Assembly (NCBI RefSeq): GCF_900110265.1
Contig: NZ_FODB01000002.1
Coordinates: 1-64,000, forward strand
Origin: Vreelandella aquamarina
GTDB taxonomy: Bacteria; Pseudomonadota; Gammaproteobacteria; Pseudomonadales; Halomonadaceae
Direction of reading: 5' to 3'
DNA length: 64,000 nucleotides
Made by a program: the position numbers and the translations under genes. Each line of letters opens with the position of its first letter. Position 1 is the first letter of the stretch. Shown here one piece after another: positions 1 through 64,000 of this stretch. The notes beneath the pieces were generated by a model. That model saw nothing but the letters and a program-made list of their open reading frames with translations. It did no database searches and was not told the origin of the DNA.

Positions 1-28
1 GCGCTCTAACCAACTGAGCTATGGTCCT
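1..28 (-). tRNA. tRNA gene, 5' part only (cut by window edge)
   Basis: Read on the minus strand from 28 down, the sequence gives a 7-nt acceptor arm (AGGACCA), then TA and the D-arm GCTCAGTTGGTTAGAGC. This is the conserved 5' third of a bacterial tRNA. The anticodon lies outside the window, so the isotype cannot be read; the D-loop resembles Ile-, Met- or Val-type tRNAs. A good promoter sits just upstream. With a protein gene starting at 211 on the other strand, this is not the spacer of an rRNA operon. Confidence 0.85.
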
Positions 29-46
29 GCTGTGCAACGGATGCGT

Positions 47-74
47 ATTCTACGGCTTCATAGCTGAATTGCAA
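47..74 (-). promoter_or_regulatory. Sigma70 promoter of the tRNA gene
   Basis: On the minus strand TTGCAA (69-74) and TAGAAT (47-52) are separated by 16 bp. The -10 box lies 18 nt before the tRNA 5' end. Spacing and position fit a stable-RNA promoter. Confidence 0.6.
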
Positions 75-210
75 GTAGTTTTTATTCTTCACACCCTTAC
101 CAACGAGTACCTTATCGCTGTTTCTATGAATAATGTCGGCACTTATCAAACCTAAGGACTAAGCTGGACATAGATTAATACTGATCGCCCGTGAAATAAG
201 GAGGTAGGTT

Positions 211-1281
211 TTGCTAGGGCCTTTGCTAGGATGCATCGCCGTTTTACTGCTACTTTCCACGTTAATTGCTCGCATAAGATTGCGCTGGTGGTGGATACGC
301 AGTTTTGAGTTTCCACGCCTGCAGATTGCCTTACTCGCTGGGGTATGTGCGCTAGCAAGCTGGATGCTGCTGGAGCCAGGTAAATGGCGAATGGCATCGA
401 CAGGCTTATCGCTGCTTACCCTGCTGATACAGCTGCGTTACATCATCCCTTGGACGCGTCTCTGGCCCGTTCAAGTGAAATCGACCCATGAGGCGCCAAG
501 CAATCAAAAAATCACCCTGCTGATCGCCAATGTGCTTACTCCGAATCGCCAGGCGGATAAACTGCTCAGTATGATTGAGCAATACCAGCCCGATATTGTG
601 CTAACGCTGGAGTCAGACCAGTGGTGGCAGGATCAACTAGATCAAGCGTTAGAGGATAAGTGGCCCAATAGCGTCAAAATACCGCTCGATAATCTTTATG
701 GCATGCATATGTACTCGCGACTAACCCTCAGCGAGACCGAGGTAAAGTGGCTGATTCAGGATGACATTCCCTCTATCCGTACCTATGTCACGCTGGAAAG
801 CGGCGACCGAATCCGCCTATACGCTCTTCACCCGCGTCCGCCAGCACCCAGTGAAAGCGAGAAGTCGCTCTGGCGCGATGCTGAACTACTGTTAGTTGGT
901 AAGGAAATTCATCGCCACCCTTCTGCCACTCTGGTCGCAGGCGATCTAAACGATGTTGCTTGGTCGCGCACCACCCAACGCTTCTGCCGCATCAGCGGCA
1001 TGCTTGACCCTCGTCGTGGCCGGGGCATGTTCAGCACGTTTCACGCTAACTACCCGGTCCTGCGCTGGCCGTTAGATCACGTCTTTGTCAGTGAGCACTT
1101 TACGCTGGACAGCATGCAGCGCTTGGATGCCTTTGGGTCTGACCATTTCCCTATTCTGGCCACACTCTGCTATCGCCCTACTCGCCAGAACGAGCATGAA
1201 ACACCAGAAGCCAGTCAAGAAGAGCGCCAGGAAGCCAGCGAAACCATTGAAAAGGGCAAAACGGAGACGCAGCAAACTTAA
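211..1281 (+). CDS. Endonuclease/exonuclease/phosphatase (EEP) family membrane protein
   Basis: A 356-residue protein of the EEP (DNase I-like, metal-dependent phosphodiesterase) superfamily. The first 80 residues hold about three hydrophobic segments (1-20, 36-53, 62-80), so the catalytic domain is membrane-tethered. Catalytic motifs are visible: N107, E134 (TLESD), the GDLND block at 244-248 and the two DH pairs at 289 and 311 (GSDHFP). The C-terminal 35 residues are Glu/Lys/Thr-rich and probably disordered. The start is TTG at 211, supported by AAGGAGGT at 198-205; an upstream GTG is followed at once by a stop. Substrate (nucleic acid, lipid or phosphoester) cannot be told. Monocistronic, convergent with fumC. 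Confidence 0.85.
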   Translation: MLGPLLGCIAVLLLLSTLIARIRLRWWWIRSFEFPRLQIALLAGVCALASWMLLEPGKWRMASTGLSLLTLLIQLRYIIPWTRLWPVQVKSTHEAPSNQKITLLIANVLTPNRQADKLLSMIEQYQPDIVLTLESDQWWQDQLDQALEDKWPNSVKIPLDNLYGMHMYSRLTLSETEVKWLIQDDIPSIRTYVTLESGDRIRLYALHPRPPAPSESEKSLWRDAELLLVGKEIHRHPSATLVAGDLNDVAWSRTTQRFCRISGMLDPRRGRGMFSTFHANYPVLRWPLDHVFVSEHFTLDSMQRLDAFGSDHFPILATLCYRPTRQNEHETPEASQEERQEASETIEKGKTETQQT

Positions 1282-1318
1282 CCGTTTTACCCAATCGCTA
1301 GGCATAGGATGGAATAGG

Positions 1319-2695
1319 TTACTCGGGCACACCGCCTTGCGTTAATACAGTGGGATCAAGCAGGCGCTCTAGGGTGGCGCGGTCCAGGTCCGTTTCCTCT
1401 TCCGCGACATCGATAATCGGCCGTCCTCCTTGATATGCCTTTTTAGCAATCGCGGCGGCCGCGTTGTAGCCAATCACACTGTTCAGCGCGGTCACCAAAA
1501 TCGGGTTACGCGCCAGCGGCACCTGCAGGTTATCTTCACGCACTTTGAAAGTTGCGATAGCACGCTCAGCCAACAGCTTGGCGGTATTACTCATCAGAGT
1601 AATTGACGTGAGCAGATTAGACGCCACCAGCGGCAGCATAACGTTAAGCTGGAAATTGCCGCTCTGCCCCGCCACTGTGATCGCCGTATCTAACCCCATC
1701 ACCTGCGCCGCCGCCTGTGCTGCCGACTCGGGAATCACCGGGTTGACTTTGCCCGGCATAATAGAGCTACCCGGCTGCAGCGCTTCAAGCTCAATTTCAC
1801 CCAGCCCGGCCAGCGGCCCCGAGTTCATCCAACGTAGGTCGTTGGCGATCTTCATCACCACGCAGGCGAAGCCTTTCAGCTGGCCGGATAATTCCACCGC
1901 AGCGTCTTGCGAAGCCAAGCTGGCAAAAAAGCTATCGTTAGGAACAAAAGAGAGGCCCGTTTGTTGGCTCAGTTCTTTCGCCATTAAGTCAGCAAAGCCC
2001 TCCGGCGCGTTAATCCCCGTACCCACTGCAGTTCCACCCTGGGCAAGGCGGCATAACCGCACCATCGCACTGTCAAACCGCTCAATGGCTTGCCCCACCT
2101 GACTAGACCACGCCCCTAACTCTTGATCCATCCGCAAAGGCATAGCGTCCATCAAATGGGTACGCCCGGTTTTAACGACATGGCTGAGTTCGTCAGCACG
2201 GCGATCAATGGTCGCTTGTAGCGCGACTAATGCAGGCTTCAGTGACTCATTCACGGCGATAGCGGCGGAGAGGTGGATCGCCGTCGGGATCACATCGTTA
2301 CTGGATTGGCCCATATTAACGTGATCGTTGGGCGCCACCTCGACTCCTTCACGGCTAGCCAACGTCGCCAGCACCTCATTCACGTTCATATTGGTGGAGG
2401 TGCCCGAGCCAGTCTGGAAAACGTCAATGGGGAAATGGTCGTCATGCTGGCCATCAATCACCGCTTGTGCGGCTTTTTCGATAGCCTGCGCGCGCTCGGC
2501 ATCCAATAGACCTAGCTGGTGATTGCTACGAGCAGCCGCTAGCTTAATGCGTGCCACGGCATGCACAAATGCCACCGGCATGGGCGTGCCTGAGACGGGA
2601 AAATTATTAATGGCACGCTGGGTTTGGGCACCGTAAAGCGCCTTTGCCGGTACCTCAAGCTCTCCCATGCTATCTCGTTCAATACGCGTATCCAT
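1319..2695 (-). CDS. fumC: Class II fumarate hydratase (fumarase C)
   Basis: Catalyses reversible hydration of fumarate to L-malate in the TCA cycle, as an iron-independent cytosolic homotetramer. The 458 residues match the usual class II length. The fumarase/aspartase signature GSSIMPGKVNP is intact at about residue 315, as are the GSGTSTNMNVNE and TGRTHLMDAMP substrate-site blocks, which separate it from argininosuccinate lyase and aspartase. It is transcribed alone, divergent from the phasin gene. A Fur-box-like sequence lies about 50 bp upstream (2746-2760); class II fumarases are often induced under iron limitation in related bacteria, so Fur control is plausible but inferred. Confidence 0.96.
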   Translation of the reverse strand: MDTRIERDSMGELEVPAKALYGAQTQRAINNFPVSGTPMPVAFVHAVARIKLAAARSNHQLGLLDAERAQAIEKAAQAVIDGQHDDHFPIDVFQTGSGTSTNMNVNEVLATLASREGVEVAPNDHVNMGQSSNDVIPTAIHLSAAIAVNESLKPALVALQATIDRRADELSHVVKTGRTHLMDAMPLRMDQELGAWSSQVGQAIERFDSAMVRLCRLAQGGTAVGTGINAPEGFADLMAKELSQQTGLSFVPNDSFFASLASQDAAVELSGQLKGFACVVMKIANDLRWMNSGPLAGLGEIELEALQPGSSIMPGKVNPVIPESAAQAAAQVMGLDTAITVAGQSGNFQLNVMLPLVASNLLTSITLMSNTAKLLAERAIATFKVREDNLQVPLARNPILVTALNSVIGYNAAAAIAKKAYQGGRPIIDVAEEETDLDRATLERLLDPTVLTQGGVPE

Positions 2696-2745
2696 TCCAC
2701 ACTCCTGTTAAGTCATCAGCGGCATTTGAACTAACACCACTTCAT

Positions 2746-2760
2746 TGATAACGATTCTCT
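2746..2760 (-). promoter_or_regulatory. Possible Fur box upstream of fumC
   Basis: TGATAACGATTCTCT matches the 7-1-7 Fur inverted repeat (TGATAAT-N-ATTATCA) at about 11 of 14 positions by eye and lies about 50 bp before the fumC start. The second half-site is poor, so this is tentative. Confidence 0.3.
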
Positions 2761-2846
2761 CTACGCTTCAGCCTAGCCACCCCGCACGGTTTGGTAAACC
2801 ACCAAGCTGGCTGGGCGCGTTTTCAAGGTTTATTTTGCCCAAATTG

Positions 2847-2875
2847 TTGCGCTGCACAAAACCGCTTGCTATGCT
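2847..2875 (+). promoter_or_regulatory. Sigma70 promoter of the phasin gene
   Basis: TTGCGC (2847-2852) and TATGCT (2870-2875) are separated by 17 bp. Several TGC/GCA repeats overlap it (for example TGCTGCAATGCA), the kind of sequence bound by PhaR-type PHA regulators in other bacteria; that link is inferred. Confidence 0.5.
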
Positions 2876-2998
2876 GCAATGCAAGATAACCCAGATCAGT
2901 AACGGTGCATTCCTTAGCTCGCCGTCGCTGATAAACGAATCGTCTTGGGTTTAGCTTAGCAGCCCACAGACCTTAGCAATGGCACAGGAGTGTTGATT

Positions 2999-3373
2999 AT
3001 GCGTACCTTTAACACCAATGAAATGACTCAGCAGTTCGATAACCTGTTTATGGCTCCGGCACGTGCCTACATGAGCCTCAGCATCGACTATTCTGAAAAA
3101 CTGCTAAACGCTCAGCTAGACGCTAACAAAGCCTATGTTGATACCGGCATTGCACAAATGCGCCAGCTGATGAGCGTTAAAGACGCTGAGGGCCTGCGCA
3201 GCTACATGGAAAGCCAGCAGAAAGTAGCCAAAGAGCTGGCTGAGCGCGTCAAAGGTGATGCAGACAAAGTGGTATCACTGCAGCAGGACTTCTTGCAGAA
3301 GAGCCAAAAGCTGACGGAAGATAACGTTAAGCAGGCACAAGCGACTGCCAGCAAAATGAGCAAAACTGCCTAA
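2999..3373 (+). CDS. phaP: Phasin family protein
   Basis: A 124-residue, all-helical, amphipathic protein without signal peptide or membrane segment, typical of phasins, which coat polyhydroxyalkanoate granules and control their size and number. The N-terminal part (about 1-60, with TQQFDNLFMAPARAY and YSEKLLNAQLDANKAY) and the Lys/Gln-rich helical C-terminus match the family. An upstream GTG (2990) is in frame, but AGGAG at 2986-2990 is correctly spaced only for ATG 2999. No PHA synthase is nearby, which is common for phasin genes. A terminator follows. Confidence 0.85.
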   Translation: MRTFNTNEMTQQFDNLFMAPARAYMSLSIDYSEKLLNAQLDANKAYVDTGIAQMRQLMSVKDAEGLRSYMESQQKVAKELAERVKGDADKVVSLQQDFLQKSQKLTEDNVKQAQATASKMSKTA

Positions 3374-3422
3374 TGCTGAACTGATCGCGAAAGCGATTCA
3401 GCAACTTAAAAGCGGCTAGATG

Positions 3423-3456
3423 ACGCCCTTGCCAGTTCTCTGGCAGGGGCGTTTTA
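3423..3456. terminator. Bidirectional terminator between phasin and hda
   Basis: A 13-nt arm beginning ACGCCCTTGCCAG pairs with CTGGCAGGGGCGT across a TTCT loop, with T-runs on both strands. It serves the phasin gene (+); hda (-) ends at its edge. Confidence 0.85.
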
Positions 3457-4158
3457 CCAATTAAGCGCGGATTTCACGAAAGGAATGGTGAGTTTGCGTT
3501 TCGCAGAGAGTGACGCTTGATCCAACGTTTCCAGCGCTCGACACAGCTCCCCTAACTCCCTTGGGCCACGATGCATAATGTAGCGCCCAACGTCATCCGG
3601 TAGTTGCATCCCGCGGACATTCGCACGCAGCTTTAAGGCGGCCAAGCGATCAATATCATCCATAGGATGTAGGTGAAACGTTACCCCCCAGGCAAGACGC
3701 GATGCCAAATCCGGTAGGGCTACTTCCAAGTGGCGTGGAGGCTTATTGGCGGCAATCAGTAATGCTTTGCCCGCATCCCGTAAGCGATTAAACGCGTGAA
3801 ATAGCGCTTCCTCCCAGCGCTTACGGCCTATCACATACTCAAGGTCATCAATCGCGACTAAATCAAGACGCTCAATATCCTCTAGCATCAGCGGGGGGAA
3901 ATGACCTAAATCAGCCAGAGGTAAATAGAGCGCTCGTTTGTCTTGATCAGAGGCCGCATGGCAGGCCGCTTGCAAAAGATGGCTACGGCCACTGCCCGGC
4001 GCGCCCCATAGATAAAGAAACGGCTCTGAGCCAGGCATTAGCTGATGGCTTAAGTGGTCTACCAACGAAGCATTGGCACTGGATGCGTAGTAATTATTAA
4101 ACGTAGCATCGTCGCGCAACCCTACCCCAAGCGGTAGCTGTGCCGGTACTCGGCTCAT
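3454..4158 (-). CDS. hda: DnaA regulatory inactivator Hda
   Basis: An AAA+ protein related to DnaA domain III. With the sliding clamp it stimulates hydrolysis of DnaA-bound ATP after initiation, preventing re-replication. The 234 residues include the N-terminal clamp-binding motif QLPLGV (residues 7-12) and a Walker A variant GAPGSGRSH at about 50-58 whose Arg replaces Lys, as is normal in Hda. Walker B follows at VAIDDLEYV. It overlaps the PerM gene by 4 bp (ATGA), the usual hda neighbour in gammaproteobacteria (perM-hda). Confidence 0.93.
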   Translation of the reverse strand: MSRVPAQLPLGVGLRDDATFNNYYASSANASLVDHLSHQLMPGSEPFLYLWGAPGSGRSHLLQAACHAASDQDKRALYLPLADLGHFPPLMLEDIERLDLVAIDDLEYVIGRKRWEEALFHAFNRLRDAGKALLIAANKPPRHLEVALPDLASRLAWGVTFHLHPMDDIDRLAALKLRANVRGMQLPDDVGRYIMHRGPRELGELCRALETLDQASLSAKRKLTIPFVKSALNW

Positions 4159-5267
4159 GATGACTCCCTTTTGTCGTCGCGACCCAGCTCATCATGCTGT
4201 GTTTGCTGTTCTAATGGTTCTGACCGTGCATCATACAGCGCACTATTTTTATAACGATCTTTTACTTCTCGCAGCAGCACCATAATCACCGCCGCCGCCG
4301 GAAGCGCTAACAACACCCCAGTTAAACCAAAGAGATGCCCACCCGCCAGTACGGCAAAAATAACTGCTACCGGATGCAGACCAATCTTATCGCCTAATAG
4401 CTTCGGCTGCAGCACCACGCTTTCAGCCACTTGCCCCAGACCAAACACGGCAATGACGCCTAATAGCGCCCACCACGTATCAAACTGAAACAGTGCCACC
4501 ACCAGAGCAATTACTAGCCCGACGATAAAACCTAAAAATGGCACGATGCTCACTAGCCCAGAGAGCACACCAATCAGCAGGCCAAAGTTAAGCCCCAACA
4601 GGGTTAAACCCACTGCGTAGATAATACCCAAGCAAAGCATGACCAGCAGTTGACCGCGTAAAAACGAGGCTAATACCTCATCACAGCGACGTGCCAAGCG
4701 AAACGTATCGTCCACCCACTGGCGGGGTACTAGATTCGCCATATTGTTAAGCATGCGCTCCCAATCCAGCAGCAAATAAAACGTCACCACAGGAATCAGC
4801 GCTACATAGGTGACCCAAGAGACAAACGCCATGCCCGAGCGGCCAATCTGGCCTAACGCCTGGGCAACGTAACTACCCGCATCACGCCAGTTTTCAACCA
4901 GCGTTTCACGTACATTGCTCAGCTCGGAGGCGAGGTCATAGCCCGTCCACTCTTGCACCTGTGGAGCCAATACGCCTTCAATCCAGTTAAGCACGCCCGG
5001 GAGCGCTTCGCCCAGTTGCTTAATCTGTTGTACCACCAGCGGAATAAGAATAAGTAAGCTCAGCGCCAGAACAATCATCAGGACTAAAAACACGCTGCTG
5101 ACTGCCCAAACACGCTTCATTCCCAGGCGTTGGAAATAATTGGTCAATGGGTCGGCCAAGTACGCCAATATCAACCCAGCAATAAAGGGCATCAGTACTG
5201 CATCGAGAAAGTAAACCGTGCCAACCAGCGCGACAAGTAGCGCAACTCCCCACCTTGAGTTTCTCAT
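4155..5267 (-). CDS. AI-2E family transporter (PerM-type permease)
   Basis: A 370-residue inner-membrane protein with about eight transmembrane segments: two close together at the N-terminus (8-40), one at 55-80, then a soluble loop and a cluster of helices from about 145 to 340. It belongs to the AI-2E/PerM family (UPF0118). Members have been linked to autoinducer-2 export or Na+/H+ antiport, so the substrate is uncertain. The C-terminal tail (DARSEPLEQQ to the end) is polar and cytosolic. AAGGAG lies 6 nt before ATG 5267. It is the first gene of a two-gene operon with hda. Confidence 0.88.
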   Translation of the reverse strand: MRNSRWGVALLVALVGTVYFLDAVLMPFIAGLILAYLADPLTNYFQRLGMKRVWAVSSVFLVLMIVLALSLLILIPLVVQQIKQLGEALPGVLNWIEGVLAPQVQEWTGYDLASELSNVRETLVENWRDAGSYVAQALGQIGRSGMAFVSWVTYVALIPVVTFYLLLDWERMLNNMANLVPRQWVDDTFRLARRCDEVLASFLRGQLLVMLCLGIIYAVGLTLLGLNFGLLIGVLSGLVSIVPFLGFIVGLVIALVVALFQFDTWWALLGVIAVFGLGQVAESVVLQPKLLGDKIGLHPVAVIFAVLAGGHLFGLTGVLLALPAAAVIMVLLREVKDRYKNSALYDARSEPLEQQTQHDELGRDDKRESS

Positions 5268-5379
5268 TCCACGCTCCTTCCTGGATATACGGTCAGCGGT
5301 AATGCTTGAATAGTAACAAAAGTTGCCCGCAGCGCACCTGATAACACGTTACATCGATGCGACTTACGTCGCTGAGTGA

Positions 5380-5385
5380 TACAAT
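5380..5385 (+). promoter_or_regulatory. Possible -10 box of purMN
   Basis: TACAAT lies about 80 bp before the purM ATG, at a position suited to a leader of about 75 nt. No good -35 box is visible at 16-18 bp, so support is weak. Confidence 0.3.
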
Positions 5386-5466
5386 CGCACCCCGTTATTG
5401 CTCCGGCACTGGCTACTTGCCAGCACAATCGCATTGCAGCTTTGCATAGGCTTCACAGGACCTGTC

Positions 5467-6546
5467 ATGACCGAGACCTCTCCCTCCCAGGCTACTCCCT
5501 CTCTCAGCTACAAAGACGCAGGCGTCGATATTGATGCCGGCAACGCCCTTGTTGATCGTATCAAGCACGTTGCCAAGCGCACATCACGCCCTGAAGTGAT
5601 GGGTGGCCTTGGCGGTTTCGGCGCACTGTGCGAGCTGCCCGCGGGTTATAAACAGCCGGTACTCGTCTCAGGCACAGACGGGGTGGGCACTAAACTGCGT
5701 CTGGCAATGGATCTTGGCAAGCATGACACTATCGGCATCGACCTGGTAGCCATGTGTGTGAATGACTTGATCGTGGCGGGTGCCGAGCCGCTACTTTTCC
5801 TGGACTACTATGCCACGGGCAAACTAGATGTGGATATTGCTGCCGACGTAGTGACCGGTATTGGCGCTGGCTGCGAGCTAGCAGGCTGTGCACTGGTAGG
5901 TGGTGAAACCGCAGAAATGCCCGGCATGTACGAAGGCAGCGACTACGACCTGGCCGGCTTCTGCGTTGGCGTCGTAGAAAAGTCAGAGATTCTCGACGGC
6001 AGCAAGGTGGCCGAAGGCGATGTGCTGCTCGGTCTGGCCTCCTCTGGCCCCCACTCCAATGGCTACTCGCTGATTCGTAAAATTCTTGAAGTCAGCAATG
6101 CTTCCCTGGAAGAAACCGTTGACGGCAAGCCACTAGGCGATGCCTTGATGGCCCCTACGCGCATCTATGTAAAATCACTGCTCTCCATGATGCGCGGCAC
6201 CGACATCCCCGTACATGCCCTTTCGCACATTACTGGCGGCGGCCTGCTGGAAAATATCCCCCGCGTTCTACCAGACACCCTGGCAGCGCACATTGATCTC
6301 ACCAGCTGGCAGCGCCCTGAAGTGTTCAACTGGCTGCAGGCCAAAGGCAACGTCAACGAAACCGAAATGCACCGCGTACTGAACTGCGGTATTGGTATGG
6401 TCATCGTGGTGCCCGCAGATCAGGCAGCGAACGCTAAAGCGCACCTTGAGGCCCAGGGCGAGACCGTTTATCAAATCGGTCAGATTATTCATCGCCAGGA
6501 CGAGGCGGTCGTACTCGACCACGCCCAAGCGAGCCACAACGCATGA
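5467..6546 (+). CDS. purM: Phosphoribosylformylglycinamidine cyclo-ligase
   Basis: AIR synthetase: closes FGAM to 5-aminoimidazole ribotide with ATP, step five of de novo purine synthesis. The 359-residue product starting at ATG 5467 aligns from its first residues with E. coli PurM ([15 protein letters not shown]), whereas the in-frame TTG at 5398 would add a hydrophobic stretch absent from the family. Family blocks visible: [44 protein letters not shown] and HITGGG. It overlaps purN by 4 bp (ATGA), the conserved gammaproteobacterial purMN pair. Confidence 0.96.
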
Positions 6547-7286
6547 GCAGCACCGACTACAGCAGCGACACCCTAAACGGCATGACGCCTGATCCTGTGG
6601 GCGCACGCCGCGTGGTGGTACTGATCTCTGGCAGCGGCAGTAATCTACAGGCGCTCATTGATGCTCAGCAGCATGACCGCTTGGGCGGTGAGATCGTTGC
6701 AGTGATCTCCAACGAGCCCGATGCCTATGGCTTGAAACGTGCCCATGAAGCTGGCATCGAAGCGGTAGTACTTCCCCATCGTGAATATGATAGCCGCGAT
6801 GCTTACGATGGCGCGCTGATCAAGGTAATAGAACGCCACGAGCCAGACGTTATCGTTCTAGCGGGCTTTATGCGCATTCTAACACCGCGTTTTGTACAGC
6901 GTTTCTTGGGGCGGATGCTTAATATTCACCCCTCACTGCTGCCGGCTTACCAGGGCTTGAACACCCATGCACGCGCATTAGCTGATGGCGCCTCGCACCA
7001 CGGCTGCAGCGTACACTTTGTCACTGAAGAGCTCGATGGCGGTCCCGTTGTGCTGCAAGCGGAGCTGCAGGTTAACCCAGATGACACGGTGGAGACGCTA
7101 AAGGAGAAAGTCCACGCGCGCGAGCACCTGATCTTCCCGATTGCGGTGCAGTGGTTCCTGGAAGGACGCCTGCAGTACAACGCAGAGGGTGCCACCATGG
7201 ACGGCCACCCGCTTCCGCCGTACGGCATGCGCCTCTCCCATGCGGATGCCGCTGAAGAGCTGGATGAAGAGATCGACGACGCCTAA
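6543..7286 (+). CDS. purN: Phosphoribosylglycinamide formyltransferase (PurN)
   Basis: Transfers a formyl group from 10-formyltetrahydrofolate to GAR, step three of purine synthesis. The 247 residues are about 35 longer than E. coli PurN, through about 20 extra N-terminal residues before [15 protein letters not shown] and an acidic C-terminal tail. The catalytic block NIHPSLLP is intact, as is the Asp of [10 protein letters not shown]. The usual GLHTH segment reads GLNTH here. The start chosen overlaps the purM stop; ATG at 6582 is an alternative that would remove most of the N-terminal extension. Confidence 0.94.
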
Positions 7287-7307
7287 TTTCTCAGAAGAGC
7301 CGCCGTT

Positions 7308-7346
7308 AAAAAAAGCCTTGCCGCAGTGATGCGGCAAGGCTTTTTT
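7308..7346. terminator. Bidirectional terminator between purN and dcd
   Basis: A-run, then the stem GCCTTGCCGCA / TGCGGCAAGGC with a short GTGA-type loop, then six T. It is symmetrical, so it can end both purMN (+) and apbC-dcd (-). Confidence 0.92.
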
Positions 7347-7364
7347 AGTAGCACAGAAGGCGTA

Positions 7365-7931
7365 TTAGGTACGCGGCAACGTCACGCCACGTTGGCCCAT
7401 GTACTTACCACCCCTATCTTTATAAGAGGTTTCACACACCTCATCCGACTCCAGGAAGAGCATCTGGGCGACGCCTTCATGGGCATAGATCTTCGCGGGC
7501 AGGTTGGTGGTGTTGGAGAATTCCAGCGTCACGTGTCCTTCCCACTCAGGCTCCAGCGGCGTCACGTTGACGATGATGCCACAGCGCGCGTAGGTGGATT
7601 TGCCCAGACAAATGGTCAGCACATTACGCGGAATGCGGAAATACTCCACCGTCCGCGCCAGCGCAAAAGAGTTTGGCGGAATGATGCAAACATCGCCCTT
7701 CACATCGACAAAGCTTTTGTCGTCGAAGGCTTTAGGGTCAACAATCGCCGAGTGAATGTTGGTAAATACCTTAAACTCATCGGCGCAGCGTACATCGTAG
7801 CCGTAGCTGGAAGTGCCATAGGAGATCACCCGCTGGTCGTTCACATAGCGTACCTGCTCTGCCTCGAAAGGCTCGATCATGGCATCGCTTTGCGCCATCC
7901 GGCGAATCCACTTGTCTGATTTAATGCTCAT
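7365..7931 (-). CDS. dcd: dCTP deaminase
   Basis: Deaminates dCTP to dUTP, feeding dTMP synthesis through dUTPase. The 188-residue length matches the trimeric gammaproteobacterial enzyme. Visible are the nucleotide-binding GKSTYARCG block (about residues 110-118) and [15 protein letters not shown], which contains the catalytic Glu. The C-terminal [13 protein letters not shown] segment closes over the active site in this family. It starts 11 bp after the apbC stop and is probably co-transcribed with it. Confidence 0.96.
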
Positions 7932-7942
7932 CGGTTACTTCA

Positions 7943-8752
7943 TCACTCGCTAAAAGAAATCGTAGGGCCGCCGCTTTGGCTAGCACTGACGGACTGCGCT
8001 ACTTGGCTGGCAATCTCGGCAAAGGTACGGCTAACGGCACTGTCTGGCTCGGAAACCACGCTTGGGCGTCCAGAATCTGCCAGCTCGCGAATCGACAGGG
8101 TCAGCGGCAAACGTCCCAACACGGTAGTGTCGTACTCCTCTGCAATACGATCGCCACCGCCAGTGCCAAAAATAGCGGCTTCATGGCCGCACTTCTCGCA
8201 GTGGTACAGGCTCATGTTCTCCACCACGCCCAGCACTGGCACGTTCACTTTGCGGAACATTTCGATGCCTTTACGGGCATCCAATAGCGCGATGTCCTGT
8301 GGTGTCGTGACGATCACAGCACCAGATACCGGCACTTTCTGCGCCAGCGTTAGCTGGATGTCACCCGTGCCCGGCGGCATATCGATCAGCAGAAAATCCA
8401 GGTTATCCCACTGAGTTTGGGTCAGCATCTGTTGAAACGCACCCACCACCATCGGGCCACGCCACACCATGGCATCCCGCGTGTTAACCATAAACGCCAT
8501 CGACATGGCCTGAATACCGTGGGCTTCCAACGGCAGAAACTTATTATCTGCCGCCGCCTGAGGACGCACACCCTCTTCTACACCCAGCATTTGTGCCTGG
8601 CTGGGGCCATAAATATCTGCATCCAAAACGCCTACACGATAGCCCTGTGCAGACAACGCCAGCGCTAAATTGACGGTCACGGTGGATTTACCAACGCCAC
8701 CTTTGCCGGATGCCACTGCCACAATATGTTTTACACCATCCATCAATGGCAC
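7943..8752 (-). CDS. apbC: Iron-sulfur cluster carrier ATPase ApbC/Mrp
   Basis: A MinD-type P-loop ATPase that carries and transfers Fe-S clusters in the cytosol. The deviant Walker A GKGGVGKST is at residues 15-23, followed by LDADIYGPSQ, and the cluster-binding CEKC pair lies near residue 185. The 269 residues lack the N-terminal DUF59-like domain found in some Mrp proteins such as E. coli ApbC (about 369 residues), so this is the short form, as in many gammaproteobacteria. First gene of an apbC-dcd pair. Confidence 0.93.
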   Translation of the reverse strand: MPLMDGVKHIVAVASGKGGVGKSTVTVNLALALSAQGYRVGVLDADIYGPSQAQMLGVEEGVRPQAAADNKFLPLEAHGIQAMSMAFMVNTRDAMVWRGPMVVGAFQQMLTQTQWDNLDFLLIDMPPGTGDIQLTLAQKVPVSGAVIVTTPQDIALLDARKGIEMFRKVNVPVLGVVENMSLYHCEKCGHEAAIFGTGGGDRIAEEYDTTVLGRLPLTLSIRELADSGRPSVVSEPDSAVSRTFAEIASQVAQSVSASQSGGPTISFSE

Positions 8753-8815
8753 TCCCGTTGTTTGTTTATCGTGAACATGGCGTGAATGATACTCCTCAGC
8801 GGTCTATTTCTAAAC

Positions 8816-8862
8816 CAACAAACAAAAGCGGATGTGGGAAACCACCCCACATCCGCTAAAGG
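8816..8862 (-). terminator. Terminator of the coiled-coil protein gene
   Basis: AGCGGATGTGGG pairs with CCCACATCCGCT around a short loop. On the minus strand it is followed by a T-rich run (TTTTGTTTGTT). It lies just downstream of the 8896 stop and upstream of apbC. Confidence 0.85.
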
Positions 8863-8895
8863 AGTTATCAACCCCCGGAAGCCACGGCGCCGTGC

Positions 8896-10062
8896 TTAGT
8901 TGCTGCTTGGCTGGCTCTCTTCAGCCGCTTGGGCATCTTCGCTCTCTGCATTGTTGTCATCACCAGCGCTATCTTCTTGGTCCTGGCCTTCCTGATTTTG
9001 CTGATCTTGTTGGTTTTGCTGTTCACCCGTTAGGCTGGGCACCTCACCAGAGGCAGCATCTTCTACGTTTAAACGCTCATCCAGCGCAGAGAGTTCATCG
9101 CGCCACTCGCTCAACTGCGCTTCTAAACGTGCTAGCTGCTCTTCACGGGTTTCGATATCGCTCTCGACCTTAGCCACTTCATCGCGACCGATATCCAGTG
9201 CCACCATCAGGTCGTCCATTTCAGTGCGAACCTGCTCTAGGCTTTGCTGCTCTTCTTCGCGCAGCTGAGTTAAAGAGTCCACTTCTGATTGCAGCGAGTC
9301 ACGCTCTTCAACCACGTTATCGCGCTCATCCTGCAAGGTTTGCAGCTCGCTCTCCTGGGCAGCAATTTCCTCTTCAAGCGTCGCTAAGCGCTCATTGGCA
9401 TCCGTCACTTGGGCTTCAAGATCGCTTAGCTTGGTTTCAGCGGCGCCTAGCTCTTCAACAGCTTGCTGACGCTGCTCTTCAGCTTCCTGACGAGCAGACT
9501 CTGCCTGCTGACGAGCGTCCTCGGCACTTTGACGAGCTTCTTCAACCTGCTGAAGCGACGCCTCCGCCTCATCGCGCTCACTTACCACTTGCTCACGCTC
9601 TTCACGAAGCGACTGCAACTCGCTTGCGGTGCTGGCAAGCTGCTCTTCCAAAGCAGTGACTTCCTGCTGCAGCGTTTCACGCTGGCTTTCTAACTCTTCA
9701 AGACGAGACTGTACGCTGCTGACATCTCCCTGAGCAGACTCAAGGCTGGCGGTTGCCTCTGCTTGCTGCTGCTCTAAAGACGCCATTTCATCGCGCATCG
9801 CGGTCAAATCAGTTTCGGCCTGCTCTACTTCCGACAGGCGCTGGCTGAGCTCAGTATTCTCTTGCTCAACGCTGGCGAGCTGCCCTTCAAGCGCCTCTAC
9901 ACGCTCCTGGTGGGTGCCTGAATTGGATTGCGCCATAATGGCCCAGATCACCGCAATGGCTGCAATACCGGCAATACCTTTGACCCGGTTATCCTTAAAC
10001 AGCGTTTTCATATCCGGCTTGTGGCCTGGCGTGTACTGATCTGAACGGTTTTCTTCTGACAT
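8896..10062 (-). CDS. Single-span membrane protein with long coiled coil, function unknown
   Basis: No family recognised with confidence. With start ATG 10062 (GAGGGG upstream) the product has 388 residues. It has a hydrophilic N-terminus (about 25 residues), one transmembrane helix (about 30-47, GIAGIAAIAVIWAIMA), then about 270 residues of almost unbroken heptad coiled coil very rich in Glu, Gln, Ala and Ser, including a degenerate repeat of the type RQQAESARQEAEEQRQQA. The last 60 residues are Gln/Asp/Glu-rich and probably disordered. Topology suggests an inner-membrane anchor with a long periplasmic rod. A scaffolding or envelope-spanning role is a guess. Such proteins are often mis-annotated as chromosome partition or SMC-like proteins. 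Monocistronic, with its own terminator. Confidence 0.75.
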   Translation of the reverse strand: MSEENRSDQYTPGHKPDMKTLFKDNRVKGIAGIAAIAVIWAIMAQSNSGTHQERVEALEGQLASVEQENTELSQRLSEVEQAETDLTAMRDEMASLEQQQAEATASLESAQGDVSSVQSRLEELESQRETLQQEVTALEEQLASTASELQSLREEREQVVSERDEAEASLQQVEEARQSAEDARQQAESARQEAEEQRQQAVEELGAAETKLSDLEAQVTDANERLATLEEEIAAQESELQTLQDERDNVVEERDSLQSEVDSLTQLREEEQQSLEQVRTEMDDLMVALDIGRDEVAKVESDIETREEQLARLEAQLSEWRDELSALDERLNVEDAASGEVPSLTGEQQNQQDQQNQEGQDQEDSAGDDNNAESEDAQAAEESQPSSN

Positions 10063-10208
10063 GCTGCGCCCCTCTTTTTGCTTGGCTACTGGCGTTAGCA
10101 GCGTTAGTGGCAAGTAGCACGATAAGTGAATGATCGTTTTTTAAAAGTGCTCTTTACTAGCATACACAGACAATTACATAACGCCACCCGGCTTGGCTCT
10201 CAAAACGC

Positions 10209-11081
10209 TCAACCATCTGTTAAACGCGCATGCTTACCCTCTGAAAAACCAACTGCTGTTCCGCTATCAGTCTCAAACCATGAAAGCGTCCGGTGCAGCG
10301 ATACCACGCTACCAATTATTAACAGCGTGGGTGGCTTAATGTCACCTGCTAAAAAGCCATCCGGCAAATGCTGTAGTGTGCCTATGTGGGTTCGTTGCTG
10401 TTGTGTAGTGCCTTGCTCAATCAGTGCAAGAGGTGTTGCTGGGTTTAAACCATGAGCAATCAGCTCCTGACAGATCAACGTGAGATTGCTCAACCCCATA
10501 TAAAACACCAGCGTTTGGCCAGGCTGAGCTAAGGTGGGCCAATCTAGGGTAAATTCGCCATGCTGAAGATGTCCGGTCACAAACCGCACCGACTGCGCAT
10601 GGTCGCGATGCGTCAACGGAATGCCCGCATAAGCTGCACATCCGGAAGCGGCGGTAATGCCAGGCACTACCTCAACGGGCACATTAGCGGCGACCAGCGT
10701 TTCAAGCTCTTCACCACCGCGCCCAAAAATAAATGGATCACCGCCTTTCAGGCGTACCACCTGCTTTCCTTGCCTAGCCCACTCTACCAGCGATTGATTG
10801 ATATCCTCCTGCGGGACGCTATGGGAGGAGCGCGCTTTGCCCACGTAGTGGCGCGCGGTCTCTGCGGGTAACAGTGCCAAAATTTCATCGCTAACCAAGC
10901 GGTCATACAGCACGACTTCCGCACTCAAAAGTCGTTTGTAAGCCTTTAACGTTAATAAATCAGGGTCTCCTGGGCCAGCCCCTACCAAGCTAACGCGCCC
11001 CTGGGAACGCGGCGCCGCTTCAGATGCTGTTGCCGTAACGGCGCCCGTGTGTAATTTCTGCGTAACCAAAGCGACCACCAA
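10209..11081 (-). CDS. cobA: Uroporphyrinogen-III C-methyltransferase (SUMT)
   Basis: Methylates uroporphyrinogen III at C2 and C7 using SAM to give precorrin-2, the entry to siroheme and cobalamin. SUMT motifs are intact: [39 protein letters not shown] and AGIPLTHRD. It is the single-domain form (about 260 conserved residues), without the CysG dehydrogenase/chelatase part. The start is uncertain: the longest frame begins at TTG 11081 with no clear ribosome binding site, and the conserved domain begins near [11 protein letters not shown]. Its usual partners (nitrite reductase, cysG, cob genes) are not adjacent. Confidence 0.9.
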
Positions 11082-11310
11082 ATAGAATTAAATTATTTTT
11101 TAATATTTCAAAAAAGAATAAAAAGCATAATCCGCCCCAACCTTTGTCATTTTTACGGCAAAACAACAAAAATGGAATAGATGAGAGATTTTTAATTACC
11201 AAAAAATATTAAAAAAGATGAATTGTCAGCAAAAGCTTACATATTGTTTACGATTTTACCGCTAATCTTCACGGCTAAATTACAACAGGTATAAAATTGG
11301 AGATTCACGC
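11082..11310. other. AT-rich divergent intergenic region cobA / GGDEF
   Basis: About 230 bp, visibly much more AT-rich than its surroundings (long A and T runs at 11085-11225). It must hold promoters for both divergent genes. I cannot assign boxes with confidence and see no small gene. Confidence 0.5.
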
Positions 11311-12222
11311 ATGCCCGTGAATGATGCACCTGTACCTCCTGTAGCCATACCTCAAAGTGCTGATACCTTAGTTCCACATATCCCTGGGGTGCTTTTTCAA
11401 TTCTATCGCTCCCATAGCGGCCATATGCACTTCCCTTACCTAGAGGGCGGCGGCATGGCACTTGCTTATGTTGACAGACAGCAGCTAGCGACCAATGCAA
11501 GCCAACTAATCGAACAGTTGACAGGTGATGATCACCCTAAGGTGATGTCAGCCATTGAGCGCTCCGCGCGCTGGATGCTGCCGTTAAATACGCGTTTCAG
11601 GCTGCCCTTTCCTAAAGCAAAACCGCACTGGATCGCCGTTAGCGCTAACCCCGAGCCAATGGAGACGGGGGTACGCTGGAACGGCATTATGCTGGATATT
11701 ACTGACCAAGTGCTGGAAGAGCTTCGCTTGCGCAAACTAAGCGATACCGACCCGCTGACCGGCCTACCTAATCGGCGCAAACTGATGGGGCAATTAACCC
11801 ACCTCACATCGCTGAGCACACGCCACGGTACGCCGCTTTCGATTATGATGATCGACATCGACCACTTCAAACGGCTCAACGACCGCTGGGGTCATCTACA
11901 AGGTGATAGCGTTCTGGCACAGCTAGCCGATGTGACGCAGTCACTGCTTCGCTGTGAAGATATGGTGGCAAGGCTAGGAGGTGAAGAGTTTATGGTAGTG
12001 CTGCCGCTTACCTCGCTGCAGCAATGCCATAAGCTTGCCGACCGTTTACGCCACACCATTGCAGACTACGATTTTGGCATTGGCCAGGGTAACGTCACAC
12101 TCAGCATTGGCGTGGCTGAATATCGTTGCGGAGAGCCACTGGTGAGCCTGATCGAACGGGCCGATCGAGCGTTATATAGTGCAAAGGATGTTGGTCGTGA
12201 CTGTGTCTGCCTTCTACCCTGA
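11311..12222 (+). CDS. Diguanylate cyclase (GGDEF domain) with N-terminal sensory region
   Basis: Makes cyclic di-GMP from two GTP. Residues 144-303 form a complete GGDEF domain: [10 protein letters not shown] at its start, the metal-binding [10 protein letters not shown] and active site GGEEF at 223-227. The inhibitory I-site RxxD is present as RCED (214-217), exactly five residues before GGEEF, so product feedback is expected. Residues 20-135 look like a PAS-type fold (ending in [11 protein letters not shown]) with no transmembrane helix, so the protein is a cytosolic sensor with unknown signal. GGAG precedes ATG 11311. Confidence 0.93.
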
Positions 12223-12251
12223 TAGATAAGTCAACCCTGGAGACTAACACT

Positions 12252-12590
12252 ATGACATCTCTTGCTCAGTCGCAGTGCGAACCCTGCAGCGGTAGCGCTA
12301 TACCGCTCTCTTATGACGCATGCCAAGCGCATCTTAAGGCGCTTCCAGAGTGGCAGATTATCGAGCACGATGGCATCATGAAGCTGACGAGACAATTTAC
12401 GTTTCGTAATTTTGCTGATGCGCTAGCGTTTAGCCAGCGTGTTGGTGATGTCGCAGAGCAGGCTGGCCATCACCCAGTATTGGTGACCGAGTGGGGCAAA
12501 ACCACGGTGACGTGGTGGTCTCATAAAATAAACGGCCTGCATCTTAATGACTTCATTCTTGCCGCCAGAACCGACGAGGTAGCCGAATAA
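12252..12590 (+). CDS. phhB: Pterin-4a-carbinolamine dehydratase
   Basis: Dehydrates 4a-hydroxytetrahydrobiopterin, recycling the pterin cofactor of phenylalanine hydroxylase. The 112 residues carry the family motif: H73-H74 ([11 protein letters not shown]) and H91 within [13 protein letters not shown], the active-site histidines. It ends directly before the aminotransferase ATG (no gap), so the two are translationally coupled. That recalls phhABC of Pseudomonas aeruginosa, but no phenylalanine hydroxylase gene lies here. Confidence 0.93.
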
Positions 12591-13781
12591 ATGTTTGAGC
12601 AAATTGAGCGAGTCCCTGGAGATGCCATTCTCGGGCTGATCGAAGCTTTCAAAAAAGATACCAACCCGCAGAAAGTGGACCTTGGTGTTGGTGTATACCG
12701 CGACGCCGCTGGCAACACGCCGGTCATGCGCGCCGTCAAGGAAGCAGAAGCTCGCCTGCTCAAGAATGAAACCACCAAAACCTACATTGGCTCCCACGGT
12801 GCACCCGCTTATGGCAATGTCGTTCTGCCGATGGTATTGGGCGCTGACTCTGCGGTGCTAAAAGCCAACCGCGCCAGCGCTACCCAGTCCCCTGGCGGCA
12901 CCGGTGCCTTACGTCTGGCAGCCGACTTTATTGCCAGCCAACTGCCAGGTAAAGGCATTTGGGTCAGCGACCCCACTTGGCCGAACCACCACGGTATTTT
13001 CACCGCTGCCGGCATTGAACTGCATAAGTACCCCTATGTAGATGCCGACAACCGTTTAGATTTTGATGGTATGTTGGCCGCGCTGAAAAAGATCCCCGAA
13101 GGCGATGTAGTGGTATTGCATGCCTGCTGCCACAACCCGACCGGTTTTGATCTTTCTCAACAGCAGTGGCAAGAAGTGCTGGCGGTACTGAAAGAGCGCC
13201 ATTTGTTGCCACTCGTCGACTTCGCTTACCAAGGTTTCGGTGAAGGCCTTGATGAAGACGCCTATGGCGTTCGCCTGCTAGCTGAAAACCTGGATGAAGT
13301 GATCATCACCAGTTCCTGCTCCAAGAACTTTGGCATTTACTGTGAGCGCACAGGCTGCTTAATTCTGGTCGCTAAAGACGCAGAGCAGATGGAGAACGTT
13401 CGCTCCCAGGTGGCTATTGTGGCCCGTGAAAACTACTCTAACCCGCCAGCCCACGGCGGTGCGATTGTCAGCGAGATTTTGCATGATGCAGAGCTTTCTG
13501 CCATGTGGCGCGAAGAGCTGACCGAAATGCGTGACCGGATCAACACGCTGCGTCGTGACTTCGTTGATGCGCTGAAGCCTTACGGTCTCGATGAGAAGTA
13601 CGCCTGCGTTGCCGAGCAGCGCGGTATGTTCTCTTACACCGGCCTCACGCCCGAACAGGTAGATCGTCTGCGCGACGAGTTCGGCATATATATGGTGCGC
13701 TCTGGCCGCGCGAACGTGGCAGGCTTCTCCCATGAAAATCTGCCCTACCTCGCCAAAGCCATTGCTTCGGTTAACGACTAA
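12591..13781 (+). CDS. Aromatic/aspartate aminotransferase, class I
   Basis: A PLP-dependent family I aminotransferase of 396 residues (AspC/TyrB/PhhC group). PLP-binding Lys is K245 in SSCSKNFGIYCERTG. Other conserved elements are HNPTG at 181-185, the cofactor-binding D210 with FAYQGFG, and the substrate Arg in RSGRANVAG near the C-terminus. E. coli AspC/TyrB have SKN(F)GLYNERVG at the lysine block; Cys replacing Tyr and Asn here marks a diverged subgroup. The neighbour phhB argues for a tyrosine/phenylalanine aminotransferase (PhhC-like) rather than a dedicated aspartate enzyme; this is inference from context. Confidence 0.9.
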   Translation: MFEQIERVPGDAILGLIEAFKKDTNPQKVDLGVGVYRDAAGNTPVMRAVKEAEARLLKNETTKTYIGSHGAPAYGNVVLPMVLGADSAVLKANRASATQSPGGTGALRLAADFIASQLPGKGIWVSDPTWPNHHGIFTAAGIELHKYPYVDADNRLDFDGMLAALKKIPEGDVVVLHACCHNPTGFDLSQQQWQEVLAVLKERHLLPLVDFAYQGFGEGLDEDAYGVRLLAENLDEVIITSSCSKNFGIYCERTGCLILVAKDAEQMENVRSQVAIVARENYSNPPAHGGAIVSEILHDAELSAMWREELTEMRDRINTLRRDFVDALKPYGLDEKYACVAEQRGMFSYTGLTPEQVDRLRDEFGIYMVRSGRANVAGFSHENLPYLAKAIASVND

Positions 13782-13800
13782 CCAACGGCATACCCTATCC

Positions 13801-13829
13801 ACGCCCAGGCCAAGCGCCTGGGCGTTTTT
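13801..13829 (+). terminator. Terminator of phhB-aminotransferase operon
   Basis: ACGCCCAGGC and GCCTGGGCGT form a 10-bp stem with a short loop, followed by TTTTTG. It lies 20 bp after the aminotransferase stop. Confidence 0.92.
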
Positions 13830-13897
13830 GTTGGTAACAACTGGCTATTTCGAAAAGCCATAAGATTATCAATCCCCTTGGCAAATGTTGTGTACAA

Positions 13898-14086
13898 TTG
13901 CGCGTTCGTCGCCAATTCCGACGAGCAGCCGCGTTTGCTGTGATAGCCGCAGGCTTCTCGTTTGTCGGCTTAATGCATGCGCCCAAACTCGCTTTTAACG
14001 CCGCGCCGGAATTTGTGATGGGCTACTTAGCCATGGCCCTGCTGTTTACGTACTTCTCGTTCCAAGAAGCCCCCTATAAACGCTAA
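13898..14086 (+). pseudogene. Short hydrophobic reading frame, probable 3' remnant of a permease gene
   Basis: The frame encodes about 62 residues with two hydrophobic segments (AAAFAVIAAGFSFVGLMHA and FVMGYLAMALLFTYFSF). The frame stays open upstream to a stop at about 13835, just after the terminator of the preceding operon. It has no ATG or GTG and no ribosome binding site; only TTG 13898 could serve. The motif pattern (RRAAAF, GLMHAPKL, GYLAMAL) reminds me of the C-terminal end of large NCS2-like permeases. I therefore read it as a truncated gene end, not a functional gene. A genuine small membrane protein is the alternative. Confidence 0.4.
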
Positions 14087-14087
14087 G

Positions 14088-15455
14088 CTAGCCTGACGCT
14101 CCCGCCTGCCGATGCGGGCGGGAGAGGATACGCTTCAGCAAGACCCACGCCGTTAGCCCGGCCAGTAGGTTGCCGATAGCTGCACCAGCAGCGAGGCCCG
14201 TCCAGCCAAATAGCGCTGCCCCTAGCCATAAACAGGGCAAGTAGCAGATAAACAGCCGCGCACTGGAAAGCAGCATTGCCCTAAGCGGCCACCCCAGCGC
14301 ATTACCGGCCGATACGACCAGCATACAGACACCAAGTGCTGCGTAGCTTGGCAGCATAAAGCGAATCAGCAGAGCAAGTTCACTCTGCACCTCTGGATTG
14401 CCCGCCAAGGCCATGGCCACCCACGGCGACGCTAACGCCAGCAGCACGCCAAGGCTTAGCTGCCAGATCACGGCCACTTTTAATGCTAGACGCATAAGCT
14501 GCTGAATTTGCCCCCAATCCCCCGCGCCATAACAGCGCCCCAGCCAAGGGGGCAACGACATGGTCATCGCTAAAATCACCATGAGCGATAGCGTCTCAAG
14601 GCGACTCGCTAACCCCCACGCCGCTACTTGGGTGTCGCCTAAGCCCGCCACTGCGGCAATGGCAAGCATTGCCGCCAGCGGCGGCATTAACTGGCTGACC
14701 ATCGCGGGAGCGGCAATGCCTGTAAAAGGCCGCCATGAGCGCACAGCTTCTTGCCCAATATCATCCATTGTCGCCCACTGACAGCGCCGCAATTTAGCCC
14801 CTGTTAGCAACAGCCCAACGGAAAACGCCACGGCAGTCGCCCACGCTGCCCCCGGAAGCCCCCAACCTTCCCAGCCACCTACACCAAAAATAAACAGCGG
14901 ATCGAGTGCTAGGTTGATCAGGCTACTGAGCACCATCATCTTGCCGGGCATGCGTGTATCACCGTTAGCACGAAAAACGCTATACATAAAGTAAAGCAGC
15001 GCCCCTAACCAGGCAGAAAATAGCTGAGGCCCCCAGTAGGTACGAATATACGTCAGCGCCGTTTCGTCCGCCCCCAACAGCTGAAAGAGCGGCACCTGAA
15101 GCAGCCATAACGCCACTGCCAGTACGGCAATCACCGCCCCACCAGCAATCAGCACTAGACTTGAGAGCCGCTTGGCCCTCGCCTGCTCTCCTGCTCCTAA
15201 TGCTCTGGAAATCAGCGCGGCGATGGCAATGCCCATTCCCACCTGTATACCAATGATCAAAAACGACAGAGGAAAGGTAAACGACTGAGCCGCCAGCGGC
15301 GCAGTGCCTAAACGTGCGATAAACGCACTATCCACAAGCTGAAAACCCAATAGCGCCAGCACACCAATGGCCATCGGCCACGTTTGCCGCCATAGGGTTA
15401 TCGCCAACTCGCGTTGTTGCATGACAGCTGCCAAAAACTGACTCCTTAACATCAT
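14088..15455 (-). CDS. MATE family efflux transporter
   Basis: A 455-residue inner-membrane protein with about 12 transmembrane segments, in two homologous halves joined near residue 230. It belongs to the multidrug and toxic compound extrusion family (Na+ or H+ driven export of cationic drugs; DinF/NorM branch). Conserved features include ALLGFQLVDSAFIARLGTAPLAAQSF at the N-terminus and RANGDTRMPGKMMVLSSLINLALDPLFIFG in the middle. It is a single gene; its 3' end lies next to the permease remnant at 13898-14086. Substrate not predictable. Confidence 0.9.
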   Translation of the reverse strand: MMLRSQFLAAVMQQRELAITLWRQTWPMAIGVLALLGFQLVDSAFIARLGTAPLAAQSFTFPLSFLIIGIQVGMGIAIAALISRALGAGEQARAKRLSSLVLIAGGAVIAVLAVALWLLQVPLFQLLGADETALTYIRTYWGPQLFSAWLGALLYFMYSVFRANGDTRMPGKMMVLSSLINLALDPLFIFGVGGWEGWGLPGAAWATAVAFSVGLLLTGAKLRRCQWATMDDIGQEAVRSWRPFTGIAAPAMVSQLMPPLAAMLAIAAVAGLGDTQVAAWGLASRLETLSLMVILAMTMSLPPWLGRCYGAGDWGQIQQLMRLALKVAVIWQLSLGVLLALASPWVAMALAGNPEVQSELALLIRFMLPSYAALGVCMLVVSAGNALGWPLRAMLLSSARLFICYLPCLWLGAALFGWTGLAAGAAIGNLLAGLTAWVLLKRILSRPHRQAGASG

Positions 15456-15476
15456 AAATGTAGGAATACTAAACGC

Positions 15477-15515
15477 AAAAAAACGCCACCACCCGTTAGG
15501 GTGGCGGCGTTTTTA
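15477..15515 (-). terminator. Terminator of the cytochrome b561-yceI operon
   Basis: AAAACGCC-A-CCACCC and GGGTGG-C-GGCGTTTTT pair around GTTA with A/T runs on either side. It lies directly downstream of yceI (stop 15527) on the minus strand and could also insulate the MATE promoter. Confidence 0.88.
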
Positions 15516-15526
15516 AACCGTATCGC

Positions 15527-16111
15527 TTACTGGCGAATACCTTCAAACGTCACGTACAGCTCAACTTCGTGCATAACTTCCGGGAAATCGCTCATGTTAA
15601 TACCGAAATCGCCGAGGGTAAGCATCGTGCTGCCTTCAAAACCTGCACGGTAATTGCCCCAGGGGTCTTCACCTTCGCCCATCAGGGTTACCGGCATTTC
15701 GATCACTTGAGTCTGACCATGCAGCGTTAGCTCACCGGTCACAACGCCTTCATTGTCGCCGGTAGATTCAAAACCGGTAGAAGTAAACGTCGCCGTGGGG
15801 AATTCGCTGGCATTCAGGAAGTCACCACTCAAGATGTGACGGTCACGCTCAGCATGATTACTGGTCAGACTATCAATTTGAACTTCCATTTCGACAGAAG
15901 AAGCGTCCAGATCGTCAGCATCGTAAGAGAACTGGCCGTCAAACTCTTCAAAGCTGCCCAGGATGTAGGAGAAGCCCAGGTGGTTAATTTTGAATTGAAC
16001 GAAGGCGTGCTGGCCTTCCGTATCAATCTGGTAGTCCGCTGCCTGTGCTTGGCTCAAAGGAACCATCGCCGCTGCCGCTACGGCTACTGCCATTACGCTT
16101 TTCTTCATCAT
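15527..16111 (-). CDS. yceI: YceI family periplasmic lipid-binding protein
   Basis: YceI proteins are periplasmic lipocalin-like beta-barrels that bind isoprenoid lipids such as ubiquinone-type quinones. The 194-residue precursor starts at ATG 16111, placed 9 nt after AAGGAG, and has a signal peptide (MMKKSVMAVAVAAAAMVPLSQAQA, cut at AQA-AD). The mature part starts DYQIDTEGQHAFVQFKINHLG, followed by family blocks SFEEFDGQFSYD, NHAERDRHILSGDFLN and GELTLHGQTQ. It follows cytochrome b561 by 87 bp, the typical cybB-yceI operon. Confidence 0.93.
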   Translation of the reverse strand: MMKKSVMAVAVAAAAMVPLSQAQAADYQIDTEGQHAFVQFKINHLGFSYILGSFEEFDGQFSYDADDLDASSVEMEVQIDSLTSNHAERDRHILSGDFLNASEFPTATFTSTGFESTGDNEGVVTGELTLHGQTQVIEMPVTLMGEGEDPWGNYRAGFEGSTMLTLGDFGINMSDFPEVMHEVELYVTFEGIRQ

Positions 16112-16198
16112 TATTTCCATCTCCTTTCTTTCCTTTATGGGCACTGTCGGCATTGCCTCTACCTTACCCGACAGCGTTCAAAAATTGTCACCCAGCAA

Positions 16199-16756
16199 TC
16201 AGAGGCTGGTTCGGCTATAGCGGGGGTTTACCATCCGACTCAGCGTTGTATGACGATACCGGTAGTGATGTACTAACGCTGCCAGGGCATGACCACCCGC
16301 CAACAGCATTAGCGCAATCGCGCTATACCAATGAACCTCCCCCGCAAGGCTTGCCTGATTCGGCAGATCGTACAGCACCGCAGGAATCTCAAACCATCCA
16401 AACACGCTAATACCGCGGCCATTCGCTGTGGAAATCAAATAGCCACTGGTCAGCACAAGCAGTAATAGTACATAAAGCGCTATATGGCCCAGGTGAGCAG
16501 CAGCTTGCTCTAAGCGGCTGCCTTCTCCCGCAGGCGTGGGCTGAGCAAAACGCCATATTAAGCGGCCTACGGTCGCCAGTAGTAACAAAATACCTATCGA
16601 GCGATGAACCCAGGGGCCTTGGTTATACCAAGGATCGTAATAACCCAATCCGGTCATCCACCAGCCCAAAATAAACAACCCAATGATCGCCAGGGCACTG
16701 AGCCAGTGAAAAAGAATACTAATGACACCCCAACCGCTGCGTGTGTTCCGCAACAT
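16199..16756 (-). CDS. Cytochrome b561 family protein
   Basis: A di-heme b-type cytochrome of the inner membrane that transfers electrons from quinol. With start ATG 16756 it has 185 residues and four transmembrane helices. The heme-ligand histidines are seen in ILFHWLSA (helix 1), VHRSIG (helix 2), GEVHWYSA (helix 3-4 loop region) and GGHALAALVHHY (helix 4). The frame extends 20 residues further upstream, but those residues are basic and unlike the family. Co-transcribed with yceI, whose product may carry the quinone; that link is known from the family and inferred here. Confidence 0.9.
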   Translation of the reverse strand: MLRNTRSGWGVISILFHWLSALAIIGLFILGWWMTGLGYYDPWYNQGPWVHRSIGILLLLATVGRLIWRFAQPTPAGEGSRLEQAAAHLGHIALYVLLLLVLTSGYLISTANGRGISVFGWFEIPAVLYDLPNQASLAGEVHWYSAIALMLLAGGHALAALVHHYRYRHTTLSRMVNPRYSRTSL

Positions 16757-17090
16757 CCTTGATTCCCCATATAAAACTGCCCGCAAGGGTCTGCCCGCTC
16801 GTTTCGTAATGAGCATACCGTTTCACCGGCAAAAACTCTGCTGAAAAAAGCAGAATACATCGTTCGTAAAAACCATTGGTTATGTCGCTAATGACTCTGA
16901 TGCTTCTTCACAAATTCTCCACGACATGTTCCAAGCCTAGCATCTTAGACGAAAGTTTAAAAAATCGAACAAACCCAGCAATTTTAATCAATTTTACTAT
17001 TTGTTTAGCGCACTTATTATTAGCGCACTTTCTGACACGACACATCACAACGCTTTTAAACGAATCCACTATCTATAGAGAGTATGACCC
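16757..17090. other. AT-rich intergenic region with an 11-bp direct repeat
   Basis: About 330 bp between the divergent cytochrome b561 and small-secreted-protein genes, clearly AT-rich. TTAGCGCACTT occurs twice, at 17005-17015 and 17020-17030, a 15-bp period, about 60-85 bp before the ATG at 17091. Spacing of about one and a half helical turns and location suggest a regulator site. No promoter could be called with confidence. Confidence 0.45.
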
Positions 17091-17369
17091 ATGAAAAAAT
17101 TGACCCTTATTTCCGCTATCGCCCTAACATTGACCTCTACAGCGGCTCTAGCCGAACAAGGCTCTGCTGAGCTCAATGAAATCGTTCAGGCCAGCTCTTC
17201 TGTGAACCACAGCACAGAAAGCTTAAACCTGACGCCCGCTGATCTGACGCGTGTAAACGGTGATGCTGCTAAAAACACCGTTATCGAGCCTAGCTCTGAA
17301 GCGCGTCACTCAAACAGCAACAATGACCAGATTGCGCAGTCTGACCTGCCGCATCGCAACGCCTCCTAA
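17091..17369 (+). CDS. Small secreted protein, function unknown
   Basis: A 92-residue product with a clear signal peptide (MKKLTLISAIALTLTSTAALA, cut at ALA-E). The mature chain of about 70 residues is polar, rich in Ser, Asn, Ala and Glu, without cysteine and almost without aromatic residues, so it is probably unstructured or binds only in a complex. No family recognised. ATG follows GAGAG at usual spacing, and a terminator follows the stop. It stands alone between the cytochrome b561 and metZ operons. Confidence 0.7.
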   Translation: MKKLTLISAIALTLTSTAALAEQGSAELNEIVQASSSVNHSTESLNLTPADLTRVNGDAAKNTVIEPSSEARHSNSNNDQIAQSDLPHRNAS

Positions 17370-17420
17370 GACAGGTAAGCGCTGCTGTCCAACGCAGAAA
17401 CGCTTAGCTCCTTAGATGAC

Positions 17421-17450
17421 AAAAACCCACCTCACGGTGGGTTTTTTATT
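17421..17450. terminator. Bidirectional terminator between secreted protein and metZ
   Basis: AAAAACCCACC - TCAC - GGTGGGTTTTTT: stem of at least 10 bp, T-run on both strands, located between two convergent genes. Confidence 0.92.
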
Positions 17451-17469
17451 TAGCTTGAACCAATGTTCC

Positions 17470-18669
17470 TTACTGGGCGGCTAGTACATCTAGGCCTCGT
17501 GCCAAGTCACGCTGAATATCTTCCTGACTTTCAAGCCCAACGGCCACACGAACCAAGCCCGGCGAAATGCCTGCCGCCGCTTTCTGTGCGTCCGAGAGAC
17601 GGCCATGCGTGGTGGTTGCCGGATGAGTAATAGTGGTTTTTACATCACCTAAGTTCCCGGTAATGGAAAGCATCCGCGTGGCATCAATGACCTGCCAAGC
17701 GCCCTCTTGCCCACCTTTCACCTCAAAACCGAGCACCGCACCAAAGCCCTGCTGCTGCTGTTTCGCTAACACATGTTGAGGATGTGCTTCCAGCCCGCTG
17801 TAGTAGACGCGATTGACGGCCGGATGCTGATCTAGCCAGAGCGCCAGTGCCAGTGCGTTTTCACAGTGCGCTTTCATACGCAGTGAGAGGGTTTCCAAGC
17901 CTTTGGTGAAAATCCACGCATTAAACGGGCTCATGCAAGGTCCACAGGTGCGCACGACACCAAAAACTTCTTCCATCACGTCATGCTTGCCTACCACGGC
18001 TCCGCCTACTGCGCGTCCCTGACCATCCAGATATTTCGTGGCAGAGTGAATGACCAAGTCCGCACCTAGCGCGATAGGCTTTTGCAGTGCGGGGGTCAAA
18101 AAGCAGTTATCAATGGCGAGCAGTGCACCGCTACGCTTGGCGAGCGCCGCCAGCGCAGGGATATCCGCCACTTCGGAAAGCGGGTTTGAAGGCGTTTCAG
18201 CAAACAGCAGCTTAGTCTTAGGGCTGATCGTCTCTTCCCACGCGGCCAAGTTGGAAAGCTCCACATAGCGCGTTGTGATACCGAACTTGCCCAGATACTT
18301 ATCAAACAGGCTGACCGTGGAGCCAAATAGCGAACGAGACGCCACAATCTCATCGCCTGCTGAAAGCAGTGCCAGCGCCGTTGAGAGAATGGCTGACATG
18401 CCAGAGCTAGTCGCCACGCAGCGTTCACCACCTTCAAGCGCCGCTAGACGGCGCTCGAAAGTATGTACGGTAGGGTTCGTAAAGCGCGAGTAAACATTGC
18501 CTGGCTCTTTACCACCAAACTTGCGTGCCGCCTCGGCAGCACTCTCGTACACAAAGCTTGATGTGGGAAAAATGGGTTCCGAGTGCTCCTGCTCAAACGT
18601 GCGGTGGTGGCCCGCGCGAATAGCAAGCGTCTCAAGCGACCACTCATCCTGATGGCTATCTTCGTGCAT
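17470..18669 (-). CDS. metZ: O-succinylhomoserine sulfhydrylase
   Basis: A PLP enzyme of the Cys/Met metabolism family that makes homocysteine directly from O-succinylhomoserine and sulfide. The 399 residues contain the PLP-lysine motif SATKYLDGQG and the phosphate-binding SSGMSAI block. Members of this family (MetB, MetC, MetY, MetZ) are hard to separate by motif. The MetZ call rests on length and on gene order: purF-metZ next to cvpA is conserved in Pseudomonas and relatives, where the gene is MetZ. Last gene of the long minus-strand cluster. Confidence 0.9.
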   Translation of the reverse strand: MHEDSHQDEWSLETLAIRAGHHRTFEQEHSEPIFPTSSFVYESAAEAARKFGGKEPGNVYSRFTNPTVHTFERRLAALEGGERCVATSSGMSAILSTALALLSAGDEIVASRSLFGSTVSLFDKYLGKFGITTRYVELSNLAAWEETISPKTKLLFAETPSNPLSEVADIPALAALAKRSGALLAIDNCFLTPALQKPIALGADLVIHSATKYLDGQGRAVGGAVVGKHDVMEEVFGVVRTCGPCMSPFNAWIFTKGLETLSLRMKAHCENALALALWLDQHPAVNRVYYSGLEAHPQHVLAKQQQQGFGAVLGFEVKGGQEGAWQVIDATRMLSITGNLGDVKTTITHPATTTHGRLSDAQKAAAGISPGLVRVAVGLESQEDIQRDLARGLDVLAAQ

Positions 18670-18770
18670 GGCAGAGCCCCTTATTCCAAACGCGATTTCA
18701 AAATGCTAATTATTGCACCACATACACATTTCTCCTGCGGGCCACTTGGGCACCGCAGGTAGCGTGACAC

Positions 18771-20291
18771 TTAATCGTCCAGATCGTCGTCTTGATTATG
18801 CATATCGACCAGCGCGTGGTCACCCGCGCTCTGATCTTTTACTGCATCGTTACGGCTGGCTTCCAAGACGGCCAAATACGCATCGTCAATGTCGCCAGTG
18901 ACGTAGTTACCGTCAAATACTGAACAGTCGAAGGCTTCCATGTCAGGATTTACTTCGCGGCAGGCGTCTTTTAGATCTTCCAGATCCTGATAGAAGATGC
19001 GGTCGGCACCGATCAGCTGCCCAACTTCCTCTTCAGTACGACCATGGGCGATCAGCTCAGACGCCGCAGGCATATCAATCCCATAAACGTTGGGGTAGCG
19101 AACGGGCGGCGCGGCAGAGGCAAAGTAAACCTTACGCGCACCAGCATCTCGCGCCATCTGAATAATCTGTTTGCAGGTGGTACCTCGTACGATGGAGTCA
19201 TCCACTAGCAGTACATTCTTGCCTTTGAACTCCACATCAATGGCGTTCAGCTTTTGGCGTACCGATTTTTTACGCTGGGTTTGACCCGGCATAATAAAGG
19301 TACGGCCAATGTAGCGGTTCTTCATAAAGCCTTCGCGGTAGGTCACGCCGAGATGCTGAGCCATCTCTAGAGCGGAAGTACGCGAGGTATCGGGAATTGG
19401 AATAACCACATCGATATCGTGATCCGGCCACTCGCTCAAGATGCGATCACCCAGCTTACGACCCATCTGCATCCGCGTGCCGTAAACGTAAGCACCGTCC
19501 AGGATAGAGTCAGGACGCGCCAGATAAACATGCTCAAAAATGCACGAGCGTAGCTGTGGGCGATCTGCACATACCTGGGTGTGTACTTGCCCCTGCATAT
19601 CAACAAAAATCGCTTCGCCGGGGCCAAGGTCGCGTTCCAGCTCGAAGCCCCCCACGTCCAGCGCCACCGACTCAGAGGCAATCATCACCTCTTGGCCATC
19701 AGCATCCTGACGGGTACCAAACACCACCGGACGAATGCCGTGGGGGTCACGGAACGCCACCATACCAAACCCATTAATAATCGCGACCGCCGCGTAGCCG
19801 CCTTTGCAGCGCCGGTGCACTCTACGAACCGCATCGAAAATATCCTCAGCTTCTAGATGCAGCCCCTGCTTGCCCAATTCATGGGCGAACACATTCAGCA
19901 GCACTTCCGAGTCAGAGCTGGTATTGATGTGGCGAAGATCCGTGGAGAACAGCTCCTGCTTCAACTGCTCTGAGTTGGTCAGGTTACCGTTGTGGGCCAG
20001 CGCAATGCCGTAAGGAGAGTTAACGTAGAAAGGCTGTGATTCTGCCTCACTGGAGGAGCCAGCTGTCGGATAGCGAACATGACCAATGCCCAGGTTGCCT
20101 TTCAGGCGTGCCATGTGGCGAGTATGGAAGACGTCACGAACTAAGCCGTTACTCTTGCGCAGTAGGAAGCGCCCCTCGTTCCAAGTCATCATTCCGGCAG
20201 CGTCTTGGCCCCGATGCTGAAGTACGGTCAGGGCATCGTAGATTCCCTGATTTACTGCCTGCTTGGCCAGAAGGCCCACTATACCGCACAT
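18771..20291 (-). CDS. purF: Amidophosphoribosyltransferase
   Basis: Catalyses the first committed step of purine synthesis, PRPP plus glutamine to phosphoribosylamine. The 506 residues match E. coli PurF (505). Cys2, the Ntn nucleophile exposed after Met removal, begins CGIVGLL. The glutaminase domain (1-230) is followed by the phosphoribosyltransferase domain with PRPP loop [13 protein letters not shown]. The C-terminal tail is Asp-rich. It follows cvpA by 114 bp, the same order as cvpA-purF in E. coli. Confidence 0.96.
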
Positions 20292-20405
20292 TCCAGTTAC
20301 CTCGCTTTAATACCATGGCTTACTGACGCAAGCCCGTACGTTCATCAAACTGACAAGCACTGGCGCTGGAAGCAGCACCAGCGGAGAATTTTCTGGCAGT
20401 TCCCG

Positions 20406-20984
20406 TTACTCAACCTCAGGGGCGCTGCTGGAGGGTAGCGTCGGCTGTGGGCGACGCAGTTCAGGTAGCGAAATATCGCGCAGCGACTCAGGCGGTGTCG
20501 GCAGCTCCCGCTCCCATTGGTCTAGCTGGCTGACCGCCCAATCGCGAAGCTCAATAAAGGTTGGCCGTAACGATGCTTGCTGCCAAGCCTGGAGCTCAGC
20601 CAGCGGCGTTAGGGTAATCAACACCGTAGCCACTAGCAGAATCACCGCCCCGCGGGCTATCCCAAAGGCAGCACCTGCAAATCGATTCAACAACCCCATG
20701 CCAACCCATTCAACGGCCGCATGCACCACGCGAATAACAATGCCACATAACAGAATGACGGCAAAAATCACCAGAGCAAATGCCAGCACTAAGCGTGCAT
20801 CAAAGCTCTCAATAAAGCCGCTCATTAACTCTGCAACGGGCTCCGCCAAAACACGTGCGACCATTAACGCAACGACCCAAGCAGCTAAGCCAAGCGACTC
20901 GCGCACGAAACCGCGCACAAAGCCCGCCAGCATCGAAAGCCCAAGAACGGCTAAAAACAGCGCATCAATCCAGGTCAATGCCAT
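20406..20984 (-). CDS. cvpA: CvpA family inner-membrane protein
   Basis: A 192-residue protein with four transmembrane helices in the first 130 residues (WIDALFLAVLGLSMLAGFVRGF begins the first) and the CvpA signature GFVRGFVRESLGLAAW. The C-terminal 60 residues are soluble and Pro-rich. CvpA is needed for colicin V production and envelope or bile stress tolerance in enterobacteria, with unclear mechanism. It starts 2 bp after the SPOR-gene stop and precedes purF, as in E. coli and Pseudomonas. Confidence 0.93.
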   Translation of the reverse strand: MALTWIDALFLAVLGLSMLAGFVRGFVRESLGLAAWVVALMVARVLAEPVAELMSGFIESFDARLVLAFALVIFAVILLCGIVIRVVHAAVEWVGMGLLNRFAGAAFGIARGAVILLVATVLITLTPLAELQAWQQASLRPTFIELRDWAVSQLDQWERELPTPPESLRDISLPELRRPQPTLPSSSAPEVE

Positions 20985-20986
20985 CG

Positions 20987-21682
20987 TTAATCTCTTACTC
21001 GAACAAGCAGACCCTGCACATTAATACGCTGTTTGATAAGCGCCATCGCTGCCTCACCATCCTCAGACGTGGCGTAAGGGCCTACTAATACAGTAGTCAG
21101 ATTGTTATCACGGGCGCGCTGAAACACGCTAAAACCTTCACCGCTTAGCTGGTCGCTAATACGCTGGGCGTTGGCGGTATCACCAAAGCTGCCCACCTGG
21201 ACTGCCCACTCACCCTGCTGCTGAGCAGAGGGTGCTACGGAGGCACTGCTATTACGGCTCTCATTCGCTGCGACCAGCGCGGCAATGGGGTCTTCTTGCG
21301 GCGGAGAATCCGGTTCACGGCTGGGCTGCGAAGGCGCTTGTTGGCTAGGCTCGGCAGCAGCGGTTTGCGACGATGAACCTTCATCAGAACTAGAGCTCGC
21401 TACTTGATCTGTTTGTGGCGCTCGAGGTATTTCCTCTATCGGCTCATCCAGCGCTTCATCGGTAAGGACAGGTGACGACGGTGCAGGTGTATCAATGGTG
21501 TCAGGCATGTCAGGCACGGGCACATCTTGACGCTCCACATCCACAGGCTGTTCGATTACAAAGGTGGGCTGAGGGCGCTCTTCCCGAGGTGCGGGGTCGC
21601 TCATCAACCAAGGGACAACGATGGCCAGTAGCGCCAGCAGTATCACGATGCCACTAATGCGTTCCGTTTTACCGTATTTCAT
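20987..21682 (-). CDS. SPOR domain protein (DedD-like)
   Basis: With start ATG 21682 (GGAGAGG just upstream; an in-frame upstream TTG is less likely) it has 231 residues: a short cytosolic end (MKYGKTERISG), one transmembrane helix (about 11-28), a long Pro/Glu/Ser-rich linker (30-150), and a C-terminal SPOR domain (about 155-231, WAVQVGSFGDTANAQRISDQL). SPOR domains bind denuded peptidoglycan at the division septum. Position between folC and cvpA is that of dedD in E. coli. Confidence 0.9.
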   Translation of the reverse strand: MKYGKTERISGIVILLALLAIVVPWLMSDPAPREERPQPTFVIEQPVDVERQDVPVPDMPDTIDTPAPSSPVLTDEALDEPIEEIPRAPQTDQVASSSSDEGSSSQTAAAEPSQQAPSQPSREPDSPPQEDPIAALVAANESRNSSASVAPSAQQQGEWAVQVGSFGDTANAQRISDQLSGEGFSVFQRARDNNLTTVLVGPYATSEDGEAAMALIKQRINVQGLLVRVRD

Positions 21683-21699
21683 ATCCCTCTCCATCAAGC

Positions 21700-23007
21700 T
21701 TAGCGTGCCCGCGGCGTTGCTTGCGGCAGTGGCATGGCCAGTAACTCAGCTACCGTGAAGAATGAGCCGGTGGCCAGCACGCGGTCCTCTGGGGCTAGCT
21801 GCTTGGCAAGCTTGGCAGCCCCCGCTGCGGGGGAGTCGGCGCAATAATACACGTGTCCGCCCAGCGACGTAATACGTTTGGCTAACTCGTCTGCAGAACG
21901 GCCACGCTCACCTTCAAGGGTAACGCACACCCAGTCCGTGATACTTGGCAAAAGCGCCTGAATCACACCGTCGGCATCTTTGTCGTTAAGCATACCAATC
22001 AACGCCCACTGACGACCCCCTTTTGGTGGTGCTGGCAAACGGCGGGCCACGTAGTGTGCCGCATGAGGGTTATGCCCTACGTCCAAACACCACTGCCCTA
22101 CCCACTGCATTCGCCCGGAGAGCGTTACCGTACGCAGCGCTTTGCGCACCGTGTTTAACTGCAAAGTGACACCCGCTAAGGCCAGCGCTTGAAGCGCCGT
22201 GGCGGCATTATCAATTGGCAATCCAGGGTCTGGTAAACCATCCAGCGAAAGTGTACTGCCATCGGCAGTAAGGCCATGCCAGCACCAGGGGTTGCCTACC
22301 GTCTCACCAGCGCTATGACTGAAGGCGGTGCCTAGTGCGTAGCTATGGGCCGCTATCGCTATTGCTGATTCCAACACGCTTGGCGGAAGCGACTGGCTAC
22401 CTAGCACAGCGGGTTTTAGCGGGCGAAAAATACCCGCCTTTTCTCGCCCGATCTGTTCAAGATCGTTGCCTAGAAAATTCGCGTGATCAAGCGCAATCGT
22501 GGTCACGATAGCCACATCCGCGTCAATAATATTCACCGCGTCTAAACGGCCGCCCAGCCCCACTTCCAGAATCGCAATATCCAATGTGGCATTAGCCAAG
22601 CACCACAGCGCACACAGCGTGCCAGCTTCGAAATACGTGAGGCTAATTGAAGGCTCTTGTAAACGGGCGCTTTCTACTTGCTGAAAGCCTTCCACCAAAC
22701 GCTGGTCGCTGGCTTCCCGGCCATCTACCGTCACGCGTTCGTTGTAACGCAGCAAGTGCGGAGAGGTATAAGTACCCGCCCGCAACCCGTGGGCACGAGC
22801 GACGGCATCTATCATGGCAAGGGTAGACCCCTTGCCATTGGTACCTGCTACCGTGATGACCTGTTTCGCGATGGGGCGCTCTAGCAACCCCATACGCTTG
22901 GCCACCAGAGAAACACGCTCCAGCCCCATATCGATCCCTACGGGATGCAGGGTTTCAAGGTGGTGAAGCCACTCGGCTAAGGTGTTAGGCATTGCGTGAA
23001 GCGTCAT
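21700..23007 (-). CDS. folC: Folylpolyglutamate synthase / dihydrofolate synthase
   Basis: Adds glutamate to dihydropteroate and then to folates. The 435-residue Mur-ligase-like enzyme has the P-loop GTNGKGST (about residues 53-60), the folate-region block [12 protein letters not shown] and the catalytic [10 protein letters not shown] motif. It overlaps accD: the longest start (23007) lies 23 bp inside accD; ATG 22992 (MPNTLAEW) is an alternative with an 8-bp overlap. accD-folC-dedD-cvpA order is conserved in gammaproteobacteria. Confidence 0.94.
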
Positions 23008-23983
23008 CGCTCGTCGCGTGACGAGAATCGGCTTGAGCAGATGTCTCTGCCGCTTCCGCTAGCTGCTCTTCATTGGCCACCGGCTCAACCACCTCAGCTT
23101 CGGGCAGATCACCTTCAGCCGGGTTAGCACTTTGATGTGTCAGCTTACGCAGCACGCCACCCACGCGGGCACGCATATCGTGGCGGTGAACAATCATGTC
23201 CACCGTGCCGTGCTCTAGCAGGAACTCACTGCGCTGGAAACCTTCCGGCAGCGTTTCACGCACGGTTTGCTCAATAACACGGGGGCCAGCAAAACCAATT
23301 AGCGCGTTGGGCTCGGCAATATTTAGGTCGCCCAACATCGCCAAGGAAGCCGAAACACCACCAAACACGGGGTCAGTCAGCACCGAAATATAGGGCACGC
23401 CCGCCTGCTTGAGTTTCTCAAGGGCCGCTGAGGTTTTCGCCATCTGCATCAGCGAGAACAGCGCTTCCTGCATACGCGCACCACCCGAGGCAGCAAAGCA
23501 GACCAACGGAATGCCCTCTTCCAGAGCGATGGTGGCGGCACGTACAAATTTCTCACCCACCACAGCGCCCATAGAACCACCCATAAAGGTGAACTCAAAC
23601 GCCACAGCAACGATCGGCAGGCCATCCAGCTCGCCGCGCATCGCCACCAGCGCGTCTTTCTCGCCAGTCTCTTTTTGCGCTGCGGTCAGGCGGTCTTTGT
23701 ACTTCTTGGAGTCGCGGAATTTGAGGCGATCATTCGGCTCAATCTCTGCCGCGATCTCTTCGCGCCCCTGTTTATCCAGGAACCAGTCCAAGCGTTTGCG
23801 CGCCGTTAAGCGTAAATGATGCTCACACTTGGGGCATACGCTGTGATGTTTCTCTAATTCAGGCAGGTAGAGAACGGCTTCACACTTGGGACATTTACGC
23901 CAGAGACCATCGGGCACGCTGGCACGACGGTCTTTACGCTGGATACGCCCCATGGAGGGCACGATCTTGTCTAACCAGCTCAT
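22985..23983 (-). CDS. accD: Acetyl-CoA carboxylase carboxyltransferase subunit beta
   Basis: Pairs with AccA to transfer the carboxyl group from biotin to acetyl-CoA, giving malonyl-CoA for fatty acids. Start ATG 23983 (MSWLDKIVP) matches E. coli AccD; the frame extends 14 residues upstream without support. The N-terminal zinc ribbon is complete (CPKC and CPKC pairs, about residues 30-55). The crotonase-like core includes [13 protein letters not shown] and SGGARMQE. About 332 residues against 304 in E. coli: the extra C-terminal part is Ala/Glu-rich. Confidence 0.95.
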
Positions 23984-24075
23984 ATCAAAAAGGCTTCCGT
24001 GTACGTCAAGGCTTGGCAGCGCCAAGCCTGATGAGTGTCGTCAATCAATTCAGTGTAGACGATGAGGGAACGCGC

Positions 24076-24879
24076 TTAGGCGTCCATCGCGGTGCGCATT
24101 TCTGCCAGCACGCTTTTTAACTGCCCGGCGATCGTTTCAGGCGCATCGACGCTATCGGCAATACGGTTAACCAGTGCACTGCCCACAATCACGCCGTCGG
24201 CAACTTTTGCCACTTCGGCAGCCGTCACACCATCGCGAATACCAAAACCAACGCAAAGCGGTAAATCGGTCATATCACGCAGTGGCGCAAGGTGCTCGGC
24301 AACGTCTTCAGCGTTCAGCGTTGCCGCACCGGTGACACCTTTTAGCGAAACATAGTAAAGGTAGCCCTCACCGTGGGCGCATATTGTAGCGGCACGGGCA
24401 TGGGAAGTGGTAGGCGCAACGAGGAAAATCGCTGCCAAGCCACGTGCCTTCAGCAGCGGGCCGAACTCATCGGCTTCTTCTGGTGGCATATCAACTACCA
24501 GCACACCATCCACCCCAACACTCGCGGCTTTATCGGCAAACACCTCGTAGCCGATGCGCTCGATAGGGTTGAGATAGCCCATCAAGACGATGGGGGTGGT
24601 GGTATCGGTTTGGCGAAACTCGGCCACCATTTCCAGCAGATCCACCAGCCGGGTGCCCTGCTTCAGCGCCCGCTCACAGGCTTTCTGGATCACCGGGCCA
24701 TCGGCCATGGGATCTGAAAACGGCACGCCAAGCTCAATCACATCAGCGCCCGCGTCTACCAAGGCATGCATAAAGCCAACGGTATACTGCGGTGCCGGGT
24801 CGCCTGCGGTGATGTAAGGGATCAGGGCTTTACGCCCCTGCTGCTTTAACTCTGAAAAACGCTGGTCAATACGATTCAT
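24076..24879 (-). CDS. trpA: Tryptophan synthase alpha subunit
   Basis: Cleaves indole-3-glycerol phosphate to indole and glyceraldehyde 3-phosphate, passing indole to TrpB. The 267-residue TIM barrel carries catalytic E49 and D60 in [16 protein letters not shown], at the same numbers as E. coli. The phosphate-binding loops VGFGIRDG and VIVGSALV are intact. It follows trpB by 8 bp and precedes accD. Confidence 0.97.
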
Positions 24880-24887
24880 GCTAGCCC

Positions 24888-26126
24888 TTAAAACTCGATG
24901 CCGTCGATTTTCGCAACGGTCATGATGTCTTTATCACCACGACCCGAGAGGTTCACCACAATATGCTGATCCGGGCGCATGGTGGGAGCCAGCACCTTGG
25001 CATGGGCCAACGCATGGGCAGACTCCAAAGCGGGCATAATGCCCTCCATGTGGGTCAGCTCACGGAAAGCTTCCAGCACCTCTTTATCGTTCGCGGCTAC
25101 ATAGTTAACCCGGCCCACGTCTTTCCACAGCGCGTGTTCGGGGCCAACGCCGGGGTAATCCAGGCCTGCAGAAATCGAGTGCGTATCCGACACCTGCCCC
25201 GCCTCATCCGACATCAGGTAAGTTCGGTTGCCGTGCAGCACGCCACGCGGCGCGTTAGATGAGAGCGGTGCGGCGTGACGGCCTGTCTCTACCCCGTCAC
25301 CACCGGCTTCTACGCCGTACATGGCCACTGCATCATCCTCTACAAACGGATAGAAGAGACCCAGCGCGTTGGAGCCACCGCCCACGCAGGCGACCAGCGC
25401 ATCGGGTAAACGGCCGATTTGCTCTAGTGACTGGCGACGGGCTTCGCGGCCCACCACGGCATTGAAATCACGCACCAGCTGCGGATATGGGTGCGGGCCC
25501 GCCACGGTACCGATGATATAGAAGGTATTATCCACGTTCGTTACCCAATCGCGCAGGGCTTCGTTCATGGCGTCTTTAAGTGTACGGGTGCCAGACTCCA
25601 CCGGGATGACACGGGCACCCAACAGACGCATGCGGTAAACGTTGAGCTTCTGGCGCTGCACATCGGCAGCCCCCATATAGACATCGCACTCAAGGCCCAA
25701 GCGGGCGGCTACGGTGGCCGTGGCAACGCCGTGCTGGCCAGCACCGGTTTCAGCAATCACGCGCGGCTTGCCGGTCTTTTTCGCCAACAGCGCCTGACCA
25801 ATGGTGTTATTAACCTTATGAGCGCCCGTGTGGTTGAGGTCTTCCCGCTTCAGCCAGATTTGCGCGCCGCCTAACGACTCCGACCAGCGCTTTGCATGAT
25901 AAAGCGGAGATGGACGGCCCACGTAGTGAGCCAAGTCACGATCAAACTCGGCCTGAAAATCCGGATCATCACGCAAACTCAGATAAATCTGCTCCAACTC
26001 TTCCAGGGCAAAGCTTAAGGTTTCTGACACAAACCGGCCGCCGTAGGGGCCAAAATGACCACGGGCATCCGGCATTCGGGTCAGGTCGCTGAACTTGGTT
26101 TCAGTTGCTGAGACAGTCACAGGCAT
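24888..26126 (-). CDS. trpB: Tryptophan synthase beta subunit
   Basis: PLP enzyme that condenses indole and serine to tryptophan. The 412 residues include the PLP lysine K104 in [11 protein letters not shown], the GGGSNAIG-like phosphate loop (GGGSNALG) and the AGQHGVATA block with the catalytic Glu region (AETGAGQHG). The N-terminus is about 10 residues longer than usual. Order trpF-trpB-trpA as in many beta- and some gammaproteobacteria, with 109 bp between trpF and trpB and no visible attenuator or TrpR box there. Confidence 0.97.
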
Positions 26127-26235
26127 ACCTCACAAGATCGCCAGAAAAGGCAAAAATGAATGAACAAACGTCTAGCGCGCCCACGTTCGCGGTGAGCCAC
26201 GCATCGTAATTCTGAGTGCACGCAGGTGGTAACGC

Positions 26236-26871
26236 TTAATGCGTATTGGCCTGCGCCACATGACGAACAAAAGCGGCCATTAACTCGGCCTCTTTAACAC
26301 CGGGGGATGCCTCAATACCGCCTGAAACATCAACCGCATACGGCGCTACCTGAGTCACCGCGGCGGCAATATTATTGGCTGTTAGCCCACCCGCGAGGAT
26401 AACAGGTTTTTCCAAGGTTGCGGGGATTCTAGACCAATCAAAAGTCTCGCCAGTTCCACCCGGCACGCCCGGACGGTAGGCATCTAACAGCAGCGCTTGC
26501 GCCGCCGCGTACTCTTTTGCCGCCTCGTGTAGGTCGATGTCATCACGCATGCGCAGCGCTTTAATCCAGGGTCGCCCAAACTGTTGGCAAAACGCCGCCG
26601 ACTCATCGCCGTGGAACTGAATAAGATCTAAATGCGGCAGACACTGCTCAATCAGCTCGGTAGGCTGGTTCACAAATAGCCCCACGCGGGTCACAAACGC
26701 AGGCACCTGTGCGGCAAGTACCCGCAGGGCCTCAGGGGTAATGCTGCGGCTACTTTTCGGCCACATCACAAAACCTAGCGCATCGACACCCAATGCCACC
26801 GCTTTGGCAATATCTTCCGGGCGAGTGAGCCCACAAAATTTGATACGCGTGCGTGTCATCAGCTGGCTCAT
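26236..26871 (-). CDS. trpF: Phosphoribosylanthranilate isomerase
   Basis: Amadori rearrangement of N-phosphoribosylanthranilate to CdRP in tryptophan synthesis. The 211-residue monofunctional TIM barrel has catalytic Cys13 in IKFCGLTRPEDI and the Asp general acid in YAVDVSGGIEASPGVK. It overlaps truA by 4 bp (ATGA), showing tight coupling; truA-trpF adjacency is conserved in Pseudomonas and betaproteobacteria. Confidence 0.96.
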   Translation of the reverse strand: MSQLMTRTRIKFCGLTRPEDIAKAVALGVDALGFVMWPKSSRSITPEALRVLAAQVPAFVTRVGLFVNQPTELIEQCLPHLDLIQFHGDESAAFCQQFGRPWIKALRMRDDIDLHEAAKEYAAAQALLLDAYRPGVPGGTGETFDWSRIPATLEKPVILAGGLTANNIAAAVTQVAPYAVDVSGGIEASPGVKEAELMAAFVRHVAQANTH

Positions 26872-27806
26872 GAGGAAGTCTCCTGCTGCTCAGGTTTCGC
26901 TTGCTTGGAGAACGTCAGCCGCCGCCTTGCGGCCACCCGAGGGCTTTCCGGCAATACGCGCTCTCCGGTCCACTCCCCAGTAAAGGCGAGTAGATTCGGG
27001 CCTAGCGGCTCTTTGGGTAGCTCGAAACGCTCATCGTAGATGGAGTCGACGAAATGCAGGCCGCAGGCAGGCGCCGTGACATCGCCCTTCTGGCGATTTT
27101 TCATCGCCAGAAGGCGCTCAATATGCCCTTCGTCCTGCGCCCCCCGGCCAACGCTGGCCAGCGCTCCGGCAATGTTACGGATCATGTGATGCAGGAAGGC
27201 ATTACCTTGGATATCGATCACCACCAGCGGGCCGTAACGCTTCACTTCGACGAAGTGCATCTGGCGCCAGGGGGTTTTCGACTGACAACCGGCGGCACGA
27301 AAACTACTGAAGTCATGCTCACCAACCAACGCCTGGGCAGCACGATGCATGGCATCGGCATCCAGCGGGTCGCGACACCAGGTGACGTTGTGGCGCTCCA
27401 TGACCGGGCGGCTGATCTGATTCAGAAAGATATAGCGGTAACGGCGCGCCAGCGCGCCAAGGCGCGAATGAAAGTCGTCGGACACCGGCTTCACCCAACG
27501 CACTGCCACGTCTCGGGGCAGATTGGTATTCGCGCCAAAGATCCAGGCCTTTTCGGTGCGCTGTACCGGCGGGTCGAAGTGAATCACTTGGCGCGTGGCG
27601 TGTACGCCTGAATCTGTGCGCCCACTGGCATGGATACGCACCGGCGCGCCAGCCACCTTGGCTAACGCATCCTCGATGGCCTGCTGGACAGAGGCCGCAT
27701 GCTTTAAACGCTGGAAGCCGCAAAAGCGTGAGCCATCGTACTCAACGCCCATCGCCAAACGGCCAGCCAGCGGTTGTGTCTCATCAAAGTGGTAGAACAG
27801 CGTCAT
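26868..27806 (-). CDS. truA: tRNA pseudouridine(38-40) synthase TruA
   Basis: Converts U38-U40 of the tRNA anticodon arm to pseudouridine. The catalytic Asp lies in SGRTDSGVHA (about residue 62). Other TruA blocks are GVEYDGSRFCGFQ at the N-terminus and NAFLHHMIRNIAGAL. The 312 residues exceed E. coli TruA (270) by a longer N-terminus and a basic C-terminal tail (RRRLTFSKQAKPEQQ). Located between fimV and trpF as in Pseudomonas. Confidence 0.96.
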   Translation of the reverse strand: MTLFYHFDETQPLAGRLAMGVEYDGSRFCGFQRLKHAASVQQAIEDALAKVAGAPVRIHASGRTDSGVHATRQVIHFDPPVQRTEKAWIFGANTNLPRDVAVRWVKPVSDDFHSRLGALARRYRYIFLNQISRPVMERHNVTWCRDPLDADAMHRAAQALVGEHDFSSFRAAGCQSKTPWRQMHFVEVKRYGPLVVIDIQGNAFLHHMIRNIAGALASVGRGAQDEGHIERLLAMKNRQKGDVTAPACGLHFVDSIYDERFELPKEPLGPNLLAFTGEWTGERVLPESPRVAARRRLTFSKQAKPEQQETSS

Positions 27807-27836
27807 CGAGCCACGTCATTTAGAGGATTTTGAAGG

Positions 27837-29750
27837 TTAGCTATTATCCCGACGTCGCGGCTCGAATGCCACCTCTTCGATTTCCCACTCCTCTTCGGGC
27901 ACTCGCCGCGTGTGATTCGCGCTCTTAGACGGGGTTGTCGTGCCACTGTTCAGCCCATCGTTATACGCGCCCTCCTCACCCATTTCCTCTTGTTTTAGCG
28001 ATGGGGGGTTATAGTCAATGTAGTAATCCAGGGGCTGAGAGCGCTGATCCTCATCAGGCGGCGACATCTCGTCCTCCACGCCCTCCTTCGGGCTTTCCTG
28101 CTCATCGGCATGGGATAAATCATCGAGCGCACTGGTTTCCTGTTTCGCCGTCGAAGGCGCTAGCGATACCTGATCTTGGCTATCCGGTTTATGCTGCTGA
28201 CGCTGTGCCGCTAATCCCGATGCTTGGCTGCGTGTAAACACGTCATCGTCGTCCGCTTCCCACTCTTTTGGTGCTTCGCTGTCACTAACCGTTGGCGGCT
28301 CCTCATTTGGCGCAGCCATGCCGGGCTTCATTACCGGCGCCTCATCAAACGCTGCGGTCTCCAGCTCTGGCTCAGCAGCCTGTGATTCAAAAGGGGCAGC
28401 ATGGGCAGGCTCCGCGACATGCGGCTCCGTGCGCCCTGAGGCTGTCGCAGCAGACGCCGGCGGAGGCGTTACGGAACATTCGGTTACCGGTGCATCTTCC
28501 CACTGACGCTCTCGGCGCTTGCGCGACCAGACTAACCCTGCCAACAACAGCACGAGGGCAGCACTGGCTAGCGGCCACCGATACTCAGCCAGCGGCGCTA
28601 ACACACTGCCCTGATTGGCAGTAGGTTCAGGTGAAGCGCCCTGGCCTTGCTCACGCCCTGCACCTACCGAAAGCCCCGTTGCGACGGCATTAGCCGCGCG
28701 GCTCTCCTGCTGAGAGGCATTCAGCGCCTCGGTTAACGCAGCAACCTCCTGGCGTAGCTCAGCCAGCTCTATACGCAGCTGGGCTCGCTCTTCAAGCACT
28801 TGTTGGAGCATGGCTTGGCTTTCGGCCAGCTGCTCTATGACGTCATCTAAAGTAAGGCCAGCCAGCGCACTTTCAGGATTTTGCGCCTGCTCAGCGTCAA
28901 GTGGCTCTGCCACTGACTCCGCGACAGAAGCGCTATCACCAGTGGCCTGACCCGGCTCTTCCTGCGGGATTTCTGCCGCCGCTTCGGCAGGCGGCGATTG
29001 ACTTGTCCGCCGCATTGCTTGTACCGCACGCGCTGCCTCACCGGGAGAGCGCGCCATCACCTGCTCCCGGCTCGGCACCGCCAACGTTTGGCCAGCACGC
29101 AGGCTATTGATATTGCCAGAGGGAAAAACGCTCGGATTTGCATCCACCAGCGCCACTATCATCTGCTGTACGCTAGCATTATCGGGCTTAATCCGGTCGG
29201 CCACACTCCACAGCGTATCGCCACTTGCCACATAAGCGGTGTTATTCGCTGTGGAAGTGCTACCGCCGTTTGGCACGCCAGGGGCTGCAGAAGCGGCAGA
29301 CTGGCGATTGGGTAGAGCAATTTTCTGCTGCTCATGCGATGGACTGCGTGCATTCACCATATTGGGCGGGTCAAACAGCAGCATAATCGCTTCCGTACGC
29401 CGCCCTTCAGGCGTAGTGATGGTGACCAAGAGATCCAACCATGGCTCGCTCACCGCTTGCTCAGAACGCAGCACCAACTGTGGGCCACCGGGCATATGCT
29501 GTAATTCAGCGCGCACGCTGGCGACCAGCGGCGTCCACTCTAAGCCCAGCGCGTTAAAGGCAGCTTCATTTGCTATTTCCACGCGTACATCGTCTAGCGC
29601 CACACCGGCGGCATCGACCAGCGGCACGGTGGCATCTAGCGGCGATTGCAGCGGAGAATTCACGGTGGCTTGCCCAAGCCCAACTGCTAAAGCCAACGGG
29701 CTAACAGCGCTCAGTGGCAACCACAACCACCATGCCAGCTTCTTTTTCAT
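27837..29750 (-). CDS. fimV: FimV/HubP-like polar peptidoglycan-binding protein, short form
   Basis: FimV/HubP proteins are polar landmarks that bind peptidoglycan and organise pili, flagella or chemosensory arrays. Layout of the 637 residues: signal peptide (about 1-22); FimV N-terminal domain (23-130, GLGQATVNSPLQSPLDATVPL at its start); a LysM domain (about 172-225, YVASGDTLWSVADRI); coiled coil (about 300-350); one transmembrane helix (about 390-408); and an acidic, disordered cytosolic tail. The C-terminal FimV/TPR domain of Pseudomonas FimV (about 900 residues) is not seen. Position asd-fimV-truA is conserved. Confidence 0.85.
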   Translation of the reverse strand: MKKKLAWWLWLPLSAVSPLALAVGLGQATVNSPLQSPLDATVPLVDAAGVALDDVRVEIANEAAFNALGLEWTPLVASVRAELQHMPGGPQLVLRSEQAVSEPWLDLLVTITTPEGRRTEAIMLLFDPPNMVNARSPSHEQQKIALPNRQSAASAAPGVPNGGSTSTANNTAYVASGDTLWSVADRIKPDNASVQQMIVALVDANPSVFPSGNINSLRAGQTLAVPSREQVMARSPGEAARAVQAMRRTSQSPPAEAAAEIPQEEPGQATGDSASVAESVAEPLDAEQAQNPESALAGLTLDDVIEQLAESQAMLQQVLEERAQLRIELAELRQEVAALTEALNASQQESRAANAVATGLSVGAGREQGQGASPEPTANQGSVLAPLAEYRWPLASAALVLLLAGLVWSRKRRERQWEDAPVTECSVTPPPASAATASGRTEPHVAEPAHAAPFESQAAEPELETAAFDEAPVMKPGMAAPNEEPPTVSDSEAPKEWEADDDDVFTRSQASGLAAQRQQHKPDSQDQVSLAPSTAKQETSALDDLSHADEQESPKEGVEDEMSPPDEDQRSQPLDYYIDYNPPSLKQEEMGEEGAYNDGLNSGTTTPSKSANHTRRVPEEEWEIEEVAFEPRRRDNS

Positions 29751-29911
29751 GTAGGGCCCCTACTGCCTGCGATTCACTGCCACGATGCAACACCTGCATT
29801 CTATTGCGACGAGATAAGGTAGTTCGTTCTTATCATAGCGTATTTATCATGCCGTTATGTTCAACGCATACATTTGCATGAATGTCATGGATTAGAAACA
29901 TAAGTCACGGC

Positions 29912-29947
29912 AAAAAAATGGGAAGCTGCGAACAGCTTCCCACTTTT
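29912..29947 (-). terminator. Terminator of asd
   Basis: On the minus strand GTGGGAAGCTG - TTCG - CAGCTTCCCAT is followed by seven T. It lies 35 bp after the asd stop and separates asd from fimV. Confidence 0.92.
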
Positions 29948-29981
29948 AGCTAGCGATTAAACGCCGGTGTTTCGCGACCGC

Positions 29982-31094
29982 TTACTGCTCACGCAGAATT
30001 TTCAGCATGCGCTTGAGCGGCTCAGCAGCACCCCACAGCAGTTGGTCGCCAACGCTGAAGGCAGAGAGGTATTCACCGCCCATTTTCAGCTTACGCAGGC
30101 GGCCTACCGGCACTTGCAGCGTGCCAGTGGCAGCTGCAGGCGTTAGGCCCGCAATGGTGGCATCTTTATCGTTGGGGATTAGCTTAACCCACTCGTTATG
30201 CTTGGCAATACGCTCTTCAATCTCATCCAGCGGCACATCTTGCTTCAGCTTGATAGTGAACGCCTGGCTGTGAGAGCGCATAGCACCGATACGTACGCAG
30301 AGGCCATCAATGGGAATCGGGTTGTTCTCAAGGCCCAGAATCTTGTTGGTCTCGACGCTACCCTTCCACTCTTCACGGCTCTGGCCGCTATCCAACTTGG
30401 TGTCGATCCACGGCAAAAGGCTGCCTGCTAACGGCGCAGCGAAGTTGTCTGTGGGGAAATCACCGCTGCGCATGGCTGCCGTCACTTTGCGGTCGATATC
30501 CAGAATGGCGCTTGCCGGGTCGGCTAGTTCGCTGGAAACGCTGTCGCGCAGCTGGCCCATCTGGTTCAGCAGTTCACGCATGTGCTTGGCACCGGAGCCA
30601 GACGCCGCCTGATAGGTCATGGAGGTCATCCACTCGACCATATCGGCCTCGAACAGGCCGCCAAGGCCCATCAGCATCAGGCTGACGGTGCAGTTGCCAC
30701 CCACGAAGGTTTTGGCACCTTTCGCCAGCTGCGCATCGATGACCTTGCGGTTCACCGGGTCGAGGATGATGGTGGCTTCGTCTTCCATCCGCAGGGTGCT
30801 GGCGGCATCGATCCAGTAGCCTTGCCAACCGCCGCTGCGCAGGTCGCCGTAGACCTTCTGGGTGTAGTCACCGCCCTGACAGGTGATGATCACGTCCAGC
30901 GCTTTCAGGTCATCCAGTGCAAACGCATCTTTCAGCGGAGGCACGTCCACGCCGATGTCGGGGCCGGGCTGGCCAACTTGAGAAGTGGTGAAAAAGATCG
31001 GCTCAATGCCGTTAAAATCACCATCTTCCTGCATGCGCTGCATCAGCACCGAGCCAACCATGCCACGCCATCCCACGAAACCGACTTTCAACAT
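29982..31094 (-). CDS. asd: Aspartate-semialdehyde dehydrogenase
   Basis: Reduces aspartyl phosphate to aspartate semialdehyde, the branch to lysine, methionine, threonine and diaminopimelate. The 370 residues match the gammaproteobacterial long form. NADP-binding [10 protein letters not shown] is at 8-17 and the catalytic thiol is Cys135 in GGNCTVSLM. The active-site His lies in [12 protein letters not shown]. It has its own promoter region and terminator, so it is probably separate from the leu genes upstream. Confidence 0.96.
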
Positions 31095-31125
31095 GTGAAG
31101 TCCTCCAACTAAGAATGAGACCTAT

Positions 31126-31131
31126 ATTATA
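31126..31131 (-). promoter_or_regulatory. -10 box of asd promoter
   Basis: A perfect TATAAT on the minus strand, 32 bp before the asd ATG; GGAGG follows at normal distance from the start. The -35 region would fall within the hairpin at 31150-31177 and is weak. Confidence 0.45.
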
Positions 31132-31149
31132 CACACATATCAGACACGA

Positions 31150-31177
31150 CGTCGGCCACCCCTGAGGGCGGCCGACG
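31150..31177 (-). terminator. GC-rich hairpin downstream of leuB
   Basis: CGTCGGCC and GGCCGACG pair around a loop that contains CCC/GGG, and flanking CAGAC/GTCTG can extend the stem. It lies 50 bp after the leuB stop. It lacks a T-run, so it may end leuCDB transcripts only weakly or protect their 3' end. Confidence 0.5.
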
Positions 31178-31227
31178 CGGTCTGTTTACAAAGCAACAAG
31201 GCGAATCAGTTAGTTAGCAAGCTCGCT

Positions 31228-32313
31228 TTATGCTTGATAATGCTCGAACGCCGCGAGCACGGCGTCCCCCATCTCAACCGTCGAGACGCGCTTCATGCCT
31301 TCAGAGGCGATATCGGCGGTACGCAAGCCATCGTCCAACACGCTACCCACGGCGGCTTCGATACGCTCGGCCATCGCCGTTTCATTGAGCGAGTAACGCA
31401 GCATCATCGCCACGGAGAGCATCATGGCCAGCGGGTTGGCGATGTTTTGGCCCGCGATATCCGGCGCGCTGCCATGGCAAGGTTCGTACATGCCCTGACC
31501 GCTCTCGTTGAGCGAGGCAGACGGCAGCATGCCAATGGAACCTGTCAGCATGGCGGCGGCATCGGAGAGAATGTCGCCAAACATGTTGCCGGTGACCACC
31601 ACATCGAACTGCTTCGGCGCGCGCACCAGCTGCATGGCAGCGTTGTCCACGTACATGTGGGCCAGCTCGACATCCGGGTACTCCGGCGCCAGCCGCTCCA
31701 TGACCTCACGCCACAGAATCGTCACTTCCAGCACGTTGGCCTTGTCCACCGAGCAGAGCTTTTTGCCCCGCTTCTGGGCCATCTCAAAGGCGACGCGGCC
31801 AATGCGCTCGATTTCGCTTTCGGAGTAGACATAGGTGTTGAAACCAACACGCTCACCGTTGCGCTCTTCGATACCGCGCGGCTGCCCGAAGTAGATGCCG
31901 CCGGTGAGTTCACGCACGATCATGATATCCAGCCCCGCTACCAGCTCGGGTTTCAGGCTGGAAGCGCTGGCTAGCTGCGGGTAGAGCATGGCCGGGCGAA
32001 GGTTGCCGAACAGACCAAGATTCTTACGCAGCCCCAGCAGGCCTTTTTCAGGGCGCTTGGAAAGATCTTCGAGTTTATCCCACTTGGGGCCACCCACCGC
32101 ACCCAGCAGAATGGCGCTGGCGGCTTTGGCTTTTTCCAGGGTTTCAGCGGGCAGCGGCTCGCCGTGGACATCGTAAGCGGAACCGCCCACCAAGCCCTCT
32201 TCTACCTCGATATCCAAGCCCGCCTCTTGGCAGGCTTGTAACAAACGCGCCGCCTGGGCCGCGATTTCCGGGCCGATACCATCACCGGGCAGCAGTAACA
32301 CTTTGTGAGTCAT
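31228..32313 (-). CDS. leuB: 3-Isopropylmalate dehydrogenase
   Basis: Oxidative decarboxylation of 3-isopropylmalate with NAD+, third step of leucine synthesis. The 361 residues start with [11 protein letters not shown] and include the substrate [14 protein letters not shown] loop and metal-binding [20 protein letters not shown] specificity is indicated by the [14 protein letters not shown] region. Separated from leuD by 152 bp that hold a nested hairpin element, which could set different LeuB levels within the operon. Confidence 0.96.
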
Positions 32314-32353
32314 GCTCGATCCTTAGCACTGATAATTTAGATATTCATAGCCC

Positions 32354-32448
32354 ATGGCAACTCTCTGCGAGGGCGCTGTGAACCCCTCCCTGGGCGCTAC
32401 TTTTGCCATCCATGGCAAAAGACCCTCGCATAGACTTGCCCTTGCCAT
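32354..32448. repeat. Nested-hairpin intergenic element between leuD and leuB
   Basis: A three-tier inverted repeat. The innermost is the palindrome TTTTGCCATCCATGGCAAAA (32401-32420), inside GCGAGGG (32367-32373) / CCCTCGC (32423-32429), inside ATGGCAA (32354-32360) / TTGCCAT (32442-32448). The segment CGCTGTGAACCC-N-TGGGCGCTAC inside it recalls a dispersed intergenic repeat I associate with Halomonas and related genomes; this memory is not verified. No T-run, so not a standard terminator. Confidence 0.6.
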
Positions 32449-32465
32449 TACTCGGTGAGTGGACG

Positions 32466-33113
32466 CTAAGCTGACTGGCGGAACAGCCACGGGCGCTGCT
32501 GGCGGTGCTTCTCCTCAAAGCTACGAATAGCGTCTTCGTCTTGCAGGGTGATGCCAATATCGTCCAAGCCATTCAGCAGACAGTGCTTGCGGAATGCATC
32601 CACGTCGAACTCAAGAATCTCGCCACTGGGCGTAATCACCCGCTGGTGCTCAAGATCCACGTCTAACTGGTAGCCTTCGTTAGCTTCTACTTCAGCAAAC
32701 AGGCGATCCACTTCTTCTTCCGCCAGCGTGATTAGCAAAATGCCGTTCTTGAACGCGTTGTTGTAGAAGATATCGGCAAAGCTGGGGGCAATCACTACCT
32801 TGAAGCCGAAATCTTCCAGTGCCCAAGGCGCGTGTTCGCGGGAACTACCGCAACCGAAGTTACGGCGCGCCAGCAGTACCTCAGCGCCCTGGTAACGCGG
32901 CTGGTTCAATACGAAATCCGGATTCAGCGGGCGCTTCGAGCAGTCTTGCCCCGGCTGGCCTTCATCCAGGTAGCGCAGCTCGTCAAACAGGTTGACGCCA
33001 AAGCCCGTGCGCTTGATGGACTTCAAAAACTGCTTGGGAATGATCAGGTCGGTGTCGACATTAGCGCGATCCAGCGGCGCGACGATGCCTTCAAAACGTT
33101 CGAACTTTTTCAT
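32466..33113 (-). CDS. leuD: 3-Isopropylmalate dehydratase small subunit
   Basis: Swivelling-domain subunit of isopropylmalate isomerase, partner of LeuC. The 215 residues include [18 protein letters not shown] near the N-terminus and the family block [21 protein letters not shown]. It starts 3 bp after the leuC stop, so the two subunits are translationally coupled. Confidence 0.96.
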
Positions 33114-33116
33114 GAC

Positions 33117-34568
33117 TTAGGCCTCCTGCGCGTGTGTGGCGTCGTTAGCGGGTAAGGTACGTACATCAACAAAGTGACCGGCAATCGCCGCTGCCGCTGC
33201 CATGGCAGGGCTGACCAAGTGAGTACGACCACCGTAGCCCTGGCGACCCTCGAAGTTACGGTTAGAGGTAGACGCACAATGCTCGCCTGCGCCCAGCTTG
33301 TCAGCGTTCATGGCCAAACACATGGAGCAGCCCGGCTCGCGCCATTCAAAGCCCGCCTCAATGAAGATTTTGTCCAGGCCTTCCGCTTCCGCTTGGCGCT
33401 TCACCAAGCCAGAACCCGGCACCACCATAGCCAGCTTGATGGAATCGGCCACTTTGTTGCCCTTCGCCACTTTTGCCGCTTCACGCAGGTCTTCAATACG
33501 CGAGTTAGTACAGGAGCCGATAAAGACTTTATCCAGTTTGATATCGGTGATCTTCTGATTCGCCTGCAAGCCCATGTACTCCAACGCGCGGGCGTGGCTG
33601 CGCTGAACGGTTTCGTCATCGGCGGCTTGCGGGTCGGGTACTTGGCCTGAAATACCGGTGACCATTTCCGGGCTGGTGCCCCAGCTCACCTGCGGTTCGA
33701 TCTCTTCGGCTTTCAGCGTCACCACTTTATCGAAGTGGGCGTCTGCATCCGACACTAGGTTGCGCCAATCGGCTACGGCGGCTTCCCACTGCTCGGCGGT
33801 GGGCGCAAAGGGGCGCTCAGCGAGGTAGTCGATGGTGGTATCGTCCACGGCGATCAGGCCCACGCGAGCACCCGCTTCAATCGCCATGTTGCACACCGTC
33901 ATGCGGCCTTCCATGGAGAGCGACTCGATGGCACTGCCAGCGAACTCGATGGCGTAGCCTGTGCCGCCTGCGGTGCCAATCTTGCCGATAATCGCCAGCA
34001 CTACGTCTTTTGCGGTCACGCCCAGGCCCAGCTCGCCTTCGACGCGCACCTGCATGTTTTTCATCTTTTGCGCCAGCAGGCACTGAGTGGCTAATACATG
34101 CTCCACTTCTGACGTACCAATACCGTGAGCCAAGGCACCAAATGCGCCGTGAGTGGCGGTGTGGGAGTCGCCGCATACCACGGTCATACCGGGCAATGTA
34201 GCGCCCTGCTCGGGGCCTACCACGTGCACGATACCCTGGCGTGGGTCGTTGATTTTGAACTCTTCGATGCCGTACTCGACGCAGTTATCGTCCAGGGTTT
34301 GCACCTGAATAAGCGAGACCGGGTCTTTAATGCCGCTATTGCCCTCGGCGCGCTCTTTCACCGTGGTGGGCACGTTGTGGTCCGGCGTTGCCAGGTTGGC
34401 ATCCAAACGCCAGGGCTTACGGTTGGCCAAACGCAGGCCTTCGAACGCCTGGGGCGAGGTCACTTCGTGGAGCAACTGGCGGTCGATGTAGATCAGCGCC
34501 GTACCATCATCGCGCTGTTTCACCAAGTGCTGGTTCCAGAGTTTGTCGTAAAGGGTTTGACCTGACAT
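33117..34568 (-). CDS. leuC: 3-Isopropylmalate dehydratase large subunit
   Basis: Aconitase-family [4Fe-4S] subunit that isomerises 2- to 3-isopropylmalate. The 483 residues have the three cluster cysteines in FIGSCTNSR and GCSMCLAMN, and the [17 protein letters not shown] block. First gene of leuC-leuD-leuB. It is divergent from the LysR regulator at 34727, with 158 bp between their starts; regulation by that protein is likely. Confidence 0.96.
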
Positions 34569-34692
34569 GTGGCTCTCCTGGGCAGTGCCCTGCTAGTTCG
34601 GTATGGCAGCCTCTGCGTGCTGCTTAAATTGCGATGAACAGGAGTGTTACGCGACTCGTGCATAAAAGCAATTCATGTTATTCATACTTTAG

Positions 34693-34707
34693 ATTCCAAA
34701 TAGGAAT
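34693..34707 (+). promoter_or_regulatory. Candidate LysR-type operator between leuC and lysR
   Basis: ATTCC-AAATA-GGAAT is a perfect 5-bp inverted repeat containing a T-N11-A core, and lies 20 bp before the GTG start of the LysR gene. This is a usual place for autoregulation by a LysR protein that also acts on the divergent leuCDB operon. Confidence 0.4.
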
Positions 34708-34726
34708 AGCAACCAGGGAGCCGCCC

Positions 34727-35617
34727 GTGGATACCCAAAGCCTGCAAGCCTTTCTCGCCGTGGCGGAAACCCAGAGCTTCTCCCGCGCTGCCGAGCAGCT
34801 CCATCTCACGCAGCCCGCCGTCAGCAAGCGCATCGCCACACTGGAAGACCTGCTGGGCACGCGGCTCTTCGACCGCATTGGACGGCGCATCGCACTCACC
34901 GAGGCGGGTAACGTGCTGCTACCCAAAGCTCAGCGCATTCTATTTACCGTGGAAGACAGCCGCCGCGCGCTGGCGAATCTCTCTGGCCAAGTGGGCGGCA
35001 AACTGACGCTCGCCACCAGCCACCATATTGGTTTGCACCGGCTGCCGCCGCTATTAAAGCAGTACACCCAGCGCCACCCAGAAGTCGCGTTAGACCTGCA
35101 CTTTTTAGATTCCGAACTGGCCTACCAGGGCGTAATGGATGGCACGCTGGAAATGGCCATTGTGACGCTCGCCCCTCACCCCGTTGAACAACTGCAGGTA
35201 GTCGAGCTTTGGCGAGACCGGCTGTGTTTTGTCTGCGCCAAAGACCACCCGCTGGCCCAACGCAGCCGTGCTGATGACAAGCCCCTGAGCTTGGCGGAAC
35301 TGTGTGAAGTGAACTGCATATTGCCGGGAGCCAAAACCTTTACCCGCACGCTGATTGGCCAGCGCTTTGAAGAAGCAGGTCTTAACCTGCCCGTGAGCAT
35401 GTCCACCAACTACCTTGAAACGCTCAAAATGATGTGTGGCGTTGGTTTAGGGTGGAGCCTGTTACCCGAAAAAATGCTCGACAGCGAGCTAGTAGCGCTA
35501 CCCGTAGACACCGCTACCATCCATCGTCCGTTGGGCTATCTAGTACATAACAACCGCACGCTCTCTAATGCTGCCCGCAAAATGATTGAGCAATTGGAAG
35601 CAAATTGCGAAACATAA
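34727..35617 (+). CDS. LysR family transcriptional regulator, probable leu regulator
   Basis: A 296-residue LTTR with an N-terminal winged helix-turn-helix (1-60: TQSLQAFLAVAETQSFSRAAEQL, LTQPAVSKRIATLE) and a C-terminal co-inducer-binding domain (about 90-290). The start is GTG 34727, with AGGGAG 6 nt upstream; an ATG at 34634 would add 31 residues unlike LysR N-termini. Divergent from leuCDB, the same arrangement as in Pseudomonas aeruginosa. Co-inducer unknown; a leucine pathway intermediate is the natural guess. Confidence 0.9.
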   Translation: MDTQSLQAFLAVAETQSFSRAAEQLHLTQPAVSKRIATLEDLLGTRLFDRIGRRIALTEAGNVLLPKAQRILFTVEDSRRALANLSGQVGGKLTLATSHHIGLHRLPPLLKQYTQRHPEVALDLHFLDSELAYQGVMDGTLEMAIVTLAPHPVEQLQVVELWRDRLCFVCAKDHPLAQRSRADDKPLSLAELCEVNCILPGAKTFTRTLIGQRFEEAGLNLPVSMSTNYLETLKMMCGVGLGWSLLPEKMLDSELVALPVDTATIHRPLGYLVHNNRTLSNAARKMIEQLEANCET

Positions 35618-35740
35618 AGTTACAAAAAAGCTTACCTTCAGGAACCGCTGATCAATTCGTCTCTAAGCGGCTGAAACGCTCATAATGGCACTTTCACTGC
35701 ATCAGCGGTCGCTTTCTGACCAGCGAAGGTGGTCTGTTTC

Positions 35741-35771
35741 CCCTGCCAGCCGGATTAGCCGGCTGGCAGGG
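35741..35771. repeat. Perfect 13-bp-stem hairpin, no T-run
   Basis: CCCTGCCAGCCGG and CCGGCTGGCAGGG flank a 5-nt ATTAG loop, between lysR (ends 35617) and the PanE-like gene (35879). Neither strand has a T-run after the stem, so it is not a classic terminator. It may be a REP-like or transcript-stabilising element. The rest of the 260-bp gap shows nothing I can assign. Confidence 0.6.
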
Positions 35772-35878
35772 CAGATGACAGCTGTGGCGGGATGCGTGCA
35801 GCGCTTCCCTTAGCTTAGCCTCCCCACACCGAACACGGTAAGCTTGGCGGCACTCCCGCTGCTGAAGATACTTTACCC

Positions 35879-36799
35879 ATGACAACCCACTGGATGCTTG
35901 GCCCTGGGGCCATTGGCCGTTTATTGGCGCACTCGCTGGCCCCGTTTGTGGAGGTGGCGGTGATTGGCCGCCGTGAATTGCCTACGCGGCAGGTGCTCAC
36001 CACGCCAGAAGGCGAAGCGCGTGATCAGTACTTAACCTCACTCGCCGCTAAACAGTTGGTGGCTAATGCCCCTAAGCCGCCTGCGTTTGTGCATATCACT
36101 ACCAAAGCGATGGCTGCCGAGGCGGCGCTTTCGAGTATTGCCAGCCTGCTGCCCCCCTCTACCCCGCTGGTGCTGTGGCAGAACGGTTTTTATACCCAGC
36201 CGGGCATTACCCAAACGTGGCCTGGGCCGGTGCTGTGCGCTACCACGACTCAGGGGGCGTACTTAACCGGGGATGATGGCGTGGTACACGCAGGCCGTGG
36301 GCCAACGTTTATCGGGGATTTGGATAACCAGCACCCAGGGTTAGCGGAATTCTTAGCGGCGCTGTTGAGTGAGGCTGGGTTTCCCGCTACGGCAGTGGGC
36401 GATATTCGTAGCCGCCTGTGGCAGAAGCTAGCGGTCAACGCGGCGATTAACCCCCTGGCGGCGTTGCATGGCGTGCGCAATGGGGAACTTCGTGGTAATG
36501 CCTACTCGGGCCGTGTGGTTGCCGTGGTGAAGGAAGTGGCTGCGATTTTAGCGAAGGAAGGCGTTGTGCCGCCGAACGGTGGCGAGGGTGAAGCCGCCTG
36601 GTTGGCGCTGGTGTGGCAAGTGGTGGAGAACACCGCGAATAATAAAGCCTCGATGCTGCAGGATGTAGAGGCGAAGCGGCCTACCGAGCGTAGGGCGATT
36701 TTAGGGCCTTTGATTGAGAGCGCTGAGCGGCATGGGTTGGGGTGTGAAGTATTGAAGGGGCTAGATCAGGAACTGACGTTGTTGGAAGCGGGGTTTTAG
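35879..36799 (+). CDS. 2-Dehydropantoate 2-reductase family protein
   Basis: A ketopantoate-reductase-type oxidoreductase (PanE/ApbA family) of 306 residues; PanE reduces ketopantoate to pantoate with NADPH. N-terminal Rossmann fold: MLGPGAIGRLLAHSL (the GxGxxG motif appears as GPGAIG). Catalytic Lys and Asn-type positions are suggested in SRLWQKLAVNAAINPLAALHGVRNGEL, the family C-terminal signature. Other panto genes are absent nearby, and paralogues with other 2-oxo acid substrates exist, so the exact reaction is open. Confidence 0.85.
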   Translation: MTTHWMLGPGAIGRLLAHSLAPFVEVAVIGRRELPTRQVLTTPEGEARDQYLTSLAAKQLVANAPKPPAFVHITTKAMAAEAALSSIASLLPPSTPLVLWQNGFYTQPGITQTWPGPVLCATTTQGAYLTGDDGVVHAGRGPTFIGDLDNQHPGLAEFLAALLSEAGFPATAVGDIRSRLWQKLAVNAAINPLAALHGVRNGELRGNAYSGRVVAVVKEVAAILAKEGVVPPNGGEGEAAWLALVWQVVENTANNKASMLQDVEAKRPTERRAILGPLIESAERHGLGCEVLKGLDQELTLLEAGF

Positions 36800-36820
36800 G
36801 CAGGCTTGGGTGGCTGGATC

Positions 36821-36860
36821 GTCGCGCGCTGAAGCGACCTCCCACAGGCGCTCCCACAAG
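36821..36860 (-). repeat. REP-like element
   Basis: On the minus strand the element reads as two GTGGGAG-type repeats (CTCCCACA on + at 36839-36846 and 36851-36858) followed by a short palindrome GTCGC-N8-GCGAC (36821-36838). This matches the layout of REP sequences of Pseudomonas, Stenotrophomonas and relatives (tetranucleotide-headed stem-loop after a GTGGGAG block). It lies right after the PanE-like gene. Confidence 0.6.
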
Positions 36861-36919
36861 CACTAAAGTTGAGTATTGTTATAACGCCCGATGGGTAGGT
36901 TGAGTATGTCGATAACAGC

Positions 36920-36979
36920 CCAGTGGCGGCTTTGCCACCCTTCGAGGGTGCCTCGCGTGGCTCGTTACGCCGTGCTACG
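36920..36979 (+). repeat. Dispersed intergenic repeat, copy 1
   Basis: A 60-bp sequence that recurs at 37696-37754 in the same orientation, with about 51 of 59 aligned positions identical by eye. It starts CCAGTGGCGG and contains CGAGGGTGCCTCGCG and GCTCGTTAC. The two copies flank the GST gene. Confidence 0.75.
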
Positions 36980-37033
36980 GGATGATTACCCCTGTTCAAC
37001 GACGAAGATACACGCCAAGCTCAAAATGAATTT

Positions 37034-37660
37034 TTAGGTGACGGGAATCATCACTATTTTGCGGTAGGCGGGGCGTTCGGCGAGCTGCTCTACCCAGCGC
37101 TGTAGAAGCGGGCGGGGCTGCCAAGTAAGGCCGCTGTTTAAGAGATTGTAGGTGAACGGGGCGATGGCGATATCGGCAAGGCCGAATTCATCACCAGAGA
37201 ACCAGGACTGCTGGCTTAACGCGGCGTCTAGCTGGGCGAAGAGTTTTTCGCAGGTGGCGATGGCGGGGTCTAGCAGTGTGCTATCGCGCTGCTCCGGCGG
37301 GGTGCGTACATAGCCCATCAAAATGGTGCGGTGGGCGGGGGTTAGCAGGCTGGTGGACCAGTCCATCCACTTTTCCATTTGCGCCCGTTTGGCAGGGCTT
37401 TCAATCCATAAATGGTTGGGGCCGTACTGCGCCGCTAGGTAGCGGATGATGGTGTTGGACTCCCACAGCACGCTTTGGGTGGCGTCATCTTTAAGCAGCG
37501 GCACCAAGCCGTTGGGGTTCATGGCGAGGTATTCTGGCGTGTCGTTTACGCCGTGTTGCAGGCCTGCCATGACCTGCTCGAACGGTAGTTCCAGTTCTTC
37601 CAGTGCCCAGAGCACTTTTTTAACGTTGGTGGAGTTGTTGCGGCCCCAAAGCGTAATCAT
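37034..37660 (-). CDS. Glutathione S-transferase family protein
   Basis: A 208-residue cytosolic GST: N-terminal thioredoxin-like domain (1-80, with [22 protein letters not shown] at the start, where Ser/Asn in NNSTN is the likely glutathione-activating residue) and C-terminal helical domain (90-208). The glutathione-site signatures GLVPLL and [10 protein letters not shown] are present, and [11 protein letters not shown] holds the conserved N-capping Asp. Substrate unknown. It is flanked on both sides by a direct 60-bp intergenic repeat. Confidence 0.9.
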
Positions 37661-37695
37661 GGCAATCCTTGTTGTTGGTTAGTTTTGTGGCGCGA

Positions 37696-37754
37696 CCAGG
37701 GCGGCGTTGCCGCCCTTCGCGGGTGCCTCGCGCTGCTCGTTACCACGCGCTACG
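37696..37754 (+). repeat. Dispersed intergenic repeat, copy 2
   Basis: Second copy of the element at 36920-36979, same orientation, starting CCAGGGCGG and containing CGCGGGTGCCTCGCG and GCTCGTTAC. It lies between the GST start and the mmsB 3' end. Confidence 0.75.
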
Positions 37755-37786
37755 CCACCCCCTCACGATTTACCACTTACCACTCA

Positions 37787-38683
37787 CTACTCACTCTTAT
37801 CCTGATACAGCTTGAGCAGGCTGGAGAAGTCGAGTTTGCCGTTGCCGCCTGCTTTGTGCAGGGTGAACAACGAACGGGCGGCGGAGCCCATGGGCACGGG
37901 GGATGCGCTTTGCTGGCTCACGTCCATGGCGAGGCCTAAGTCTTTGATCATTAGATCCACCTGGAAGCCGCCCTGGTAGCCTTTCGAGGCGGGGGCGTTT
38001 TCCATCACCCCTGGGTAGGGGTTGTAGACGTTCAGCGCCCAGTTGCCGCCGGAGCTTTGCTTCATGATTTCCGACAGCACGGCGGGGTCTAGGCCGTTTT
38101 TGACGCCCATATTGATCGCTTCGCAGGTGCCCGCCATCAGAATCGAGAGCAGCATGTTGTTGCACACTTTGGCTACCTGCCCTGCGCCGTGGTCACCGGC
38201 GTGGAAGATGTTTTTACCCATGGCTTGCAGCACTGGCTGCGCCTGGGCGAACTGAGCCTCCGAGCCGCCGACGATAAAGGTCAGCGTGCCCGCTTGGGCA
38301 CCGCCTACCCCACCGGAAACCGGTGCATCTACAAAGCCAATGCCCTTTTCAGCGCCAGCAGCGGCTACTTGGCGGGCGGTATCGGCATCAATGGTGGAGC
38401 AATCAATCACCAGCGCGCTGGGTTTGATCACCTCGAACAGCGGCGCGTCGCCATCCACGTACAACCCGCGCACGTGCTTGCCTGCGGGCAGCATGGAGAT
38501 GACGAAGTCGGCATCGGTGGCCGCTTCCGAAGCGGTGGCGGCAATCTCGCAGCCTTGAGATTTAGCGGTTTCCAGCGCTTGGGCGGAAAGGTCAAAAGCG
38601 CGCACGTTAAAGCCTGCTTTCGCCAGATTGGCGGCCATGGGGCCGCCCATATTGCCTAAACCAATAAACGCAACGGTAGTCAT
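37787..38683 (-). CDS. mmsB: 3-Hydroxyisobutyrate dehydrogenase
   Basis: Oxidises 3-hydroxyisobutyrate to methylmalonate semialdehyde in valine degradation. The 298 residues begin with the NAD fold FIGLGNMGGPMAANLAKAG. The substrate loop DAPVSGGVGGAQAGTL and the catalytic Lys in GAGQVAKVCNNML are present. Last gene of a three-gene valine module (acyl-CoA dehydrogenase, hydrolase, mmsB). The usual mmsA partner is not here. Confidence 0.95.
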   Translation of the reverse strand: MTTVAFIGLGNMGGPMAANLAKAGFNVRAFDLSAQALETAKSQGCEIAATASEAATDADFVISMLPAGKHVRGLYVDGDAPLFEVIKPSALVIDCSTIDADTARQVAAAGAEKGIGFVDAPVSGGVGGAQAGTLTFIVGGSEAQFAQAQPVLQAMGKNIFHAGDHGAGQVAKVCNNMLLSILMAGTCEAINMGVKNGLDPAVLSEIMKQSSGGNWALNVYNPYPGVMENAPASKGYQGGFQVDLMIKDLGLAMDVSQQSASPVPMGSAARSLFTLHKAGGNGKLDFSSLLKLYQDKSE

Positions 38684-38728
38684 CTTTTTGTCCTTATTAG
38701 CGTGTCATTTGCGGTGAATGAGTGTGCG

Positions 38729-39844
38729 TTATTTGAGGTCTGCCAGCGGGTTGGTGTCCCATGCGGGTGCCAGCAGTTCGTCTATAAAGGAGGGCTCGAC
38801 CGAGGCCACGTCGGGGTAGGTCCAGCTTGGCTGGCCGTCTTTATCCACCAGCAGTGCGCGTACGCCTTCGGGGAACTCCCGGTGGCGGCAGCACTGCACA
38901 GAGAGCGAAAGCTCAAACTGAAACACTTCCGCCAACGACATATGCTTGGCGCGGGCGAGCTGCTCGTGAATCAACTTGACCGAAACGGGGCTGCCGTGGG
39001 CCAAGGTTTTTTGCGCTTTGCTGAACCACTTGTCGTCGGTCTCGACCGCCAGCACAGCCTCGACCATCTGCTCGACGGTGTCGTGGTCCATCAGCTCACG
39101 AATTAAAGAAGACGACTTGTAAACTGGCGCTTCCATCTCCGCGAACACCTCTTGGGAGGCCTGCTCCAGCTCGCGCAGTACGTGATTCACTACGCCGTGG
39201 GCGTCGGTGTGTTCGCCTTCGCCCCAGCTGGCTGCTAGCAGCTTTTCGGCCAGCTCGTCGCGGTAGTGGCTGGCAATGGCGCGGTCGGCAAGACCCAGGT
39301 GAACCGCGTCCGGGGCATTAATTTGCCCACCGGTCATGGCCAGAAACCGCCCAGCGCCGCCCGGTAGGCGGTTAAGGAACCAGCTCGCGCCCACATCCGG
39401 GTACAACCCAATGGTGACTTCTGGCATAGCCAACCGGGAGGTTTCCGTGACGATGCGGTGGCTACTGCCGCTTAACAGGCCCATGCCGCCGCCCATCACG
39501 ATGCCGTTGCCCCAGCAGATCACCGGTTTGGGGAAGGTGTGCAGCTGGTAATCCAGGCGGTACTCGTTCTCGAAGAAGCGCTCGGGGAAGTCCGCGGCAC
39601 CTTCACCTTGAATGGCTTTGTAGAGGTTGACCACATCGCCACCGGCGCAGAAGGCTTTTTCGCCTGCGCTATCCAGCAGCACGGCTACGACCCGCTCGTC
39701 GCTTTGCCACTGGTTTAAGCGCGGCAGGATCTCTTCGATCATTTCCAGCGTGAGCGCATTTAAAGAGCGCTCGGCGTTCAGGGTAATCGCGCCAATCACA
39801 TGGCCATCTTGGGTGGTGTGCTCTTCAAATAGTACGCAACTCAT
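38729..39844 (-). CDS. 3-Hydroxyisobutyryl-CoA hydrolase
   Basis: Crotonase-fold enzyme releasing free 3-hydroxyisobutyrate from its CoA ester in valine degradation. The 371 residues are longer than a typical enoyl-CoA hydratase (about 260) and match the HIBCH type, with oxyanion-hole blocks EKAFCAGGDVVNLY and GNGIVMGGGMGL and the acid residues in PEVTIGLYPDVGASWFLNRL. The neighbours (isobutyryl-CoA dehydrogenase and mmsB) fix the pathway. A plain enoyl-CoA hydratase for methacrylyl-CoA is not in the cluster. Confidence 0.92.
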   Translation of the reverse strand: MSCVLFEEHTTQDGHVIGAITLNAERSLNALTLEMIEEILPRLNQWQSDERVVAVLLDSAGEKAFCAGGDVVNLYKAIQGEGAADFPERFFENEYRLDYQLHTFPKPVICWGNGIVMGGGMGLLSGSSHRIVTETSRLAMPEVTIGLYPDVGASWFLNRLPGGAGRFLAMTGGQINAPDAVHLGLADRAIASHYRDELAEKLLAASWGEGEHTDAHGVVNHVLRELEQASQEVFAEMEAPVYKSSSLIRELMDHDTVEQMVEAVLAVETDDKWFSKAQKTLAHGSPVSVKLIHEQLARAKHMSLAEVFQFELSLSVQCCRHREFPEGVRALLVDKDGQPSWTYPDVASVEPSFIDELLAPAWDTNPLADLK

Positions 39845-39890
39845 GGTTTGTCCTTATATGCTCGGGGCTTGGTGATATGTGCCCTGGCAG

Positions 39891-41045
39891 CTATAGCTCA
39901 GCGGCACCGTCGGCCAGTACGCGGCGGGAAATAATCAGCCGCATAATCTCGTTGGTGCCTTCCAGAATACGGTGCACGCGGGTATCGCGCACGTAGCGCT
40001 CCATCGGGTACTCCTTAATGTAGCCATTGCCACCGTAAAGCTGCAGCGCTTCATCGCACACCTTGAAACCCACATCGGTAGCGAACCGCTTGGCCATCGC
40101 ACAGTAGGTGGTGGCATCCGGGTGGCCCGCATCCAGCTTGGTGGCGGCCATGCGTACCAGTTGGCGGGCGGCCACCAGCTCGGTCACCATATCGGCTAGG
40201 CGGAACTGCAGCGCTTGGAACTCGGCCAGGCGCTTGCCGAACTGCTTGCGCTCTAGCATATACTCGCGGGCTTTATTGAGCGCCTGCTGAGCGGTGCCGA
40301 TCGAACACGTCGCAATATTGATGCGCCCGCCGTCCAGGCCCTTCATGGCGATTTTGAAACCGTCGCCCTCGTTGCCCAGCAGGTGGTTAGCGGGTACGCG
40401 CACGTCTTCAAAGGTGATCATGCGGGTGGGCTGGCTATTCCAACCCATTTTTTCCTCTTTGCGGCCGTAACTGATGCCCTCGCTCTTGGCATCCACCGCG
40501 AAGGCGGAAACGCCGCTGGGGCCTTCGCCGCCGGTGCGCGCCATCACCACCAGGAAATCGGTGCTACCCGCGCCGGAAATAAACATCTTGCTGCCGTTCA
40601 GCACGTAGTGCTCGCCATCACGCTTGGCGGTGGTTTTCAGCGAGGCCGCGTCGGAGCCTGCGTTGGGTTCGGTTAAGCAGTAAGAGCCCAATAGCTCGCC
40701 GGTCGCCAGCTTTTCGCCCCACTGCGCCACGGCGTCCGGTGTGCCGAAGTCCGCCAGCATCCAGGTCACCATGTTGTGGATGGTGAGGTACGCGGTGGTG
40801 GAGGTGCAGCCCATCGAGAGCTGTTCAAAAATAATGCTGGCATCGAGCCGGGAAAGGCCCAGTCCGCCGACACTTTCCGGGGCGTAGAGCGAACAGAAGC
40901 CCAACTCCCCTGCTTTACGAATCACATCGACGGGGAAAAAAGATTCTGCGTCCCACTCGGCGGCGCGGGGCTCCAGCTCGTTCTGGGCGAACGCCCGGGC
41001 CATATCGGAAAAAGCGACTTGGTCTTCACTTAGCTCAAAATTCAT
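39891..41045 (-). CDS. Acyl-CoA dehydrogenase, probable isobutyryl-CoA dehydrogenase
   Basis: FAD enzyme of 384 residues. Signatures: CLTEPNAGSDAASL and QLYGGNGYIKEYPMERYVRD. The catalytic base is in the usual short-chain place, E362 in ILEGTNEIMR, unlike the isovaleryl enzyme at 46997 whose base is in the G-helix. With mmsB and the hydrolase downstream, isobutyryl-CoA (valine) is the likely substrate. First gene of the valine module; a LiuR-like site lies about 90 bp upstream (41131-41146). Confidence 0.9.
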   Translation of the reverse strand: MNFELSEDQVAFSDMARAFAQNELEPRAAEWDAESFFPVDVIRKAGELGFCSLYAPESVGGLGLSRLDASIIFEQLSMGCTSTTAYLTIHNMVTWMLADFGTPDAVAQWGEKLATGELLGSYCLTEPNAGSDAASLKTTAKRDGEHYVLNGSKMFISGAGSTDFLVVMARTGGEGPSGVSAFAVDAKSEGISYGRKEEKMGWNSQPTRMITFEDVRVPANHLLGNEGDGFKIAMKGLDGGRINIATCSIGTAQQALNKAREYMLERKQFGKRLAEFQALQFRLADMVTELVAARQLVRMAATKLDAGHPDATTYCAMAKRFATDVGFKVCDEALQLYGGNGYIKEYPMERYVRDTRVHRILEGTNEIMRLIISRRVLADGAAEL

Positions 41046-41130
41046 GGCGTATCTCCACAGTGCGTGGATGCACCGCGCCTAGGCAGGCGGCAGGCAAGTC
41101 ACGCATTAGCTGTTGTCATTATTAGCAATG

Positions 41131-41146
41131 TTGACGTTTACGTTAA
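41131..41146 (-). promoter_or_regulatory. Candidate LiuR site upstream of the valine-degradation operon
   Basis: TTGACGTTTACGTTAA matches the perfect palindrome in the liuR promoter (TTTACGTTAACGTAAA) at 13 of 16 positions. It is 86 bp before the isobutyryl-CoA dehydrogenase start. The core promoter boxes there are unclear. Confidence 0.55.
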
Positions 41147-41231
41147 CTTATATTCTTACCCTACCTTGCGCAACCAAATCCCCCACGACCTTTGGCGTAG
41201 AAATGGGCTTACGGCCTTATTTCACAAGCAG

Positions 41232-41255
41232 AAAAAAGGGTGCCCGAAGGCACCC
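41232..41255 (-). terminator. Terminator of the liv importer operon
   Basis: On the minus strand GGGTGCC - TTCG - GGCACCC is followed by six T. It lies 34 bp after the livM stop. The stable TTCG loop strengthens the call. Confidence 0.93.
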
Positions 41256-41288
41256 AATCCACGGACAGACGCGGTTAACGGGAATCCA

Positions 41289-42290
41289 TCACTTAAAGTT
41301 TTTACGGTACATTTTGGCCAGCTCGCCGATGATGCCGCTACGGAAGCTCAGCACGCACACCACAAAGATGATGCCCAGAATCACGCTTACCCAGTTCCCC
41401 AACGGCGACTGCGCCAGCAGATGCTGCAGGCTAACCACTAGCCCCGCCCCCATCAGCGGGCCAAGCAGCGTGCCTACACCGCCCAGCAGCGTCATCAAAA
41501 TCACCTCACCCGACATATGCCAGTGGGCATCGGTGAGCGAGGCCAGCTGGAACACCACGGTTTTAGTGGAACCTGCCAAACCTGCTAGCGCCGCCGAGAG
41601 AACGAAAGCCAACAGCTTGTAGGCATCGACGTTGTAGCCCAGCGACACGGCCCGGGGCTCGTTCTCGCGAATGGCTTTCAGCACTTGCCCAAAGGGTGAA
41701 TGAACCGTGCGCTGAATCACCGCGAAGCCAAACACGAACACGGCGAAGACGAAGTAGTACATCGCCAAGTTGCTGCTCAAATCGATCACGCCAAACAGGT
41801 GCCCTCTCGGCACACCGTGCAGGCCATCCTCCCCACCGGTGAACGACGACTGCACGAACACGAAGAACATCAGCTGTGCCAGCGCCAGTGTGACCATGGC
41901 GAAGTAAATGCCCTGGCGGCGAATAGAGAGCACGCCAAACAATACGCCTAGCAGCGTTGCCATTAACGTACCCGCAAGAATGCCTAGCTCTGGCGTTAAG
42001 CCTGGGTAGCTGGCCAGCAAGTAGCCGGTCACATAGCCGCCGGTGGCTAGGAAGGCCGCATGGCCAAATGAGAGCAGCCCGGCGTAGCCCAACAGTAGGT
42101 TGAAAGCGCAGGCAAACAGCGCAAAACAGAGAATCTTCATCAAGAAGACGGGGTACGCCACAAAGGGAGCAACTAACCCCATCGCCAGCAGCACAAGGTA
42201 GAACATATTGCGGCGTAGCTTGGCGCGCCGTTGACGCTCCTGCACCACGGAGGGCAACTGGGTTGCCGAGGTGGTATGCGTTGTTGTCAT
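41289..42290 (-). CDS. livM: Branched-chain amino acid ABC transporter permease LivM
   Basis: Second membrane subunit of the importer, 333 residues with about nine to ten hydrophobic segments. After a polar start (about 30 residues) comes MFYLVLLAMGLVAPFVAYPVFLMKILCFALFA. The cytosolic EAA-like coupling loop is VLKAIRENEPRAVSLGYNVDAYKLLAFVLSA, the family signature. It follows livH by 2 bp. Confidence 0.94.
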   Translation of the reverse strand: MTTTHTTSATQLPSVVQERQRRAKLRRNMFYLVLLAMGLVAPFVAYPVFLMKILCFALFACAFNLLLGYAGLLSFGHAAFLATGGYVTGYLLASYPGLTPELGILAGTLMATLLGVLFGVLSIRRQGIYFAMVTLALAQLMFFVFVQSSFTGGEDGLHGVPRGHLFGVIDLSSNLAMYYFVFAVFVFGFAVIQRTVHSPFGQVLKAIRENEPRAVSLGYNVDAYKLLAFVLSAALAGLAGSTKTVVFQLASLTDAHWHMSGEVILMTLLGGVGTLLGPLMGAGLVVSLQHLLAQSPLGNWVSVILGIIFVVCVLSFRSGIIGELAKMYRKNFK

Positions 42291-42292
42291 GG

Positions 42293-43180
42293 TTATGCCT
42301 CCTTACCGAACAGCCCAGCGGGGCGTAGCATGAGTACCAGGATCATCACTAGAAAGATCACGGTATTAGAGGCTTCCGGGTAGTACACCTTGGTTAACCC
42401 TTCAATAATGCCCATGCCTAAGCCGGTTAAAATGGCGCCTAAAATGGAGCCCATACCGCCGATAACGACCACCGCAAACACCACAATCAATAGGCTTGAG
42501 CCCATAGTGGGCGATACCGGGTACAGCGGTGCCGCCAGCACGCCTGCAAAGGCGGCAAGCCCAACCCCAAACCCGTAGGTTAGGGTAATCAGCAGCGGTA
42601 CGTTCACACCGAACGCCTGCATCAGTTGGGAGTTTTCTGTACCGGCGCGCAGGTAGGCACCCAAGCGGGTACGCTCAATCATGAACCAGGTGAATAGACA
42701 CATGGCCAGCGCCGCTACCAGCACCCAAGCACGGTAGGTGGGCAGGAACATAAAGCCCAGGTTCAGCCCGCCCTGTAGAATGGCAGGCGTTTCGTAACGC
42801 GCCCCAGAAACGCCGAACAAGTTAATCAAAGTGCCTTCGAAAATCAGCGCCAACCCGAAGGTCAGCAGTAGCCCGTAAAGGTGGTCCAGGTGGGCAATGC
42901 GACGCAGCAGAAAGCGCTCCATCAGCATGCCGCAACCACCCACTACCAGCGGGACCAAAATCAGTGCTAGCCAATAGTTAATGCCCAGGTAGCGAAAGCC
43001 TAGCAGCGCGGCGAAGGCTCCCAGCATGTACTGCGCCCCATGGGCAAAGTTGACGATCTTCAGTAGGCCGAAGATGACCGCCAGGCCCAAACTAAGCAGT
43101 GCGTAAAAGGCACCGTTCACAAGCCCAAGCGTTAGCTGGCCCATGAACACGGCCATTGGCACGCCGAATATCATCGTCAT
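42293..43180 (-). CDS. livH: Branched-chain amino acid ABC transporter permease LivH
   Basis: First membrane subunit, 295 residues, with about eight transmembrane segments. Signatures include LTLGLVNGAFYALLSLGLAVIFGLLKIVNFAHG at the N-terminus and the coupling loop LGAYLRAGTENSQLMQAFGVNVPLL. It is separated from the binding-protein gene by 150 bp containing two hairpins, which probably lower permease expression relative to the binding protein. Confidence 0.94.
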   Translation of the reverse strand: MTMIFGVPMAVFMGQLTLGLVNGAFYALLSLGLAVIFGLLKIVNFAHGAQYMLGAFAALLGFRYLGINYWLALILVPLVVGGCGMLMERFLLRRIAHLDHLYGLLLTFGLALIFEGTLINLFGVSGARYETPAILQGGLNLGFMFLPTYRAWVLVAALAMCLFTWFMIERTRLGAYLRAGTENSQLMQAFGVNVPLLITLTYGFGVGLAAFAGVLAAPLYPVSPTMGSSLLIVVFAVVVIGGMGSILGAILTGLGMGIIEGLTKVYYPEASNTVIFLVMILVLMLRPAGLFGKEA

Positions 43181-43205
43181 GGTATGACTCTCCTCGCCGC
43201 TAAGC

Positions 43206-43227
43206 GGGCAGCCCTATAGGGCTGCCC
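43206..43227 (-). other. Intercistronic hairpin before livH
   Basis: GGGCAGCCC - TATA - GGGCTGCCC, a perfect 9-bp stem without T-run, just upstream of livH. With the hairpin at 43280-43316 it forms a structured gap between the binding-protein and permease genes. Confidence 0.6.
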
Positions 43228-43279
43228 CAGCGCGTTGCTTATTGTTAGAAACGCCTTTCATCACGCCTTTACGGCTTGC

Positions 43280-43316
43280 TTGGCCCCAGGCCAAGGCAGC
43301 AGATGCCTGGGCCTGG
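43280..43316 (-). other. Intercistronic hairpins after the binding-protein gene
   Basis: Two overlapping, competing pairings: TTGGCC-CCA-GGCCAA (43280-43294) and CCAGGCC (43286-43292) with GGCCTGG (43310-43316). They lie 15-50 bp after the binding-protein stop and lack a T-run. A 3'-end protection or partial termination role is likely. Confidence 0.5.
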
Positions 43317-43330
43317 AGCGCGTCAGCAGA

Positions 43331-44554
43331 TCAGTTCTGTACCAGCGAGCACTGGCTTTCAGACAGCGGACGGTAGGCTTCTGCGGCGGGAATGGTGCTA
43401 AGGATCTCGTAGAGGTCCCACTCACCGGTAGACTCTTCCGGCGTTTTTACCTGGGCTAGGTACATGTCGTAAATCATACGGCCATCTTCACGAATGCTGC
43501 CGTTACGGGCGAAGAAGTCGTTGATCGGCTCTTCGGCCATTTTCGCGCGCACGGTTTCGGGGTCATCGGTGCCAGCGGCTTCCACGGCTTTCAGGTAGTG
43601 CATAGTGCTGGAGTAGATACCGGCTTGCACCATGGTGGGCATACGGCCTGTTTCTTCAAAGTAACGCTCGGACCAAGCGCGGGACTCTTCATCCATGTCC
43701 CAGTACCAGCCGGTGGTCAGCAGCAGCCCTTGGGTGGCTTCTAGCCCCAGCGCGTGTACGTCGTTGAGAAAGATCAGCAGACCTGCTAATTGCTGGCCGC
43801 TTTGGGTCAGACCAAACTGGCTGGCAGTGGTAATGGCGTTGACCGTGTCGGCACCGGCATTGGCGAGGCCGACAATTTTCGCTCCAGAACCCTGCGCCTG
43901 AAGAATGTAGGAGGAGAAGTCACTGGTGGGGAACGGGTGACGCACGCCGCCGACAATTTCACCGCCATTGGCTTCTACCACACTGGTCACGTCGGCTTCC
44001 AGTGCATGGCCGAAGGCGTAATCCGCAGTGAGTAGGAACCAGCTATCGCCGCCCTGCTCAACGACGGACTTCGCGGTGCCGTTGGCCAGCGGATAGGTGT
44101 CATATACCCAGTGAATATGGTTCGGAGTACAGTGTTCGTTGGTAATACTAGACGCCGCCGAGCCCGAGACGATGCCCAGGCCGTTGTTCTCTTGCAACAC
44201 TTTGGTCACGGCGATAGACACAGACGACGCCACTAAGCCGCCAACCATATCGACGTTACGCTGGTCGATCCACTCGCGCACGGTGTTGGCACCCACGTCG
44301 GCACTGTTGCGGTCATCGGCGCTGAAAATCACAATGGGTGAGCCGTTCACGCTGCCGCCAAAATCGGCCACCGCCATTTCCATCGCAGTTTGGCCACCTG
44401 GGCCAGCCAAATCACGGTAGGTGCCGGACATATCGGCTAAGTAGCCAATACGCACTTCACCATCGCTGATCTCGGCGTGGGCGGTCGAGATCGCCATGCT
44501 GGAGGCAGCGGCAACGGCGATGCTGGCGGCCAGCGTCTTCTTCATATAGGTCAT
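43331..44554 (-). CDS. ABC transporter substrate-binding protein (LivK-like)
   Basis: Periplasmic type I binding protein of 407 residues, start ATG 44554 with AGGAG 7 nt upstream. Signal peptide: MTYMKKTLAASIAVAAASSMAISTAHA, cut at AHA-E. The mature part opens with GEVRIGYLADMSGTYRDLAGPGG, typical of the Peripla_BP_6 group. Residues such as those in SGSAASSITNEHC and SWFLLTADYAFGHALEADV belong to a subfamily assigned to diverse ligands (branched-chain amino acids, urea, amides). Branched-chain amino acids or their 2-oxo acids are inferred from the liu and valine genes on either side. Confidence 0.9.
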   Translation of the reverse strand: MTYMKKTLAASIAVAAASSMAISTAHAEISDGEVRIGYLADMSGTYRDLAGPGGQTAMEMAVADFGGSVNGSPIVIFSADDRNSADVGANTVREWIDQRNVDMVGGLVASSVSIAVTKVLQENNGLGIVSGSAASSITNEHCTPNHIHWVYDTYPLANGTAKSVVEQGGDSWFLLTADYAFGHALEADVTSVVEANGGEIVGGVRHPFPTSDFSSYILQAQGSGAKIVGLANAGADTVNAITTASQFGLTQSGQQLAGLLIFLNDVHALGLEATQGLLLTTGWYWDMDEESRAWSERYFEETGRMPTMVQAGIYSSTMHYLKAVEAAGTDDPETVRAKMAEEPINDFFARNGSIREDGRMIYDMYLAQVKTPEESTGEWDLYEILSTIPAAEAYRPLSESQCSLVQN

Positions 44555-44699
44555 GTTCGTCTCCTGGCCCTGAGGGCCTTTGTTTTTATGATGCGGACGT
44601 TCAGTTATAGCGTTTGTGTGTGGAGCGCTTGTGTATGAAACGTAAGTGTTGCGTTTGTTGTTCTTTAAGGCCGTGCTTACAGTTTAGATGGTGTGCGAT

Positions 44700-45449
44700 T
44701 TATACCCCCAGCATGCTGTTTAAATGTTCCCGCCGGGAAGGCAACTGCTCGGCGGTGATCTCCTCAACAATTTGGCCGTGATCCATCACAAAGTGGCGGT
44801 CAGCCAGCGGGGCAGCAAAGCGGAAGTTCTGCTCAACCAGCACGATGGTCATGCCGCGCTCTTTTAGCTGCACCAATACCTCGCCCAGCTTTTGCACGAT
44901 GACCGGCGCCAAGCCTTCGGTGATTTCATCCAGCAGCAGCAAGCGCGCACCGGTACGCAGAATGCGCGCCATGGCCAGCATCTGCTGTTCGCCGCCGGAG
45001 AGCCGCGTGCCCTGGCTTTTGCGACGCTCGTAGAGGTTCGGGAACATGCCGTAGATTTCATCCAAGCTCATACCGCCTGAACGCACAGTGGGTGGCAGCA
45101 GCAGGTTTTCGTGAACATCTAAGCTCGCAAAAATACCGCGCTCTTCCGGGCAGTAGCCAATCCCTAACCGGGGAATATGGTGCGGCTTCATGCGCAGGGT
45201 TTCATTGCCATTAATGACAATCGAACCAGTGCGCCGCCCGACCATATTCATAATCGCTTTTAGCGTGGTGCTGCGGCCCGCGCCGTTACGGCCCAGCAGA
45301 GTCACCAGCTCGCCACGCTTCACGTCGAAATTCACCCCATGCAGAATGTGCGATTCGCCATAGAAGGCGTGCAGGTCTTGCACTCGCAGCATCTCTAGGG
45401 TCTGGTTTTCTGGGGCTTCTTGGCTCTCGAATGCTTCTGCGGTATTCAT
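44700..45449 (-). CDS. livF: Branched-chain amino acid ABC transporter ATPase LivF, Walker A variant
   Basis: ATPase subunit of 249 residues. The signature motif LSGGEQQMLAMAR and Walker B LLLLDEITEGLAP are intact, the Q-loop region is GYCPEERGIF and the H-loop position appears as VLVEQN, as usual for LivF. Oddity: Walker A reads GRNGAGRST, with Arg59 (codon CGC) in place of the invariant Lys. It overlaps livG by 4 bp. Its partner LivG has a normal Walker A, so the ATPase pair may be asymmetric. Confidence 0.94.
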   Translation of the reverse strand: MNTAEAFESQEAPENQTLEMLRVQDLHAFYGESHILHGVNFDVKRGELVTLLGRNGAGRSTTLKAIMNMVGRRTGSIVINGNETLRMKPHHIPRLGIGYCPEERGIFASLDVHENLLLPPTVRSGGMSLDEIYGMFPNLYERRKSQGTRLSGGEQQMLAMARILRTGARLLLLDEITEGLAPVIVQKLGEVLVQLKERGMTIVLVEQNFRFAAPLADRHFVMDHGQIVEEITAEQLPSRREHLNSMLGV

Positions 45450-46231
45450 ACGGCAGCCTCCTCAGCCTCTTCGCTGCCCATATAGGCTTCGCGCACTAAG
45501 GGGTTGCGGGAAACCGTGTCGTAATCCCCTTCTGCCAGTACCGCACCCCGTGCCAATACGGTAATACGGTCACACAAGCGGCTGACCACGCTAAGGTTGT
45601 GCTCCACCATCAACACCGTGCGGCCTTGGGAAACCCGTTTGATCAGCGCCACGATACGGTCAACATCTTCCGCGCCCATGCCCTGGGTCGGCTCGTCTAG
45701 CAGCATCATGCTGGGGTCCAGCGCCAGCGTGGTGGCCACTTCTAAGGCGCGCTTGCGGCCATAGGGCATTTCCACAGTGAGCGTATCGGCGTATTCGCGC
45801 AGGCCCACTTCATCGAGCAGCGCTAGGGCGCGGTCGTTGAGGTGTTCCAGCGTTTTTTCCGATTTCCAGAAGTGGAACGACGTGCCCAGCTGGCGCTGAA
45901 GCGCTACGCGCACGTTTTCCAGTGCGGTCATGTGGGCAAATACCGCTGAAATCTGAAACGAACGCACTAAGCCAAGCTGGGCGATCTCGTTGGATTTTTT
46001 GCTGGTGATGGGTTGGCCACGATAGAGAATCTCGCCCCGCGTAGGGGGCAAAAACTTGGTTAACAGGTTAAAGACCGTCGTTTTACCTGCACCGTTTGGG
46101 CCAATCAGGGCATGAATATGCCCCTCCTGCACCTGGAGGTTTACGTTATCCACGGCGGTAAAGCCGCGAAACTCTTTGGTCAGCCCTCGAGTTTCGAGCA
46201 CTGGCCCCTTGGTCACTTCGTCTGCACGCAT
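45446..46231 (-). CDS. livG: Branched-chain amino acid ABC transporter ATPase LivG
   Basis: ATPase subunit of 261 residues with normal Walker A GPNGAGKTT (K50), signature region PYGRKRALEVATTLALDP (the degenerate LivG form of LSGGQ) and Walker B MMLLDEPTQGM. The H-loop His lies in MVEHNLSVVSRLCDR. First gene of the five-gene importer operon livG-livF-binding protein-livH-livM, divergent from liuR. Confidence 0.94.
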   Translation of the reverse strand: MRADEVTKGPVLETRGLTKEFRGFTAVDNVNLQVQEGHIHALIGPNGAGKTTVFNLLTKFLPPTRGEILYRGQPITSKKSNEIAQLGLVRSFQISAVFAHMTALENVRVALQRQLGTSFHFWKSEKTLEHLNDRALALLDEVGLREYADTLTVEMPYGRKRALEVATTLALDPSMMLLDEPTQGMGAEDVDRIVALIKRVSQGRTVLMVEHNLSVVSRLCDRITVLARGAVLAEGDYDTVSRNPLVREAYMGSEEAEEAAV

Positions 46232-46294
46232 GAGGTAGGACGCCTCTTGTTGTTCTTGTACGGTGGGAAGCGAAACTCGTTAGCCAGCAACGCA

Positions 46295-46324
46295 TCCTTA
46301 CCTGAACGTAAGGTGTAAGTGCAA
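46295..46324 (-). promoter_or_regulatory. Promoter of the liv operon with LiuR-like palindrome
   Basis: On the minus strand TTGCAC (46319-46324) and TAAGGA (46295-46300) have an 18-bp spacer. The spacer and -10 carry the 18-bp inverted repeat CCTTAC-N6-GTAAGG (46296-46313). Its core matches the liuR palindrome at 12 of 16 positions. A long spacer holding a palindrome is the classic design for MerR-type activators. Confidence 0.5.
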
Positions 46325-46450
46325 ACTAGCAACCCCACACAGGGTATTACAATTACAACTTTGGTCTACGCACCACTCTGATGCACCAAATTAAAGCTTA
46401 AAAGTCTTTATTTATCAGTTATTTTTTAAAATTCAACGGTAACTCACTCA

Positions 46451-46481
46451 TTGCAATCTAAGCTTTACGTTAACGTAAACT
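46451..46481 (+). promoter_or_regulatory. liuR promoter with perfect LiuR palindrome
   Basis: TTGCAA (46451-46456) and TAAACT (46476-46481) are spaced by 19 bp, the long spacer typical of MerR-family targets. The 16-bp perfect palindrome TTTACGTTAACGTAAA (46464-46479) lies between and over the -10 box. From memory this resembles the LiuR motif described for proteobacteria. Confidence 0.75.
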
Positions 46482-46542
46482 TGTTTTAGCCTCATGGTCA
46501 GTGTTCCATAGGGACATTCCCCTATCGACGAGAATAATGATC

Positions 46543-46947
46543 ATGAGCAAAACCTACTCGATCAGCGAACTGGCCAGCGAGTTTGATGTGACCACGCGTA
46601 GCATCCGCTTTTATGAAGATCAGGAGCTACTGCATCCCACCCGCCGGGGCCAGACACGTATTTACAGCAGTAAAGATCGCGTACGGCTAAAGCTGACACT
46701 GCGCGGCAAACGCCTGGGGTTTTCGCTGGCGGAAATCCGCGAGCTGTTTGAGCTGTGGGATGAGACCCGCAGCGGCAGCGAAAAGCAGCTACACCTGATG
46801 CTGAGCAAAATCAGCGAACGCAAAGCCGCGCTAGAGCAGCAGATGAAAGACATCACGATGGTGCAGTTGGAGCTTGAAAGCGCTGAGATTCGCTGCCGCC
46901 AAGCCCTTGAAGAGCTTAACGAGAAACATCCGGCCACCGCGAAATAA
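46543..46947 (+). CDS. liuR: MerR-type regulator of leucine/isovalerate degradation
   Basis: A 134-residue MerR protein: winged helix-turn-helix at 1-70 (YSISELASEFDVTTRSIRFYEDQELL, then RRGQTRIYSSKDRVRLKLTLRGKRLGFSLAEI) and a coiled-coil dimerisation helix at 75-130. There is no metal-binding cysteine cluster. LiuR is known as the local regulator of liu genes in many proteobacteria. ATG 46543 gives the usual MSKTYSI start; ATG 46537 is equally possible by sequence. It heads the liu operon and has its own palindrome upstream. Confidence 0.92.
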   Translation: MSKTYSISELASEFDVTTRSIRFYEDQELLHPTRRGQTRIYSSKDRVRLKLTLRGKRLGFSLAEIRELFELWDETRSGSEKQLHLMLSKISERKAALEQQMKDITMVQLELESAEIRCRQALEELNEKHPATAK

Positions 46948-46996
46948 ACAACACCAACGCATAACGACCCGATTAACAACGACAAGGTGATTGACC

Positions 46997-48166
46997 ATGT
47001 TTTCCCACTATTCAGAACTAAATTTCGGTCTTGACGATGAGCTGAACATGCTGCGTGAGCAGGTCAACGCCTTTGCCGCCAGTGAGATTGCCCCACGCGC
47101 CGCCGAGATCGATCACAACAACGAGTTTCCCAACGACCTGTGGAAGAAATTCGGCGATATGGGCCTGCTGGGCATTACCGTACCGGAAGAAGATGGCGGC
47201 AGCGGTATGGGCTACTTGGCCCACTGTATCGCCATGGAGGAGATCTCCCGGGCCAGTGCTTCCGTCGGGCTCTCCTACGGCGCGCACTCCAACCTGTGCG
47301 TTAACCAGCTCAAGATCAACGCCTCCGCCGAGCAAAAAGCCAAATACCTGCCCAAGCTGATGAGCGGCGACCACGTGGGCGCGCTGGCGATGTCAGAGCC
47401 CGGCGCTGGCTCCGATGTGGTCTCCATGCAGCTGCGCGCCAAAGAGGATGGCGACCACTACATTCTCAACGGCAACAAAATGTGGATCACCAACGGCCCC
47501 GATGCCGATGTGCTGGTGGTTTACGCCAAAACCGACCCGGATGCCGGTTCCAAAGGCATCACTGCGTTTATTATCGAAAAAGGCATGCCGGGCTTCTCCA
47601 CCGCCCAGAAACTCGACAAGCTGGGCATGCGCGGCTCTAACACCTGCGAGCTGGTCTTCCAGGATTGCCGTGTGCCCGCCGAGAACGTGCTGGGCGAAGT
47701 AGGCAAAGGCGTTCGTGTATTGATGAGCGGCCTGGATTACGAGCGCACCGTTCTGGCCGCTGGCCCCATCGGCATCATGCAAGCCGCTATGGACATCGTC
47801 ATTCCTTACATCCATGAGCGTAAGCAGTTCAATCAATCCATCGGTGAGTTCCAACTGGTGCAGGGCAAGGTGGCGGATATGTACACCACGCTAAACGCCT
47901 GCCGCGCTTATTTATACGCCGTCGCGGCCGCCTGCGACCGTGGCCAAACTTCTCGTAAAGATGCCGCTGGCGTCATCCTCTACTGCGCTGAAAAAGCCAC
48001 CCAGGTCGCGCTGGATGCCATCCAGCTACTGGGCGGCAACGGTTATATCAACGAGTACCCCACCGGCCGCCTGCTGCGCGACGCGAAGCTTTACGAAATT
48101 GGCGCGGGCACCAGCGAGATTCGCCGGATGCTGATTGGCCGCGAACTTTTCACCGAAAGCCTTTAA
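46997..48166 (+). CDS. liuA: Isovaleryl-CoA dehydrogenase
   Basis: FAD enzyme for the third step of leucine degradation, isovaleryl-CoA to 3-methylcrotonyl-CoA. With ATG 46997 (AAGGTG 7 nt upstream) it has 389 residues. The catalytic base is E249 in the G-helix ([10 protein letters not shown]), and the place of the usual C-terminal Glu is Gly ([12 protein letters not shown]); this pair is diagnostic for isovaleryl-CoA dehydrogenase. Acyl-CoA dehydrogenase signatures: [10 protein letters not shown] and [20 protein letters not shown]. Confidence 0.95.
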
Positions 48167-48188
48167 CAAAAATTAGCAGGGGCGCGCC

Positions 48189-49796
48189 ATGAGCACACTC
48201 TCCACACAGATCAACCCGCGCAGCGATGTGTTTCAGGCCAACGAGGCCGCCATGCTGGGGGAAGTCAACAAACTCCGTGAACTCACTGCGGCCATTGCAG
48301 AAGGAGGCGGTGAGAAAGCCCGCGCCCGCCATGAGAGCCGTGGCAAGCTGTACGTGCGTGACCGCATCGACCATTTGATTGATGAAGGCTCGCCGTTTCT
48401 GGAGTTTTCCGCGCTGGCGGCGCATCACGTTTACGACAGTGAGGTACCTGCCGCAGGCGTGATCACCGGGATTGGTCGGGTATCTGGCGTTGAGTGCGTG
48501 ATTGTGGCCAACGACGCCACGGTAAAAGGCGGCACCTATTTCCCGCTAACGGTGAAAAAGCACCTGCGTGCCCAGGAAATTGCCCGCAAGCACCGCCTGC
48601 CGTGCATCTACTTGGTGGATTCTGGCGGTGCCTTCCTGCCCCGCCAGGACGAAGTCTTCCCTGACCGTGACCACTTCGGGCGTATTTTCTACAACCAGGC
48701 CACGATGTCCGCTGAAGGCATTCCGCAGATCGCCGTGGTGATGGGCTCCTGTACCGCAGGGGGTGCGTATGTGCCTGCCATGGCGGATGAGTCCATCATT
48801 GTTAAAGAGCAAGGCACGATCTTCCTGGGTGGCCCACCACTGGTAAAAGCCGCCACGGGGGAGAGCATCAGCGCGGAAGACCTGGGCGGTGCGGATGTTC
48901 ACGCCAAAGTGAGCGGTGTAGCCGACCACTACGCCGAAAATGACGCCCATGCGCTGCAGCTTGCCCGCGCCTGCGTATCGCGTCTGAACTGGCAAAAGCG
49001 CGGCCAGCTGGCCATGCAGCCGCCTAGGCCGCCCAAGCTCGACCCTTCAGAGCTTTATGGCATCGTCGGCACCGACCTGAAAAAGCCCTACGACGTGCGC
49101 GAAGTCATTGGCCGCATCGTCGATGGCTCCGACTTTGACGAGTTCAAACGCTACTACGGCGACACGCTGGTGACCGGCTTTGCCCATATTCACGGCTACC
49201 CGGTGGGGATCGTGGCGAATAACGGCGTGCTGTTTTCTGAGAGCGCGGTAAAAGGTGCGCACTTTATTGAGCTGTGCGCCCAGCGCAAAATCCCGCTGGT
49301 GTTCCTGCAGAACATCACCGGCTTTATGGTTGGCTCCAAGTACGAGCATGAAGGCATTGCCAAGCACGGCGCCAAACTCGTCACCGCCGTGGCCTGCGCC
49401 AACGTGCCGAAATACACCGTGCTGATTGGCGGCAGCTTCGGCGCGGGTAACTACGGTATGTGTGGTCGTGCTTACGACCCCAACCTGCTGTTTATGTGGC
49501 CCAACGCGCGTATTTCGGTGATGGGCGGCGAACAGGCGGCGGGCGTACTTTCCCAGGTAAAACGCGAGCAGTACGAGCGCGAAGGCCAAGAATGGAGCAA
49601 AGAGGACGAAGAAGCGTTCAAAAAGCCCACCCGCGACCAGTACGAGCATCAGGGCCACCCCTACTACGCCAGCGCCCGCCTGTGGGATGACGGCGTGATC
49701 GACCCGATGCAAACCCGCGATGTGCTGGGGCTGTCACTGGCCGCCGCGATGAATGCCGAAGTCAAAGAGACGCGCTTCGGCGTGTTCCGGATGTAA
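48189..49796 (+). CDS. liuB: Methylcrotonoyl-CoA carboxylase beta (carboxyltransferase) subunit
   Basis: Carboxyltransferase half of 3-methylcrotonyl-CoA carboxylase, forming 3-methylglutaconyl-CoA. The 535 residues form two crotonase-like domains. Visible blocks are [54 protein letters not shown] and, in the C-terminal half, [20 protein letters not shown] and [16 protein letters not shown]. Partner of LiuD. Order liuA-B-C-D-E is the conserved operon. Confidence 0.95.
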
Positions 49797-49808
49797 GGGG
49801 CGAACATC

Positions 49809-50633
49809 ATGGCTTACTCAACATTAGTCATCGAGGCGGGTATCGCTCGCCTAACCTTAAACCGCCCAGAGGTGCATAACGCCTTTGACGATAGCCTGAT
49901 TGCCGAACTCAATGCTCATCTGGAAAAGCTCCACGACTTGGCAAGTGCAGGCGACGTGCGGGTGGTGGTGCTCGGCTCTGAAGGTAAAAGCTTCTCCGCA
50001 GGTGCTGACCTGAACTGGATGAAGCGCATGGTCGATTACGACCTGGAAGATAACCTAGCGGATTCCCGCAAGCTTGCGGCGCTGATGCACGGCCTGGATA
50101 CCCTGCCCTGCCCGACCATCTGCCGCGTACAGGGGGCGGCGTTTGGTGGCGCGGTGGGCTTAGCCGCCTGCTGCGATATCGTCGTGGCGTCCGAAAAAGC
50201 CAAGTTTTGCCTGTCGGAAGTCAATATTGGCCTGTCGCCTGCGGTGATTAGCCCTTACGTTCAGCGCGCCCTTGGCCAGCGCCAAATGCGCCGCTACGCG
50301 CTGACCGCCGAAGTGATGGATGCGCCAACCGCGCTCAGCCTGGGTTTAGCCCATCAGGTAGTGGAGCACGATGCCTTGGATAACGCGGTGGATAGCATGA
50401 TCGCTACGCTGGTTAAAGGCTCCCCTCAGGCACAGCGGGCTACCAAGGCACTATTAGCCACCGTGGCCCAAGCTCCAGATGCCGATGCTACTCGTGAGCA
50501 CACCTGCCAAGTGATTGCCAAGCTGCGGGTGAGCCAAGAGGGCCAAGAGGGCCTCGCCAGCTTTTTTGACAAGCGTCGCCCCGCCTGGACGTCACCCGAA
50601 GAACACAACAACACTGCGGAGCCACGCTCATGA
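49809..50633 (+). CDS. liuC: Methylglutaconyl-CoA hydratase
   Basis: Crotonase-family hydratase turning 3-methylglutaconyl-CoA into HMG-CoA. The 274 residues have oxyanion-hole blocks EGKSFSAGADLNWMKRM and GAAFGGAVGLAACCDIV and the acid residue region SEVNIGLSPAVISPYV. It overlaps liuD by 4 bp (ATGA). Identity as hydratase for this pathway rests on position in the liu operon. Confidence 0.92.
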   Translation: MAYSTLVIEAGIARLTLNRPEVHNAFDDSLIAELNAHLEKLHDLASAGDVRVVVLGSEGKSFSAGADLNWMKRMVDYDLEDNLADSRKLAALMHGLDTLPCPTICRVQGAAFGGAVGLAACCDIVVASEKAKFCLSEVNIGLSPAVISPYVQRALGQRQMRRYALTAEVMDAPTALSLGLAHQVVEHDALDNAVDSMIATLVKGSPQAQRATKALLATVAQAPDADATREHTCQVIAKLRVSQEGQEGLASFFDKRRPAWTSPEEHNNTAEPRS

Positions 50634-52681
50634 CGTTTACCCCAACCAAATTCGATACCCTGCTGGTGGCTAACCGCGGTGAGATTGCCTGCCGCGTGAT
50701 GCGTACCGCCCGCCGCATGGGCTTAAAAACCGTGGCGGTTTATTCCGATGCCGACGCCACCGCCCGCCACGTACGTGAAGCCGATGAAGCCGTGCGCCTC
50801 GGCCCTGCCGCCGCCCGGGAAAGCTACTTAAGCGTTGACGCGGTGATTGAGGCCGCCCAACGCACCGGCACCGGCGCGATTCACCCCGGCTATGGCTTTC
50901 TGTCTGAAAACGGCACCTTTGTTAAAGCGCTAGAGCAAGCGGGCATTACTTTTGTTGGCCCGCCCGCTTCCGCCATTGCCGCCATGGGCGACAAGTCTGC
51001 CGCCAAAGCGCGTATGGCGAATGCGGGCGTGCCGCTGGTGCCCGGCTACCACGGCGACGACCAAGGCGATGCCCTGCTGCGTTCCGAGGCCGATAAGATC
51101 GGCTACCCCGTCATGCTAAAAGCCAGCGCCGGTGGCGGCGGTAAAGGCATGCGCGTGGTAGAGAGCGGTGAAGGCTTCCAGGCCGCGCTGGACGGCTGCC
51201 GCCGGGAGTCTAAAGCCGCGTTTGGCGATGACCGCATGCTGATCGAGAAGTATCTAGTACAGCCCCGCCATGTGGAAGTACAGGTGTTCTGCGACCGTTA
51301 CGGCAACGGCGTGTATCTGTTCGAGCGGGACTGCAGCGTGCAGCGCCGACATCAAAAAGTGATTGAAGAAGCCCCCGCCCCCGGCATGACGCCTGAACTG
51401 CGCGCCGCCATGGGCGATGCCGCCGTTCGCGCCGCCCAGGAGATTGGCTACGTGGATGCGGGCACGGTGGAGTTTCTGCTGGACTCTTCACCAGGTCAGG
51501 ACGGCGCTTTCTATTTCATGGAGATGAACACCCGCCTGCAGGTCGAGCATCCCGTTACCGAGATGATTACCGGTCAAGACCTGGTGGAGTGGCAGCTAAG
51601 AGTCGCTATGGGCGAGCCGCTGCCCTGCCGCCAGGACGAGCTAACCATTACCGGCCACAGCTTTGAAGCACGCATTTACGCCGAAGACCCGGAGCAGGAC
51701 TTCCTTCCCGCCACCGGCCTACTCACCCGCTTCGCGCTGGACTTGGAAGGCGCAGGGCTAGGCGCTGATCAAGTGCGATTGGATAGCGGCGTGGAGAGCG
51801 GCGATACGGTGTCGATGCACTACGACCCGATGCTCGCCAAGCTGATTGTGCATGGCGTTGACCGCGACGCTGCGCTAGCCACCCTCAACCGGGCGCTGGC
51901 GGCGCTGGATGTGCAGGGCGTGGTCACCAACCGCGCCTTCTTGCAGCGCTTAGCCAATCACCCTGGCTTTAAGAACGTCGAGCTGGATACCCGCTTTATC
52001 GAGCGCAACGAAGCCACCCTGTTTGCTCCGCGTCAGTTTTCTACAGAAGACTATGCCAGCGCCGCGCTGATTGGCTTGCATCAATTAGCCCAGGAGTGCG
52101 AAAGCGACTCCCCTTGGGGCCGCCACGATGGTTTCCGACTGAACGCGCCGCACACCATTCGCATTGCGCTGTGTGACCCGGCAAGCGCTCAAGCCGCGGA
52201 TAATGACAGCGCAGTGGTCGTGGTAGAGGGCAAGCGCGCCACCTTGGATACCCAGTGGCAGCTCACCATTGGCAACAGCACACTGACTGCCAGCCTACAG
52301 CCGCTGGAAGGCGATGCCGTGGCCGTCACACTCAACGGTCACCGCCGCCGCTTACAGGCGTATAAAGATGGTCATGTCGTGGTGATGGCCGAACCCAGCG
52401 GTGAAATCCGCCTGTTCTGGCGGCGCATCGATGCCATCGACCACGGCCACCACGAAGCGGAATCCACCCTCACCGCTCCGATGAACGGCACGGTAGTGGC
52501 GCTGCTGGTGGAGCCCGGCGCTCAGGTTGAAAAAGGCATGCCGCTGATGGTGATGGAAGCCATGAAAATGGAGCACACCATGACCGCTCCCGCCGATGGC
52601 AGCGTAGAGACGTTCCACTTCCAGGCGGGCGATACCGTTGGCCAGGGCGATGTACTGCTCGACTTTGCCCCCAGTGAATAG
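50630..52681 (+). CDS. liuD: Methylcrotonoyl-CoA carboxylase alpha (biotin) subunit
   Basis: Biotin carboxylase plus carrier half of methylcrotonyl-CoA carboxylase, 683 residues. Domain order: biotin carboxylase N-terminal domain (about 1-115, LLVANRGEIACRVMRTARR), ATP-grasp (about 120-320, KASAGGGGKGMRVV and FMEMNTRLQVEHPVTE), C-terminal BC domain (to about 450), a linker domain, and biotin carrier domain (about 605-683) with biotinyl Lys K646 in MEAMKMEH. Works with LiuB. Confidence 0.95.
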   Translation: MTFTPTKFDTLLVANRGEIACRVMRTARRMGLKTVAVYSDADATARHVREADEAVRLGPAAARESYLSVDAVIEAAQRTGTGAIHPGYGFLSENGTFVKALEQAGITFVGPPASAIAAMGDKSAAKARMANAGVPLVPGYHGDDQGDALLRSEADKIGYPVMLKASAGGGGKGMRVVESGEGFQAALDGCRRESKAAFGDDRMLIEKYLVQPRHVEVQVFCDRYGNGVYLFERDCSVQRRHQKVIEEAPAPGMTPELRAAMGDAAVRAAQEIGYVDAGTVEFLLDSSPGQDGAFYFMEMNTRLQVEHPVTEMITGQDLVEWQLRVAMGEPLPCRQDELTITGHSFEARIYAEDPEQDFLPATGLLTRFALDLEGAGLGADQVRLDSGVESGDTVSMHYDPMLAKLIVHGVDRDAALATLNRALAALDVQGVVTNRAFLQRLANHPGFKNVELDTRFIERNEATLFAPRQFSTEDYASAALIGLHQLAQECESDSPWGRHDGFRLNAPHTIRIALCDPASAQAADNDSAVVVVEGKRATLDTQWQLTIGNSTLTASLQPLEGDAVAVTLNGHRRRLQAYKDGHVVVMAEPSGEIRLFWRRIDAIDHGHHEAESTLTAPMNGTVVALLVEPGAQVEKGMPLMVMEAMKMEHTMTAPADGSVETFHFQAGDTVGQGDVLLDFAPSE

Positions 52682-52690
52682 GAGCCGAAC

Positions 52691-53608
52691 ATGGCACTGC
52701 CCTCGTCTATCAAGCTCTTTGAAATGGCCCCCCGCGACGGGCTGCAGAACGAGCCGGGCACCCTGGTGCCCACCGCCACCAAAATCGAGCTGATCGAGCG
52801 GCTGGCGAATGCGGGTATTCACCATATCGAAGCAGCCAGCTTTGTCTCGCCCAAGTGGGTGCCGCAAATGGGCGATGCCGCTGAGGTGATGCGCGGCATT
52901 CAGCGCCAGCACGGCGTGGTGTATTCCGCGCTGACGCCAAACCTAAAGGGGTTGGAAAGCGCCCTGGAGGCAGGTGTTGAGGAAGTCGCGGTATTCGGTG
53001 CGGCATCGGAAGCGTTCTCCCAGAAGAACATCAACTGCTCAATTGCCGAGTCGCTGGCGCGCTTTGAGCCGGTGCTTGCCCGCGCCAACGAGGCAGGCGT
53101 GCGGGTGCGGGGCTACGTCTCCTGCGTGCTGGGCTGCCCTTATGAGGGCGACATTGCCCCCCATAAAGTGGCTGACGTCGCCAAAGCGCTGTATGAGATG
53201 GGCTGCTATGAAGTTTCCCTGGGCGACACCATTGGCGTGGGTACGCCGCTGGCCGCTAAGCGAATGATCGAAGCCACTCGCCAACAGGTGCCGATTGAGA
53301 AACTGGCCGCTCACTTCCACGACACTTACGGCATGGCGATTGCCAACCTGTACGCCGTGCTGGAAGAAGGCGTGAGCGTGATCGATGCCGCCACGGCAGG
53401 CCTGGGTGGCTGCCCCTACGCTAAGGGCGCATCGGGCAATGTGGCCACCGAAGACGTGCTCTATTTATTGGAAGGGCTGGGTATCGATACCGGCATCGAC
53501 CTGCAGGCAGTGATCGATACCGGCTACTGGATCACTCAGCAGCTTGGCCGTAAACCCAGTGCCAAAGTGGCACTCGCCAAAGGGTGTGCCAAAAGCAGCA
53601 AAGCATAA
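52691..53608 (+). CDS. liuE: Hydroxymethylglutaryl-CoA lyase
   Basis: Cleaves HMG-CoA to acetyl-CoA and acetoacetate, last step of leucine degradation. The 305-residue TIM barrel has the metal/substrate block [14 protein letters not shown] (catalytic Arg and Asp), the [12 protein letters not shown] metal-binding histidines, and the lyase signature [19 protein letters not shown] with the active-site Cys. Nine bp after liuD. Confidence 0.96.
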
Positions 53609-53683
53609 CGCCACCCAAACAACCTAATAATTAAAAATGCGTCACTTCCCGTTCAGATAAGAAAAAGACATCGGAGACTCACC

Positions 53684-55384
53684 ATGGCATCACCTGCAAC
53701 CTTGCCCAGCTACACCAGCAGCACCGCAGAAAAGCCGCTGTTGGGCATGACCATTGGCGATAAATTCGACCAAATTGCCGCCCAGTATCCGGATAACGAC
53801 GCGCTGATTGCGCTACACCAGAATATTCACTGGAGCTACCGCGAGCTTCAGCAGGAAGTGAACCGCTGCGCCCGCGCCCTGCTCGCGATTGGTGTACAAA
53901 AAGGCGACCGCGTGGGCATTTGGGCACCCAACTGCAGCGAATGGACGTTGACCCAGTTTGCCACCGCTAAAATTGGCGCGATCCTGGTGAACATCAATCC
54001 CTCTTACCGAACCCACGAGCTGGAGTACGCGCTGAACCAGTCCGGCGCGCGCTTTTTAGTCACCGCCAACCAATTCAAAAGCTCCGACTACACGGCGATG
54101 CTGTTCGAGCTGGCGCCAGAGCTCAACAGCTGCGCGGAAGGCAAGCTAACATCACAAAAGCTGCCGGACCTTGAGTGTGTGATTAATTTAAGCGCCGACA
54201 AGCACAGCGGCATGTGGCGCTGGGCAGATTTCATCGCCGAAGCCGACAAGGTGAGCCAAACCGACGTGGACGACCTACAGGCCACGCTGCAGTTCGATGA
54301 TCCGATCAATATCCAGTACACCTCTGGCACCACCGGCTTTCCCAAAGGGGCCACGCTCTCTCACCACAACATTCTTAACAACGGCTTTTTTGTGGCCGAA
54401 AGCATGGGCTTTACCAGCGAAGACCGCTTGGTGATTCCCGTACCGCTCTACCACTGCTTTGGCATGGTAATGGGCAACCTGGGCTGCGTGACCCACGGCG
54501 CGGCGATGATCTACCCAGATGAAGGCTTCGACCCCGGTAAAGTGCTGAAAGCCGTTCATGAGCAGAAAGCCACCGCGCTCTACGGCGTGCCCACTATGTT
54601 TATTGCCGAACTTGAGCACCCTGACTTCGCCAGCACCGATTTTTCGACGCTGCGCACCGGCATTATGGCGGGCTCCATTTGCCCTGCTGAAATCATGAAG
54701 CAGGTCATCAACAAGATGAACATGAAGGGCGTGCAAATCGCCTACGGCATGACCGAAACCAGCCCGGTCTCTACGCAAACCGGCGCGAACGACACCATTG
54801 AAAAGCGCGTTTCCACCGTGGGCCGCACCCAGCCCCACCTGGAGAGCAAGATCGTCGACCCCGGCAACGGCGGCATTCTACCCCGTGGCGAAATCGGCGA
54901 GCTGTGTACCCGTGGCTACAGCGTGATGCTGAAGTATTGGAACAACGACAAAGCCACTGCTGAGGCCATCGACGAGACAGGCTGGATGCACACCGGCGAC
55001 TTGGCCACCATGGATGACGAGGGCTACATCCAGATCGTCGGTCGCATCAAAGACATGGTGATTCGCGGCGGCGAAAACGTCTACCCGAAAGAGATCGAAG
55101 AGTTCTTGTACGCTCACCCGGCGATTTCCGAAGTACAGGTCACCGGCGTGCCAGATAAAAAGTACGGCGAAGAGCTGATTGCCTGGGTGAAGCTCAACAG
55201 CACGGCGGGCGAAATTACCGGGGAAGACCTGCGCGAATACTGCAAAGGCAAAATCACCCACTTCAAGATCCCGCGCTACTTCAAGTTCGTGGATGAGTTC
55301 CCGATGACCGTGACCGGCAAAATTCAGAAATTCAAAATACGCGAAATCTCGATTAAAGAGCTGGGGCTGGAAGACCAAAAGTAA
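53684..55384 (+). CDS. AMP-binding acyl-CoA synthetase
   Basis: Adenylate-forming ligase of 566 residues. ATP-binding P-loop [16 protein letters not shown], the A5 motif [11 protein letters not shown]7-type [19 protein letters not shown] and the A10 Lys in [15 protein letters not shown] are all present. It follows liuE by 75 bp and is probably co-expressed. Possible substrates are acetoacetate (product of LiuE), isovalerate-type branched acids or medium-chain acids; the overall shape is nearer to medium/long-chain acyl-CoA ligases than to the classic acetoacetyl-CoA synthetase, which is about 650 residues. Confidence 0.9.
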
Positions 55385-55417
55385 AAGGGATCGAAGCTGT
55401 TACAACGATCAACTGTC

Positions 55418-55464
55418 GATCAGAACAACCCGTAGCGGCGGCCTTCGCCAGGGTTGTTCTGATC
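55418..55464 (+). terminator. Large inverted repeat after the liu operon
   Basis: GATCAGAACAACCC (55418-55431) pairs perfectly with GGGTTGTTCTGATC (55451-55464), with an inner GGCGGCCTTCGCC mini-hairpin in the loop. It lies 34 bp after the synthetase stop. No T-run follows, so it is either a factor-assisted terminator or a structured repeat. Confidence 0.5.
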
Positions 55465-55494
55465 CTGAGACGCTAGCCCCAACCGAGGCTCCCC

Positions 55495-56325
55495 ATGCCT
55501 ACTTCCCTCGCCCACCACTACCATCAAGCGCTGCGCGACCAGGATATCCTTAACCAACTGAGCTCCCACTACCCCGATGGCCCCACGCTGCATCAATTAG
55601 CACCGCTCGACCAGCTGCATATTGGCGGTATCGCCGCATCAAAAAGGCTCTTGGATTTGCTCGATCAGAGCGCCCCTATGGCGCTGGATATTGGCGCAGG
55701 GCTGGGGGGATTGATGCGCCAGGGGGCCGCATTGGGTTTTCATCTCACCGGACTGGATATTACCCACCGCTTTAACGTGCTGAATCAAGCCATCAGCGAA
55801 CTGGCAATGACACAGCCTCCTAACGATTCATCAGCGGGCACTCTGCGCTGTGTGACGGGAGATGCCTGCGCACTGCCGTTTAGTGATGCCAGCTTCGATG
55901 CTGTGCTGTTCCAACACAGCCTGATGAATATGCCCGATCCTGCACGCGTACTGGCCGAGTGCCGCCGCGTGCTGCGCCCCGGCGGGCAGCTGGTGATGCA
56001 TGAGGTGGTCAGCGGCCCTCACTGCGAGGCACTGCGTTTTCCGGTGCCCTGGGCAGAAGGGCCGACACACTCGCATTTGCTGACGTTGGCGGCATTGACA
56101 CAGCGACTGCAAACGGCGGGCTTCGATATTCGACACTGCGAAGACTGGAGCGACACGGCACTTGAATGGCGCCAGCGCCAGCGGCAAAAAGAGCAGGCAG
56201 CGCATGCCGCTGTGCTTTCGCCGCAATGGGTGTTCGGTGAGAGGTTTGTGCAGATGGGAAAAAATTTGCTAGAAAATTTGGCCAACGGCGCAATTAACGT
56301 GGTGGAAATCAGCGCCCGTTGCTAG
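55495..56325 (+). CDS. SAM-dependent class I methyltransferase
   Basis: A 276-residue Rossmann methyltransferase of the Methyltransf_11/UbiE-like group. Motif I is LDIGAGLGGLMRQGA (about residues 63-77), the acidic end of beta 2 is GLDITHR, motif II/post-II is GDACALPFSDASFDAVLFQHSLMNM and motif III LRPGGQLVMHEV. The substrate is unknown; an N-terminal region (1-55, YHQALRDQDILNQLSSHYPDG) may form the substrate lid. No biosynthetic partner nearby; the outer-membrane-like gene at 56370 follows by 44 bp and may be co-transcribed. Confidence 0.85.
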   Translation: MPTSLAHHYHQALRDQDILNQLSSHYPDGPTLHQLAPLDQLHIGGIAASKRLLDLLDQSAPMALDIGAGLGGLMRQGAALGFHLTGLDITHRFNVLNQAISELAMTQPPNDSSAGTLRCVTGDACALPFSDASFDAVLFQHSLMNMPDPARVLAECRRVLRPGGQLVMHEVVSGPHCEALRFPVPWAEGPTHSHLLTLAALTQRLQTAGFDIRHCEDWSDTALEWRQRQRQKEQAAHAAVLSPQWVFGERFVQMGKNLLENLANGAINVVEISARC

Positions 56326-56369
56326 TCTGTTAGGGATAACGTCAACAAGAAAGGACAAGAGGAACGCCA

Positions 56370-56939
56370 ATGAACCGCTTGGCAAGCACCCTGCTCTTGA
56401 GTCTGTTCGGCACGCTCCTACCCCTAGAAGCCACCTTGGCCGATGATGACGCTCCTGCTCTCTCCTATGCAGCCCCCAATAGCGAATGGATGCGCCTCGA
56501 TAACGGTGTGGTGCTGGAAGGCAGCGACCTGAGCAGCCTGGACACCAACACCACCGGCTTTCGGCTGACCGCGGGATTCAGCCCCGAACAGCTGCCCCGG
56601 CTGGATATCGGTGCCGAGATCGCCTATCGCGAAAGTGAAGAAGTCCCCATTACTTCCCAGATGAACCCGCTGCTCATGGACACCCTGAGCCTGGGTGGCG
56701 CCTTGGTGGCAGGCGTGCGCATGGGCGCCGTCAGCATTTATGCCAAGTCCGGCTTCACCGAGTGGCGTGGTGAAGCGTACCAGCCCCAGGCCGATGATGG
56801 CGGCACGGCGCTACTGCAAGGCTTCGGCGCCACCATGACCATCAACCGGTTGATCAGCCGTTTCGAGTACGAGCGTATCGATGCAGCCACGCTCAGCCAC
56901 CTCAATATGCTCAGCGCTTCGCTACACCTGCCGTTTTAA
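56370..56939 (+). CDS. Putative outer-membrane beta-barrel protein
   Basis: A 189-residue precursor with signal peptide (MNRLASTLLLSLFGTLLPLEATLA, cut at TLA-D). The mature 165 residues show alternating hydrophobic/polar stretches that look like about eight beta-strands (for example TGFRLTAGFSP, RLDIGAEIAYRE, LVAGVRMGAVSIYAKSGFTEW), and end in Phe (SASLHLPF), the usual signal for outer-membrane insertion. It resembles the OmpA-like small porin group in general shape only. Function unknown. Confidence 0.7.
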   Translation: MNRLASTLLLSLFGTLLPLEATLADDDAPALSYAAPNSEWMRLDNGVVLEGSDLSSLDTNTTGFRLTAGFSPEQLPRLDIGAEIAYRESEEVPITSQMNPLLMDTLSLGGALVAGVRMGAVSIYAKSGFTEWRGEAYQPQADDGGTALLQGFGATMTINRLISRFEYERIDAATLSHLNMLSASLHLPF

Positions 56940-56973
56940 TCCCAGTTTTCGATGCTGCCAGCCGAGATGTCTC

Positions 56974-57002
56974 TTGACTCGGCGTTTATCCGTGTTAATG
57001 TA
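56974..57002 (+). promoter_or_regulatory. Promoter of trpR-trpE-trpG
   Basis: TTGACT (56974-56979) and a weak -10 AATGTA (56997-57002) with 17-bp spacing. The -10 lies inside the TrpR operator, so repressor binding would block polymerase. Confidence 0.5.
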
Positions 57003-57029
57003 CTAGCGTACTAGTACATTAACACGGAT
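56988..57029. promoter_or_regulatory. TrpR operator, 19-bp-arm inverted repeat
   Basis: Arms of 19 bp (56988-57006 and 57011-57029) flank a CGTA centre. The core GTACTAG-CGTA-CTAGTAC matches the TrpR operator GTACTAG-TTAA-CTAGTAC in both half-sites. It lies 26 bp before trpR, so it should confer autoregulation and tryptophan control on trpE and trpG. Confidence 0.8.
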
Positions 57030-57054
57030 TACATCGACCGCTGGTGACTCACTC

Positions 57055-57324
57055 ATGCCCCTCTCTCCGTCACACTATCAGACTGAGCTGGTACGCCATC
57101 TGGTGGCCATCGAGACCCCCGAGGCCATGGACGCTGCGCTGGCCAGCCTGCTGACCCCAGCGGAGTACCAGGAAATCAGCAAGCGCCTGCAGATTTTCAA
57201 GCTGCTCAACGAAGGGGTGCCCCACCGCAAGATTGCCGACACCCTCGGGGTCGGTATTGCCACGGTATCCAGGGGCTCTCGCGCACTGAACCAGTCACCT
57301 TCATCACGGAACGACCCTTTATGA
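57055..57324 (+). CDS. trpR: Trp operon repressor
   Basis: An 89-residue TrpR-family repressor that binds operator DNA when loaded with tryptophan. It shows the family pattern LLTPAEYQEISKRLQIFKLLNEGVPHRKIADTLGVGIATVSRGSRAL, where the second half is the helix-turn-helix (LGVGIATVSRGS against LGAGIATITRGS in E. coli). It overlaps trpE by 4 bp (ATGA). Unlike E. coli, where trpR stands apart, it heads its target operon here and has a near-ideal operator upstream. Confidence 0.92.
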   Translation: MPLSPSHYQTELVRHLVAIETPEAMDAALASLLTPAEYQEISKRLQIFKLLNEGVPHRKIADTLGVGIATVSRGSRALNQSPSSRNDPL

Positions 57325-58742
57325 GCACTCACACTCAGGCCAACACCCCTGGCCCAACGCCGTTTACACTGCCCCGTAAACCCCACTACGTGACGCTGGC
57401 GGCAGACTGCGACTTTTTCGCCCTGTTTCAGAAAATCGAGCGCCGCTTCGACACCTGCTACATGCTGGAGTCGCTAGGCGAAGATAGCCACATGGCGCGC
57501 CACTCGATCATTGGTTTCGACCCCGAATATACGCTGTACGCCAATGGCCACACGCTGACCATCGAAAACCGCGACGGTCAGGCCGAGCAGTACACCAGCG
57601 AGAACCCCTACGAGCTGCTGCGCAGCCTGATTCCGCAGAACATCATTTCCCGCAAGTACGCCGGCGGCCTCAGCGGCTATCTGGGCTACGACGCCATGCA
57701 GTACTTCGAGCCTTCGCTGACGCTGAAAGCCAGCGACGACTTCGATACGTTCCGCTTTGGGCTGTACAAAGACGGCCTGATTCTCGACAAGATGACCGGG
57801 GAAGTCACTTACTTCTATTACGATAATAGCCGTTACGCGTTTCTGCAGACGCTGATCGACGCCGACGACGAGCCAGCAGGCCCGCTGCACATTACCGCGC
57901 TGGGCGACACCATGAGCAAAGCCGAGCACGCCGAAGCGGTCGCCAAGGTGAAGCAGGACATTATCGACGGTAAGGTTTTCCAGTGCGAAGTGGGCTTTAA
58001 AAAGCGCTTTCGCATTCAGGGCGACACCCTGGCGCTTTACGACCAACTGCGTACCATCAACCCCTCGCCGCAGATGTACTACGTGAAGTTTGGCGAACAG
58101 AAGTTGATTGGCGCGAGCCCCGAGCTGCTGTTCCGCCTGCGCCAGGGCGAGATGGAGACGTTCCCGCTGGCGGGCACCACCCTGCGCGGCCAAACGCCCC
58201 AAGAAGATACCCAGCTTGCCCGCGCGCTGCTCAACGACCCCAAAGAGATCGCTGAGCACAACATGATTGTGGACCTGCACCGCAACGATATTGGTCGAGT
58301 GGCGCAGTTTGGGACGGTCAAAGTGCGCAGCCTGATGGATATCAAGCGCTTCAGCCACGTACAGCACATTTCGAGCGAGATCGTCGGCATTATTGCCGAG
58401 AGCGAAGACATGTTCACCGCGCTGGCCAGCAACTTCCCGGCAGGCACGCTCACCGGAGCGCCCAAAATCGAGGCGATGAAAATCATCGACGATCTGGAAA
58501 CCGATGGGCGCGGCCCCTACGGCGGCGCGGTGGGTCAGTTCTCCTTCAACGGCGACTGCACCTTTGCGATCCCCATTCGCACTGTGTTTGTCAACGGCGA
58601 GCGCGCTTACGTGCAAACCTGTGGCGGCAACGTGTACGACAGCAACGCCGAGGATGAGTACGAAGAGATTCGCCGCAAATTCGCCGGCACCCGCAAGGCC
58701 TTAGCCCCCTTTATGGATACGGAAACGGAGAGCCCCGCATGA
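57321..58742 (+). CDS. trpE: Anthranilate synthase component I
   Basis: Chorismate-utilising enzyme of 473 residues that makes anthranilate with ammonia from TrpG. Feedback-site region: MLESLGEDSHMARHSIIGF (the LLES motif of Trp-sensitive TrpE appears as MLES). The catalytic core has NPSPQMYYVKFG, PLAGTTLRGQT, AEHNMIVDLHRNDIGRV and FPAGTLTGAPK. Several blocks differ from the usual pseudomonad form (for example PIAGTRPRG), so this copy looks like a distinct lineage. It overlaps both trpR and trpG by 4 bp. PabB (aminodeoxychorismate synthase) is the alternative, made unlikely by the TrpR control. Confidence 0.88.
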   Translation: MSTHTQANTPGPTPFTLPRKPHYVTLAADCDFFALFQKIERRFDTCYMLESLGEDSHMARHSIIGFDPEYTLYANGHTLTIENRDGQAEQYTSENPYELLRSLIPQNIISRKYAGGLSGYLGYDAMQYFEPSLTLKASDDFDTFRFGLYKDGLILDKMTGEVTYFYYDNSRYAFLQTLIDADDEPAGPLHITALGDTMSKAEHAEAVAKVKQDIIDGKVFQCEVGFKKRFRIQGDTLALYDQLRTINPSPQMYYVKFGEQKLIGASPELLFRLRQGEMETFPLAGTTLRGQTPQEDTQLARALLNDPKEIAEHNMIVDLHRNDIGRVAQFGTVKVRSLMDIKRFSHVQHISSEIVGIIAESEDMFTALASNFPAGTLTGAPKIEAMKIIDDLETDGRGPYGGAVGQFSFNGDCTFAIPIRTVFVNGERAYVQTCGGNVYDSNAEDEYEEIRRKFAGTRKALAPFMDTETESPA

Positions 58743-59413
58743 AGGTGCTGATCATCGATAACTACGACTCCTTCACCTATAACCTTTACCAGTTTATTGG
58801 TGAGATTCTGACCACGGAGAAGAATCGCGGCGAGCTGCCTCATTTTGAGATCATGGTGAAGCGCAATAACCAGATTGATTTTAAAGCGATTGAAGCCATG
58901 GCGCCGGATCGCATTATTATCTCGCCTGGCCCAGGCTCGCCGGATGACCCGCGCTACTTTGGCGTATGTGCCGAGGTGATTGAGAAGCTGGGCAAAACCA
59001 CGCCACTGCTGGGGGTTTGCTTAGGCATGCAAGGGATTGTGCATGTGTTTGGCGGCAAGGTGGTCAAAGCGCCGCTGCCAATGCACGGTAAAATCAGCCC
59101 CATTAATCACAATAACCAATCGGTATTCAACGGCGTGCCCGACCAGCTTGAAGTGATGCGCTACCACTCACTGATTGCCGATGCGGCGACACTTCCAGAG
59201 TGCCTAGAAGTGACCGCCACAGTAGGTGCACTCACCGCCGACAACTTTGCTGAGCGCGGCCGCTGGCAGGCAGCGGGTGAATTTGAGCTGATGGGCGTAA
59301 AGCACCGTGACTACCCAATTCACGGCATTCAGTTTCACCCGGAGTCGTTTGCCACCGAGGGCGGCAAAGAGCTCATCGCTAACTTCCTATTTGCCCCTAA
59401 CGCAGTGGCATAA
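58739..59413 (+). CDS. trpG: Anthranilate synthase component II (glutamine amidotransferase)
   Basis: Class I glutamine amidotransferase of 224 residues delivering ammonia to TrpE. The catalytic triad is Cys94 (LGVCLGMQGI), His200 and Glu202 (QFHPES). The oxyanion strand is IISPGPGSPDD. A roughly 15-residue insertion relative to usual TrpG (about residues 22-36, EILTTEKNRGELPHF) and a longer ALTADNFAERGRWQAAGEF loop mark it as unusual, matching the atypical TrpE beside it. No trpD or trpC follows. Confidence 0.92.
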   Translation: MKVLIIDNYDSFTYNLYQFIGEILTTEKNRGELPHFEIMVKRNNQIDFKAIEAMAPDRIIISPGPGSPDDPRYFGVCAEVIEKLGKTTPLLGVCLGMQGIVHVFGGKVVKAPLPMHGKISPINHNNQSVFNGVPDQLEVMRYHSLIADAATLPECLEVTATVGALTADNFAERGRWQAAGEFELMGVKHRDYPIHGIQFHPESFATEGGKELIANFLFAPNAVA

Positions 59414-59693
59414 CCGCGACAAGACCACCTAACACTGCAATATTGAGCAGCACCGTGGCCCAATAAACGCGTCGAAAGCTGGTTTTTTGGGTCTTGTGGC
59501 GCAGCTGCTGCTGCGCGCACCATGCCCCCGGCCAACCGCCTAGCAGCGCCAGCCAGTGCAGCGTTTTCTCACTCACCCGCTGGCGCTGTTTAATCGCGGC
59601 CCGCTTATCCCACGCATAGAGAACGTAGGTAATCACGCTGGCCGTCGCATACCACGCCAGTAGGTAACTCATATAAGTTGGCATCTCTGTCAT
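59397..59693 (-). CDS. DUF1294 family membrane protein
   Basis: A 98-residue protein with three hydrophobic segments (about 8-24, 44-56, 76-94) and the DUF1294 pattern YAWDKRAAIKQRQRVSEKTLHWLALLGGWPGAWCAQQQLRHKTQKTSFRRVYW. Function unknown; some family members carry an extra cold-shock domain, absent here. Its 3' end overlaps trpG by 17 bp tail to tail. Confidence 0.88.
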   Translation of the reverse strand: MTEMPTYMSYLLAWYATASVITYVLYAWDKRAAIKQRQRVSEKTLHWLALLGGWPGAWCAQQQLRHKTQKTSFRRVYWATVLLNIAVLGGLVAVMPLR

Positions 59694-59699
59694 GGAGAA

Positions 59700-60776
59700 C
59701 TACTTGCGCCGGGAAGGCGGCTTACCGGAGGCAGCTTTACCCCCGCTGGGGCGGCCGCCCTTTATCGCGCCCTTACGCGCGCCCGGTTTGCCGCTAGAGT
59801 GGCTCCCGGGCCTCCCCTTTCCTTTAGTGGCCGGTCTTCCCGCTGACGCTGCTCCTTTGCCGCCTGACTTACCAGCAGCGGCCCCTTTTGCCTTGGGATC
59901 CTTGCGGGCTTTGTTACCCGCGCCGGCACCTGAAGAGGCCCGTTTTGCTGCCGTCTTTTTATCCTGCGCGCTACTTCTACCGCCGCTGTAGTTGGGTCGG
60001 GCGATTTTTTTCTTCTCAGGTGCTTTCTTCTCAGATGTTTTCTTCTCAGGCGCTACATCTGAGGTTTCGGTGAGGGCAACAATGGTCTCGATCTCTTTGG
60101 GCGTCAGGTCACGCCAATCCCCCAGCGCCAGCCCTTTCAGCGAGACGTTCATGATGCGCGTACGTACCAGTTGCGTCACTTCGTAGCCAAAGTATTCGCA
60201 CATACGGCGAATTTGGCGGTTGAGCCCCTGCACTAGCGTGATATTGAACACAAAGGTGGACTCTTTAACCACCTGACACTTTTTGGTCATCTGCCCAAGG
60301 ATCGGCACGCCGCCCTGCATACCGGCAATAAACTCGTTGGTGATCGGTTTATCGACCGTCACCACGTACTCTTTTTCGTGGTTGTTGTTGGCGCGCAGGA
60401 TTTTGTTGACCAAGTCGCCGTTGTTGGTGAGAAAGATCAACCCCTGGGAGTCTTTATCTAAGCGCCCAATGGGGAAAATACGCGTGCCGTGCTTCACAAA
60501 CTCAACGATATTGTCTTTTTCTGCCGACTCCGTGGTGCTGACAATCCCCACCGGTTTGTTGAGCGCGATCAGTACTAAATCCTCCTCTTCCTGCGGCTCA
60601 ATCTCCTGGCCGTTGACCTTTACCCGATCCCCCGCGACCACTTGGTCACCAGTGGTTGCCCGGCGGCCGTTGATCCACACATTGCCCTGCTCGACAAAGC
60701 GGTCCGCCTCCCGGCGGGAGCAGAGGCCGCTTTCGCTGATGTATTTATTGATACGGGTAGATTTTCGTAACGACAT
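59700..60776 (-). CDS. rluF: 23S rRNA pseudouridine(2604) synthase, RluF-type, with long basic tail
   Basis: Residues 1-235 form an S4 domain (1-60, [24 protein letters not shown]) and RsuA/RluF catalytic domain with Asp107 in [11 protein letters not shown], and the block [23 protein letters not shown]. RluF modifies U2604 of 23S rRNA. From about 240 to 358 comes a low-complexity tail of Lys, Gly, Ala, Ser and Pro, starting with an EKKxxEKKxPEKKK repeat. E. coli RluF has 290 residues, with a shorter basic tail. The tail probably binds rRNA. Confidence 0.9.
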
Positions 60777-60802
60777 AAATCGCCATATAGCCTAAATAAA
60801 CG

Positions 60803-61000
60803 TTAAAAAGAGGAGCCGGGCTGCTTGAGGAACTCGACCTCTTCCGGAGTCGAGGCTCTGCCCAAGACCGCATTGCGATGCGGGTAGCGCCCAAAGCGAT
60901 CGATAATCTGTTGGTCGATTTGGGCATCTTTCTTAAACCACTGGGCTGGCGACAACTCCTGAAACCAGAATGCCAGCACGGCCTGAGCGTCTGTGGTCAT
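60803..61000 (-). CDS. DUF924 family protein with internal deletion
   Basis: From ATG 61000 (GGAGG 7 nt upstream) the product has only 65 residues. The first 27 (TTDAQAVLAFWFQELSPAQWF, then KKDAQID) match the N-terminus of DUF924 proteins and the last 35 (IDRFGRYPHRNAVLGR, STPEEVEFL, PGSSF) match their C-terminus. The middle of about 110-120 residues, including the helical repeats of the usual protein of about 180 residues, is missing without a frameshift. It could be a decayed gene or a genuine mini-protein. No other function can be stated. Confidence 0.7.
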   Translation of the reverse strand: MTTDAQAVLAFWFQELSPAQWFKKDAQIDQQIIDRFGRYPHRNAVLGRASTPEEVEFLKQPGSSF

Positions 61001-61023
61001 GTTTCTGCCTCCAACACTGGACA

Positions 61024-61059
61024 TAAAGAAAAGCGCCGCCACCCATCGGTAGCGGCGCT
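61024..61059 (-). terminator. Terminator of ppc
   Basis: On the minus strand AGCGCCGC pairs with GCGGCGCT around a 12-nt loop and is followed by TTTTCTTT. It lies just after the ppc stop (61077) and before the DUF924 gene. Confidence 0.85.
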
Positions 61060-61076
61060 GGTGGGCTGTCTTCAGC

Positions 61077-63725
61077 TTAGCCGGTGTTACGCAGGCCAGC
61101 CGCAATACCCGCCATGGTGACCATTAACGCGCGGGAGAGATCCGGGCTAATCGCGCCGTCGGCATCGCGGTTACGCTGCAAAAGCTCGGCTTGCAGGCCG
61201 TGCAGCGGGTCGATGTAAGGGTTACGCACGTCAATCGCCTGACGAATCAATGGCGTGTTCTCCAGCAATTTCTCCTGCTGAAGAATATCTAACACCACGT
61301 CTTCCAGCCGCTCGAAGCGCTCGCGGAGCTTTTTGCCCAGCGCTTTTAGCGAGGGTTCGTCCACCAAGCGGTGCTCATAGTAGGCGGCAATCGCCACGTC
61401 TGCTTTGGCCAGCAGCATCTCTAACATATCAAGGTAGGTGCCAAAGAAGGGCCACTGGGTGCGCATTTCTTGCAGCACTTCACGGCCGCCGGGCTGTTCC
61501 AGGCGGAGGGAGAAGGCTTCGCCGCTGCCAAGCCAAGCGGGCAGCATCAGGCGGATTTGTGTCCAGGCGAAAATCCAGGGGATCGCCCTCAGGGTTTCCA
61601 CACCACCATCCTGGCGACGCTTGGTCGGCCGCGAGCCTAGCGGCAGCCTACCCAGCGCGCCCTCCGGCGTCACCGCACGGAAATAGGGGACGAAGTCGGG
61701 ATCTTCCCGTACAACACCCACGTAAGCCGCATGGGCCACCTTGGCCAGTTGATCCATCTCTTCGCGCCAGTGGGGTTCCGGCGCGGGCGGTGGCAATAGC
61801 GTGGCTTCCAGCACCGCACAGGCGTAGATCTCCATGGAACGCAGCGCGATATCCGGCTGGCCGAACTTAAAGCGAATCATCTCGCCCTGCTCGGTCACCC
61901 GCAGGCTGCCGTTCACGGAGCCAGGCGGCTGGGAGAGAATCGCCGCGTGGGCCGGACCGCCCCCACGGCCAACGGTACCGCCACGGCCGTGGAACAGCGT
62001 CAGATCAACACCGTGCTTGTCGCATACGTTGACCAGGGCTTCCTGGGCACGGTATTGCGCCCAGGCAGCGGCCAATTGCCCCGCATCTTTGGCGGAGTCG
62101 GAGTAGCCGATCATCACCTCTTGGCGGTCTTTAGCCAACGCGCGATAGCCGGGCAGCGCCAGTAGTTTGTCGATCACATCCCCCGCGTGGTCCAGATCGT
62201 TCAAGGTTTCGAACAGCGGTGCAATGGGCAACGAGACTTGCCCCCCCACTTCCTTCATCAACAGCGCCACGGTGAGCACATCCGAAGGCTCGGCGGCCAT
62301 GGAAATAATGTAAGTACCCAGCGCTTCTGCATGCTCCTGGGCGATCACCTTGAAGGTGTCGATGACCTCACGGGACTCCGCCGAACACTCCCAGCGGCGG
62401 GGTATCAGCGGGCGGCGAGACTCAAGCTCCGCCAGCAAAAACTCCTGACGCTGGGTTTCGCTCCACTCTTGGTAGTGGCCTAGGCCTAAGGAGCTGGTGA
62501 GTTCTTCCATTACTTGGGCGTGGCGGCTGGCTTCCTGGCGAAGGTCGAGCTTGGTCAGCGTGACGCCGAACACGGCCACGCGGCGCAGGGTATCCAGCAG
62601 CGCACCGTTGGCAATGGTATCCAGCCCCACGTCGCACAGCGAGCGGTAGCAGGCCAGCAGCGGCGCGTAAATTTGGTCGCGGGTTTCAATAATCGGCCCG
62701 CCATCGTAGTTGCGGCCATCCAGCTGCGCTTTTGCCCAGTCGCGGGTGGCTTCCATTTTGGTTAGTAACCGTTTGAGCAGCTCCCGGTAGGGTTCCGCCA
62801 CATCGCCCACTTCGGCTTTTAGGGCGCTGTTGGCTTTCCACATGGAGAGCTCGGTTTTGAGCTGTTCTAAATCGCGCAGATAGAGATCCGCTGCCATCCA
62901 GCGGCCTAGCAGCAGCACTTCCTGGGTGACTTTGGCGGTGACATTCGGGTTGCCGTCGCGGTCGCCACCCATCCAGGAGGCGTAGCGAATCGGCGCGGCA
63001 TCCAGCGGCAGGCGCTCGCCTGCGGTGTCCAGCAGCAGGTTATCCAGGTCGCGATGAAAATCCGGCACCGCCTGCCACAGCGAGTTCTCGATGACGGCAA
63101 AGCCCCACTTCGCTTCGTCTACCGGTGTGGGGCGTTCGTGGCGAATCTCGTCGGTATGCCACGCCTGGCTGATCAGCTCTTCCAAACGGCCTTGGGCGCG
63201 GGCACCACGCTCGGGGTAATCCTCGGAGCTTTCGATCGCAGTCAAGCACTCATCGATCGCATCGTATTTTTGGATCAGCGTACGACGGATGACCTCGGTG
63301 GGGTGAGCGGTCAGTACGAGCTCGACGCGCATATTAGCCAGGGTTTCCACCAGCTTGCGGGGCGAGTTACCGGCCTGCTGAGCGCGCCCCAAGAGCTCCC
63401 CTAGCGCGGGCTGCGAACCGGGTTTGTAATCCTCCACCCGACGGAACCGTGCCCGGTAGTGCTGCTCGGCAATGTTAGCCAGGTTCAAAAACTGGTTAAA
63501 GGCGCGGGTAACGGGTAAGAGGTCGCGCTCGGGAAGCTGGCGCAGGTACTCTATCAACTGGCGCTGCTGCAGTGAGTCGCCCTGGCGACCCCGCTTGGCA
63601 TGGGCACGAATGGTTTCGATTTTATCGACAAACGACTGGCCTAAATCGTCGGCAATGGTTCTTCCCAGGCTATCGCCTAGGATACGCACGTTGTCGCGCA
63701 GGGATTCGTGTAAATCATGACTCAT
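61077..63725 (-). CDS. ppc: Phosphoenolpyruvate carboxylase
   Basis: Carboxylates PEP to oxaloacetate, refilling the TCA cycle. At 882 residues it matches E. coli Ppc (883). Catalytic His141 lies in VLTAHPTEVIRRT, and the glycine-rich FHGRGGTVGRGGGPAH loop and the C-terminal RNTG end (LRNTG here) are intact. AAGGAGG precedes ATG 63725. Upstream is mazG. Confidence 0.97.
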   Translation of the reverse strand: MSHDLHESLRDNVRILGDSLGRTIADDLGQSFVDKIETIRAHAKRGRQGDSLQQRQLIEYLRQLPERDLLPVTRAFNQFLNLANIAEQHYRARFRRVEDYKPGSQPALGELLGRAQQAGNSPRKLVETLANMRVELVLTAHPTEVIRRTLIQKYDAIDECLTAIESSEDYPERGARAQGRLEELISQAWHTDEIRHERPTPVDEAKWGFAVIENSLWQAVPDFHRDLDNLLLDTAGERLPLDAAPIRYASWMGGDRDGNPNVTAKVTQEVLLLGRWMAADLYLRDLEQLKTELSMWKANSALKAEVGDVAEPYRELLKRLLTKMEATRDWAKAQLDGRNYDGGPIIETRDQIYAPLLACYRSLCDVGLDTIANGALLDTLRRVAVFGVTLTKLDLRQEASRHAQVMEELTSSLGLGHYQEWSETQRQEFLLAELESRRPLIPRRWECSAESREVIDTFKVIAQEHAEALGTYIISMAAEPSDVLTVALLMKEVGGQVSLPIAPLFETLNDLDHAGDVIDKLLALPGYRALAKDRQEVMIGYSDSAKDAGQLAAAWAQYRAQEALVNVCDKHGVDLTLFHGRGGTVGRGGGPAHAAILSQPPGSVNGSLRVTEQGEMIRFKFGQPDIALRSMEIYACAVLEATLLPPPAPEPHWREEMDQLAKVAHAAYVGVVREDPDFVPYFRAVTPEGALGRLPLGSRPTKRRQDGGVETLRAIPWIFAWTQIRLMLPAWLGSGEAFSLRLEQPGGREVLQEMRTQWPFFGTYLDMLEMLLAKADVAIAAYYEHRLVDEPSLKALGKKLRERFERLEDVVLDILQQEKLLENTPLIRQAIDVRNPYIDPLHGLQAELLQRNRDADGAISPDLSRALMVTMAGIAAGLRNTG

Positions 63726-63766
63726 GGGCGTGGCCTCCTTGCGGGGTCGCGTTGATGATTTTGAAA

Positions 63767-64000
63767 TTAGCGTTGTTCTTGGGCTTTAGCGGCTTGCCAG
63801 TGGCCTTCCATTTCGTCCAGCGAGGCCTCGCTTAGCGGGCGCTCTGCCTCGGCAAGCGCGCGTTCCACATAGCGAAAGCGGCGCTCAAATTTTGTATTGG
63901 TGTTACGCAGGCACTGTTCGGGGTCGGCCCCGAGGGTGCGGGCTAAATTGGTGACGGCAAACAGCAGGTCACCGACCTCTTCCTGGGCGTGCAGCCTATC
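63767..64000 (-). CDS. mazG: Nucleoside triphosphate pyrophosphohydrolase MazG, C-terminal end
   Basis: The window ends inside this gene; only its last 77 residues are present. The readable part has EEVGDLLFAVTNLAR, the second-half metal-binding motif of MazG (EExxD type), then DPEQCLRNTNTKFERRFRYVE and a short C-terminal helix ending DEMEGHWQAAK. MazG hydrolyses NTPs to NMPs and moderates stress responses. It ends 41 bp before ppc and may be in the same transcript. Confidence 0.9.
   Translation of the reverse strand, partial: DRLHAQEEVGDLLFAVTNLARTLGADPEQCLRNTNTKFERRFRYVERALAEAERPLSEASLDEMEGHWQAAKAQEQR

Follow-up and report, generated by a model that had tools for sequence, protein, structure and literature searches.

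A conserved palindrome in Vreelandella aquamarina probably marks the operators of LiuR, a predicted repressor of branched-chain amino acid breakdown whose targets would include the liv ABC importer and a TRAP importer; we put the probability of this reading at about 0.8. Conserved predicted LiuR sites lie at genes for leucine and valine breakdown, and probably at those for isoleucine breakdown. The regulator is already known; less expected are the two importers and the constant distance between two of the sites.

Genes of the locus

The window, which is the whole 64,000-nucleotide stretch analysed here, carries on its plus strand liuR (46543–46947), encoding a 134-residue MerR-family regulator (Pfam MerR_1 and MerR-DNA-bind), followed by genes for isovaleryl-CoA dehydrogenase (ivd), the methylcrotonyl-CoA carboxylase (MCC) beta subunit, a hydratase, the MCC alpha subunit and an HMG-CoA lyase. 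The dehydrogenase gene, liuA (46991–48166), has 4o5m, 4kto and 1ivh as its best PDB matches, and liuD (50630–52681) has the biotin carboxylase domains and BT_MCC_alpha of MCC alpha. The product of liuB (48189–49796) is a carboxyl transferase (Pfam Carboxyl_trans), taken by position to be MCC beta; family matches assign liuC (49809–50633) to the enoyl-CoA hydratase family and liuE (52691–53608) to HMG-CoA lyase-like proteins.

On the minus strand, divergent from liuR, are genes for a livG-type ATPase (45446–46231, family match), a livF-type ATPase (44700–45449, family match), a livK-type periplasmic binding protein (43331–44554; nearest solved structure 3i09, named branched-chain amino-acid-binding), a livH-type permease (42293–43180, by position and synteny) and a livM-type permease (41289–42290, family match). 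For the four Liv subunits scanned, the best NCBIfam matches were urea-transporter types below cut-off, and Liv types also matched; by family resemblance this is a candidate branched-chain ABC importer, with a presumed substrate. Farther along the minus strand lies a valine cluster of three genes. The first, acad8 (39891–41045), encodes a putative isobutyryl-CoA dehydrogenase whose best PDB match is 1rx0 (ACAD8), at an E value of 4.6e-139 versus 9e-92 for the next PDB match. It is followed by hibch (38729–39844), of the 3-hydroxyisobutyryl-CoA hydrolase type (NF004127 above cut-off; Pfam ECH_2), and mmsB (37787–38683), for 3-hydroxyisobutyrate dehydrogenase (TIGR01692 above cut-off).

Predicted LiuR sites at the liuR and acad8 promoters

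Three predicted sites share one palindrome, as a preliminary description of this DNA had proposed (site coordinates are given without strand). In the liuR promoter, TTTACGTTAACGTAAA at 46464–46479 is perfect (16/16), and the sites at the acad8-hibch-mmsB and liv promoters match it at 13/16 and 12/16 positions, respectively. At up to three mismatches to TTTACGTTAACGTAAA, the whole window contains the liuR site, two overlapping registers at acad8 and nothing more; shuffled sequences gave a mean of 0.07 matches, and none of 100 shuffles reached three. Scanning the genome at three mismatches returned extra matches (L005–L009) in the same number as the control (five). The autoregulatory palindrome found upstream of liuR is of the TTTACGTWWACGTAAA type, which we take to be the LiuR motif. 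It is kept in all 23 aligned rows, window included, each time in the form TTTACGTTAACGT[ACG]AA. More widely, a palindrome of at least 13/16 precedes liuR in 67 of 80 loci, the exceptions being L078 and 12 Aeromonas loci in which liuR lies behind liuE.

At acad8, the site is TTGACGTTTACGTTAA at 41131–41146. A second register overlaps it at 41137–41152 and matches at 14/16 in the window, but we disfavor it as the true site on the basis of the weight matrix (17.2 bits, versus 24.0 bits for 41131–41146) and of its drop to 12/16 in six relatives, and thus uphold the register originally chosen. This site is present in 23/23 aligned rows (window included) and in 30/30 loci of a second genus sample that includes the own genome and consists of the loci that matched best among 58 genomes carrying the gene. 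Two properties of the data bear on such numbers: the genomes are related, so conservation counts here and below are not independent, and the target sites were themselves the source of the matrix, although with leave-one-promoter-out scoring the two commonest site forms still reach 18–27 bits. Conservation in close relatives, on which the preliminary description had let its proposal stand or fall, was examined for the three sites, and all three are kept.

Further predicted targets in the genome and genus

Site conservation supports the proposal of one LiuR-type regulon spanning the liu, valine and liv genes. Its extent was drawn too narrowly, as mmsA, an acyl-CoA synthetase/SDR operon and the TRAP importer also appear to belong. 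The pattern TTNACGTWWACGTNAA, based on the sites at liuR and acad8, occurs with at most one mismatch at six places in the own genome, versus one for a reversed-pattern control, and five of the six lie upstream of proposed regulon operons. Predicted sites precede mmsA, the synthetase/SDR operon and the TRAP importer in 30/30 loci each, own genome included, these being the best-matching loci of 57, 58 and 56 genomes with the respective gene. Across 61 genus genomes there are 186 exact matches, compared with 6 for the control. These counts argue against chance resemblance within A+T-rich intergenic DNA, as do the placement of the sites at one pathway and their conservation within diverged intergenic DNA. 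We regard that explanation as highly improbable, and a chance origin is rejected on motif grounds for every site except liv, where a match as good turns up about once per 8 kb of own DNA scanned.

Some candidates and genomes depart from the general pattern. The sixth TTNACGTWWACGTNAA match (C82:16747) is inside the coding region of the synthetase gene and is taken as chance; its 16-mer also occurs in G046 and G038, among the matches listed. A site in a malate synthase/thioesterase interval (C49:11724) reaches at least 17 bits in only 15/30 genus loci and was therefore left out of the core regulon. In G009, a genus genome that is 99% complete, the thresholds used gave no match to LiuR, acad8, mmsA, the TRAP receptor or the synthetase, and exact sites are likewise missing. 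In two incomplete genomes (G041 and G048, 66 and 71%), there is no genus-type LiuR match, G048 having only a 35% one; G041 nevertheless has TRAP, the synthetase and three exact sites. Conversely, G034 and G047 have LiuR without TRAP. Elsewhere in the family, 14/17 loci from other genera lack a TRAP site of at least 17 bits, suggesting that the TRAP–LiuR link is largely genus-specific. Among solved structures, the TRAP receptor under the LiuR site is closest to TakP, a 2-oxo-acid receptor (2hzk).

The liv site and the conserved box

The predicted liv site, CTTACCTGAACGTAAG, is weak, unlike the strong liuR and acad8 sites, and lies 167 bp from the liuR site; its existence agrees with the preliminary description, whose limits of 46296–46313 are corrected here to 46297–46312. 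With a matrix built without it, and with L015–L017 used as background only, the site scores 10.8 bits and ranks 18 of 149,977 positions in a sample of own DNA (~150 kb) that includes stretches chosen around matches, and it is therefore weak when judged as a motif alone. The case for it rests instead on conservation. It is kept in 23/23 aligned rows and in 15/17 loci of the second genus sample (own genome included), two sets that may share species; in both loci without it, acad8 lies within ~350 bp of liuR, and liv is therefore not there. In other taxa, it recurs in 7/14 divergent liv–liuR regions, and the other seven have no counterpart of at least 9 bits. L057, in which no liv gene lies within 700 bp of liuR, was left out of this comparison; a second match of 14/16 is present there.

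Between the two LiuR sites, alignment reveals a second conserved box, ACAATTACAACTTTGGTCTA (46349–46368, plus strand), whose core, ACTTTRGT, is found in 37/37 divergent livG–liuR regions. Elsewhere in the genome, TTACAACTTTGGTYTA recurs exactly once, at the TRAP promoter region; with three mismatches it is barely commoner in the own genome than its control. An AAGGT-type stretch near acad8 was considered as a further copy of the liv box and set aside. The box raises an alternative in which LiuR runs liu, acad8, mmsA, the synthetase operon and TRAP, whereas liv is mainly under another factor acting at ACTTTRGT; the liv LiuR site would then merely tune expression, or survive by overlapping the liv −10. 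The low score of this site, the invariance of the box core where half of the regions outside the genus are missing the LiuR site, and the candidate −10 within one site arm (TAA in 21/23) are all in keeping with this idea. Nevertheless, conserved columns occur in both palindrome arms, the site is near consensus in some genus members (TTTACCTTTACGTAAA, 21 bits, in L022), and it reaches 21–22 bits at a similar distance in Marinobacter xestospongiae (L053) and a Nitrincola (L061), making control of liv mainly by another factor somewhat unlikely.

Spacing between the liuR and liv sites

The distance between the liuR and liv sites is 165–168 bp in every examined genus locus with liv beside liuR (23/23 and 15/15) and one helical turn longer (178–179 bp) in six Oceanospirillaceae loci; a distance of 164 in one Marinobacter is a poorer fit to phasing. 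Between the sites, length is kept within ~3 bp with identity down to ~55%, and the spacer from the ACTTTGGT core to the liuR site (46366–46462) is likewise constant in length and diverged in sequence. Constant length despite diverged sequence suggests helical phasing of the two sites, and perhaps a loop. For example, two LiuR dimers on the same helix face, ~16 turns apart, could contact one another, or else a factor at the box, to form a repression loop, a specific arrangement that we consider unlikely.

Promoter geometry and mode of action

The preliminary description also placed the liuR and liv palindromes within −35/−10 spacers of 18–19 bp. At liv, a long MerR-type spacer is plausible because the candidate −35, TTGCAC, is kept in 17/23 rows and the candidate −10, which overlaps the site arm, begins with the TAA noted above; this −35 is part of an aligned conserved stretch at 46319–46332 (minus strand; liv sense TTGCTAGTTTGCAC) with a presumed promoter role. 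At liuR, such a spacer is doubtful. The preliminary description named no positions for its −35; the hexamer giving 19 bp, TTGCAA (46451–46456), takes 17 forms in 23 rows and is itself seen only in the window (1/23), with its last three letters, CAA, kept in 18/23. The best conserved block of the liuR promoter is downstream of the palindrome rather than at this hexamer: CTTGTTTTAGCCTC (46480–46493, plus strand) is identical in 23/23 rows. Within it, TAGCCT (46487–46492) is the likely −10, and TTTACG inside the palindrome, 17 bp away, fits as the putative −35.

These arrangements bear on whether LiuR might be a classical MerR activator that untwists promoters with 18–20 bp spacers. Its MerR-family membership is consistent with this role, as are the TTGCAC-18-TAAGGA arrangement at liv, with the site in the spacer, and, at liuR, the partial conservation of CAA and of TAAACT (18/23), which lies inside the palindrome end. 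By contrast, the liuR TTGCAA is confined to one row, the mmsA site itself mostly begins TTGACG with TATAC within 15 bp after it in 20/30 loci, the TRAP site begins 32–35 bp beyond the point where a conserved GCTAGCTTA-type element starts, and the acad8 site begins 28 bp after GTTGC (21/23). LiuR is also termed a repressor in the portions of PMC3223726 and PMC8871633 consulted. Activation by untwisting thus seems quite unlikely.

We favor repression by LiuR, in a model that starts from the observed sites and neighbouring genes and infers promoter elements, binding, repression, inducer and importer substrates. Without inducer, LiuR would occupy its own liuR-liuABCDE promoter and those of acad8-hibch-mmsB, mmsA and the synthetase/SDR operon, together with the divergent liv promoter and, in the genus, the TRAP promoter, blocking RNA polymerase. 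The predicted sites would overlap the −35 (liuR, mmsA), abut the −10 (acad8), fall between the two elements (liv) or lie just downstream (TRAP). A pathway intermediate would presumably act as inducer. With operators shared by importers and breakdown operons, uptake and degradation would thus be switched together.

Relation to known LiuR systems

The founding paper on the LiuR regulon is reportedly Kazakov 2009. The preliminary description had offered the joining of importer and valine genes as its prediction; the valine part, like control of leucine genes, is already in the literature, as control of valine/isoleucine genes by LiuR has been reported in Shewanella (PMC3223726) and proposed in Rhodospirillum (PMC7238569), whereas an importer link was not found in the text consulted. 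In Shewanella, as here, a MerR-family LiuR, termed a repressor, governs the liu and ivd (valine/isoleucine) operons. The targets given in the consulted part of that paper (ldh, liu, ivd, bkd, gltBD, thrABC, aceBA and tyrR; PMC3223726) include no liv ABC or TRAP importer, and brnQ is under TyrR. In Rhodospirillum rubrum, liuR and ivdC-E-F homologues are preceded by an ILV box, but in an alphaproteobacterial gene order and, in the excerpts of PMC7238569, with no importer named. Pseudomonas aeruginosa shares the liuRABCDE cluster; there LiuR is embedded in CbrAB/Crc control, with no liv-type importer under it in the passages seen of PMC8871633. TakP, the structural relative of the TRAP receptor, has no LiuR link in the sections consulted of PMC1839085 and has a lower affinity for 4-methyl-2-oxovalerate than for the straight-chain acid. 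Among the literature matches listed, seen in part and including PMC5343134, PMC9023270 and PMC7305145, none links LiuR to a liv or TRAP importer; the search covered the text of papers, and LiuR control of liv may already have been described elsewhere.

More broadly, the predicted sites provide a testable map of one regulon joining branched-chain uptake and breakdown in a genus of salt-loving bacteria, with two importers, liv and TRAP, as proposed LiuR targets. With DNA between two predicted operators that is constant in length but diverged in sequence, this locus offers a case for testing helical phasing of a MerR-family repressor. A looping repressor of this family would be unusual, if true, and a liuR–liv loop would switch importer and pathway as one unit.

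Conservation of the predicted LiuR sites at liuR and acad8

Three palindromes had been assigned in the preliminary description to one LiuR regulon, and all three were located and counted again here. The gene order livM-livH-livK-livF-livG / liuR-liuABCDE, with acad8 beyond liv, is common to 22 (L018-L038 and L070, under Vreelandella and Halomonas names) of the best 80 loci from a LiuR scan of named genomes, as read by tblastn; these loci and the window form 23 aligned rows, in all of which the liuR, acad8 and liv sites are kept. This footprinting is the check proposed in the preliminary description, and its refuting outcome, loss of the sites in close relatives, did not occur. The exact palindrome at 46464-46479, before the gene of the MerR-family regulator LiuR (46543-46947), and the acad8 site at 41131-41146, which is overlapped by a second register (41137-41152), rank near the top of their regions in conservation: at both, each of 15 columns out of 16 differs in no more than one of the 23 rows, which places the sites third of 296 and first of 175 windows, respectively. 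A second sample of 30 genus loci, own genome counted (30 of 58 gene-bearing genomes fetched), has the acad8 site throughout. Where liv is absent beside liuR and acad8 faces it (L039, L040), the liuR site and the acad8-side site are retained. In four genus loci (L039, L040, L273, L298), acad8 lies directly opposite liuR, with a second LiuR-like, acad8-type site between them.

The genes flanking these sites encode isovaleryl-CoA dehydrogenase (liuA), carboxylase subunits of the methylcrotonyl-CoA carboxylase type, a hydratase and a protein of the HMG-CoA lyase type (other liu genes), and isobutyryl-CoA dehydrogenase (acad8; human ACAD8, structure 1rx0, is far ahead among solved matches), the last beside a 3-hydroxyisobutyryl-CoA hydrolase type and a 3-hydroxyisobutyrate dehydrogenase. 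Beside liuR lie the genes of an ABC importer of the Liv type, to which a substrate is assigned by sequence likeness. Upstream of the acad8 site, a conserved CTACGCC(A/T)AAGGT-like stretch (41188-41206) is perhaps another regulator's site; AAGGT, AAAGT or AAAGC lies 46-48 bp before the acad8 site in 21/23 rows.

The liv site and its fixed spacing

The predicted liv site (46297-46312, one base inside the earlier bounds at either end) scores 10.8 bits with a weight matrix that draws on five promoters and leaves out liv; the sites of those five in the same genome score 21.8 to 28.3 bits, and by motif score alone the liv site is weak evidence. Even so, 12 of its 16 columns are conserved across the 23 rows (rank 36 of 296 windows). 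Its distance to the liuR site is 166 or 167 bp in every row; in the second sample, 15 of 17 loci have 165-168 bp and the remaining two have acad8, not liv, adjoining liuR. The score of the liv site reaches 21 bits in one relative (L022). Beyond the genus, the best 80 LiuR loci include 14 divergent liv-liuR regions; a liv site of at least 9 bits occurs in seven, at 164, 178 or 179 bp (L041, L045, L046, L048, L051, L053, L061), and none of that score in the other seven (L042, L043, L044, L047, L052, L064, L066). Because the spacing is fixed, relatives have stronger sites and half of the outside regions have one, liv is likely to be under LiuR control within the genus, with a patchy pattern elsewhere.

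Between the two sites lies a conserved box, ACAATTACAACTTTGGTCTA (46349-46368), whose core, ACTTTRGT, is found in 37/37 divergent regions across families, including those without a liv LiuR site. Elsewhere in the genome its segment TTACAACTTTGGTYTA recurs exactly once, in the interval that separates the TRAP receptor gene from a divergent gene, presumably tmcA. The core stands 58 bp from the liv site in 23/23 rows, and 96 or 97 bp from the liuR site in 23/23 rows (95-98 bp in 15/17 second-sample loci). This second spacer (46366-46462) is constant in length and diverged in sequence, with about 55% average identity over the 23 rows. At 0.45-0.55 identity, spacer lengths differ by 0.47 bp on average (maximum 1), versus a mean of 4.9 and up to 13 in the control, a genus TRAP intergenic region (n=28 of 30 loci) whose spacer, at about 136-149 bp, is longer; length differences do not exceed 2 in three control pairs with an identity under 0.45. 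The outer stretches vary, from 45 to 223 bp on the livG side of the region and from 74 to 130 bp between site and liuR start.

This constancy, together with a site-to-site distance of 178-179 bp, or one turn more, in six Oceanospirillaceae loci, suggests that sites and box must hold their relative helical faces; the 164 bp of one Marinobacter is a poorer fit. One reading is a repression loop between the liv and liuR sites, and another a shared activator serving both promoters.

A wider set of predicted targets

When up to one mismatch is allowed, the own genome (125 contigs totalling 3.5 Mb) has six places that match the pattern TTNACGTWWACGTNAA, which derives from the sites at liuR and acad8, versus one for the reversed control; exact matches in 61 genus genomes number 186, versus 6 for the control. 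Apart from liuR and acad8 themselves, the six places lie upstream of mmsA (methylmalonate-semialdehyde dehydrogenase; TIGR01722 above cut-off), with a 16-mer identical to that of acad8, and both upstream of and within an acyl-CoA synthetase gene that is followed by an SDR gene, a gap and an acyl-CoA dehydrogenase gene. The synthetase operon adjoins what we take to be genes for a thiolase and a TetR-like regulator, and we infer that it serves the isoleucine branch. The last of the six precedes the TRAP receptor and importer genes (L013 5619-5634, or contig C60 54618-54633 of the own genome, G000). Among the 30 best-matching genus loci for each promoter, own genome included, the mmsA, TRAP and synthetase sites are all present in 30/30 (12 to 15, 12 to 15 and 13 to 15 of 16 positions, respectively). 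In a single case, a genus genome that is 99% complete (G009), the thresholds applied gave no match to LiuR, acad8, mmsA, the TRAP receptor or the synthetase, and there is no exact site either.

Among solved structures, the TRAP receptor is nearest to TakP (2hzk) and the keto-acid-binding protein 7ug8; the ligands of TakP are 2-oxo acids (PMC1839085). The TRAP site is found in six additional genus loci. Since the genus loci have this site and only 3/17 loci from other genera of the family have one of at least 17 bits, the predicted LiuR-TRAP link looks recent.

A further LiuR-like site (19.7 bits; L014 4725-4740, G000:C49:11724-11739) is kept in 15/30 genus loci, between what we take to be malate synthase G-like and small thioesterase-like genes.

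Promoter geometry and mode of action

Promoter elements were assigned from conservation. The long MerR-type spacer proposed in the preliminary description for liuR and liv is plausible at liv, where the site follows a TTGCAC kept in 17/23 rows and TAA in its right arm, conserved in 21/23, may form part of the liv -10. At liuR it is doubtful: the hexamer that would give a 19-bp spacer (TTGCAA, 46451-46456) takes 17 forms across the 23 rows, TTGCAA itself being confined to the window, though its CAA is kept in 18/23, and the invariant block is instead CTTGTTTTAGCCTC, directly 3' of the palindrome and identical in 23/23 rows. A simpler reading would place the -35, TTTACG, inside the palindrome and the -10, TAGCCT, 17 bp on. 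Candidate elements give mmsA a similar layout, its palindrome mostly beginning TTGACG with TATAC at most 15 bp after it in 20/30 rows. The acad8 site follows a conserved GTTGC by 28 bp in 21/23 rows and abuts ATAAG; in 30/30 loci the TRAP site begins 32-35 bp beyond the point where a conserved element of the GCTAGCTTA type starts.

A classical MerR activator fits less well with positions that vary between promoters relative to these candidate elements. LiuR bound at such varied positions, each able to block polymerase, would repress, and LiuR is called a repressor in two papers (PMC3223726, PMC8871633); repression is thus the better fit to the predicted sites.

Origin and novelty

Identity of the genus LiuR is 74-81% with its nearest Oceanospirillaceae counterparts among the matches listed (L041-L052), and 49-68% with LiuR matches in 76 sampled genomes from other genera within its own family. 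Oceanospirillaceae share the liv-liuR order as well, and horizontal transfer of the block is possible; the LiuR tree is short and poorly resolved.

Kazakov 2009 is reportedly the founding LiuR paper. LiuR and the liu operon are already known, as is regulation by LiuR of genes for valine and isoleucine (PMC3223726, PMC7238569, PMC8871633), and a LiuR joined to a liv or TRAP importer was not found among the papers listed. Within that limit, the predicted sites would enlarge the content of a known type of regulon beyond the known LiuR targets, to importers.
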